DNA of 36,617 nucleotides. Origin: Acidimicrobiaceae bacterium. Its GTDB lineage: Bacteria; Actinomycetota; Acidimicrobiia; Acidimicrobiales; RAAP-2. The stretch is from the NCBI GenBank assembly GCA_003133325.1, contig PKXA01000044.1, forward strand, positions 1 to 36,617, given 5' to 3'. How positions within the stretch are numbered: the stretch's first letter is position 1; each line of letters begins with the position of its first letter. A program made the translations under genes and the position numbers. Under the pieces are notes generated by a model. It was given only the letters and a program-made list of their open reading frames with translations. It made no database searches and was not told the origin of the DNA. Shown here one piece after another: positions 1 through 36,617 of the stretch.

Positions 1-325
1 CAAAGGCCTTGACAGGTTCCGCTACGGCAGCCGCCGCGTGAACGTGGTCGTCGGGATCAGATCCCGGCATCGCGGTGATCAGGTGTTCGTACTCGGCGCG
101 GGGAACATCCTGACCGACGAACGCCGCACGGATGTCATCGCAGACCCGCCGGGCGTCTGCTCGGGTGCGAATGCCGTGTCCGACCCACGTGTCCTCCAGT
201 TCGACGAGGAGGTCTTCGGTCCAGATGATCTCATGGAGCGAAGCCTCATCCAGTCGGAGCATCAGATCCAGCAGCGAGATCGGATAGCAGACGTTCGTGT
301 CAGGCAGGACACGCCGAAGCGCCAC
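1..325 (-). CDS. PIN-domain toxin, VapC-like (C-terminus beyond window)
   Basis: Likely ribonuclease toxin of a type II toxin-antitoxin pair. The minus strand encodes 108 residues before the window edge. It opens with a PIN N-terminus (hydrophobic strand, then PDTN with Asp9), has acidic residues E42/E44 after a Trp in the second motif position, and a third acidic motif DPDDHVHAAAA (Asp92/Asp93). These are the metal-binding carboxylates expected of PIN nucleases. The GTG start lies six bases after the TGA of the HTH antitoxin and in the same frame, so the pair is almost certainly co-transcribed and translationally linked. No separate ribosome-binding site is visible, which fits coupling. The last acidic motif may lie off the window. 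Family call is firm; the RNA target is unknown. Confidence 0.8.
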   Translation of the reverse strand, partial: MALRRVLPDTNVCYPISLLDLMLRLDEASLHEIIWTEDLLVELEDTWVGHGIRTRADARRVCDDIRAAFVGQDVPRAEYEHLITAMPGSDPDDHVHAAAAVAEPVKAF

Positions 326-331
326 CGTCGA

Positions 332-769
332 TCAGTAGGTCAAGCCGGCAGCGGTCGCGTCATCGACGACTCTCCGAATCCCGGCACGCTTGCGCTCGGA
401 AGCCTCCCTATAGGCAAGCACTGACCGCACCGGAATCTTCCGATAGGAGCTGTTGGGCAGCTTCCGGGCTGGAAGTACCGCATCAGCTACCAACCTGTCA
501 ACGTACTGACGGGAGACACCGAGCAGTTTTCCTGCCTGAGCGGGGCTGACCTCGACTTCTTCGCTGACGACCGCGATCATGTCACCGTCATCGAACGACT
601 CCGCTGCAGCCACAAGCACCTCTACGAGTGGACGGGGAAGTTCGACGTCGACGTCTCCCACTTGCACCCGTAGCCCGGTTCGGACGTCGCCGACCAGTGC
701 CCGAACGGCACGAACCTTCGATTGTTCGTTGGCTCGGGCATGAATCTCAGCAACTACGGGGTTCGACAT
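332..769 (-). CDS. HTH (excisionase-type) antitoxin
   Basis: Predicted antitoxin of 145 residues paired with the PIN toxin. The C-terminal half carries a MerR/excisionase-like helix-turn-helix: SPAQAGKLLGVSRQYVDRLV, then LPARKLPNSSYRKIPVRSVL, the usual recognition helix plus wing. The N-terminal half is acidic and valine-rich with no recognised fold and probably contacts the toxin. The ATG at 769 is preferred over an in-frame start at 817 because GAGGAGGAG lies just upstream of it. A promoter and two short palindromes lie upstream, so autoregulation is likely. Antitoxins with this HTH followed directly by a PIN protein are common in actinobacteria. Confidence 0.78.
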   Translation of the reverse strand: MSNPVVAEIHARANEQSKVRAVRALVGDVRTGLRVQVGDVDVELPRPLVEVLVAAAESFDDGDMIAVVSEEVEVSPAQAGKLLGVSRQYVDRLVADAVLPARKLPNSSYRKIPVRSVLAYREASERKRAGIRRVVDDATAAGLTY

Positions 770-788
770 CGCTCCTCCTCTTCTCAGG

Positions 789-830
789 ACTCTACCGCAT
801 AGGTGCCACACCTGCAACCAGGGGACCTGG
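789..830 (-). promoter_or_regulatory. Promoter with palindromes for the HTH/PIN module
   Basis: On the minus strand TTGCAG (817-812) and TAGAGT (794-789) are separated by exactly 17 bases, a good sigma-70-type promoter, with the antitoxin ATG about 20 bases further on. Two short perfect inverted repeats overlap or flank the -35 box: AGGTG-CCA-CACCT at 801-813 and CCAGG-GGA-CCTGG at 818-830. They are candidate operators for the HTH antitoxin. Assignment is by pattern only. Confidence 0.5.
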
Positions 831-1059
831 GGGGAGGCTACGGATCAGAATCGATATCGGAGAGGCGTCGTCAACCTTCAGTAGTCCCCGACGCTCCGGC
901 TGGCTCATCTCAGGGCCACCTGTCCGAACTTGCTGGACGGGGACTGGCCTCGCCGTAGCTCTCGCTGCGGTACTCGGTTTAGGAAAGCATCCAGGGGCCG
1001 GAAACGACGGAACCGAACGGCGGCCATCTGGGCGTGTCTGCAGATCACTCGCTACGTAG

Positions 1060-1233
1060 TGGAGGCGGAAGGCGGCGGACGACAACCAGCAGGTGCGCAT
1101 GGGCCTCGGCGACGTCAACGTCGTTGTCGACGGCCTCGTCAAGTTCGCTACCGGCATGTTCGACATCGATGAGGCGCCCCGAACGCCGGTCGTTCAGGTC
1201 AATGCCGGCGAACAGAATCAGACGGCCAGTTGA
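1060..1233 (+). pseudogene. Gene remnant (C-terminal fragment) of unknown family
   Basis: The stretch between the two toxin-antitoxin modules has one plus-strand frame with coding-like third-position bias, from just after a TAG at 1057 to the TGA at 1231-1233. It reads ...VRMGLGDVNVVVDGL, then a conserved-looking FATGMFDIDEAP segment and a C-terminus ending in QNQTAS. There is no ribosome-binding site. Internal GTG (1093) and ATG (1099) codons are possible but unconvincing starts. It is most likely the tail of a gene whose 5' part was lost. I do not recognise the family. Bases 831-1059 show no supported gene. Confidence 0.35.
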
Positions 1234-1257
1234 CGCCTGGCCTGACCGGCCACTATG

Positions 1258-1276
1258 TACTACCTCATGGTAGTAT
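1258..1276 (+). promoter_or_regulatory. mazEF operator and -10 box, leaderless start
   Basis: A perfect 7-bp inverted repeat, TACTACC-TCAT-GGTAGTA (1258-1275), lies directly upstream of the antitoxin. TAGTAT at 1271-1276 is a -10 box whose predicted transcription start falls at the ATG (1284). That implies a leaderless mRNA, and no Shine-Dalgarno sequence is present. The repeat overlaps the -10 box, as expected for autorepression by the antitoxin-toxin complex. Confidence 0.6.
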
Positions 1277-1283
1277 CTTATGT

Positions 1284-1547
1284 ATGGCAAAAGAGAAGGC
1301 CACTATTACTCTCGACCGTGCAAAGGCGGCAGCTGCTCGAGATCTCCTGGGTGTCGGGTCGACCTCCGAGGTCATCGACGTGGCGTTGGATCAGCTCATC
1401 CGCGCCGAGCGCCTTCGGGCTGATGTCGCCGCCTACCAACGGGTGCCAACGACCGAGGACGAGATCGACCTGGCATCGTTCGGCGACATCAGTGGCATTG
1501 GCGACGATACCGACTGGGAGGCGCTCTACGCCGACGACCTCTCGTGA
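1284..1547 (+). CDS. Antitoxin, ribbon-helix-helix type (MazE-like)
   Basis: An 87-residue protein starting MAKEKATITLDRAKAAAARD, a short N-terminal strand followed by helices typical of ribbon-helix-helix antitoxins. The C-terminal 30 residues are strongly acidic (TEDEIDL, GDDTDWEALYADD), the usual flexible toxin-neutralising tail. Its last codons overlap the toxin start by four bases (GTGA), so the two are translationally coupled. The ATG at 1284 is chosen over the longer open frame from 1230 because the -10 box and operator lie between them. Probable role: bind and neutralise the MazF-like toxin and repress the operon. Confidence 0.8.
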   Translation: MAKEKATITLDRAKAAAARDLLGVGSTSEVIDVALDQLIRAERLRADVAAYQRVPTTEDEIDLASFGDISGIGDDTDWEALYADDLS

Positions 1548-1876
1548 CCGCCGCGGTGCGCCGCGGTGAGGTCTGGCTCGCCGAACTCGACAAGATTCGC
1601 CCGGTTGTGGTCCTCACCCGCGATCCCCTGGGACGACTGCTCCACTCCGTGATCGTCGCTCCTGTCACGTCCACCATCCGGAGCCTGTCCACCGAGGTGC
1701 CCCTTGGCCCCGGCGATGGGATCAGGCAGCCCTCCGTCGTGAACCTCGACAACGTTCAGCTTCTCGCACGGGACCGCTTTCGCCGACGGATCGGACGAGC
1801 TCAACCCGCCACCATGAGGGCGTTGTGTGCAGCTCTCTCGGTGGCTGTGGATTGCGACACCGCCAACCGCTCGTAG
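1544..1876 (+). CDS. mazF: MazF/PemK-family endoribonuclease toxin
   Basis: A 110-residue toxin of the MazF/PemK (CcdB-fold) family. The signature RRGEVWLAELDKIRPVVVLT spans residues 6-25 and ends in the RPVVV strand usual in the family. The segment VIVAPVTSTIR matches the second conserved strand, and QPSVVNLDNVQLL the third. MazF toxins are sequence-specific, ribosome-independent mRNA interferases. The loop between the first strand and IRP is shorter than usual. GTG start overlaps the antitoxin stop by four bases. Family assignment is secure; cleavage specificity cannot be read. Confidence 0.88.
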   Translation: MTAAVRRGEVWLAELDKIRPVVVLTRDPLGRLLHSVIVAPVTSTIRSLSTEVPLGPGDGIRQPSVVNLDNVQLLARDRFRRRIGRAQPATMRALCAALSVAVDCDTANRS

Positions 1877-2055
1877 GCCCGGCACCGATTGTTCGATGCA
1901 CGCCCAGGGCGGACGTCGGACCGGGCGCGCCTGACGAGCCGTTCTCCGACAGTCGGGTGGCAGAGGCCGGGTGGGGATGGCAGAGTGACGACGGGGGAGA
2001 GGCGGTTCTCCACAGCTACAGCCACAGCGACCGACAACAGTCAGCGAGGAGCGTC

Positions 2056-3045
2056 ATGACCCAGGTTGAAACCGTCCGAGGTCCCGTCGACACCGCCGCA
2101 CTCGGTCGCACCTACATGCACGAGCACATCTTTGTGCTCACTCCCGACGTGCAGCAGAACTATCCCGACGAATGGGGCGACGAGGACTCCCGGGTGGATG
2201 ACGCCGTCCACAAGCTCAACGAGCTGGCCACCCGGGGGGTATGCACCATCGTCGACCCTACGGTCATCGGGCTCGGCCGCTACATCCCCCGCATTCAGCG
2301 CATCGCCGCCCAGGTTCCCGACCTCAACATTGTGGTCGCCACCGGCTGTTACACCTATGGCGACGTGCCGTTCTTCTTCCATTACCGCGGCCCGGCACTG
2401 GAGGCCGCCCTGGGTCAACCGGTCCCCGATCCGATGGTCGACATGTTCGTGGGCGACATCACCGAAGGGATCGCCGGCACCGGGGTGAAGGCCGGCATGC
2501 TCAAGTGCGCCATTGACGAGCAGGGAATGACCGGAGGGGTGGAACGGGTCATGCGTGCGGTGGCCAAGGCGCATCGCCGAACAGGTACTCCCATCACCAT
2601 CCACACCCACCCCGGCAGCCGGCAGGGCTTGGCTGCGCAGCGGGTCCTTGACGACGAAGGGGTCGACCCCCGCCGGGTGGTACTCGGCCACAGCGGTGAC
2701 TCCTCCGACGCCGACCACCTACAGTCACTGGCTGAAGCCGGTTTTGTCCTCGGCATGGATCGCTTCGGCATCAATCTCGAAACCACCTTCGAGTCACGGG
2801 CCGACACGGTGGTCGAGATGTGCCGGCGCGGCTTCGCCGAGAACATGGTGCTGGCTCACGATGCGGCCTGCTACATCGACTGGATCGAGCCGTGGGCCCT
2901 GGCTGCCACACCCCAGTGGCACTACCTGCACATCATCGACGACGTCTTGCCGTATCTGCTCGACAAGGGCGTGACCGAAGATCAGATCGAGACGATGCTC
3001 ACCGGGAATCCGCGCCGGATCTTCGAGAACGTGGAACCCTACTGA
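2056..3045 (+). CDS. Phosphotriesterase-family metal-dependent hydrolase/lactonase
   Basis: A 329-residue TIM-barrel amidohydrolase of the phosphotriesterase homology family. All six metal ligands of the family can be placed: H22 and H24 (MHEH), the carboxylated lysine K150 (GMLKC), H183 in ITIHTHPG, H212 in LGHSGDSSD, and D269 in LAHDAACY. Family members hydrolyse lactones, carboxylesters or organophosphates; most bacterial ones are thought to be lactonases. The ATG at 2056 is chosen because GAGGAG lies four bases upstream and homology begins there; the frame upstream (from 1825) is non-coding. It overlaps the acyl-CoA synthetase by one base (TGATG). In this setting it may open a lactone made by the Baeyer-Villiger enzyme, but that is inference. 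Confidence 0.88.
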   Translation: MTQVETVRGPVDTAALGRTYMHEHIFVLTPDVQQNYPDEWGDEDSRVDDAVHKLNELATRGVCTIVDPTVIGLGRYIPRIQRIAAQVPDLNIVVATGCYTYGDVPFFFHYRGPALEAALGQPVPDPMVDMFVGDITEGIAGTGVKAGMLKCAIDEQGMTGGVERVMRAVAKAHRRTGTPITIHTHPGSRQGLAAQRVLDDEGVDPRRVVLGHSGDSSDADHLQSLAEAGFVLGMDRFGINLETTFESRADTVVEMCRRGFAENMVLAHDAACYIDWIEPWALAATPQWHYLHIIDDVLPYLLDKGVTEDQIETMLTGNPRRIFENVEPY

Positions 3046-4553
3046 TGCCCTCCCACGCCTTCGATGACACCGGGGTCACCCGCGACCAGCTCGGTGTCAA
3101 GCACTATGCGGAATTACCTTCTTCGGTCGTCGCCATGCTGCGGTCCTCGGTGGAGCGCGATGGGGACGCCGAGGCCGTGGTGGTGTTGGACGGACCCCGG
3201 GTGTCGTACGCGGAAGTGTGGGACCGGTCCGCCCGGGTGGCCGGTGGACTGCGTGCGGCCGGCATCGACGACGGTGACCGGGTGGCCATCCGCAGCGGTA
3301 ACGGCCTCGACTGGGTGCTGGCCTTCTTCGGCACATTGATGGCCGGCGGGGTGGTCGTCCCGGTCAACACCCGATTCACCGACAGCGAGGTCGCCTACGT
3401 GGTGGAGGACTCCGGGGCGTCCTACGTCGTCGAACCCGGTGCCGATCTGCCCGATGGCCCACCGTACGTCGCCGAGGGGTTGGAACTGACCGATCTGGCC
3501 GCGATCTTCTATACCTCGGGGACAACGGGGTTTCCCAAGGGCGCCATGACCAGCCACGACAATTTCCTCACCAATTCTGAAACCTGTCGTCGCATTGCCA
3601 ACATGCCCGAGTACGACCCGACGTTGCGCAATCTGATCAGCGTTCCGTTGTTCCATGTCACCGGCTGCAACAGTCAACTGCTGCCTACGTTGCAACAGGG
3701 CGGCACAGCCGTGGTGATGCCGGCCTTCGAGGTGCAGCGTTTTCTCACCGCCATCGCCGACGAGCGGATCACGGTGGTCACCACTGTTCCGGCCATCTTC
3801 TGGCTGGCCGTCAGCCAGAGCAACTTCTCCGATTTCGACGTCACCGGCGTTCGCGTCGCCACCTATGGCGGTGCGCCCATCGCCCCGGACCTGGTACGAC
3901 GGGTGAAGGAGGGTTTCCCGGGTGCCAGGGTCGGCAACGGTTTCGGTCTGACCGAGACCTCGAGCGTGTCCACCTTTCTGCCCGACGAGTATGCCGATAC
4001 CCACGCCGACTCGGTGGGTTTCGCCGCACCGGTGGTCGATCTCCATGTGGTCGACCCGGATCCGGGGACAGGGGTTGGGGAGTTGCTCATCCGGGGCGCC
4101 AACGTCGTCATGGGCTACTGGAACAAGCCGGAAGCCACCGCTGAAGCCTTCGACGGGGGCTGGTTGCACACCGGCGATCTGGCTCGCGTGGATGACGACG
4201 GCTTCACCTACATCGTCGACCGGGCCAAGGACATGATCAACCGCGGGGGAGAGAACGTGTACTGCGTGGAGGTAGAGAATGTTCTCTCCGCAGCACCGGG
4301 AGTCTTCGAAGTCGTGGTGGTGGGCGTACCCGACCAGATGATGGGTGAGAAGGTTGGCGCCGTCGTCGTCCCCATCCCGGGTACGACGCTCGACCGGAAC
4401 GGATTCATCGACTATGCCCGAGCCAATCTGGCCGACTTCAAGGTGCCGCAGTACCTGGTGGTGCGCAACGAGTTGCTGCCGCGAAACCCTGGCGGCAAAG
4501 TGCTCAAGCCTGTCCTCCGCAAGGAGCTCGAATGGGGCGAGCCGATCCGCTGA
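3045..4553 (+). CDS. Acyl-CoA synthetase (AMP-forming), FadD-like
   Basis: An ANL-superfamily adenylate-forming ligase of 502 residues. Motifs in order: P-loop YTSGTTGFPKG from residue 156; YGGAPI; GFGLTET; HTGDLARVDDDGF; hinge DRAKDMINRGGENV; and the C-terminal lysine motif NPGGKVLK near residue 485. All key positions look intact. The P-loop begins about 30-40 residues earlier than in typical family members, because the segment after the VVPVNTRFTDSEVAYV strand is compacted. The enzyme would activate a carboxylic acid with ATP and CoA. It starts one base into the stop of the phosphotriesterase gene, so the two form an operon. A second synthetase lies at 21.6 kb, suggesting two acid intermediates or two chain lengths. 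Substrate unknown. Confidence 0.92.
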   Translation: MPSHAFDDTGVTRDQLGVKHYAELPSSVVAMLRSSVERDGDAEAVVVLDGPRVSYAEVWDRSARVAGGLRAAGIDDGDRVAIRSGNGLDWVLAFFGTLMAGGVVVPVNTRFTDSEVAYVVEDSGASYVVEPGADLPDGPPYVAEGLELTDLAAIFYTSGTTGFPKGAMTSHDNFLTNSETCRRIANMPEYDPTLRNLISVPLFHVTGCNSQLLPTLQQGGTAVVMPAFEVQRFLTAIADERITVVTTVPAIFWLAVSQSNFSDFDVTGVRVATYGGAPIAPDLVRRVKEGFPGARVGNGFGLTETSSVSTFLPDEYADTHADSVGFAAPVVDLHVVDPDPGTGVGELLIRGANVVMGYWNKPEATAEAFDGGWLHTGDLARVDDDGFTYIVDRAKDMINRGGENVYCVEVENVLSAAPGVFEVVVVGVPDQMMGEKVGAVVVPIPGTTLDRNGFIDYARANLADFKVPQYLVVRNELLPRNPGGKVLKPVLRKELEWGEPIR

Positions 4554-4612
4554 ATGAGCGGGGACGGCGCGTTGAGTCAGGGGTGCCTGGCCGCATGGCT
4601 GGTCGGGGGAGG

Positions 4613-4627
4613 CCGAGTTCCCTCGGG
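4613..4627. terminator. Hairpin between convergent operons
   Basis: The 86-bp gap between the acyl-CoA synthetase and the convergent end of the mce operon contains CCGAG-TTCC-CTCGG, extendable to GGCC/GGCC with a one-base bulge. There is no T-tract on either side. It is the only terminator-like structure in the gap and could act in both directions. Confidence 0.3.
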
Positions 4628-4639
4628 CCCGATCGGAAC

Positions 4640-5260
4640 CTACCCGGCGGCCGGAGTCTGGCTTTCCGAGGTGGCCGAGATCACGGTCACGCTATTGACC
4701 TTCCAATGCCCGGCTTGATCGATGAGATCCATCTGCAGGTTGGTGCCCAAGACGTTGCGGGTCCCGGCCGTGCTCTTGGTCTGGAAGTCGACGACCACGA
4801 TGGCCTTGGCTTTGTCTCCGGAGACGTCCGATACGTAGACATCGCGCACAGTGGCCGTGGAAGTCGCCTTGAGCGCGGTGATGGTGCCCCCCAACGAGTT
4901 GGTGAAGTCCTGGCTGTACGTCTGGGCAAACCCGGCCGTGGCCAGCGCCAGGACGCGGCTGCGTGACCCGGCCAGGTCGGTTGAGTCGTAGGAGAGGAGT
5001 GCCTTGCCCAGGCCTCCGGCCGTGGTTGCGACCGCCTGGGCATCGGCTGCCTTTCCCTGCTGGGTTTGGTCTCGGTGCCAAAGGACGATCGCCGCGGTCA
5101 ACGCCACGATGAGGAGGACGGCGAGGACCGCGGCGAGCCATGTTGGGACGCCACGCCGAGCCATGGGTGTCTCCGGCAAGGATGGCTCCGTAGCGGTTCC
5201 GGTGGGTTGGTCCTCATCTGCCTCGGTGTCTCTTGACTCGCTCACGTCACGATTGGTCAC
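4640..5260 (-). CDS. Mce-associated membrane protein
   Basis: A 206-residue protein at the end of the mce operon, where Mce-associated (Mas/Mam) proteins normally lie. Roughly 50 charged N-terminal residues are followed by one transmembrane helix (WLAAVLAVLLIVALTAAIVL) and an extracytoplasmic domain of about 130 residues with an NTF2-like alternation of helices and strands (VVDFQTKS..., WKVNSVTVI). Such proteins are thought to stabilise or assemble the Mce complex. The GTG start at 5260 overlaps the stop of the preceding mce gene (GTGA) and has GGGAGGAG upstream. The longer frame reaching 5599 is a shadow of that gene. Confidence 0.82.
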   Translation of the reverse strand: MTNRDVSESRDTEADEDQPTGTATEPSLPETPMARRGVPTWLAAVLAVLLIVALTAAIVLWHRDQTQQGKAADAQAVATTAGGLGKALLSYDSTDLAGSRSRVLALATAGFAQTYSQDFTNSLGGTITALKATSTATVRDVYVSDVSGDKAKAIVVVDFQTKSTAGTRNVLGTNLQMDLIDQAGHWKVNSVTVISATSESQTPAAG

Positions 5261-6687
5261 GGCTGCGCTCCTCCCGTCGGGTCGGCGGTTTCTGGGTCGG
5301 TCCCCCCATTCGGGGTCGGGGCGGCGGCCGGTTTGGTCGGGCGGAAGGCTACCAGGAGCCGCCAAGGCCGAAACAGGACCAGCCCGATCAGGACGAGGAC
5401 GATGGCTGCGATCGCAAGCGCGATGATCAGCGCATGCGAAGGGGGCGTCCTCTTGTTGGGCGATGGTGGGCTGCCCGCCGGTCCGTGGCGCGGGGTGACG
5501 GTGGGGACAGGGACGGTGCCGGCATGGGCCCCGGCCTGGCCGCTGGCTCCGGTACTGGCAACGGGGCCGGCGGCATTCTGTGAGGACCCGGCCGGACACA
5601 GCGGCACAGTCGGAACACCCGGGAGTGTCTGGGGCGTCGCGTACAGTGAGATCGGTGGTCCGTTGACGTTGAACCGCGCGCTCCCGTGGAAGAACTCGCC
5701 GATCGGCGACTGGGCGTCGCTGGTGCCCAATGCGGTCATCAGCCCCGGAGCCTGGTCCAGAACGGCCTCGAGAGCGGCGAGGTCCTGCGGGTTGGCGACG
5801 GTGGTCGAGATCTGGCCGAGGGCATCGAGGATGCAGCCCAAGGAAGAATCCGATGAATTGAGCACGGTGGCCAACTGGCCGGTGAAGCCGGGAGCGGTGG
5901 ACAAGAGCGCGTCAATCTGCTGGCGGGACTGCGCGAGGGATTGACTCACCGTTGCCAGGTTGTTGAGCGACGTCGTGAGCGAGCCGCTGTGATCCGCCAA
6001 CGTCTGCGAAAGGGTGGTGAGGTCCCCGATGGCCTGGTCGATCGTGCCCGAATTGGCACCGAGCGAGGTGGTGAGGGCATCGGTGTTCTCGATGAGCTGG
6101 CGAATGGTGTTCCCCCTCCCGTCCAGGCCGACGGCGAGCTCGTGGACCAAGGAGCCCAGGGCTTGGGGCGGCGCCGCCTGCAGCAGGCGGTCCAAGCCGG
6201 TGAACACGTCCTTGTAGGACACGGGGACAGTCGTCGCACTGGCGGGGATCACATAGCCAGGTCGGACGAAGGGCCCCTTTCCCGGGTACCCGAGCGGGGG
6301 TGACAGCTCGACATACGGCTCTCCGACCACCGACTCGCGACTGGCGGCCGCAGTCAGCCCAACCGGCAGGGTGATGCCATGATCGATCTTCATCCCCACC
6401 ACATCGTGGCCATCACTGAGGGACACCGAGGAGACCGAGCCCACCGCAACCCCGAGATACGCGACCTCGAAACGCGGCTGGAGCCCGACGGCGTTGGAGA
6501 AGTCTCCGCTGATCGTGTACGGCCGGGTGATGGCGTCGACACTGAGGACATTGGTCGCCGCCCACGCCGACAGCGCGACTCCGATCAATCCCAGGACGAT
6601 CAGGTTCACGACTACCCGGCGGCTCACGCCCGATGGAAGGGCCCGGTCCCTCATCGGGTCTCGTCGAGCTCGGCGCAGCTTTATCAC
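5257..6687 (-). CDS. mceF: MCE family protein, sixth in operon, with C-terminal helix
   Basis: A 476-residue MCE/MlaD-family protein. An N-terminal helix (VVVNLIVLGLIGVALSAWAA) is followed by the MCE domain (ISGDFSNAVGLQPRFEVAYL, GVAVGSVSSVSL, VVGEPYVELSPP), then a long helical region rich in LTT/SLxxL repeats expected to form the tubular needle. After about residue 370 comes a Pro/Gly/Ala-rich stretch, a second hydrophobic helix (HALIIALAIAAIVLVLIGLV, around 425-445), a basic FRPWR and a low-complexity tail. Two membrane anchors are unusual for an Mce protein; most have one. GTG start, GTGA overlap with the preceding gene. Role: part of the channel carrying hydrophobic substrate across the envelope. 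Confidence 0.86.
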   Translation of the reverse strand: MIKLRRARRDPMRDRALPSGVSRRVVVNLIVLGLIGVALSAWAATNVLSVDAITRPYTISGDFSNAVGLQPRFEVAYLGVAVGSVSSVSLSDGHDVVGMKIDHGITLPVGLTAAASRESVVGEPYVELSPPLGYPGKGPFVRPGYVIPASATTVPVSYKDVFTGLDRLLQAAPPQALGSLVHELAVGLDGRGNTIRQLIENTDALTTSLGANSGTIDQAIGDLTTLSQTLADHSGSLTTSLNNLATVSQSLAQSRQQIDALLSTAPGFTGQLATVLNSSDSSLGCILDALGQISTTVANPQDLAALEAVLDQAPGLMTALGTSDAQSPIGEFFHGSARFNVNGPPISLYATPQTLPGVPTVPLCPAGSSQNAAGPVASTGASGQAGAHAGTVPVPTVTPRHGPAGSPPSPNKRTPPSHALIIALAIAAIVLVLIGLVLFRPWRLLVAFRPTKPAAAPTPNGGTDPETADPTGGAQP

Positions 6688-7685
6688 TGGGGTGGGGCCA
6701 GGAGCGAGGTGAGGGATGGGGATGATGGGGTGAACGGGGTGGCGGCCCCCCCGTCGTGGACCAACCCGGCCACCCAGACATTCAAGAGTATCTGCCCGCC
6801 GGAGATCGCCTTCGGGAGAGCCAGTACGAACGTCTTGAGCCCGGTCACCAGCCCTTCGACCGTGGTCTTGGCCTGCGCTGTCTCGGAAAGAATCGGGGAA
6901 AGGTTGGCGATCAGCTGCTCGATCTGTGCCAAGTGAGGGTTGATCACCTCGCTGTTGAGGTCGCCGGCCAGTCGGGTGAGTTGGGTGAGGGATGCGATCA
7001 GCTTCAGGCGGTTGGCGGCCAGGGTGGTGGTGGCCGCGGCCAGGTCGTCGACGAGGACACCGATCTGGGTGCTGCCGCCGGCAAGCGACGCCCCGAGCTT
7101 GCCGGAACTGTCGATGATCGTCCCCAGATTTGCCTGCTGGGACGCCACTGCTGCAGCCACCTGGCTCAGGTCGACGATGACCTGGTGGAGTTCGGGTCCT
7201 CGTCCGTCGAGCCCCTGGCTGAGGGCTTGGAGAGCCGAGCTGAGGTCACCTGAGGTGAGTGCGCCGACAATGTTGGCGGCCTCGCCCGTGAACACCTCGA
7301 TGCTTTCGGTAGCCGATGTCGGGATGTTGTCTCCCGTCTTCATCCACGGACCATGAGTGAGGTCGGCGTTTGCGGGCAGTTGGAGGCTCACGTACGGCTC
7401 GCCCAGCAGGGTGGTCTGGCTCAACACAGCCATCGTTCCGGTCGGCAACTTCTGATGACTCTCGATTGCCAAGGTCACTACCGCGGTGTAGCGGTCGAGG
7501 TGGATGTCGGTGACGCTGCCGACCTGCACGTCGCCCACGTCGACGGCCTCACCGGACACCAGGTCGCCGACATCGCTGAAACGCGCCTGGAGATGAAGGT
7601 TGCCTTTGAGGGCACCGGTCGTCTGCAACGAGCATCCGGTGAAGAGCGCACAGAGGAGGACGGTGGCACAGGCGAGGCGTCTCAC
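6684..7685 (-). CDS. mceE: MCE family lipoprotein, fifth in operon
   Basis: A 333-residue MCE protein with a short signal peptide ending in a lipobox (LLCALFTGC, Cys18), so probably lipid-anchored, as MceE/LprK-type proteins are in mycobacteria. The MCE domain follows at once (LQARFSDVGDLVSGEAVDVG, VQVGSVTDIHL, LLGEPYVSLQLP), then a helical needle region (SSALQALSQGLDGRGPELHQ, a repeated feature of the family). GTG start overlapping the upstream stop as GTGA. It should pair with the other five Mce subunits in a hexameric assembly. Confidence 0.86.
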   Translation of the reverse strand: MRRLACATVLLCALFTGCSLQTTGALKGNLHLQARFSDVGDLVSGEAVDVGDVQVGSVTDIHLDRYTAVVTLAIESHQKLPTGTMAVLSQTTLLGEPYVSLQLPANADLTHGPWMKTGDNIPTSATESIEVFTGEAANIVGALTSGDLSSALQALSQGLDGRGPELHQVIVDLSQVAAAVASQQANLGTIIDSSGKLGASLAGGSTQIGVLVDDLAAATTTLAANRLKLIASLTQLTRLAGDLNSEVINPHLAQIEQLIANLSPILSETAQAKTTVEGLVTGLKTFVLALPKAISGGQILLNVWVAGLVHDGGAATPFTPSSPSLTSLLAPPQ

Positions 7686-8713
7686 CCGCTTCCCCCGGGG
7701 CAGGTCTGACCGGGCAGGGGCAGGCAGGGGATGGTGATGCCCAGCGCGCCCAGGACGGGTAGGAGCACCTGGTACGCGCTCTGGGTCAGGGTCACCCGGA
7801 CGACGAGCGTCTTGAGGTTCGGCTCGTAGGCGTTGGTGACCGCCAGTGCCACCCCGCGCAACGCCGTGAGGAACTCCGAAAGCCCGCCGGCATTGACCTG
7901 GACGGTAAGGACCACCTTGGCCAAAGTGGCCAGGTCCCCCGGGAGGTCCTGCTGCACGCCGGTGAGGAGGATCTGTCCCTGCTGGGCCAGCTGTGTGATT
8001 GCGGAGAGGAAGGAGGTGAGTTGCTGGCGCTCATCGGCCAGTATCTGCGTCGCCTGGGAGAAGTCATCGATGACGGTTCCCAATTGCTGTTGCCTGGCAT
8101 TGAGGGTGGCCGCCAGTTTCTGGATGTTGCCGGCGATCTCGATGAGTTGGGCGTCCTGTTGGGCCAGCGTCCCGGTGACACCCGCCACCTGCTCGAGGGT
8201 GTCGTTGAGCGTCTGGCCCTGGCCCGCGAGCGCAGCGGCAGAGCCGGTCACGAATCCCTTGACTTCGTTGGGATCGAGGGAGTCGGCCAGGTCGGTGACG
8301 GCCTTGAGAATCTCATCGACTTCGACGGGCACCTGGGTACGAGTGATCGGGATCACACTGCCGTCGGCCAGGCGCGGGGTGCCCGGCATCCAGGGCGGGA
8401 AGAGGGTGAGGTTGCGCTCACCGATGAGCGACAACGGCTGAATCGCAGCGTGGACATCGGCCCGGAGCGGTACACCCGGATCGACGGTGAATCGCACCCG
8501 GACCTTTGTGCCGGCGATTGCCACCGAGTCGACCGTACCCACGTCTATCCCCATCAGCTTGACCTTCGAGCCTGCGTAGAAGGCGATAGTGCGGGTGAAG
8601 TAGGCCGTGACGTGGGTCGCTTTTGGTCCCGCACTGCTCGTCAGAGTGCAGCCGGTCGCCACTACGCACATGGCCGTGAACAAGGCCACCCATCTCAGCG
8701 GGGCAAACCTCAT
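7682..8713 (-). CDS. mceD: MCE family protein, fourth in operon, putative second lipoprotein
   Basis: A 343-residue MCE protein. The N-terminus (MRFAPLRWVALFTAMCVVATGC) also ends in a plausible lipobox with Cys22, so this operon would encode two adjacent lipoproteins, whereas mycobacterial operons usually have one. MCE domain: YFTRTIAFYAGSKVKLMGID, GTVDSVAIAG, LIGERNLTLFPP. The helical region contains EQVAGVTGTLAQQDAQLIEI and similar coiled-coil repeats. The C-terminus holds two cysteines (IPCLPLPGQTCPGG) that could form a disulfide. The ATG overlaps the preceding stop (ATGA). Confidence 0.85.
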   Translation of the reverse strand: MRFAPLRWVALFTAMCVVATGCTLTSSAGPKATHVTAYFTRTIAFYAGSKVKLMGIDVGTVDSVAIAGTKVRVRFTVDPGVPLRADVHAAIQPLSLIGERNLTLFPPWMPGTPRLADGSVIPITRTQVPVEVDEILKAVTDLADSLDPNEVKGFVTGSAAALAGQGQTLNDTLEQVAGVTGTLAQQDAQLIEIAGNIQKLAATLNARQQQLGTVIDDFSQATQILADERQQLTSFLSAITQLAQQGQILLTGVQQDLPGDLATLAKVVLTVQVNAGGLSEFLTALRGVALAVTNAYEPNLKTLVVRVTLTQSAYQVLLPVLGALGITIPCLPLPGQTCPGGSG

Positions 8714-9747
8714 GTGCCGCCCGCCAGGGCACCGGTGATGGCCTGGCCGAGGATGCCCACCGCGTCGGGGTTGAGGCTCTGGGTGACGACATCGAACCAG
8801 GGTCCTTGGTTGCCGACCGTGGCCAGCCCCGCGAACGTCGGGCCCGCCCACGCGAAACCCTGATCGATCTCAGGGAGCTGTCGACCGGCGGCTTGCACGG
8901 CAACGTGAAGGTCGCCGAAGATCTGGTGCAAATTTGCTTGTTCGGTGGAGATCAGGGCGCTCAATGCTTCGACGGCCGAGCTGCCGGTTCCCAGCACCGT
9001 CGCAATCTGGTCTCGCCGGGTGATGAGTTCTTGGAGGAGCCCGTCGGCGGTGTCGATGAGCTCGCCGAGCTGTTGGTCCTTGGCCGCCAGGGTGGAGGTG
9101 ACCTGCTGGGTGTTGGTGATCAGCTGCTTCAAGTCGCCCTCTCGACTGTTGACCGCGGCAGAGACGGTGCCGAGGTTCGAGAGCAGCGGACCGATGTCGC
9201 CGGCGGCCCCGCCCAGCACCTGTGTCAGGTCGCCGAGCACCGTGTTGATGGTCGTCCCGTTGATCGCTTGGAGGTCTTGGGCAGAAGTTCCCAGCACGCC
9301 GTTGACCGAGAACGCCTGCTTGGTACGGGACTGGGGGATGCGACGGGCCGAAACCGGCAACTGCTCGAGATACGGTCGAGTCACCGGTCCACTCAGCCGG
9401 ATGTACTCGCCGCCCAGAAGGTTCTGGAGATCGAGCGAGGCCGAGGTTTGCTTCCCGAGATCGTCCCCGTGGTCGATCGACCACGTAATGATGACGTCCC
9501 CGCTCTGATAGTCGGGCACTACTCCGGTGACCGTTCCGATCGACACGCCGGCCATGAGCACGGGCGATCCTTTGCTGATCCCGCTGGCATCGGTGAACAC
9601 GCCGCTCATGGCGTAGGTGCTCTTGTCCAGGCCCAGGGCGCCGAAGGCGAAGGCGCCGGCGCACAGTGCGAAGACGAGGAGGATCGAGATGATCCCGACC
9701 GAGACGCGGTTGAGGTCGAGGAACGATGGCAGCCTTCGGAGCGCCAT
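8710..9747 (-). CDS. mceC: MCE family protein, third in operon
   Basis: A 345-residue MCE protein with an uncleaved N-terminal helix (VGIISILLVFALCAGAFAFG). The MCE domain follows (YAMSGVFTDASGISKGSPVL, AGVSIGTVTGVVPDY, LLGGEYIRLSG), then a needle region with regularly spaced leucines (DLTQVLGGAAGDIGPLLSNL). The tail ends in small residues (GALAGGT). It starts one base after the stop of the second mce gene and overlaps the fourth by four bases. Structural subunit of the import channel. Confidence 0.86.
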   Translation of the reverse strand: MALRRLPSFLDLNRVSVGIISILLVFALCAGAFAFGALGLDKSTYAMSGVFTDASGISKGSPVLMAGVSIGTVTGVVPDYQSGDVIITWSIDHGDDLGKQTSASLDLQNLLGGEYIRLSGPVTRPYLEQLPVSARRIPQSRTKQAFSVNGVLGTSAQDLQAINGTTINTVLGDLTQVLGGAAGDIGPLLSNLGTVSAAVNSREGDLKQLITNTQQVTSTLAAKDQQLGELIDTADGLLQELITRRDQIATVLGTGSSAVEALSALISTEQANLHQIFGDLHVAVQAAGRQLPEIDQGFAWAGPTFAGLATVGNQGPWFDVVTQSLNPDAVGILGQAITGALAGGT

Positions 9748-9748
9748 C

Positions 9749-10795
9749 TCAACTACCCCCTACGAGGAGCTGGCGGAACGCCGTCGAGTTGTCGAGGGGG
9801 AGGCCGACCGACCCGGATGCGCTCGGGATGGCCTGGGCCCGCACGATGGGATAGGGACAGCTCGCCGAGAAGGAGAGGCAGGTCAGGTTGATCGACAGGT
9901 ACGAACCGCGCGCGGTCGTCGAGAAGAGGGCCTGAAGGGCGGTCGGGAGACCGTGCAGGGCTGCTTCGAGGTCGGCAATCCGAGCGTGGAGTACTCCCGT
10001 CAGCACCGCCAGGTTGCCGACCACACCCTGCAACTGGGTGCCGCTGACCGTCAGCAGCTGGTTGAGACCGGTCGACAGCCCGGACAGCTGGGTCAGCGCG
10101 TTGTCGACGAGCCCGGTGTTGTCGTTGAAGGACTGCGACAGCAGCACCAGGTTGTCGACCATGGTCTCGATCTGCTGGTCTCTTGTGGCCAGAGTGCCGG
10201 TGATCGTCTTGTAGTCCGTGAGGAGTTGGCTCAGGGTGGCGTTGCGTCCGGCCAGCGTGCTGAGCACGCTGTTGAGGTTGCCGACCAGGGAAATCACGTT
10301 CTGCTGGTTGCCGTCGAGGGCCTGGGACAAGGCGGTGAAGATCTGATTGAGCTCCTGTGGGTTCAGCTCTGCGGCCAGCGGGCCCAGTTCGTTGACAAAG
10401 GCTCCAAGGTCGATGACCGATGTCGTTCGGGTTATCTGGCTGTTGGGAGCCAACATCTTGGTGCTCTGACCGGGGACCAGGGAGAGATAGCGCTGCCCGA
10501 TGAGGTTGCGCCACCGCACCGCCACCGTGGTGTCGACCGGGACGTGGACGTTGGTGCCGACCTGAAAGCCAACCTGTGCCCGCCCACTCACCAGCATGAC
10601 ACTGGTCACTTTGCCGACCGGGACGCCGGCCAGTCTTACCGGGTCGCCCGACCCGAGTCCGGTGACATCGGTGAATGTGGCCCTCAGCGGGTAGGTGCCC
10701 TGGACGTTGACATTGGCGATCTGGGCGCCGATGTACACAGCCAAGGCGATCGTGACGGCTGCGAATACTCCGAGGCGGACCAGCTTCGCCGTCAT
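9749..10795 (-). CDS. mceB: MCE family protein, second in operon
   Basis: A 348-residue MCE protein. N-terminal helix VRLGVFAAVTIALAVYIGAQ; MCE domain YPLRATFTDVTGLGSGDPVR, AGVPVGKVTSVML, LIGQRYLSLVPG; helical needle from about residue 130. The C-terminal part has a paired Cys motif (LTCLSFSASCPYP). The ATG at 10795 is preferred over one at 10831 because it gives the four-base ATGA overlap seen at several other junctions in this operon and homology begins there. Confidence 0.86.
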   Translation of the reverse strand: MTAKLVRLGVFAAVTIALAVYIGAQIANVNVQGTYPLRATFTDVTGLGSGDPVRLAGVPVGKVTSVMLVSGRAQVGFQVGTNVHVPVDTTVAVRWRNLIGQRYLSLVPGQSTKMLAPNSQITRTTSVIDLGAFVNELGPLAAELNPQELNQIFTALSQALDGNQQNVISLVGNLNSVLSTLAGRNATLSQLLTDYKTITGTLATRDQQIETMVDNLVLLSQSFNDNTGLVDNALTQLSGLSTGLNQLLTVSGTQLQGVVGNLAVLTGVLHARIADLEAALHGLPTALQALFSTTARGSYLSINLTCLSFSASCPYPIVRAQAIPSASGSVGLPLDNSTAFRQLLVGGS

Positions 10796-11811
10796 GGCGG
10801 TCCTTGGCAGAGACCGACGAACAACACGCATGGATCCGTGGGTAGGAAGGGCTGAATGTTTCCGGCCAAGAGCCCACCGGGGATGGTCTCGCCCGGCTCG
10901 TGGATGATCCCGCTCAACAACGAGAAGAAGGAGCTGAGGGATTGGGTGAGCACCGGTAGCTCGGTTGCCCGGGGGGACAGGCCCGCAGCGACGGTGCTCA
11001 GCCCGTTGATGGTGGCATTGATGGCTGCCTGGTGGCCTTCGAGGACGCCGGAGAGATCGCTGGCCACTTGTGACACGTTGTCGAGAAGGGCGGCGATCTG
11101 GTCGGGCTGATTGATGTCCGGTAGGACCTTGTCGAGGTTGTCGGCGATGGACACGATCTGGTCGCCGGTGGGGGCGAGCGCGGCGGTGAGACGGGCGAGC
11201 TGGGTGAGGAGCGCTTCGAGTTCGGGGATTTCGGTGCGGGCATTGGCGGCCACCACGTGCAAGCTGTCAATGGTCTGGCCCAGATCGGGGCCGAGCCCGT
11301 CGAGAGCGTCGGAGATGTTCTGGACCACGGTGGAGAGCTCGGACGGGTCCACCGCGCGCAAGAGGGGGTAGATCTGTTGGAGGACCTGGAGCAGGTCGGT
11401 CGATGTCGTGGTGTGGTCGATTGTCGCCCCCGGCGGGAGGAATGGACCGGTCCGCTCCTGTGCGCCCGGGGAGAGGTTTACATCCTCGGGCCCGAAGACC
11501 GACTGCGGGTCGATCGACGCAGTTGTCGAGTCGGGTATCCGAACGCCACTGTCGAGGTGGAGTTTGATCGCCACCTGGCCGTCACCCAGCAAGCGAGTGC
11601 CTTTGACAGTGCCCACGTTCACACCCCGCACCTGGACTTCGCTGCCAGGGTAGAGCCCCAGGCCGGAGCGGGAGGCCATCGCGGTCAGGTTGTAGCCGCC
11701 GGCCAGGGCGCCGTTGCTCACCTCGGCGACGAACGCCACGAGACCGAGGACCATGGCCACGGTCGTGATCCCGGCGATCACTCGGATCCAATACGGGGTG
11801 TCGGTTCTCAC
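10792..11811 (-). CDS. mceA: MCE family protein, first in operon
   Basis: A 339-residue MCE protein directly after the YrbE pair, the MceA position. N-terminal helix VIAGITTVAMVLGLVAFVAE; MCE domain GYNLTAMASRSGLGLYPGSE, VRGVNVGTVKGTRL, VFGPEDVNLSPG; needle region with DALDGLGPDLGQTIDSL. GTG start one base after the YrbE stop (TGATGTGA). C-terminal cysteines (DPCVLFVGLCQ) resemble those of other subunits here. Overlaps the second mce gene by four bases. Confidence 0.86.
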   Translation of the reverse strand: MRTDTPYWIRVIAGITTVAMVLGLVAFVAEVSNGALAGGYNLTAMASRSGLGLYPGSEVQVRGVNVGTVKGTRLLGDGQVAIKLHLDSGVRIPDSTTASIDPQSVFGPEDVNLSPGAQERTGPFLPPGATIDHTTTSTDLLQVLQQIYPLLRAVDPSELSTVVQNISDALDGLGPDLGQTIDSLHVVAANARTEIPELEALLTQLARLTAALAPTGDQIVSIADNLDKVLPDINQPDQIAALLDNVSQVASDLSGVLEGHQAAINATINGLSTVAAGLSPRATELPVLTQSLSSFFSLLSGIIHEPGETIPGGLLAGNIQPFLPTDPCVLFVGLCQGPP

Positions 11812-11812
11812 A

Positions 11813-12673
11813 TCAGCCCGTTATGTTCACGGTCGACCCGGTGCCCCAGAAGAGGAACGAGAGGAGCAGGTTGACGAGCACGATCACCACAATGGACATC
11901 CGGATGGCCCGTCCGGTCGCCACCCCTACACCCACTGGGCCGCCTGACGCGTTGTAGCCGTAGTAACAGTGGATCAACGTGACGAGGACAGTGAAGATGA
12001 AGACCTTCACCACGCTGTAGAAGATGTCGATAGGCGGGAGGAAGAGGTGGAAGTAGTGGTCGTAGATGCCGGGGGAAAGTCCGTCGAAGTTGACGGAGAT
12101 GAACCTGGTGGCGAAGAAGGTGGCGAACAGGCCGATCACGTAGAGAGGCAGGAACGTCGCCACCATGGCGACGACCCGGGTGCAGACCAGGTAGGCCACT
12201 GAGGGGACGGCCATCGCCTCGAGGGCATCGATCTCCTCGGATATCCGCATGGCACCCAGCTCGGCCGTGAACCCGGCCCCGACCTGGGCAGCCAGAGCGA
12301 TGGCGTAAATGATCGGTGCGATCTCGCGGATATTGACAAAGCTGCCTATGAGGCCGGTCAAGGACTGGGCGCCGACCACCTGAAGCTCCTGGAACGCCTG
12401 GAGGCCGACTTCCGCGCCCACGGACAGCGACAGAATCCCGACGACGAACACCATTCCAGAACCGATGGCGATAACCCCGACACCGGCGACAATGTCGCCG
12501 ATCTCGCGGACGACGGCGCTCCCGTACTTGCGACGACCCACGACATCGACGACCGCGCCTTCGATGACTTTGCCGGAGAAGATCGTGAAGTTCCCCATCT
12601 CGGCCAAGCCTCTACTCAGCCCGTAGACGCGTTGCCTGGTTCGGGTCCGGAGTCGCTCGGCGGGCATCGTCAT
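11813..12673 (-). CDS. yrbEB: YrbE/MlaE-family ABC permease, second copy
   Basis: A 286-residue MlaE-type permease, the inner-membrane partner of the Mce proteins. Several hydrophobic helices are visible (IVAGVGVIAIGSGMVFVVGI, VVAMVATFLPLYVIGLFATF, MSIVVIVLVNLLLSFLFW). The family's cytoplasmic coupling motif is SEEIDALEAMAVPSVAYLV, the loop expected to contact the ATPase. The C-terminal motif GPVGVGVATGRAIRMS is also typical. It shares one base with the upstream permease (TGATG). The MceG/Mkl-type ATPase that energises such permeases is not in this window and is normally encoded elsewhere. Confidence 0.9.
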   Translation of the reverse strand: MTMPAERLRTRTRQRVYGLSRGLAEMGNFTIFSGKVIEGAVVDVVGRRKYGSAVVREIGDIVAGVGVIAIGSGMVFVVGILSLSVGAEVGLQAFQELQVVGAQSLTGLIGSFVNIREIAPIIYAIALAAQVGAGFTAELGAMRISEEIDALEAMAVPSVAYLVCTRVVAMVATFLPLYVIGLFATFFATRFISVNFDGLSPGIYDHYFHLFLPPIDIFYSVVKVFIFTVLVTLIHCYYGYNASGGPVGVGVATGRAIRMSIVVIVLVNLLLSFLFWGTGSTVNITG

Positions 12674-13494
12674 CAGATTTTGGGGGGGACGAGGACGAAG
12701 TAGATACTGGTGATCACGACCTCCGCCAGAAAGATCAGGATCACCGATACGACCACGGACTCTTTCACTGCCCGCCCGACACCGACCGGACCCTTCTGGC
12801 AGTTCATGCCCTTGTAGCAGGCAACGGTAGCGGCGATGAAGCCGAACACGGCAGCCTTGAACAGTCCCACAAGGAGATCACTCAGCACCAACAGGGTGGT
12901 CGCACCACCGAAGTAGGCACCGGGAGTGACTCCCTGCAGCCGAACGTTGAAGAAGTAGCCGCCGCCGACCCCCGCCACGATGACCAGAGAAACCAGCAGG
13001 ACCGAAACCGTCGTTGCGGCCCAGAGGCGGGGGGTGACCAAGCGCCCGACCGGGTGGACGCCCATTACCTCCATGGCGTCGAGCTCTTCGCGGATATTCC
13101 GGGCACCCATGTCCGAGGCGATGGCGGCGCCGCCGGCACCCGCGATGAGTAGCGCCGAGCAGATCGGTGCCACCTCGCGCACCGTGCCCAATACCACGGC
13201 CGCGCTGGTCAGCGAGAGGGCACCCAGCTGCTTGGTGAGCGAACCGACCTGAAGGGCAATGGTGGCCCCGATGGGCAGGGCGACGAGCATGACGGGAGCG
13301 GTTGTCACCTTGGCCAGGAACAGGCACTGGTTCACGTACTCCTTCCACCAATGCCGGATGTCCCACGTGTTGCGCAGGCCTTCCAGGGCGATGGCGAACA
13401 TCAGGCCGGTCTCGCTGAGGAGATTCACTCCGAGTCCCGCCACTGAAGCAACCCTGGAATCGGGTTTGGCCTGCACCAGCGGTTGCTTACTCAT
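12673..13494 (-). CDS. yrbEA: YrbE/MlaE-family ABC permease, first copy
   Basis: A 273-residue MlaE-type permease. Recognisable segments: APVMLVALPIGATIALQVGS; the coupling motif REELDAMEVMGVHPVGRLVT; helix VSVLLVSLVIVAGVGGGYFF; and the C-terminal GPVGVGRAVKESVVVS. The start is uncertain. The ATG at 13494 begins MSKQPLVQ but has no purine-rich ribosome-binding site. An in-frame ATG at 13542 would add a proline/alanine-rich leader with poor third-position bias. A 43-codon ORF in another frame ends eight bases inside this gene, so initiation may depend on coupling from it. Confidence 0.88.
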   Translation of the reverse strand: MSKQPLVQAKPDSRVASVAGLGVNLLSETGLMFAIALEGLRNTWDIRHWWKEYVNQCLFLAKVTTAPVMLVALPIGATIALQVGSLTKQLGALSLTSAAVVLGTVREVAPICSALLIAGAGGAAIASDMGARNIREELDAMEVMGVHPVGRLVTPRLWAATTVSVLLVSLVIVAGVGGGYFFNVRLQGVTPGAYFGGATTLLVLSDLLVGLFKAAVFGFIAATVACYKGMNCQKGPVGVGRAVKESVVVSVILIFLAEVVITSIYFVLVPPKI

Positions 13495-13618
13495 CGGTGC
13501 AGGCGGTGCCGGTGGGGGAGGAGCCGTTGTCCATGGACACATCGAGAGACAAGGTGGGAAGCAAGCTGGATCGTTCCCCCGAACACGGATCGCTGCTCGC
13601 CACCATACACATGTTCAT
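13487..13618 (-). CDS. Small bridging ORF between monooxygenase and yrbE
   Basis: A 43-codon frame whose ATG overlaps the monooxygenase stop as ATGA and whose TAA lies inside the first yrbE gene, eight bases past its ATG. Third positions in its second half are nearly all G or C (SMDNGSSPTGTACTDE), unlike the competing yrbE-frame extension. It begins MNMCMVASSDPCSGERSS and has no recognised domain or signal. It may be a real small protein, or mainly a translational relay letting ribosomes reach yrbE, which lacks its own ribosome-binding site. Existence as a translated frame is moderately supported; function is unknown. Confidence 0.45.
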   Translation of the reverse strand: MNMCMVASSDPCSGERSSLLPTLSLDVSMDNGSSPTGTACTDE

Positions 13619-15174
13619 CGTGTCGTTCGACCGGCCGTTGCCGACCCCACGACCGTGGCAATCCTCAGGGCCGGGCGAACGGTGTAGGCATAGTCGTCGA
13701 GGTCGAACCGCCTGCAGGCCAACCACAGCGCCGGCCCGGACACGGGCCGCACGAAGGGCGCTTCGCCGTGGCGGTCGAAGTAATAGCTGTTGGCTATCGA
13801 GCAACTGGGTTGAACGAACACCGTGTGTTTCATCTTCCGGCGCATGCTCGCCATGTAGGCATCGTGGGGGCCCTGCTTGACCACCATCCCGACCGCGTCG
13901 CGGCGTCTCGCCTCCGTAATGCAACGGACGACGTGCCGGCTCCCGGACTCGATGATGTTGAACCACGAGGAGCCTGCAGCCGCCCACGGTCCGTTCATGA
14001 GCCAAAAGTTAGGAGCGAGCGGCGTTGAGATTCCCTCGTAATTCTCATACCGATGCTCGTCCCAGTAGGCGCCGAGCTCGATCCCGTCGAGTCCCTGGAC
14101 CGGGAACGCGGGTACGGCTCCCAGCTCCATGACCTTAAAGCCAGTCGCCAACACCAGCGTGTCGATCGGACGCAGCGTTTCCCCGGTGTCGCCCTGACGG
14201 GTCACGATGCCCTCGGGCGTGATCCGCACGATGGGGTCGGTGACCAGCTCCACATCGTCGCGGTTGAAGGTGGGCAGGTAGGTGCTCGAGAACGACGGGC
14301 GTTTGCATCCAAAGGCGTACTCTGGGCTCAACTTGCGTCGGAGCTCGGGATCGTGGACCTGGCGTTGCAAGTGGCGCTTGCACACCCGTTCGATGCCTCT
14401 GACCAGAAACGGCACTCGGGTGTGATAGACGCCGCCGACAGTCATGATGAACTCCGCCATGGCGGTGGTGGCGGACCGCAACCCCCAGTGGGTCGCCGGC
14501 ACCAGCTCGAACATCCGCCGTGCCCACGCAGGAATGGCAAGGTTCGGTTTCGGGATCACCCAAATCGGGGTTCGCTGGTAGACGTCAAGGTGGGCAGCGA
14601 GTGGAGCGATCTCAGGGATCACCTGAAGACCCGATGCGCCGGTTCCGATCACGGCAACCCGATCGCCGGCCAGGTCGGCCGAGTGGTCCCACCTGGCAGT
14701 GTGGATCAGTTTGCCGGCAAATGTCTCGATGCCCTCGATGTCGGGATTCTTCGGCTTGTCGAGCGGACCGACTGCGCTGATCAGAAAGCGGGTGGTGATG
14801 ACGCCCTCGCTCGTGTGGATGCGCCACACGCTGTCAGGCTCGTCGAAGACAGCCTTCTCGACATAGGTCCGGAGCCGAAGGTGCTTCCGTACCCCGTACT
14901 TGTCGGCACAGTGCTCGGCGTAGGCGCACAACTCGTCGCCGGGTGCAAACAGGCTGGACCACGAGGTATTCGGTTCGAACGAGTAGGAGTAGGTCGTCGA
15001 CGGGATGTCAACCGCGACTCCGGGATAGGTGTTGTGCCGCCACACACCACCGACGCCATCGGCGGCGTCCACCACCACAAAATCCTCGATGCCCGCTTTG
15101 CGCAATTGGATGCCCAGGCCGATGCCGGAGAAGCCGGCACCGATAATGGCAACCTCATAGTCGATCATTGACAT
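13615..15174 (-). CDS. Baeyer-Villiger flavin monooxygenase
   Basis: A 519-residue class B flavoprotein monooxygenase. FAD-binding GAGFSG at residues 12-17; Baeyer-Villiger fingerprint F152-x-G154-xxx-H158-xxx-W162-D163 (FAGKLIHTARWD); NADPH-binding GTGASG at 177-182. TYPGVAVDIPSTTYSYSF is typical of this subgroup, which includes cyclohexanone- and steroid-type enzymes. It inserts one oxygen next to a ketone, giving an ester or lactone. The ATG at 15174 has GGGAG six bases upstream. The gene follows the TetR gene on the same strand and is linked to the mce operon through a small overlapping ORF, an unusual arrangement that ties oxidation to import. Substrate unknown. Confidence 0.9.
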   Translation of the reverse strand: MSMIDYEVAIIGAGFSGIGLGIQLRKAGIEDFVVVDAADGVGGVWRHNTYPGVAVDIPSTTYSYSFEPNTSWSSLFAPGDELCAYAEHCADKYGVRKHLRLRTYVEKAVFDEPDSVWRIHTSEGVITTRFLISAVGPLDKPKNPDIEGIETFAGKLIHTARWDHSADLAGDRVAVIGTGASGLQVIPEIAPLAAHLDVYQRTPIWVIPKPNLAIPAWARRMFELVPATHWGLRSATTAMAEFIMTVGGVYHTRVPFLVRGIERVCKRHLQRQVHDPELRRKLSPEYAFGCKRPSFSSTYLPTFNRDDVELVTDPIVRITPEGIVTRQGDTGETLRPIDTLVLATGFKVMELGAVPAFPVQGLDGIELGAYWDEHRYENYEGISTPLAPNFWLMNGPWAAAGSSWFNIIESGSRHVVRCITEARRRDAVGMVVKQGPHDAYMASMRRKMKHTVFVQPSCSIANSYYFDRHGEAPFVRPVSGPALWLACRRFDLDDYAYTVRPALRIATVVGSATAGRTTR

Positions 15175-15277
15175 GGATACTCCCGCATTGGATGGATGGG
15201 CTCTGCTCGTTGGCACCAGAGGCGCCTGTTGTGGCGTGCGGCCGGGGTCGATAGCTGCGGTTGGAAGATCCTGAGCG

Positions 15278-15925
15278 TCACGTCGACCTGCCTCCCTCTG
15301 GCCTGCTGAGCGCGGAGGCGCGATCGACGATCCCGAAGTGCAGGAACTCCCTGACGGCCTCCTTCCGGAGTTCGACCTGTTCGGGATCGAAGAGCGATCC
15401 ATGCACGAGTTCCTCGCCGAAGCGGCCTGTGGCCAGTGGATGCACGATGATCCCGATGATCGAAAGGAGGGCGTGGCCCGTGTCCGCGCGACGGAACTCA
15501 CCGACGTCCATCCCCTCGTTGAGCAACCGGACCACGCCGATACCGATCCGATGCAGAGCGTCGATTGCTTCCTTGCCTTCGGCCAACCCGGGAGGCAGGT
15601 CGCTGTCCTCGACCAGTACTCGGATGAGAAGCCGGGGGTAGCTCTGATTCGATGCGAGCATATCGATGGCGGTGTCGCTCAAGCGTTCCAAGCGCGCTGT
15701 CGGCGTACCGCCCTCGGCGAGGGAACGTACCAACCCATCGTCCAGCGTGGCGAGGACCCGCGCCATCACCGCGCCGTACAGCTGGGCCTTGCTCGAGAAA
15801 TGGTGAAACAGCGACGCCTTGCTCAGCTGAGCCCGCTCCGCCACCTCGGCCAGGCCGACGCCTCCGAAGCCGCGAGCCGCAAACAGTTCCTCGGCACCGT
15901 TGAGGAGTCGCTGCCGCGACGGCAT
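15278..15925 (-). CDS. TetR-family regulator of the monooxygenase-mce operon
   Basis: A 215-residue TetR regulator. The N-terminal HTH is textbook: RLLNGAEELFAARGFGGVGL, then AEVAERAQLSKASLFHHF. The C-terminal part is a variable ligand-binding domain (RLLIRVLVEDSDLPPG...). The ATG at 15925 is chosen since homology begins there; the longer frame to 16045 crosses the promoter and operator. A perfect inverted repeat lies 16-47 bases upstream over its own -10 box, so autorepression is likely, with derepression by a substrate-derived ligand. The monooxygenase starts about 100 bases downstream. Residues 1-40 recur at 27.4 kb in the duplicated segment. Confidence 0.88.
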   Translation of the reverse strand: MPSRQRLLNGAEELFAARGFGGVGLAEVAERAQLSKASLFHHFSSKAQLYGAVMARVLATLDDGLVRSLAEGGTPTARLERLSDTAIDMLASNQSYPRLLIRVLVEDSDLPPGLAEGKEAIDALHRIGIGVVRLLNEGMDVGEFRRADTGHALLSIIGIIVHPLATGRFGEELVHGSLFDPEQVELRKEAVREFLHFGIVDRASALSRPEGGRST

Positions 15926-16161
15926 CTTGGCTGAGTCCCGTCCGATCGGTCGAATATATCCAATCGATCGGACGAAAACAAGTTCGCACGACGCAACCCA
16001 GAGGCACGGTTCAGCTTGTTCCCTCGAGCACGGTGCGGGCGACAAGCTCCGGGTCGTCCCACATCGGGACGTGCCCGCAACCTTTCAGCTCGATCCAACG
16101 AGCCGATGTCGGCAGTTGGTCGCTGAATTGACTGGTGCGACGGTTGAGCAACCAGTCGCGG
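15805..16161. repeat. Segmental duplication, copy 1 (functional)
   Basis: This 357-bp block spans the first 40 codons of the TetR gene, its promoter/operator and the last 50 codons of the alpha/beta hydrolase. It recurs in the same orientation at 27337-27693 with no net indels and about 17 mismatches by hand count (roughly 95% identity). Here all parts are in intact genes, so this is the complete copy. Confidence 0.9.
15941..15981 (-). promoter_or_regulatory. Promoter and TetR operator upstream of the monooxygenase-mce operon
   Basis: Minus-strand TTGTTT (15981-15976) and TATATT (15958-15953) are separated by 17 bases, a strong promoter. A perfect inverted repeat TCCGATCG-N16-CGATCGGA (15941-15972) covers the -10 box and half the spacer, so a bound repressor would block polymerase. 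The predicted transcription start is near 15946, about 20 bases before the TetR ATG. This is probably the main promoter for TetR, monooxygenase, yrbE and mce genes. Confidence 0.65.
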
Positions 16162-16793
16162 GTGCCGAAGGCGATCGTCACCGGAACGTCGATGACGTCT
16201 CCGCCGGCGAACTGGTCGTTCTGGCTGGCCGCGAACAGGTCATCGAGGATCGTCGTCTGGTCGAACATCCGGACGGACTCCACGGCCACGGGCGCCGGCA
16301 TGCGCCAGGGCCGCCCGAGGATCATGGGCAGCAGGACTGTGCGGCCTGCCGCGCTCTGCAACAGAGCACGGACGATGTGGGGATATCGCCGGACCATGGA
16401 ACGAAAGATGCGGAACCCGGTCACCGATGACGTTGGGCCCGGGCCGTGCCAGAGACCGGCCGGGCTGAGCCCGACCACGCTCCGGGCGAGGCCGAGCTTG
16501 GCTGCCTCCAGGGCGGTCCAGCCGCCGAGTGAGTTCCCCACCAGGTCGACGGGCCCGTCAACTCCGAGCTCGTGAAGCTGCTCTCCGAGTTGCTTGGCGA
16601 AATGCCGAGGACCGAGCGGCTCTCCGGGTCGGGGAGCTGGGGAGCTCCCGTGCCCGGGCAGGTCGAACGCAATGACGCGGCGATCCGCCGCCAGCATGCC
16701 CATGACCGGCTCCCATATTTCGCATGCCGATCCGATGCCGTGCAGGAGGATGAGCGGTCGACCGGCCCCTCGTTCGATCCGATTCCAGACCAT
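16011..16793 (-). CDS. Alpha/beta hydrolase (esterase/lactonase-like)
   Basis: A 260-residue alpha/beta-hydrolase-fold enzyme. Oxyanion segment LLHGIGS near residue 17; IAFDLPGHGSS; nucleophile elbow GNSLGG (Ser near residue 87); acid in FGTRDW; catalytic His in GCGHVPMWDDPE near residue 245. The triad is complete. The ATG at 16793 is five bases after the stop of the diiron-protein gene, in operon with it and the dehydrogenase. It resembles C-C or ester hydrolases of aromatic and alicyclic catabolism and could hydrolyse the ester made by the neighbouring Baeyer-Villiger enzyme. Its last 50 codons are duplicated at 27.6 kb. Confidence 0.88.
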   Translation of the reverse strand: MVWNRIERGAGRPLILLHGIGSACEIWEPVMGMLAADRRVIAFDLPGHGSSPAPRPGEPLGPRHFAKQLGEQLHELGVDGPVDLVGNSLGGWTALEAAKLGLARSVVGLSPAGLWHGPGPTSSVTGFRIFRSMVRRYPHIVRALLQSAAGRTVLLPMILGRPWRMPAPVAVESVRMFDQTTILDDLFAASQNDQFAGGDVIDVPVTIAFGTRDWLLNRRTSQFSDQLPTSARWIELKGCGHVPMWDDPELVARTVLEGTS

Positions 16794-16798
16794 TCGGC

Positions 16799-17698
16799 CT
16801 ACGTAGCGTCCTGGGGTCGAGGCCGGGTGTCGGGCACTTCCCAATTCGGGTCGATCAGATCCCCGCGGCGTTCGGCCAGCAGAGCTGAGTTGTCGAGATA
16901 GTCCCATGGTTGGAAGCCGGGTCTCAGAAACTGGACAATTGCGCGCGAGCGCTTTCGTAGCGCGCCCTGTGTTCCGAAGAGGTAACGACCGAGTCGTATC
17001 CACTCGCGCACGTCGCCCGCCTTGTCGTCGTGGTGAAGAAGCCTGGCAACCGTTATCGGAATGGTTACGCTCAGCACGACAATCGCGGTGCCGAGCCCGG
17101 TCACCCGGTAGAGGTAGGCGCGGACTCCTGTGCCGTGCACTGCAGTGAACGCATCGAAAAGTGCCGCCTTGTGCTCGACTTCCTCGTAGGAGTGCCAGAG
17201 CCAGAGCCTGGTTACACGCGAATCGCCGACGGTCTCCAATACTTCGGGGCGCCCCAGCACGATGTCGCCGATTTCGCCGATGAAATGCTCTCCGGAAAGG
17301 GCGGTAGCGCACCGGAAGGTGCTGCTGGTGTGGGAAAGCAGCTTGAGTGCCCGGCGCACTGGAGCCTCACACGCCTGGACCGGGTAGCCCCATTCGACCA
17401 GCAGGTCGTTGAACCGCCGGTGGAGGTTCGCATGGGCTCCCTCTTGGCGGATGAACGAGCGCAGCTCCCGGATCTGATCTTCGGATTGGAGCTCTCCTTC
17501 GAGCCGCGCTGCGTCCTTGATGAATTCGGCCTCGAGCAATGGGGCGCCGATGCTCAGCGCGTTCCAGAAGGCGGTGACCGCGGCGCCACCGGAGTGCCAC
17601 ATCCTCGGGACATCGGCGTCGTACTTGAAGTCCGGCCGACGTAACGTGACCGAAATACCTCGCTGCTGGGTTGTCGTTCTCATGTCTGGTTGGCTCAT
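16799..17698 (-). CDS. Metal-dependent hydrolase-family protein (putative diiron, COG3687-like)
   Basis: A 299-residue, mostly helical protein with a ferritin-like set of ligands: E58 (EAEF), E86-xx-H89 with H93 (RQEGAHANLH), E137-H138 (SGEHFIGE), and E173-xx-H176 (SYEEVEHK). I place it in the bacterial predicted metal-dependent hydrolase family. The real reaction of that family is poorly known, and a diiron oxygenase role is possible. A hydrophobic segment (GTAIVVLSVTIPITVARLL, around 205-225) suggests membrane association. ATG start with GAGGAG upstream. It sits between the dehydrogenase and the hydrolase, so it likely acts in the same pathway. Confidence 0.72.
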   Translation of the reverse strand: MSQPDMRTTTQQRGISVTLRRPDFKYDADVPRMWHSGGAAVTAFWNALSIGAPLLEAEFIKDAARLEGELQSEDQIRELRSFIRQEGAHANLHRRFNDLLVEWGYPVQACEAPVRRALKLLSHTSSTFRCATALSGEHFIGEIGDIVLGRPEVLETVGDSRVTRLWLWHSYEEVEHKAALFDAFTAVHGTGVRAYLYRVTGLGTAIVVLSVTIPITVARLLHHDDKAGDVREWIRLGRYLFGTQGALRKRSRAIVQFLRPGFQPWDYLDNSALLAERRGDLIDPNWEVPDTRPRPQDAT

Positions 17699-17707
17699 GG
17701 GGACTCC

Positions 17708-18469
17708 TCAGACCATCCGGGAACCGGCATCGATGGATATTGTCGTGGCGTTGAGGTAGCGGTTCGAGACGATGTGACACATGAGGTCGGCGATCTCCTC
17801 GGGACGGCCAAGCCGCTTCGGGTTGAGCAGCATCGACTTCAGTCCCTCTCGTGCTTCTTCCGGTAGTCCGGCCAGCATCTTGGTGTCGAACAGCCCCGGT
17901 GCCACATCCACCACACGGATGCCGAAGGGTGCGAGGTCTCTGGCGACAGGAAGGGTCATGCCGATGATTCCTGCTTTGCTCGCTGCGTACGCGGCCTGGC
18001 CAGACTGACCCTGCCAGGCAGCACCGGAGGCGACGTTGATAATTACCCCCCTCTCGCCCTCACCATCAGGCTCGTTGCCGGCCATGCGCATTGCAGCGTG
18101 GCGCATTACGTCGAACGTCCCGATGAGATTGACTTTGATGACATCGCTGAACCGATCGAGCGGGAGAGCTACCCCTCGGGAGATGATCTTTCCGGGAGCG
18201 GGGTTGCCGGCGGCATTCACGCACACATCGACCCGGCCGAATATCTCGTCGATCCGGGCGAAGGCTTTCTCGACGGCGACGGTGTCGGCGATGTTGACGT
18301 CGAAGCCGACCGCGCCGTTTCCGATGGCTTCCGCGGCGGCGTCAGCCGATGCTCCGTCGAGGTCGAGCAGCGCGACCCGGGCCCCTCCCTGAGCGAACGC
18401 CTGGGCAGTGGAGCGACCCATGCCCGAACCTGCACCTGTCACCACGGCGACTCGATCGTGTAGGTCCAC
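17708..18469 (-). CDS. Short-chain dehydrogenase/reductase
   Basis: A 253-residue classical SDR. NAD-binding VTGAGSGMGRS (residues 10-20), DLDG after the second strand (acidic, suggesting NAD rather than NADP), NAAG at 89-92, and the catalytic Ser / YAASK pair (NVASGAAWQ..., AAYAASKAG). It resembles 3-hydroxyacyl-CoA dehydrogenase type 2 or hydroxysteroid dehydrogenases. It could oxidise the ring alcohol to the ketone used by the monooxygenase, or supply the hydroxyacyl-CoA step, which has no other obvious gene here. GTG start; AAGGAA lies just upstream. First gene of the minus-strand operon driven from the 18.5-kb operator region. Confidence 0.9.
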   Translation of the reverse strand: MDLHDRVAVVTGAGSGMGRSTAQAFAQGGARVALLDLDGASADAAAEAIGNGAVGFDVNIADTVAVEKAFARIDEIFGRVDVCVNAAGNPAPGKIISRGVALPLDRFSDVIKVNLIGTFDVMRHAAMRMAGNEPDGEGERGVIINVASGAAWQGQSGQAAYAASKAGIIGMTLPVARDLAPFGIRVVDVAPGLFDTKMLAGLPEEAREGLKSMLLNPKRLGRPEEIADLMCHIVSNRYLNATTISIDAGSRMV

Positions 18470-18523
18470 GTTTCCTTACCTCCGGTTGCCGGTCCCGGTG
18501 TCCCCTCCCCCGGATTTTGCGAA

Positions 18524-18560
18524 GACTAATCTTGACTTGTCAGTAAAGTCAAGATTAGAT
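18524..18560. promoter_or_regulatory. Divergent promoters overlapping one 33-bp operator
   Basis: A perfect 13-bp inverted repeat, CTAATCTTGACTT-N7-AAGTCAAGATTAG (18526-18558), lies between the divergent dehydrogenase genes. Each arm contains a TTGACT -35 box. On the plus strand TTGACT (18532-18537) and TTAGAT (18555-18560) are 17 bases apart. On the minus strand TTGACT (18552-18547) and TTAGTC (18529-18524) are also 17 apart. One repressor dimer pair would therefore block both operons. Either TetR protein of the window is a candidate; the one at 26.5 kb is in the same operon. Confidence 0.75.
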
Positions 18561-18568
18561 TCGGGGCC

Positions 18569-18595
18569 ATGCGGACGATCACAACCGGGTCATAG
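18569..18595 (+). other. Eight-codon leader ORF before aldehyde dehydrogenase
   Basis: The predicted plus-strand transcription start (about 18567) falls almost on an ATG that opens an 8-codon frame (MRTITTGS). Its TAG overlaps the GTG start of the aldehyde dehydrogenase by one base (TAGTG). The dehydrogenase has only a weak ribosome-binding site, so a leaderless mini-ORF could load ribosomes by reinitiation. Pattern-based inference only. Confidence 0.3.
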
Positions 18596-20088
18596 TGGCC
18601 TTTCAGTTGACAGACGAAGTCGAGCAATTCCTCAAGCGCGCCGGCTCCAGCATCCTCATTGGTGGCGTATGGCGCCAGGCGTCCGACGGACGCACAATCT
18701 CGACCGAAGACCCGGCGACAGGCCGAGAACTGACTCAGATAGCTCGCGGAACTGCCGCCGATGTGTCCGCCGCGGTCGACTCGGCACAGAGCGCTTTCGT
18801 GGGCGACTGGTCATTGCTCACCCCCTCCCAACGTGGTCGCATGCTGTGGGCTCTCGCTGACCTGGTCGACGAGCACGCCGACGAGCTGGCCACCCTCGAA
18901 ACCCTCGAGGTGGGCAAGCCATTGCGAGAGAGCCGATTCTTCGACGTCATCCTCGCCGGTGAGGTTCTTCGCTACTACGCCGGGTGGCCGAGCAAATTCG
19001 CCGGCGATGTTCTCCCGGTATCCCCGATGGTGGGTTCCATCATCGGGTACTCCCGACGCGAGCCCCTCGGTGTGATCGCAGCGATCACGCCATGGAACTT
19101 CCCGATTCTGCTCGGCGCGGCCAAACTGGGACCCGCGCTGGCCACCGGCAACACCGTGGTCATCAAGCCCTCCGAGCTGACGTCACTTTCCACAATGAGA
19201 CTGGCTGAACTCGCTCTCGAGGCGGGCATCCCGCCTGGGGTGATCAACGTCGTAACCGGCTACGGCGCCGAAGCCGGTCGCGCTCTCGGCGAACACCCGG
19301 CCGTTCGGAAGATCGCGTTCACGGGCTCGACCGCCACCGGCCGGGCGCTCGTCGCTGCATCGGCACCGACCCTGAAGAAGCTTCAGCTCGAGTTGGGTGG
19401 CAAGTCGGCCAACATCGTGTTCCCCGACGCCGACCTCGCGGAAGCCGCCAGCGGTGCCTACCAGGCAATCTTCCTGAACCAGGGCGAGGTCTGCTGTGGT
19501 GGTTCGCGGTTGTTCGTCCACGACTCGGTGTACGACGACTTCCTTGCCGAGCTTGTGGCCGCCGCAGAGGGCATCGAGCTCGGGCACGGCCTCGACGACA
19601 TGACCGATATGGGCCCACTGGTGAGCGCGGCCCAGCTCGATCGGGTAACCGGCTTCGTCAACGGTGGGATACGAGATGGCGCCTCGGTAGCCACCGGAGG
19701 CGGAGCCCCGGCCGAGCCCCCCGGAAGCGGGCACTTCATGTCACCAACGGTGTTCACCGACGTACGGGATGACATGGCTATCGCTCAGGATGAGATCTTC
19801 GGACCGGTGGTCTGCACCTTTCGCTTCCATGACGAGGACGAGGTGGTGGCCCGCGCTAACGGCACTGCCTACGGCCTGGCCGCTGGGGTCTGGACCAATG
19901 ACCTTCGTCGCGCCCATCGAATGGCTGCTCGGCTCGCCGCCGGCACCGTGTGGATCAACACGTACAACATTCTCGATCCCGCCGCGCCCTTTGGCGGTTA
20001 CTCGCAGTCCGGCTACGGCCGCGAGTTCGGCCTCGACTCGATGATCGAGTTCACCCAGACCAAGTCCGTGATGATCGGGATGGATTGA
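18595..20088 (+). CDS. Aldehyde dehydrogenase
   Basis: A 497-residue NAD(P)-dependent aldehyde dehydrogenase. [10 protein letters not shown] is the cofactor-site motif; general base E266 in [12 protein letters not shown]; catalytic Cys300 in [17 protein letters not shown] near the C-terminus. Everything needed for activity is present and length is normal. It oxidises an aldehyde to the acid, which the acyl-CoA synthetase four genes on would activate. The GTG start at 18595 overlaps an upstream mini-ORF stop. First structural gene of the plus-strand catabolic operon, controlled from the shared operator. Confidence 0.92.
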
Positions 20089-20137
20089 CCGTATCGATCG
20101 GCGACCGGTACCAATCAGCTAGCACAAGGAGCGCCAA

Positions 20138-20563
20138 ATGACCTCTTATACCAACTCCGACGACGTCTACACCTACATCGGTGGGATCTTCAGGGACGCC
20201 ACCGCCGATGTTGATCTCGGGCCCAAGCTCGCAGCGTCCGGCGTCATCTTAAAGCTCGACTACTCCAACCCTGATGCCGTCCTGGTGGTCGACTTCCCCC
20301 AGGGGAAGGTCTATGTCGGTGACGAGGGTGATGCCCTCAAACCCAACATCACGCTCTATATGACAACCGACCTGGCACACAGCTATTGGCTCGGTCGGGT
20401 CAACGCGGCGTCGGCTCTTGCCAAGGGCCAGGCACGAGCGAAGGGCTCGATCCCCAAGATCCTCAAACTGGCTGCGCTGGCGAAGCCGCTGTTCCCGAGG
20501 TACGAGGCCAGCCTGCGAGCCGCGGGTCTCGATCATCTCGTCGACGGAGCTGACGCCAAATGA
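20138..20563 (+). CDS. SCP2 sterol-carrier domain protein
   Basis: A 141-residue single-domain protein of the SCP2-like lipid-carrier fold. The pattern LKLDYSNPDAVLVVDFPQGK, then ITLYMTTDLAHSYWLGRVNA and a KGSIPKILKL helix is characteristic of actinobacterial SCP2 proteins in sterol and lipid catabolic clusters. It has a hydrophobic cavity in known members and would bind a bulky hydrophobic acid or its CoA ester. AAGGAG lies seven bases before the ATG. Its stop overlaps the next start (ATGA). It supports a large hydrophobic substrate for the pathway. Confidence 0.82.
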   Translation: MTSYTNSDDVYTYIGGIFRDATADVDLGPKLAASGVILKLDYSNPDAVLVVDFPQGKVYVGDEGDALKPNITLYMTTDLAHSYWLGRVNAASALAKGQARAKGSIPKILKLAALAKPLFPRYEASLRAAGLDHLVDGADAK

Positions 20564-21621
20564 GCGAGACCATGCGTGCAGTCGTCCTCGACAAGCCCGG
20601 TCGGGTCCGGGTCGAGGAAATTCCCCGACCAGTGATCCAGTCGCCGACCGATGCCATCGTGCGGGTAACGACCGCTGCCATCTGTGGCTCTGACCTCCAC
20701 CTGATCGACCGGAAGATCCCAGGCATGGAGGAGGGTGATGTCGTCGGGCACGAGTTCGTCGGTGTCATCGAAGACATCGGCGATGCAGTGATGACCATGG
20801 AGCCGGGCCAGCGAGTCGTCGCGTCGATGTTCCCGGCGTGTGGCCATTGCCGGTCGTGCATGCGGCACCAGTACCGCACCTGCCCGTCGTTTCAGATCTT
20901 CGGCAGTGGGCCGGGATTCGGCGACCTCCTCGGGGCCCAGACCGATTTCGTCCGGGTGCCCCTCGCTGACATGACGCTGGCCACGATCCCCGACCGCATG
21001 TCCGACGAGGATGCGGTGTTCACCGGCGACATCCTCGCCACCGCCTACCAAGGCTTGGCAGATGGGGGTGTGCGGCACGGTGACTCGGTGGCCATCGTCG
21101 GCGCCGGCCCCGTCGGTCAACTGGCGGTCATGTGTGCGCCGCTCTTCGGCGTTGATCAGGTCTTCGCCATTGACCTGGTGCCCGAGCGGCTCGAAGCCGC
21201 CAAAGCGCTCGGGGCCATTCCGGTCGACGCGCGCCTCGGGGACCCATCCGACTCGATTTTCGACCAGACCCGGAACCTGGGTGCCGACGTCGTACTCGAA
21301 GCCGTGGGCAACGAGGCTGCCCTCGAAACCGCCTGGTCGGTGGTGCGCACCGGCGGCACTGTCGCCATGATCGGGGTGCTCTACGACGAAGACTGGCCGG
21401 TGTCGGCCGGTGATAACTGGCTGCGAGCAGTCACCGTGAAGCCGATCGTCGGCGACCCGTTGACCCATCGCCACGACCTGTTGCGCCTGATCGAGACGGG
21501 GAAGCTCGACCCGGCACGCATCATCTCGCACACGATGTCTCTCGATGACGCTGCCGACGCATATCAGATGTTCAAGGAGCACCGAGCCAACAAGGTCGTC
21601 CTCAAGACTGGAGAGGAGTGA
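20560..21621 (+). CDS. Zinc-dependent alcohol dehydrogenase (MDR family)
   Basis: A 353-residue medium-chain dehydrogenase. Catalytic zinc motif CGSDLH near residue 43 and GHEFVG near 65; intact structural zinc site with four Cys spaced C-x2-C-x2-C-x7-C (CGHCRSCMRHQYRTC, around 92-106); Rossmann motif VGAGPVGQLAV followed by an acidic ID at the end of the second strand, suggesting NAD. It likely oxidises a primary or cyclic alcohol to the aldehyde or ketone. It overlaps the SCP2 gene (ATGA) and the following synthetase gene (TGATG). A second in-frame ATG lies at 20572. Confidence 0.9.
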   Translation: MSETMRAVVLDKPGRVRVEEIPRPVIQSPTDAIVRVTTAAICGSDLHLIDRKIPGMEEGDVVGHEFVGVIEDIGDAVMTMEPGQRVVASMFPACGHCRSCMRHQYRTCPSFQIFGSGPGFGDLLGAQTDFVRVPLADMTLATIPDRMSDEDAVFTGDILATAYQGLADGGVRHGDSVAIVGAGPVGQLAVMCAPLFGVDQVFAIDLVPERLEAAKALGAIPVDARLGDPSDSIFDQTRNLGADVVLEAVGNEAALETAWSVVRTGGTVAMIGVLYDEDWPVSAGDNWLRAVTVKPIVGDPLTHRHDLLRLIETGKLDPARIISHTMSLDDAADAYQMFKEHRANKVVLKTGEE

Positions 21622-23198
21622 TGCCAGGGTCCGAGACCAGCAGGCAAGGTGTGAGCCTCGGAGAGGTACTGATCGGAGCATTCACCCGGTACGGCGATCG
21701 AACCGCATTCGTCCAGGAAGATCGCACCTACACCTATCGGCAGGCGGCGGACCTCCTGGCTCGGATGATCTCGGTGTTCAACCAGAGAGGAGTGGGCGCG
21801 GGCAGCGCCATCGCTGCCCTCTCACCAAATTGCGCCGAGGTGTTCCTCGCGCAGACGGCGGCATGGCTGGCCGGCGGCCGGTACTCGGGTCTTCATCCGC
21901 TCGGATCGTTCGATGATCAGCTCTACACATGCGACGACGCCGAGTTCGATCTGATCGTCGCCCACCCGGCGTTCGCGTCGCGAGCCGCCGGGCTCGCCGA
22001 AAAGGCGGCGACCGTCAAACAGGTCCTCACCTTGGGACCGACCGATGGTGTGGGCGAAGACCTGCTGGCCCTGTGTGAACAGGCGGCACCAGCGAGGTTG
22101 CATCCCGGACCGGCCCGCGAGGACGATCTGTGTTGGCTCCAGTACACAGGAGGCACGACCGGTCGCCCAAAGGGGGTCGAGCTCTCGCATCGTTCTATCG
22201 TCCAGACCATCTACTCGACTCTTTGCTCGTGGGAGATCCCGGCCCAACCGCGTTATCTGGCGGCGTCGCCGATCACCCATGCCGCGCTCGTTCCGCTGCT
22301 CCCGACATTGGTGTTGGGCGGCGAGGTCCACCTGCACACCCATTTCGACCCGCAGCACTGGCTCGACACAGTCGAGAAGCAGCACATCAACTACGCGTTG
22401 GCGGTGCCATCCATGATCTACGCACTGCTCGACCATGGCGATCCGACCCACCGCGACACCTCATCGCTGGTCACGGTCAACTACGGCGCCGCACCGATGG
22501 CACCTTCCCGCCTCGCCGAAGCCCACGAGGCCATCGGGCCGGTCTTTACCCAGGTCTACGGCCAGACTGAATGCGCGGCAATCGGAACCTCGCTGCTCAA
22601 GGCCGAACACCACATGACGGGCGCGCCGGATCTGCTGCGCTCGTGCGGACGGCCTGTGGTGGGAGCCCGGGTTGAAGTCCTCGACGACGACAATCAACAA
22701 GTCGAGGACGGAACCATCGGCGAGATCTGCATCCAGGGCCCGTCAGTCATGGACGGATACTGGAAGCTGCCCGACGAGACTTCGTCCGCCCTGTCCGGTG
22801 GCTGGCTCCACACCAGTGACATGGCTTTCCGAGACGAGGACGGCTTCCTGTTCATCGTCGACCGCAAGAAGGACATGATCATCACTGGCGGTTTCAACGT
22901 CTACCCACGCGAGATCGAGGACGTCCTCAACGCTCATCCCGGGATCTCCGCCGCGGCCGTCATCGGTGTGCCCGACGAGAAATGGGGCGAGGCCGTCAAG
23001 GCGATCGTCGTAGCTCGGCCCGGAAACGACGTGGACGTCGACGAACTCGTCGCGCTCGTCAAGGAGCACAAGGGACCGCACCACGCGCCCAAGTCCATCG
23101 AAGTTGTCGATGGGCTACCGATGACGGGTCTCGGCAAGGTCGACAAGGCGGCCCTGAGGGCCGACTACTGGCACGACAATGATCGCCAGGTGAATTGA
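21621..23198 (+). CDS. Acyl-CoA synthetase (AMP-forming)
   Basis: A 525-residue ANL ligase. P-loop YTGGTTGRPKG from residue 175; YGAAPM; VYGQTE; the hinge DRKKDMIITGGFNVYPREIE; C-terminal MTGLGKVDKAALR, with the lysine in GKVDK. One oddity is that the normally conserved TGD of the A8 region is TSD here (LHTSDMAFRDEDGF). Activates the acid made by the upstream dehydrogenases. GAGAGGAG precedes the ATG at 21621, one base into the previous stop. The other synthetase of the window is at 3.0 kb, is shorter, and has TGD intact. Confidence 0.92.
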   Translation: MPGSETSRQGVSLGEVLIGAFTRYGDRTAFVQEDRTYTYRQAADLLARMISVFNQRGVGAGSAIAALSPNCAEVFLAQTAAWLAGGRYSGLHPLGSFDDQLYTCDDAEFDLIVAHPAFASRAAGLAEKAATVKQVLTLGPTDGVGEDLLALCEQAAPARLHPGPAREDDLCWLQYTGGTTGRPKGVELSHRSIVQTIYSTLCSWEIPAQPRYLAASPITHAALVPLLPTLVLGGEVHLHTHFDPQHWLDTVEKQHINYALAVPSMIYALLDHGDPTHRDTSSLVTVNYGAAPMAPSRLAEAHEAIGPVFTQVYGQTECAAIGTSLLKAEHHMTGAPDLLRSCGRPVVGARVEVLDDDNQQVEDGTIGEICIQGPSVMDGYWKLPDETSSALSGGWLHTSDMAFRDEDGFLFIVDRKKDMIITGGFNVYPREIEDVLNAHPGISAAAVIGVPDEKWGEAVKAIVVARPGNDVDVDELVALVKEHKGPHHAPKSIEVVDGLPMTGLGKVDKAALRADYWHDNDRQVN

Positions 23199-23199
23199 G

Positions 23200-24036
23200 A
23201 TGACCGTTGCCGACAGCAGTGCCGCGGTGGCCCTCGAGCGGCGGAGCTCGACCGCTTGGATCACCCTGGAACGACCTGAAGCGATGAACGCCTTCGATCC
23301 GGCACTGATCTTCCAGCTCAGCGCAGCGGTTCGCGAGGCCGCCGATGACCCGAGTGTGCGGGTGCTCGTGATCACCGGCTCGGGCAGGGCTTTCTCGGCG
23401 GGTGCCGATCTGAAGGCGATCTCGTCTCCCGATGGAGACGTCGACGCCGACGCGATGCTGGCGTTCGTCGCCGAGGCCGCGGCCATGATCGAGACGGTGG
23501 CTGCCGTCGGCAAGCCGGTCATCGCGGCGGTGAACGGCCTTGCGCTCGCGGGTGGATTGGAGCTCGCGCTGGCCTGCGACCTGATCATCGCGTCAGACCG
23601 CGCCTTGCTTGGTGACGCCCACTCGAACTTCGGTCTTCTGCCCGGCGCCGGAGGATCGGTTCGGCTGACTCGCCGCATCGGCGCGTCAGCGGCCAAGCGC
23701 CTGATGTACAGCGGCGACAGCGCGCCTGCGCCTGACCTGGTTGTGTGCGGGTTGGTCGATGAGGTCGTCCCTGCTGATCTCCTCGAATCCAAAGTCGAGG
23801 ACCTGGCCGCACAGTTCGCCGCAAAGAGCCCGCCAGGCCTCGCGGCGATGAAGCGGCTGGTCGACCACGCATCCGATTCATCACTGGCCGACGCGCTCGA
23901 GGCCGAGCAACGCGAACTGGCCCGCCATGCCCACTCGCCGGATCTCGCTGAAGGCCTCGCTGCCTTTCGTGCAAAGCGTGCGCCGGTGTTCGGGTCAGCA
24001 TCGTCCTCGTCCAATCCAACCATGGAGTCCAAATGA
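23200..24036 (+). CDS. Enoyl-CoA hydratase/isomerase-family protein
   Basis: A 278-residue crotonase-fold protein. CoA-binding GRAFSAGADLKAI (residues 64-76); oxyanion-hole and first catalytic Glu in NGLALAGGLELA (E121); LLPGAGGSVRLTR at 145-157. The second catalytic Glu of hydratases should lie 20 residues after the first; that position is His141 (DAHSNFG). So it may be a hydratase variant, an isomerase or a C-C hydrolase rather than a standard hydratase. ATG one base after the synthetase stop; ATGA overlap with the acyl-CoA dehydrogenase. Confidence 0.85.
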   Translation: MTVADSSAAVALERRSSTAWITLERPEAMNAFDPALIFQLSAAVREAADDPSVRVLVITGSGRAFSAGADLKAISSPDGDVDADAMLAFVAEAAAMIETVAAVGKPVIAAVNGLALAGGLELALACDLIIASDRALLGDAHSNFGLLPGAGGSVRLTRRIGASAAKRLMYSGDSAPAPDLVVCGLVDEVVPADLLESKVEDLAAQFAAKSPPGLAAMKRLVDHASDSSLADALEAEQRELARHAHSPDLAEGLAAFRAKRAPVFGSASSSSNPTMESK

Positions 24037-25190
24037 CGAACCCGTTCCTGTTCACCGACGAGCACGAAGAGTTCCGGCTCTCCGTTCGGGGACTTGCCGA
24101 GTCCCGCTTCTCTGGCACTTACCTCGAAAAGGCAAAGAGCGACAAATATCCTTCCGACGAGCTGCGCCAACTCGGTGACGCAGGTATCACCGGGCTCCTC
24201 GTAGATGTCGGGGACGGCGGACAGGGAGCAGATGCTCTCACGCTCGGCATAGCGGTCGAGGAAATGTCGCATGCAAATCTCACGGTCGGCTACCTGGTAT
24301 TCGGCTCGACGGTGGCTTGTCACGTCGTTGCTCAGCACGCGAGCCCGGAAGCGAAGGGCAAATGGCTCCCTGGTTTGCTGGCCGGTGACTCCGTCTCGGC
24401 CCTCGCTCTCACCGAACCCGAGTCGGGATCGGATGCCGCGGCAATGCGCACAACCGCTTCCCGCGTCGACAGGGGCTGGATCCTCAATGGAGAGAAGACC
24501 TCAGTCACCGCGGTGGTCCATGCCGACGTCATCATCGTCTTCGCCAAGACCGACCAGTCGGCCGGAGCTCGCGGTGTGACAGCCTTTCTCGTCGACGCCA
24601 ATGACCCAACGGTCACCAGCCACCCGTTCGACGACCCCGGCAACAAACCCCTCGGTCGGGGGTCGGTCGTCTTCGACGGCACGTTCGTGCCCGACGACCA
24701 CATGCTCGGGGCGCTCGGCGATGGGTTTCGGATCGTCATGCACGAGTTCGATCTCACCCGCACGCTCATCGGGCTGATCCTCACGGGGGGTGCCCAGAAG
24801 GCTCTCGACATGACGGCGGAATATGTGACACAGCGTCATGCCTTCGGGCAACAGATCTCTCGTTTTCAGGGCGTCTCGTTCCCCATCGCCGAGCACACCA
24901 CCTACGTCGAGGCGCTGAGAATGTTGTCCTATCGCTCGTTGGGCTTGCGGGTCGCCGGCCGTCCCCATTCACGTGAGGCAGCAATGGTGAAGTGGTGGGG
25001 GCCGGAGGTCGCATTCAACGCCATCAAGGACTGCATCGTGCTGCACGGTCATGTCGCCTATTCCGATGAGCTGCCCTTACAGTCGATGCTTCGCGACGTG
25101 TCCGCCTACTTCATCGGCGACGGGACACCACAAATCCAAAAGCTGGTGATCGCCCGCGATGTACTCGGGCGCGACGCGGTCGGATCATGA
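24033..25190 (+). CDS. Acyl-CoA dehydrogenase
   Basis: A 385-residue FAD-dependent acyl-CoA dehydrogenase. FAD/substrate motif ALTEPESGSDAAAM near residue 125; NGEKTSVT; helix segment RHAFGQQISRFQGVSFPIAE; terminal motif GDGTPQIQKLVIARDVLG. The catalytic base of medium-chain enzymes is Glu in YEGT; here the position is Asp363 (GDGT). The alternative isovaleryl-type Glu position has Thr (FDLTRTL). Asp as base has been reported in some alicyclic acyl-CoA dehydrogenases, which would fit the proposed substrate, but this is inference. ATGA overlap with the preceding gene. Confidence 0.9.
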   Translation: MTNPFLFTDEHEEFRLSVRGLAESRFSGTYLEKAKSDKYPSDELRQLGDAGITGLLVDVGDGGQGADALTLGIAVEEMSHANLTVGYLVFGSTVACHVVAQHASPEAKGKWLPGLLAGDSVSALALTEPESGSDAAAMRTTASRVDRGWILNGEKTSVTAVVHADVIIVFAKTDQSAGARGVTAFLVDANDPTVTSHPFDDPGNKPLGRGSVVFDGTFVPDDHMLGALGDGFRIVMHEFDLTRTLIGLILTGGAQKALDMTAEYVTQRHAFGQQISRFQGVSFPIAEHTTYVEALRMLSYRSLGLRVAGRPHSREAAMVKWWGPEVAFNAIKDCIVLHGHVAYSDELPLQSMLRDVSAYFIGDGTPQIQKLVIARDVLGRDAVGS

Positions 25191-25201
25191 AAGGAGCAGC
25201 C

Positions 25202-26389
25202 ATGCGAGACGTCGTGATCGCCGGTGTGGGGATGACCCAGTTCGGTAAATTGCCCGACCGTAGTCTGAAGTCACTTACGAGCGAAGCGGTCGACGAGGCA
25301 TTGGCCGACGCTCACGCGGATCCAGAGGAAGCCGAGTTCGTGTATTTCTCCAACGTCGCCGGCGGCCGCCTACAGGAACAGGACGCCATTCGTGGCCAGG
25401 TCTGGCTCAGCGACTCGGTTCTTGCCGGCGTGCCGTTGGTTAACGTCGAGAATGCGTGCGCATCCGGTTCGACGGCAGTGCATCAAGCTTGGCTGTCGGT
25501 TGCGTCGGGCGCCGTCGACGTGGCCGTGGCGGTGGGCGCCGAGAAACTCCATGTTCCCGACAAAGCTCGCGCCTTCAAGGCGATGACCTCCGGCGTCGAC
25601 CAGGACCGCCTGGAGGAGTTCGCCTCCCTGCTCGGCGGTGACTCGACGTCGCGTTCGATGTTCATGGACATCTACGCCCGCTTCGCGCTCGACTACATGG
25701 AGCGAACCGGCGCCACAAGGGAGGACTTCGCACGAGTGTCGGTGAAGAACCACGGCCATGGCGCCCTCAATCCCAAGGCCCACTACGGTGTTTCGCTGAC
25801 GCTCGAGGACGTGTTGTCGGCGCGGGAGATCAGCGGACCGTTGACGCTTCCCATGTGCGCCCCGATGGGAGATGGGGCCGCCGCGGGGATCATCACGACG
25901 CCCGAGCGGGCGCACGCGTGGGGTGCCGAGCCGGTTCGATTGCTCGGCGTCGCGATCGGCTCAGGCAAGGTAGGCACCGCTGAAGGCCGCCTCGTCACGG
26001 AGACAGCGCGCCGGGCCTACGAACGTGCTGGTATCACCCCTGTGGACGTGGACGTCGTCGAGTGCCACGACGCCACCGCTCCGGCCGAGTTGATCGTCAT
26101 GGAGCAGCTCGGTCTGTGCGCTGAGGGCGAAGCACCCAAGCTTCTGCTTGCCGGTGAGACCACACTGGGTGGACGACTGCCGGTCAACCCGAGCGGGGGC
26201 CTCGAGAGCAAGGGGCATCCCTTGGGAGCGACGGGAATCGCACAGTTGGTGGAACTCGCCGACCAGCTGCGACATCGATGCGGTGACCGCCAAATTGCGA
26301 ACCTACGCATCGCTTTGGCCGAGAATGCCGGTGGCTACCTCGGTCCCGACGCCGCCGCTGCCGCCGTGGTCATCCTGGGGTCGATATAG
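25202..26389 (+). CDS. SCP-x/Ltp-type thiolase
   Basis: A 395-residue thiolase-superfamily protein. Nucleophile Cys86 in NACASGS; His289 in VECHDAT; His339 in LESKGHPLGATG. The second catalytic Cys of classical thiolases (CxGGG) is absent: the C-terminal motif is ENAGGYLG with Tyr379. This is the SCP-x/Ltp subgroup, containing both beta-ketoacyl-CoA thiolases and steroid side-chain retro-aldolases. The latter need a DUF35 partner, which I do not see here. The ATG at 25202 has AAGGAG five bases upstream and is preferred over the overlapping ATG at 25187. Likely final chain-shortening step. Confidence 0.88.
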   Translation: MRDVVIAGVGMTQFGKLPDRSLKSLTSEAVDEALADAHADPEEAEFVYFSNVAGGRLQEQDAIRGQVWLSDSVLAGVPLVNVENACASGSTAVHQAWLSVASGAVDVAVAVGAEKLHVPDKARAFKAMTSGVDQDRLEEFASLLGGDSTSRSMFMDIYARFALDYMERTGATREDFARVSVKNHGHGALNPKAHYGVSLTLEDVLSAREISGPLTLPMCAPMGDGAAAGIITTPERAHAWGAEPVRLLGVAIGSGKVGTAEGRLVTETARRAYERAGITPVDVDVVECHDATAPAELIVMEQLGLCAEGEAPKLLLAGETTLGGRLPVNPSGGLESKGHPLGATGIAQLVELADQLRHRCGDRQIANLRIALAENAGGYLGPDAAAAAVVILGSI

Positions 26390-26473
26390 TGGGCATCGAT
26401 TCCGCAACTCGTGCGTCCGGCGACCAACATCTCGATTCTGGGACGGCGTGCGTCAGGTAGAGGCCAGGGTGTG

Positions 26474-27043
26474 ATGGCAAGAGCGAGGGTAACCACGGTC
26501 GAAGCCATTCGATCCAAAGCGGCGACCTTGTTCGAACGACAGGGTTATGCAAAGACCAGTCTCGAGGACATCGCCAAAGCCGTCGGCGTCTCCAAACCGA
26601 CGGTGTACGCCTACGTGGGCTCCAAGTCGGAACTGCTCGAGCAGATCGTCATAGAAGTGATGGTGACTCTCGATGACGGTTTGATGGCGATTCTGGACAA
26701 CCAGGACTCGGCCGAGGCCAAGTTGCGCGCGTCCATCCTCTTGCAGGCGCGAGCAGCAGCCGATCAACGGAACTACTACCAACTCTTGTTCTCCGAGCAA
26801 CCGGACCTCTCCGCCGCAATGCAAGACCGGGTCAACGAGTGGGCGCGCTCGATTAACCACCGATACGCCAAATTGATCGATCAGTGTCGAGACGAAGGGG
26901 TTCTATCGACCGACATCGACCCGATGGTGGCGGCGAACCTCATTCTCGGCATGATGACGTCGGTGAGTCGATGGTATCGACAGCGAAACCGATTCTCGCC
27001 CGAAGAGATCGGCGACCAGGCCTTTCGCATGATCGCTCTGTGA
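26474..27043 (+). CDS. TetR-family regulator, end of catabolic operon
   Basis: A 189-residue TetR regulator. HTH at about 10-55: IRSKAATLFERQGYAKTSLE, then DIAKAVGVSKPTVYAYVGSK. The C-terminal domain has a helix with RSINHRYAKLIDQCRDEGVL. Start either GTG 26471 or the adjacent ATG 26474; upstream frame to 26411 is not supported. It lies 84 bases after the thiolase on the same strand, with no clear promoter of its own, so it may be the operon's own repressor. The 33-bp inverted repeat at 18.5 kb is the best candidate target. It is not closely related to the TetR at 15.9 kb. Confidence 0.85.
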   Translation: MARARVTTVEAIRSKAATLFERQGYAKTSLEDIAKAVGVSKPTVYAYVGSKSELLEQIVIEVMVTLDDGLMAILDNQDSAEAKLRASILLQARAAADQRNYYQLLFSEQPDLSAAMQDRVNEWARSINHRYAKLIDQCRDEGVLSTDIDPMVAANLILGMMTSVSRWYRQRNRFSPEEIGDQAFRMIAL

Positions 27044-27085
27044 GAGGCGGGCTGCAATCCCGTACCCGGTGATGCTCATAGTTGC

Positions 27086-27115
27086 AATTGGTCACAAAGA
27101 TCCCAGTGATCAATT
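27086..27115. repeat. Imperfect inverted repeat after the TetR gene
   Basis: AATTGGTCAC-N10-GTGATCAATT, 10-bp arms with one mismatch, lies 43 bases after the TetR stop. No T-run follows. It may be a weak terminator for the catabolic operon or a protein-binding site. The rest of 27044-27322 shows no supported gene. Confidence 0.35.
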
Positions 27116-27322
27116 CGGGACCTGTGGACTGCGGCACGGCATCACGGATTGAATCGCGGTGGTGTCAGTCTGGGATTCCCGGCCGATTCATCCGCGAGGG
27201 CTCATGATGAAGGAACAGGCTCGGCCGCTGCCGGTGAACCACAGATGAGCCGGGTCACAGAAGCGCCACCGGTCGGTTCCCCATTTTATTCTGTGCGAGC
27301 ATCCCCAGCCGCACACTCGCCC

Positions 27323-27457
27323 TCATCCACCTGGGGGAAACAGCGACGCCTTGCTCAGCTGAGCCCGCTCCGCCACCTCGGCCAGGCCGACGCCTCCGAA
27401 GCCGCGAGCCGCAAACAGTTCTTCGGCAGCGTTGAGGAGTCGCTCCCGCGACGGCAT
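27323..27457 (-). pseudogene. Truncated TetR gene (HTH-only fragment)
   Basis: Within the second copy of the duplicated segment, ATG 27457 opens a 44-codon frame matching the first 40 residues of the TetR at 15.9 kb (MPSRERLLNAAEELFAARGF...). It breaks into unrelated sequence after KASLF and stops. The recognition helix is kept but the ligand-binding and dimerisation domain is gone. Of the codon differences, Gln to Glu and Gly to Ala are conservative, so the fragment could derive from a related paralogue rather than from decay of this copy. Most likely non-functional. Confidence 0.8.
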
Positions 27458-27693
27458 CTTGGCTGAGTCCCGTGCGATCGGGCGAAGATATCCAATCGAT
27501 CGGACGAAAACAGGTTCGCACGACGCAACCCAGAGGCACGGTTCAGATCGTTCCCTCGAGCACGGTGCGGGCGACAAGCTCCGGGTCGTCGCAAACCGGG
27601 ACGTGCCCGCAACCTTTCAGCTCGATCCACCGAGCCGATGTCGGCAGTTGGTCGCTGTACTGACAGGTGCGGCGGTTGAGCAACCAGTCGCGG
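27337..27693. repeat. Segmental duplication, copy 2 (remnant)
   Basis: A second copy of 15805-16161, offset by exactly 11,532 bp, same orientation and length. The operator's right arm (CGATCGGA) is unchanged, while the left arm has one substitution (TGCGATCG) and the -10 is TATCTT instead of TATATT. Flanks are unrelated to copy 1 on both sides. CACCGGTCGG occurs in direct orientation 61 bases before and 41 bases after the block (27267-27276, 27734-27743); whether these relate to its arrival is unclear. Confidence 0.9.
27543..27693 (-). pseudogene. C-terminal fragment of the alpha/beta hydrolase gene
   Basis: The last 50 codons of the hydrolase at 16.0 kb are repeated here, including the catalytic-His region, ending in a TGA at 27545-27543. 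Several substitutions are present (for example GTS at the end becomes GTI). The nucleophile and oxyanion regions are missing, so the fragment cannot be an enzyme. Confidence 0.8.
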
Positions 27694-27772
27694 AGGCATC
27701 ACCGGTCAAGCCACTCTCAACAGGGAGTCATTTCACCGGTCGGAGCGACAGAATGGCCACCAAGGCAGCACA

Positions 27773-29146
27773 ATGGGTGTTGTGAATCAGACTCGCAGTG
27801 GTCCCCGAGACCTGACCGTCGTTGCTGTGCCGCTGTATTTCGGGGGCATGGCCGCCGAATATCTCTGGCTGCACCGACAGGCTGCAAGGCGGGGACCGAC
27901 TGCCGGTGACTATGAGCTGCATGACACGTTGACCAGCTTGGCCATGGGTGTCGGGAGTCTGGTGGCGCCCTTGTTTGTTCCCAAGTTGCTCCGACCGTTC
28001 ACACCAGGTCGGGGACGATACGGCAAGACGGTGGTCGCCGTCGCGCTCGGAGCTGCAGCTCTGACCACGGTGGCTGACATGGTGGCCGATCGGGCCGGTG
28101 ATCACGGCGGTCGCGGAGGATCTGATGCGGCCGATTCCTCGCAGTTGATCGATGGCACGGACGAAGGCTCGCCGGTCACCGGGCGCAGCCGGCGACGAGC
28201 GTTGGCCCGGTCGGCCCGTAAGGTCGCATCGGTGGGTGGAGTGGTTGCCGTCGCGGTGGGCGCGGTGGCCGTGACGACTACGTGGGCCTCACGAATGACG
28301 CCTGAGCGACTGTGGCGGCGCAGATTCCTTCCCGCGTTGGGTACCGGCCCTCTGGCGTTGGCGCTCGCCATCGGGGGGTGGGACTTCATCTACTACTGGA
28401 ATCACCGGCTCATGCACGAGACCCGGTACATGTGGGCGATTCACGTGGTGCATCATTCGAGTGAGCACTACAACCTGTCGACCGCCCTGCGCCAACCGGT
28501 AGCTGATGCCCTCGGCACTTTCTTGCCCTACGGCATCTTGTGCCTCTTCGGGATCAGTCCCGAATTGATCACGACTGCCCGTGGCGTGAACCTGCTTTAC
28601 CAGTTTTGGATTCATACCGAAACTATTGACCGATTGGGCCCCACCGAAGCAGTTCTCAATACTCCGTCACATCACCGTGTCCATCACGGGTCCAATTTGC
28701 AGTACCTCGATCGCAATCACGGCAGTATTCTTATCGTTTGGGACCGACTCTTCGGCACGTTCGAGCCTGAAGTCCAACCCGTTGTGTATGGACTCACCAA
28801 GAACATCAATTCCTTCAACCTCGGTCGGGTTGCGACCCACGAGTACGCGGACATGATGCGCGACGTAGCCCGGTCGAACAGTTGGGGTGATCGCCTCTCC
28901 TTCGTACTCCGGGGTCCCGGTTGGGCCACCCGACATCGGCCGGAGGGGGTCGTTGCGAATGCCGATACGCAGGGGAGATCGGATATGCAGTTGTCGGAAT
29001 CTGACGGAGCCGAGCCGAGCCGAGCCGCCTTACCCCCTCAGGGCATCGCTGATCCGAAAACCCCGGTGGACGCGAGGGTGTCATCCCGGTCCCCTCATGA
29101 CGATGGCCTCCAGCCGATACCTGGCAGGCGTGAGTTCGGGCCGTGA
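27773..29146 (+). CDS. Fatty acid hydroxylase/sterol desaturase-family membrane protein
   Basis: A 457-residue integral membrane diiron oxygenase. The histidine clusters of the family are clear: HRLMH near residue 209, HVVHH near 223, and HRVHH near 301, plus HTE and HEY nearby. Hydrophobic segments lie around 15-35, 85-105, 155-175 and 190-205. A hydrophilic insertion rich in Gly, Asp and Arg (about 105-150) sits between the early helices. The last 75 residues are low-complexity and low-confidence. Such enzymes hydroxylate or desaturate lipids and sterols using O2. The gene is downstream of the duplicated remnant, not in the main operon, but could supply oxygenated substrate. Start ATG 27773 or GTG 27782; no strong ribosome-binding site. 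Confidence 0.83.
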   Translation: MGVVNQTRSGPRDLTVVAVPLYFGGMAAEYLWLHRQAARRGPTAGDYELHDTLTSLAMGVGSLVAPLFVPKLLRPFTPGRGRYGKTVVAVALGAAALTTVADMVADRAGDHGGRGGSDAADSSQLIDGTDEGSPVTGRSRRRALARSARKVASVGGVVAVAVGAVAVTTTWASRMTPERLWRRRFLPALGTGPLALALAIGGWDFIYYWNHRLMHETRYMWAIHVVHHSSEHYNLSTALRQPVADALGTFLPYGILCLFGISPELITTARGVNLLYQFWIHTETIDRLGPTEAVLNTPSHHRVHHGSNLQYLDRNHGSILIVWDRLFGTFEPEVQPVVYGLTKNINSFNLGRVATHEYADMMRDVARSNSWGDRLSFVLRGPGWATRHRPEGVVANADTQGRSDMQLSESDGAEPSRAALPPQGIADPKTPVDARVSSRSPHDDGLQPIPGRREFGP

Positions 29147-29509
29147 GTGGAGCGCTCATAGGCGATTTCGTGCGCGATCCGTGCGCGTAGGGGCGGAAGA
29201 CAGGGGTCGACAGCGGTCAGCAGCGGCCACCAGCGGCCAATCGAAATTGCCATCCAGGTGGCAGTATGTGAATCCCTGCAGGTCAGAAGCTAGGCCGGTC
29301 TGAATTCCCGGCGCAGAGGCCGAGGGTTCGCGTCCCTTCACCTCCACCCGCGAGATACCCTGGTCAGGGGCTAGTGAGCATGGGCCGGCGGGCGTCGGGG
29401 ACGCTGGCGTTGATCCGGTCCACGGGTCTCAGCGGGACTCAATCGGCACCGAGGTCGTCAGTTTGTGAGTTAGCCTCCAGATGCGATACGGATCAGTTGT
29501 CATTAATAT
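29147..29509. other. Gene-free stretch with tRNA-3'-half-like sequence
   Basis: No supported gene. Contains clustered CAGCGG units around 29206-29240, a tRNA-3'-like element at 29300-29348, and one CGGGACTCAA (29433-29442), a 10-mer found again in tandem after the next two genes. Confidence 0.5.
29300..29348 (+). other. tRNA-3'-half-like sequence, copy 1
   Basis: AGAGGCCGAGGGTTCG (29315-29330) continues as a T-arm (GAGGG, loop TTCGCGT, CCCTT) followed by a 7-base acceptor-like strand and ACC. Distances fit a tRNA, but the presumptive anticodon stem pairs at only three positions and no matching 5' acceptor strand (GGAGGTG) was found upstream. It is likely a tRNA or tmRNA 3' remnant, such as an attachment site, not a working gene. 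Confidence 0.45.
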
Positions 29510-30106
29510 GTGGACCGCTGGGAGATGATCGCTGCGACGCTCGTGAAAAGGAATCGGGAGAAGGCCGGACTTTCTCAACGGGCGCTGGCGGTGCGCTCGG
29601 GGGTTCCCCAGCCGGTGATCTCCCGGATCGAGTCCGGCCGTGAGCAACCTGGCCTTCCGTTGCTTGGAAAGATCCTTGCGGGTCTAAGGGTTGAGGTGAC
29701 CATCAGCGACCGGTTGGCCGACCACCGGGTCACCGCGGAAGAGGCTGCCAGAAGCGTCGCCCAGGCTTTGACGGGCGGCAATACGGAGAACGCATTCCGG
29801 ACGTGCCTCGAGCTCGCGGACGACTTGGCAGCAGTCACGTCCATTCGGCTCACCGAGCTCGTCGGCGACCGCCCTGCGCTCACCGGCGATAGCAGGTATG
29901 ACGCTCTGGTGGCGGCGATCAGCGAGGATGCGTGCGAGCGTGCCGACATCCCTGTGCCGGCATGGGTGAAAGAGCCCGAGCGCAGAGTCGATCGTTGGTA
30001 TCTCACCGATATAGCGTCTCTCCGTGAGCTTGCCGACGAGGAGACCCCGCCGGTATTCCGGCGCCACGGCGTCTTCATCCTCGCGGACGAGTTGGCTCGT
30101 GCCTGA
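29510..30106 (+). CDS. XRE-family HTH protein, probable antitoxin
   Basis: A 198-residue protein with an N-terminal XRE helix-turn-helix (KRNREKAGLSQRALAVRSGV, then PQPVISRIESGREQPGLPLL, residues about 13-55). After a linker come conserved segments TCLELADDLAAVTSI and VPAWVKEPERRVDRWYLTDI. In actinobacteria this layout precedes a DUF6036-type nucleotidyltransferase gene, as here, so it is probably the antitoxin and autoregulator. Start GTG 29510 (ATG 29525 possible); AT-rich sequence CATTAATA just upstream, no Shine-Dalgarno. The stop TGA overlaps the ATG of the next gene (TGATG). The HTH call is firm; the antitoxin role is inferred from the neighbour. Confidence 0.75.
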   Translation: MDRWEMIAATLVKRNREKAGLSQRALAVRSGVPQPVISRIESGREQPGLPLLGKILAGLRVEVTISDRLADHRVTAEEAARSVAQALTGGNTENAFRTCLELADDLAAVTSIRLTELVGDRPALTGDSRYDALVAAISEDACERADIPVPAWVKEPERRVDRWYLTDIASLRELADEETPPVFRRHGVFILADELARA

Positions 30107-30644
30107 TGCTCTCGGAAGGTGATGCCGAGCCGCACTCGACGAGCTCGTCAAGGTCCTGGAACGAGAACACCGACGATCGAGGATCTACATCGTCGGCGGT
30201 GCGGCGCTCATGTTGCACTTCGGAGCACGTGTCGCGACAAAGGGCATCGACGCCCAGATCACGCCGCTCGACGAGGTCCAACCCCTGATCCTGGAGGTTG
30301 CTCGTCGTCGGGGCCTTGCAGACGACTGGCTCAATGGCGCCGCCGCCATGTATGTCCCCCCACACGTCGACGACCCGAACCCGACGATCCTCATCGAGAC
30401 CGAACACGTCATTGCCTCTGTCGCCTCGGCCCAGATGCTCCTGGCTATGAAGATCCGGGCAAGCCGCGGGAGGCAGGACCTGGGCGACATCATCTTCTTG
30501 GTCGGTGAGGTCGGCGTCAGCTCTGTGGCGGCTGCAGTGGAGCTCTACGAGCGTTTCTATCCCGAAGACCCATTGAGGGACCGGGCCTTGCGGATGCTGG
30601 AAGCGATCTTTTCCGAGGGAGCTGATCGCACACTGCATCAGTAG
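30106..30644 (+). pseudogene. Frameshifted nucleotidyltransferase-like toxin (DUF6036/AbiEii type)
   Basis: ATG 30106 overlaps the stop of the XRE gene and starts MLSEGDAEP. The coding signal then jumps by one base near 30130 to another frame, ALDELVKVLERE..., which runs to 30644 without an upstream start codon. The main frame has the nucleotidyltransferase motif YIVGGAALMLHFGARVATKG, then IDAQ. The usual DxD-type pair is degraded: the first Asp position (TRDID in relatives) is Gly (TKGID). The internal ATG 30210 would lack the GG motif. So it is either a decayed toxin, a -1 frameshift product, or affected by a sequencing error. The frameshift plus the lost Asp argue for decay. Confidence 0.65.
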
Positions 30645-30650
30645 CCGCGG

Positions 30651-30670
30651 CGGGACTCAACGGGACTCAA
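30651..30670. repeat. Tandem CGGGACTCAA pair after the toxin gene
   Basis: Two head-to-tail copies of CGGGACTCAA start seven bases after the toxin stop codon. A third copy lies at 29433-29442 upstream of the XRE gene. The three copies bracket the gene pair in direct orientation. Confidence 0.7.
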
Positions 30671-30740
30671 GTGCTGCCCGAACATGCCCCACGGTGCCCT
30701 TCTCTGTCGTCGCTGACCAGCGGCTTCTTCCAAACGTCCA

Positions 30741-30809
30741 GCTCAGCTGGGGTGCCACCGCTACGTTCGCAATGTAGAGGCCGAGGGTTCGAGTCCCTCA
30801 ACGCCCACC
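30741..30809 (+). other. tRNA-like sequence with intact 3' half, anticodon CGC
   Basis: From 30761 the geometry is that of a tRNA: stem CTACG, 7-base loop TTCGCAA (anticodon CGC, alanine), stem TGTAG, 5-base variable region AGGCC, T-stem GAGGG/CCCTC with loop TTCGAGT, then a 7-base acceptor strand and ACC. GCTCAGCTGG at 30741 resembles a D-arm start, but the D-stem does not close. The bases where the 5' acceptor strand should lie do not pair with AACGCCC. Best read as a damaged tRNA or tRNA-derived attachment site. Confidence 0.5.
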
Positions 30810-30962
30810 GACTCGTTGACCTGCATCTTTGCGGTACCAATCGGAACGGTGCGCGAACCGCGGTCCAGGTGGACGAAGGTTGGCTGCCAACTCGACCTCT
30901 TTTGCAGCCGGCCCGCTGTTCTCAGCCGATGACGGGCCGTCGAGGCGGCATTCGATATTCCA

Positions 30963-31202
30963 GTGCGAAAAGTCACCTCTGAAGAGGTGATGACCCATGC
31001 CGCAGCCTTGCTCCAGTTGGCAGCTGACCTCGGACTGAGCTGCCCGCGTCTGCGGCGCGACGGTACCGTCGTCGTCCACAGCGACGAGGCCGGCTACCTG
31101 GCCACGACTCGTCTGTCGGCGACCGCCTCTGAGCTCATTGGCACCTATGTACACGTCATCACCGACGATGCGCCCGGTGCGACAGACGCTCTGGAGATGT
31201 GA
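30963..31202 (+). CDS. Small unrecognised protein
   Basis: A 79-residue frame (GTG 30963), or 70 residues from ATG 30990, with clear third-position G/C bias. It contains an alanine-rich helix (THAAALLQLAADLGL) followed by a compact strand-rich part (PRLRRDGTVVVHSDEAGYLA). No known family. Its stop overlaps a GTG that opens a 21-codon frame (31199-31264, MTAAEALDDLSPPWNIFDGSP), suggesting an operon whose second gene is truncated. Function unknown. Bases 30671-30740 and 30810-30962 show nothing supportable. Confidence 0.5.
   Translation: MRKVTSEEVMTHAAALLQLAADLGLSCPRLRRDGTVVVHSDEAGYLATTRLSATASELIGTYVHVITDDAPGATDALEM
30973..30990. promoter_or_regulatory. Palindrome at the start of a small ORF
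   Basis: TCACCTC-TGAA-GAGGTGA, perfect 7-bp arms, ends on the first base of ATG 30990 and includes the purine-rich GAAGAGG. As RNA it would hide a ribosome-binding site; as DNA it could be an operator. No regulator identified. Confidence 0.4.
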
Positions 31203-31288
31203 CCGCCGCCGAAGCTCTCGACGACTTGTCGCCACCCTGGAACATCTTCGATGGTTCTCCTTGATGACTAGGACTTTCCTCAACATGA

Positions 31289-31501
31289 CAGGCTTACCGG
31301 ACACCACCAGATCAACATCTACATCCGGACTGGACTGCACTCTGGCACGTCGGCAAGGGTCGCGCTGATGGGGACATCTCCGTCGCTTCCGTCAACTCCT
31401 GCGCCTCGGTCCTGCACTACGTCAGTGAGTGTGAGCACATCGCCGGTGCTTACCCCCAGATGACGGCGCAATGGGCCATGACCCTCGGGTCAATCGATTA
31501 A
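31289..31501 (+). pseudogene. C-terminal remnant of an unrecognised gene
   Basis: From 31325 to the TAA at 31499-31501 one frame has coding-like codon use and protein-like composition (PDWTALWHVGKGRADGDISV ... HYVSECEHIAGAYPQMTAQW). It is open only from 31289, has no start codon, and the sequence upstream codes in other frames. It is probably the tail of a gene disrupted between 31260 and 31320, perhaps the same one that begins at 31199. Family not recognised. Confidence 0.4.
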
Positions 31502-31550
31502 GCAGGGATGACAGCGGTGGGGGCTCTGTCGTCGATAGCTTGGGAGTGCC

Positions 31551-31976
31551 GTGACGAAGAGAGTGTGGCTGTTCGATCCGAGTAGCGGTGGGCGTCCCGT
31601 TTCAGATGCGGTGCGCCGGGCGACGAAGGCGGCGATCCTCGCTCATGGTCAGCGGCACTTCACGGGCCATTACCGTGAGCTCGACGTGCGTTTCAAGGCG
31701 CAGTTCTGTTACGTGGACGCCTATGTCGAACCGGAGGAGCCGGTCGCCGATGAGGAGTCGGTCGATGCCGGCGGAAACCGGGGCGAATACCTCGAGCGGG
31801 TTCGATCGAGCGAACTGAAACTGTGCCGACTCCGCTTCTTCGCCCCTGACCGGTGGTCACTGGCCATCTACAGCTACGCCCAGGAGCGATACGAGGCGTC
31901 CGTGTTCGCCGACGGCGTGTTCGTCGGTCATCCCCAGGACGGGTTCGACCTCGCCGCGAACCTCTTCCTCGGGTGA
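31551..31976 (+). CDS. Conserved hypothetical protein
   Basis: A 141-residue protein of a type I recognise as a recurrent hypothetical, without known function. It starts KRVWLFDPSSGG; a middle segment reads RHFTGHYRELDVRFKAQFCY; and a C-terminal part reads LCRLRFFAPDRWSLAIYSYA, then YEASVFADGVFVGHP. Alternating strands and many aromatic residues suggest a small beta-rich fold. GTG start at 31551; no obvious Shine-Dalgarno. Its stop overlaps the GTG of the next gene by four bases (GTGA), so the two form an operon and may act together. Confidence 0.75.
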   Translation: MTKRVWLFDPSSGGRPVSDAVRRATKAAILAHGQRHFTGHYRELDVRFKAQFCYVDAYVEPEEPVADEESVDAGGNRGEYLERVRSSELKLCRLRFFAPDRWSLAIYSYAQERYEASVFADGVFVGHPQDGFDLAANLFLG

Positions 31977-32995
31977 CGAGTCTGTCCGGTATGGGCACCG
32001 AGCAGGAACCGGTACGGGTATACGGACCTGAGACATGGAGGACGGTGGCCGGGCGCGATTGGTCGTGGTGGGATCTGTGGTTCTGCGTGATCGCAGTGAA
32101 GGACCATGGCGGGGATCTTGCCGCGTTGCAGTCCTTGGCTGCCGGGCTCGCTCACCGGATCCGTCACCTGGATCGAGGGATGTTCCAGAGTCGGGACAGC
32201 GACGATGCCCGGCTCAGCCATCTGTTCGATCTGGCCGAGCGCTTGGGTGCGGCGGGCCTTGCTCCGGCCGATCTGGCCAACCCAGCGATGCTGGCTGATC
32301 GCAAGATCACGGCCCGGGCGCGGGCGAAGTTCAAAGGTGCCATCCCCGAAGGGGCGTATGCCAGGACCCCACCGATGCTCGATCTGCCCCGTCAGCGGCT
32401 GCACCGGCGGGCGCGTCACGGACTCTGGTCGACCTTCGCTGTTGATCCGACGCCCTTCTACGAGAAGTTCCGTCCCACGGTGGATCGCAAGGGGGGCGTC
32501 TCCGAGAACCAGACCAGCCGGGTCGTCGACACCCTCTACGACCGGGTGGTGAGGCTTGACGGTCCGCGCCGCAGTACCGCCGAGCGGTTGGCGCTCTACC
32601 GCGCGTTCTACACCGCCGCCGCTGAGCTCGCCGATATTGCCGATGACAGCTATGGCCATTTGGGTGAGCTGCGTACCGAGATGTGGCTCGTCTACCTCGA
32701 CATCGACTGGCGGGAGACCGGCATGTCTCCAGATGACTACTGGCGGGATCTGTGCGGTCTACGCATGTGGGAGGAATACGGCATGGACTTCGGTCACGAA
32801 CGGGCTTGGTTCCGCTCGGTCCAACAGGACGAGATCACCCTCATTGAACGCATCCTGTCGGACCTGGCCGAGGAGGCCGGCTCGTACGTCTTGGACTACC
32901 AGGCCGACCAGGCGCTCGCCGCAATCGCGCAACTTCGCAGCTCGACCAGCAGACAGAGTTCCGACACACCCGGTAGACGTTCCGGAAGAAAGTGA
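31973..32995 (+). CDS. Unrecognised protein in operon with the preceding gene
   Basis: A 340-residue soluble, mainly helical and charged protein without recognised motifs. Notable features are Trp-rich clusters near the N-terminus (ETWRTVAGRDWSWWDLWFCV), a central basic region (RARAKFKGAIPEGAYARTPP), and an acidic/aromatic C-terminal half (TEMWLVYLDIDWRETGMSPD). The last 20 residues are Ser/Arg-rich and probably disordered. GTG 31973 is taken as start because it overlaps the previous stop; ATG 31991 is an alternative. Codon use matches the rest of the window. No function is proposed. Confidence 0.7.
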   Translation: MTSLSGMGTEQEPVRVYGPETWRTVAGRDWSWWDLWFCVIAVKDHGGDLAALQSLAAGLAHRIRHLDRGMFQSRDSDDARLSHLFDLAERLGAAGLAPADLANPAMLADRKITARARAKFKGAIPEGAYARTPPMLDLPRQRLHRRARHGLWSTFAVDPTPFYEKFRPTVDRKGGVSENQTSRVVDTLYDRVVRLDGPRRSTAERLALYRAFYTAAAELADIADDSYGHLGELRTEMWLVYLDIDWRETGMSPDDYWRDLCGLRMWEEYGMDFGHERAWFRSVQQDEITLIERILSDLAEEAGSYVLDYQADQALAAIAQLRSSTSRQSSDTPGRRSGRK

Positions 32996-33099
32996 CAGCC
33001 GAGCTGACCCGACGCATCCAAACATACGGTCGGTCTCCGATCCGGGGACGACCAGTTCCAATGGTCGGAACACCCTGATCGACGCCAGCCGTGGAGAGG

Positions 33100-33324
33100 T
33101 CATGCCGGATCGATGAATTGTTCTTCGGGCTGCCGGTGATCGTTGTCCTCATCGAGCCAGCTCCCGTCAGTTCCTTCAATCCACCCATAGGGGGCGCCGC
33201 CTGGCGTGTAGCCCACGACGAACATCCGAGCGTCGCCGTAGTCCACCCAGTCACAGAGGCCGTCATCGGCTTCGAGGCCGTGCGGGCGCGCCCTGCGACG
33301 ATCACCTTGGTGGCGTTTGGCCAT
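33100..33324 (-). CDS. Small hypothetical protein, acidic C-terminus
   Basis: A 74-residue frame with strong third-position bias. A basic start (MAKRHQGDRRRARPHG) is followed by MFVVGYTPGGAPYGWIEGTD and an acidic tail (LDEDNDHRQPEEQF). The GYTxGGAPYG motif recalls short actinobacterial hypothetical proteins; no function is known. AAGGAG abuts the ATG directly, too close for normal ribosome binding, so initiation may be leaderless or internal. It lies alone and antiparallel to its neighbours. The plus-strand frame across it is a shadow. Confidence 0.6.
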   Translation of the reverse strand: MAKRHQGDRRRARPHGLEADDGLCDWVDYGDARMFVVGYTPGGAPYGWIEGTDGSWLDEDNDHRQPEEQFIDPA

Positions 33325-33751
33325 CTCCTTGGTTTATCAGCGGAAGCCCGAGTGTCGGTTGATCTCCATTGGCGTGGCGGAATGACGAAGCATCCGATCT
33401 CCACTGTCAGCGGAAAGGACCAGTTCATTGTCGGCTTGGGGTCTTGACCGCCTGACCCCGGAACATCGGCCGCATGGGAATCCCGCAATCGCCGCCCCAT
33501 TTGGTTGAAATGCTGTTGGGGTCGTCGTCGGGCAAGCTCGGTTTTGCTTTGGTGGGCGCGTCGAAGGCCAGTCCAGTCGGTCTCGGGGCATCCTGGATTC
33601 GGGTGGTGTCCTCCTTTCAGCGCAGACCATCTGGATAATTGCACCGCCAGGAACCCTTTCCGCAGGCGAGTCGAGGATCCACCGCTACGGCCAAATGCAG
33701 CAGTACCGTCACGTTCAGTTCAATCGGTAACCCAGCAGTGGAGGTGAACGC
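33325..33751. other. Intergenic stretch, one weak short frame
   Basis: About 430 bases with no strong gene. A 54-codon plus-strand frame from ATG 33474 to 33638 (MGIPQSPPHLVEMLLGSSSG...) has partly coding-like composition but no good ribosome-binding site and no recognised family. No convincing terminator or promoter was seen. Confidence 0.3.
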
Positions 33752-34903
33752 GTGACGGCGACGATGGACTTGGTGGAGCGGAGCGGTGAGCTGAAGACCG
33801 AGTTGATCGAATTCTCACGGAAGCCCCGTTACAAGCAGGCGTTTCGCGAGGTGGCGTCGGCCCACCTGGGGGAAGATCGCATGATTGGAGAGGGGAAGCT
33901 CATCGATATCCTCGACCGTCTCGTCCTCCAGCATCGACTCCGTAGCGGCCAGACGATCGTGGAGCAGTTCGTGGCATCGCGCTCGGACCTTCCCACACCC
34001 GAGCGGGACATGTTGCTCGGGTGGCGCGACGTGGTAGAGGGCATCTTTGAGGTGGTCCGTCGCGATGGTGATGTCCTGATCGTCGCGAACCTGGTCGACG
34101 AGCTGACGTACCGGGTGCGCTCCAACATGGGCGGCGAAGTGTTTCGAGTCCTCCGACCACGTTCGTACATGATCGCCCGCTTCGTGCCGATGGGAAGCGA
34201 ATGGCTGGTGAGCGGTGTCATCCACCCGATCGTCAGGAGTGGGCGCAAGGTCGCCTACGCGATTGCCGCCGAGCTCGCAATGAAGTGCCCCGAGTTGTTG
34301 TTTCGCAATCCCTCTCTCCTGGAACGTGGGTGGGAGCTCCAGCGAAGCGATCGCGACCGGTTCGTACGGTTCTTCGGGACCGACATGGTCCTCATACCAG
34401 GTACGGAGCTGGCCGAGCGGATGCGGCAGTACGCGGCATTCAGCCGTCGCGAGGTCCTCGCTCAGTTGGCGGCGCAGGGGAGCGACAGCCTCGCCAACCG
34501 CTCCCTGGTCGAATTCGACTTCCCGCCTGATTTGGTGAACTCCGGAACAGTGGCCGTGATCTATGACGAGACCGACGGGCTCGCGTTCTTTGGGGGCTTC
34601 GGCGAGTTTGAGCAAGCCTTTACCGAGCCGGCCCTGCTCGATCAACCGCGCTACCGCCAGCGGGTCCTCGACTACCTCGACGACGACAGCGTCTCACCGC
34701 TTCCTTTCCGGCGGATGGCCGATCGGGATCCACTTCGTGCCAGTGATGTGTTGCGGCGGGTGCTTGGCCGCAAGAGCTTCGACTGGCAGCGTGACGGTGA
34801 GAAGCTGATGCGTCAGCGCAAACGCTCCTTCTTCGATCGTGCACCGCTGCCCCGCCTTCTGCCGATCAGCACCCGATTGGCACCCTACGTCGGCTCGCCG
34901 TAG
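33752..34903 (+). CDS. Unrecognised 383-residue protein
   Basis: A well-supported gene: GGAGGTGA lies just before the GTG at 33752 and codon bias is strong throughout. The N-terminal helical part reads LKTELIEFSRKPRYKQAFRE. A conserved-looking centre (ERDMLLGWRDVVEGIFEVVR, then DVLIVANLVDELTYRVRSNM) alternates strands and helices. A later segment is FDFPPDLVNSGTVAVIYDET, and the basic tail includes RQRKRSFFDRAPLPRLLP. I recall similar domains in actinobacterial hypotheticals but cannot name a family. There are no transmembrane segments or signal peptide, so it is probably cytoplasmic. It is monocistronic. Confidence 0.75.
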   Translation: MTATMDLVERSGELKTELIEFSRKPRYKQAFREVASAHLGEDRMIGEGKLIDILDRLVLQHRLRSGQTIVEQFVASRSDLPTPERDMLLGWRDVVEGIFEVVRRDGDVLIVANLVDELTYRVRSNMGGEVFRVLRPRSYMIARFVPMGSEWLVSGVIHPIVRSGRKVAYAIAAELAMKCPELLFRNPSLLERGWELQRSDRDRFVRFFGTDMVLIPGTELAERMRQYAAFSRREVLAQLAAQGSDSLANRSLVEFDFPPDLVNSGTVAVIYDETDGLAFFGGFGEFEQAFTEPALLDQPRYRQRVLDYLDDDSVSPLPFRRMADRDPLRASDVLRRVLGRKSFDWQRDGEKLMRQRKRSFFDRAPLPRLLPISTRLAPYVGSP

Positions 34904-34970
34904 AAGCGACGGCTCCGCATCGCCGGCATCGCTGGCCGGCCGGGAGCTGGTGCTGATCGCACAGGTCGGA

Positions 34971-34988
34971 ACCTCATGCGTATGAGGT
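34971..34988. terminator. Perfect hairpin downstream of the 33.8-kb gene
   Basis: ACCTCAT-GCGT-ATGAGGT, 7-bp arms and a 4-base loop, 68 bases after the stop codon at 34903. A smaller GCCGGC/GCCGGC pair lies at 34922-34940. No T-run follows, as is common in actinobacteria. Could be a terminator or a binding site. The rest of 34904-35358 holds only the 35165 repeat and no gene. Confidence 0.4.
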
Positions 34989-35164
34989 CACCTCGGGCCA
35001 GCAGGTGCGTGCAGCAGCTCGAGGCTGGCCACCTCGAAGTTCCAGATCGCAAGCGGCGAGCTCATGCCCAGAGAACCACCGGTCATTCACTCATCGAGCC
35101 GTCCCGGGCTCTCTGGACTCGACTCGCCCCAAGAGCAATGACATCGCCGGTTACCGCGGGGACG

Positions 35165-35196
35165 CGGTTCTTATTGTGAGTCTCCCAAGGTCCACC
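35165..35196 (+). repeat. 30-bp direct repeat flanking vapBC, copy 1
   Basis: CGGTTCTTATTGTG, then AGTCT and CCCAAGGTCCACC. The same sequence, two bases shorter and with minor changes, lies at 36232-36261 in the same orientation. The pair encloses the VapBC module. Copy 2 sits at the break in an istA fragment, so both may be the end of some other insertion sequence. Confidence 0.7.
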
Positions 35197-35358
35197 GAGC
35201 CGCCGACCTGGGACAACGAGCGACGCGTCGGAACAGAATACGAACCGGCGGTCGGCTTCCCCTGCGACGGCGCGTTGACCGGAGCAGCCGATCAATGTGG
35301 CCACGGTTCGGGCTCCGAGGCCTCTCGTGGTGGTGGGCGCCAGCATGCCGGGGCAGTC

Positions 35359-35376
35359 GTGCTACACTTGCAGCAC
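35359..35376 (+). promoter_or_regulatory. vapBC promoter and operator, leaderless start
   Basis: GTGCT-N8-AGCAC (35359-35376) is an inverted repeat overlapping the -10 box TACACT (35363-35368). The predicted transcription start is about 35375, within two bases of the antitoxin ATG, and there is no Shine-Dalgarno. This resembles the arrangement at the mazEF module. Confidence 0.5.
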
Positions 35377-35640
35377 ATGGAGACGATCGGGGTCAGGGAG
35401 CTTCAGCAGCACGCGTCGGCGGCACTGCGACGCGTGGAGCGGGGTGAGACCATCGGGGTTACCGATCGCGGGCGCCTGGTGGCAGTACTGAGTGCTCCCT
35501 CGACCGCCACGGGTGCCGGTGCCTTGCTTGCTTCGGGCCGAGTCCAATCCGCTCGTCGCCCTTCTACCGAGCTTCCTGATCCGGTGCTCACGACCAGAGG
35601 GACGGCTGAGGTGCTCAATGAGTTGCGGGACGATCGCTGA
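35377..35640 (+). CDS. vapB: Phd/YefM-type antitoxin
   Basis: An 87-residue antitoxin. The N-terminus METIGVRELQQHASAALRRV with ERGETIGVTDRGRLVAVL is the Phd/YefM DNA-binding fold common in actinobacterial VapB proteins. The C-terminal third (RRPSTELPDPVLTTRGTAEV) is likely the toxin-binding tail. ATG 35377 is chosen because the promoter and operator end at it; the open frame further upstream is not coding. Five bases separate its stop from the toxin start. Confidence 0.82.
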   Translation: METIGVRELQQHASAALRRVERGETIGVTDRGRLVAVLSAPSTATGAGALLASGRVQSARRPSTELPDPVLTTRGTAEVLNELRDDR

Positions 35641-35645
35641 AGCGA

Positions 35646-36032
35646 GTGGTCTGGTATCTCGACACCTCAGCGTTGCTCAAGCTGATCACGGTCGAAGACG
35701 AGTCGCCGGCAATGCGAGCGTGGTACGCATCTCACAGCCCGATCTGGTCGTCACAACTGCTGCACACCGAGGCGTTACGAGCCGGCGTCCGCCTCGGGAT
35801 TGAGATCGCCATCGTCGAAGAAGCATTGGACACCGTTTCGATGGTCCTTCCCAGCGTCACGACCTTCTTCGCTGCCGGTCGACTATTGCCGCCCGAGCTA
35901 CGGTCACTCGACGCATTGCATCTTGCCACCGCAATCGAGATCGGTGACGATCTCGAGGGTTTAGTCGCCTACGACGACCGCCTGATCGGAGCCGCGCGAG
36001 CGGCGTCGATTGAGGTGATCACGCCGTCATGA
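35646..36032 (+). CDS. vapC: PIN-domain toxin VapC
   Basis: A 128-residue PIN-domain ribonuclease. All acidic positions are present: D6 (YLDTSALLKL), E43 in HTEALRA, D89 in LRSLDALHLATA, and D106/D107 in VAYDDRL. Length is typical of VapC toxins, which cleave tRNA or rRNA at specific sites. GTG start five bases after the antitoxin stop. It is a complete module, unlike the PIN gene at the window's left edge, and is not closely similar to it. Confidence 0.88.
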   Translation: MVWYLDTSALLKLITVEDESPAMRAWYASHSPIWSSQLLHTEALRAGVRLGIEIAIVEEALDTVSMVLPSVTTFFAAGRLLPPELRSLDALHLATAIEIGDDLEGLVAYDDRLIGAARAASIEVITPS

Positions 36033-36182
36033 GTGATGCCGGCGTGCGCCAATAAAACGAACCAGAGGTAAGGATCGACGGCTCGGCGGTGCCATCGGGA
36101 GTTCGGCCGAGAGCACAGCTCCTTCGCTTGTGGGATTGGCCTCGAGACGCCAGGCACCACCATCCGTAACCGTTCGTGCCCG

Positions 36183-36335
36183 TCACCCCGCCTCCAGGCG
36201 AATGATGACGGAGTCTTCGACGACAAGCGGCCGGTTCTTATTGTGTCCCCCAAGGTCCACCCCAAGGCTGGACGCCACCACTGACTTCGGTCGGCCGGCG
36301 TGCCAATGCTGGAGTACTTCAACTACGTCAATCAT
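36183..36335 (-). pseudogene. istA: istA fragment, IS21-family transposase N-terminus
   Basis: ATG 36335 (AAGGAG upstream) opens MIDVVEVLQHWHAGRPKSVV, then ASSLGVD, the N-terminal HTH of IS21-family IstA transposases. After 27 residues homology ends at the 30-bp repeat and the frame reads unrelated sequence to a stop at 36183. The catalytic domain and the istB partner are absent, so the element cannot move by itself. Confidence 0.75.
36232..36261 (+). repeat. 30-bp direct repeat flanking vapBC, copy 2
   Basis: Second copy of the 35165 repeat, located exactly where istA homology stops. Same orientation as copy 1, so the two are not inverted ends of a single insertion sequence. Confidence 0.7.
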
Positions 36336-36438
36336 TTTGAACTGTCTCCTTGCCATGAGGCCTCGCTTCCTTGTCGGATGCGAAGCGTTTATCTGTGCAA
36401 GGAGCCCGATGGGGGGATCCCTCGTCCCGACGGCAGAC

Positions 36439-36512
36439 TAGGGAATTACGGCGGCGTGCAGGTAGGGAATTACTCCGGCGCCGTGGCCTCCAGCTAGGGA
36501 ATTACTCCGGCG
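36439..36512 (-). mobile_element. IS21-type element end with three terminal repeats
   Basis: TAGGGAATTAC followed by TCCGGCG is repeated at 36463-36480 and 36495-36512 (identical 18-mers), with a diverged third copy at 36439 (TAGGGAATTACGGCGGCG). Multiple transposase-binding repeats inside each end are a hallmark of IS21-family elements. They lie 104 bases upstream of the istA start, in the right place for the element's left end. The outer boundary is near 36512-36520. Confidence 0.65.
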
Positions 36513-36586
36513 CTCACAACCGGGACGGTCACCTTCAAAGTCGGGGCTGTCACGCATGTCGGTGCCTATTCGCTGAGCCTCTAACT

Positions 36587-36607
36587 GACGACGACGACGA
36601 CGACGAC
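36587..36607 (+). repeat. (GAC)7 microsatellite
   Basis: Seven tandem GAC units close to the window's right edge, just after a TAA ending a coding-like frame (VTFKVGAVTHVGAYSLSL). It may be chance or belong to the next gene's upstream region. Confidence 0.6.
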
Positions 36608-36617
36608 GAGAACAGGA

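Follow-up and report, generated by a model that had tools for sequence, protein, structure and literature searches.

The window analysed here, a 36,617-nucleotide stretch of DNA from an Acidimicrobiaceae bacterium, contains the junction between a TetR-type regulator gene (TetR1) and an alpha/beta-hydrolase gene twice, once between the two intact genes and once in truncated form at a second site. This raises the question of how the second copy arose and whether it still has a function. An alignment of both copies (Table 1) extends over 357 bases in direct orientation, with 17 mismatches (95.2% identity), no gaps and a constant offset of 11,532, while the BLAST alignment is slightly longer at the remnant (27334-27693). 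Outside the block, identity drops to 2-8 matches per 20-base bin, about the level of unrelated sequence. These data bear out the initial, sequence-only reading of this DNA, which had described an indel-free copy of about 95% identity, 11.5 kb away and with unrelated flanks. The pair is the sole long direct repeat within the window, and the block is present only twice, with no third copy, in the organism's own 4.05-Mb assembly (133 contigs, 96.6% complete, 3.1% contamination); the E value of the second copy (1.5e-162) rules out a chance match. A search for the block at other loci, as proposed in the earlier reading, revealed it in none of the 60 related genomes, where matches were limited to stretches of 27-50 bases, and gave no match in plasmids.

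Table 1. Coordinates of the features discussed in the text (positions in the window)
Feature	Position	Strand	Basis
Remnant block, TetR1-hydrolase junction in truncated form	27337-27693	-	Repeat search, alignment
TetR1 start in remnant, cut after residue 43 within the TetR_N domain	27337-27466	-	
Remnant operator, three changes, dyad 12/18 (native 15/18)	27471-27506	.	
Remnant hydrolase tail, 49 codons and stop; S>C, F>Y, M>V, W>C	27543-27693	-	
Native junction copy, joined to the complete TetR1 and hydrolase genes	15805-16161	-	Alignment, gene calls
Intact TetR1 gene; SAKM read used as start	15278-15934	-	
Native TetR1 operator palindrome (predicted)	15939-15974	.	Similar site before G291 orthologue
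Intact alpha/beta-hydrolase gene	16011-16799	-	
Catabolic gene cluster, hydrolase to second TetR gene	16011-27043	.	Synteny with G291 contig C7
Spacer between second TetR gene and remnant	27044-27336	.	No match
Fatty acid hydroxylase/desaturase-like gene and immediate upstream region	27706-29146	+	G001 homology resumes about 27706

The intact TetR1 protein carries the PF00440 domain at residues 10-56, counted from the SAKM read of the start. In the remnant, no more than the first 43 residues are left, and the frame stops four residues further on (...SKASLFPPGG*), so that the helix-turn-helix itself is cut. Hence, the fragment is indeed a truncated TetR, as stated before, but does not contain the whole helix-turn-helix then ascribed to it. 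On the other side of the junction, the proposed hydrolase tail (family PF12697) was confirmed as the end of the gene with its stop codon, lacking a start. Two of its substitutions, M>V and W>C, fall in the motif GCGHVPMWD, which is nearly invariant among 11 hydrolase homologues. The block is thus recognisable as a copy of functional genes and at the same time disabled in both, TetR by the cut and the early stop and the hydrolase by its reduction to 49 codons; by inference, it should not be able to yield a working regulator or hydrolase.

To assign the differences to one copy or the other, we used the orthologue from a related genome, G291, for the TetR and operator part and the 11 hydrolase homologues for the tail, all of them distant outgroups that share about 70-80% of nucleotides within the block. 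The G291 TetR1 orthologue (74% identical residues) is encoded on contig C69, separate from the hydrolase on contig C7. Of the 17 differences, ten arose on the remnant branch: one synonymous TetR site, four non-coding sites (three in the operator) and five hydrolase bases, which account for S>C, F>Y, M>V (two bases) and W>C. For S>C, the assignment was made by residue, as the outgroup has a different serine codon. Derived in the native copy are a Q and a G in TetR, at positions occupied by E and A in both the remnant and G291, and a single outgroup suggests the same direction for three synonymous hydrolase sites; two sites could not be polarised. This comparison with relatives, already called for in the sequence-only reading, therefore places about ten changes on the remnant branch versus two to five on that of the intact copy. 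The same reading had considered some coding differences conservative, which is true of TetR only; in the hydrolase tail, the loss of the motif residues M and W argues for relaxed constraint. Together, four derived residues in the tail and three operator changes point in this direction, albeit in small numbers. As judged from the outgroups, the remnant has decayed without visible constraint, and the two copies diverged before the intact TetR acquired its changes. The excess of transversions over transitions in the block (11 versus 6) is based on too few changes to be interpreted; longer congeneric comparisons gave 45:42 to 89:50 transitions to transversions. The divergence of 4.8% lies inside the between-species range of the genus (2.7-6.1% substitutions), indicating that the event would be old if rates are alike.

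The predicted native operator is a palindrome, CGTCCGATCGGTCGAATA/TATCCAATCGATCGGACG, with pairing at 15 of 18 positions, and a similar operator-like sequence precedes the G291 orthologue. A scan of the organism's own genome allowing up to three mismatches to this operator returned the remnant as the only other site. All three changes of the remnant site are located in one half of the palindrome, leaving the other half intact, and each of them alters a base common to the native site and G291 and breaks one dyad pair. The operator that had been called near-intact is therefore present, but with 12 of 18 pairs left this description was too generous. Since three of 17 differences within 36 bp are not unusual (P = 0.24), our claim is limited to the remnant operator not being protected and does not extend to a faster decay.

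The catabolic gene cluster is syntenic with contig C7 of G291 (which matches the Acidimicrobiaceae MAG palsa_743, PLZB01000072.1) at 72-76% nucleotide identity and is missing, at high DNA identity, from four congeneric genomes. Positions 1240-4649 are 96-97% identical to two congeners, G001 and G004, and positions 27708-29145 are 93% identical to G001. Because these matches end at about 4650 and restart at about 27705, the accessory or variable region, which the congeners lack, is an interval of roughly 23 kb. The remnant forms its right end, a placement absent from the first reading: it starts 294 bp past the second TetR gene, the last of the catabolic operon, and ends about 12 bp short of the resumed G001 homology at the desaturase locus. 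Comparisons with relatives gave no match that would indicate the source of the spacer. At the left edge of the region (4621-4650), a ligase gene is common to the window, G001 and G004 until about this point, after which each diverges.

Several other repeats and traces of mobile elements were observed. The 3' part of a tRNA-Ala(CGC) gene is present as two incomplete copies (29315-29348 and 30740-30812), which look like integration scars; the intact gene is apparently located on contig C16 (near 173,200), further copies of the 3' end occur on other contigs, and ARAGORN found no complete tRNA in the window. An XRE-type regulator module (29342-30341), which begins at a tRNA scar, is 96% identical to one on contig C108 of G004, again located beside tRNA-Ala copies, and could represent a small mobile unit. 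At positions 975-1174, short repeats (60-110 bases) recur on several other contigs of the same genome with 74-95% identity, and G000 and G004 contain numerous copies, 70-82% identical, of a repeat of about 160 bases in G001 (L105, 1669-1836). The 82 bases at 36518-36600 have a 100% identical match on contig C12 of this genome; a repeat may therefore form the end of the contig.

Based on these observations, we considered whether the remnant has a function and how it came to its place. A standing operator copy had been suggested to titrate the repressor, and the site could also serve as a captured control element for the desaturase gene about 80 bp downstream. It is the only other operator-like site at this threshold, one palindrome half is intact, it lies directly upstream of a conserved gene, and decoy sites are able to tune expression, as described for DNA sponges (PMC7686491). 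Yet all three operator changes are derived, confined to one half and disruptive to the dyad, which is not the picture of a sequence kept by selection. Moreover, the TetR promoter points away from the desaturase gene, and a promoter and terminator scan of 27000-27900 gave no match, although the promoter test is a weak one in this group; Rfam gave no match in the window. Titration thus finds no support in conservation, with weak binding still conceivable from the bases present, and we regard a working decoy or control site as highly improbable. Another very improbable scenario is that the direct copies, which flank the 11.5-kb operon almost exactly, could permit its excision or amplification by recombination, with the remnant operator providing weak TetR1 binding upstream of the desaturase gene. 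Sequence alone cannot distinguish a relic from a weakly functional site, but the remnant is most likely an ordinary leftover of an old gene duplication and not a working switch.

With a probability of roughly 70%, we interpret the block as a non-functional relic of a duplication within this lineage, by whatever route. One copy lies at either end of the operon, neither gene is complete in the remnant, and a third copy is lacking. A tandem duplication, to which we give slightly less than an even chance, would start by doubling 15805-27336, an 11.5-kb segment comprising roughly the entire catabolic operon. With these breakpoints, the cut TetR1 would come to lie straight after 27336, in direct orientation and at a spacing of 11,532, as is observed; the remnant also sits beside the end of the presumed parent segment, 294 bp past the last gene of the operon. 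A deletion from within the second hydrolase copy into the desaturase flank would then remove the second copy except for its initial 357 bases, and these would subsequently drift by mutation. Against the relic account, microhomology at the edges amounts to two or three bases at most, the deletion partner and the spacer are without explanation, intermediates in which more of the second copy survives are not known, and the changes in the native TetR are equally expected with an imported copy. Alternatively, the block could be a piece of the homologous cluster of a related strain or species, brought in by illegitimate recombination with or after the accessory region; it would still be a relic, but one that never was a tandem copy here. 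Such an import, like a stray copy, fits the bases equally well. In favour of import, the divergence of 4.8% is of between-species size, the remnant retains outgroup residues at two TetR positions, and the block is situated at the margin of the accessory region, near the tRNA-Ala end scars. However, both a stray and an imported copy would leave its position unexplained, and with import the direct orientation beside the operon end would be a coincidence. Furthermore, no donor with the junction was found among the 60 relatives, in a protein search of 397 genomes from the order or in a contig scan for the hydrolase, which together sample the Acidimicrobiales, and we consider import unlikely. The earlier suggestion of a second related cluster that was later lost is compatible with the junction not being found elsewhere and with the outgroup-like TetR residues; it comes close to the best explanation, with tandem duplication equally a candidate, and no other part of a second cluster was detected at high identity in the organism's own genome. 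Finally, the second copy could have been stitched in from another strain's contig, given the fragmented assembly (133 contigs, 3.1% contamination). Such a misjoin is very unlikely: it needs two separate false joins, neither with shared edge sequence, matches to one and the same genus are obtained on either side of the contig, and copies differing at 17 sites are not a single sequence used twice.

The preferred reading, a relic of duplication, can be related to known systems. A survey of 64 prokaryote genomes identified about 7,000 candidate pseudogenes (PMC522871), and the remnant resembles such sequences in being a truncated gene copy with broken frames and substituted conserved residues. It differs from them in comprising the ends of two genes together with the intervening operator and in having a near-identical parent 11.5 kb away. 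Amplification of catabolic genes is known in Acinetobacter: as in the duplication and amplification of the A. baylyi cat genes (PMC9997567), the repeat is direct, comprises a catabolic segment and has edges with little or no homology, whereas here only 357 bases of the presumed second copy are left and the duplication itself is unseen. With decoy operators of the DNA sponge type (PMC7686491), it shares an additional regulator site distant from the regulator gene, but it is one decayed site that shows no sign of conservation or effect.

The remnant, whose wider importance is small, marks one end of a variable region of 23 kb. An operator copy that seems intact by eye can prove to be a decayed relic when outgroups are used. 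For this uncultured actinobacterial lineage, the remnant would preserve a trace of the way in which an accessory catabolic operon came to be duplicated or relocated.
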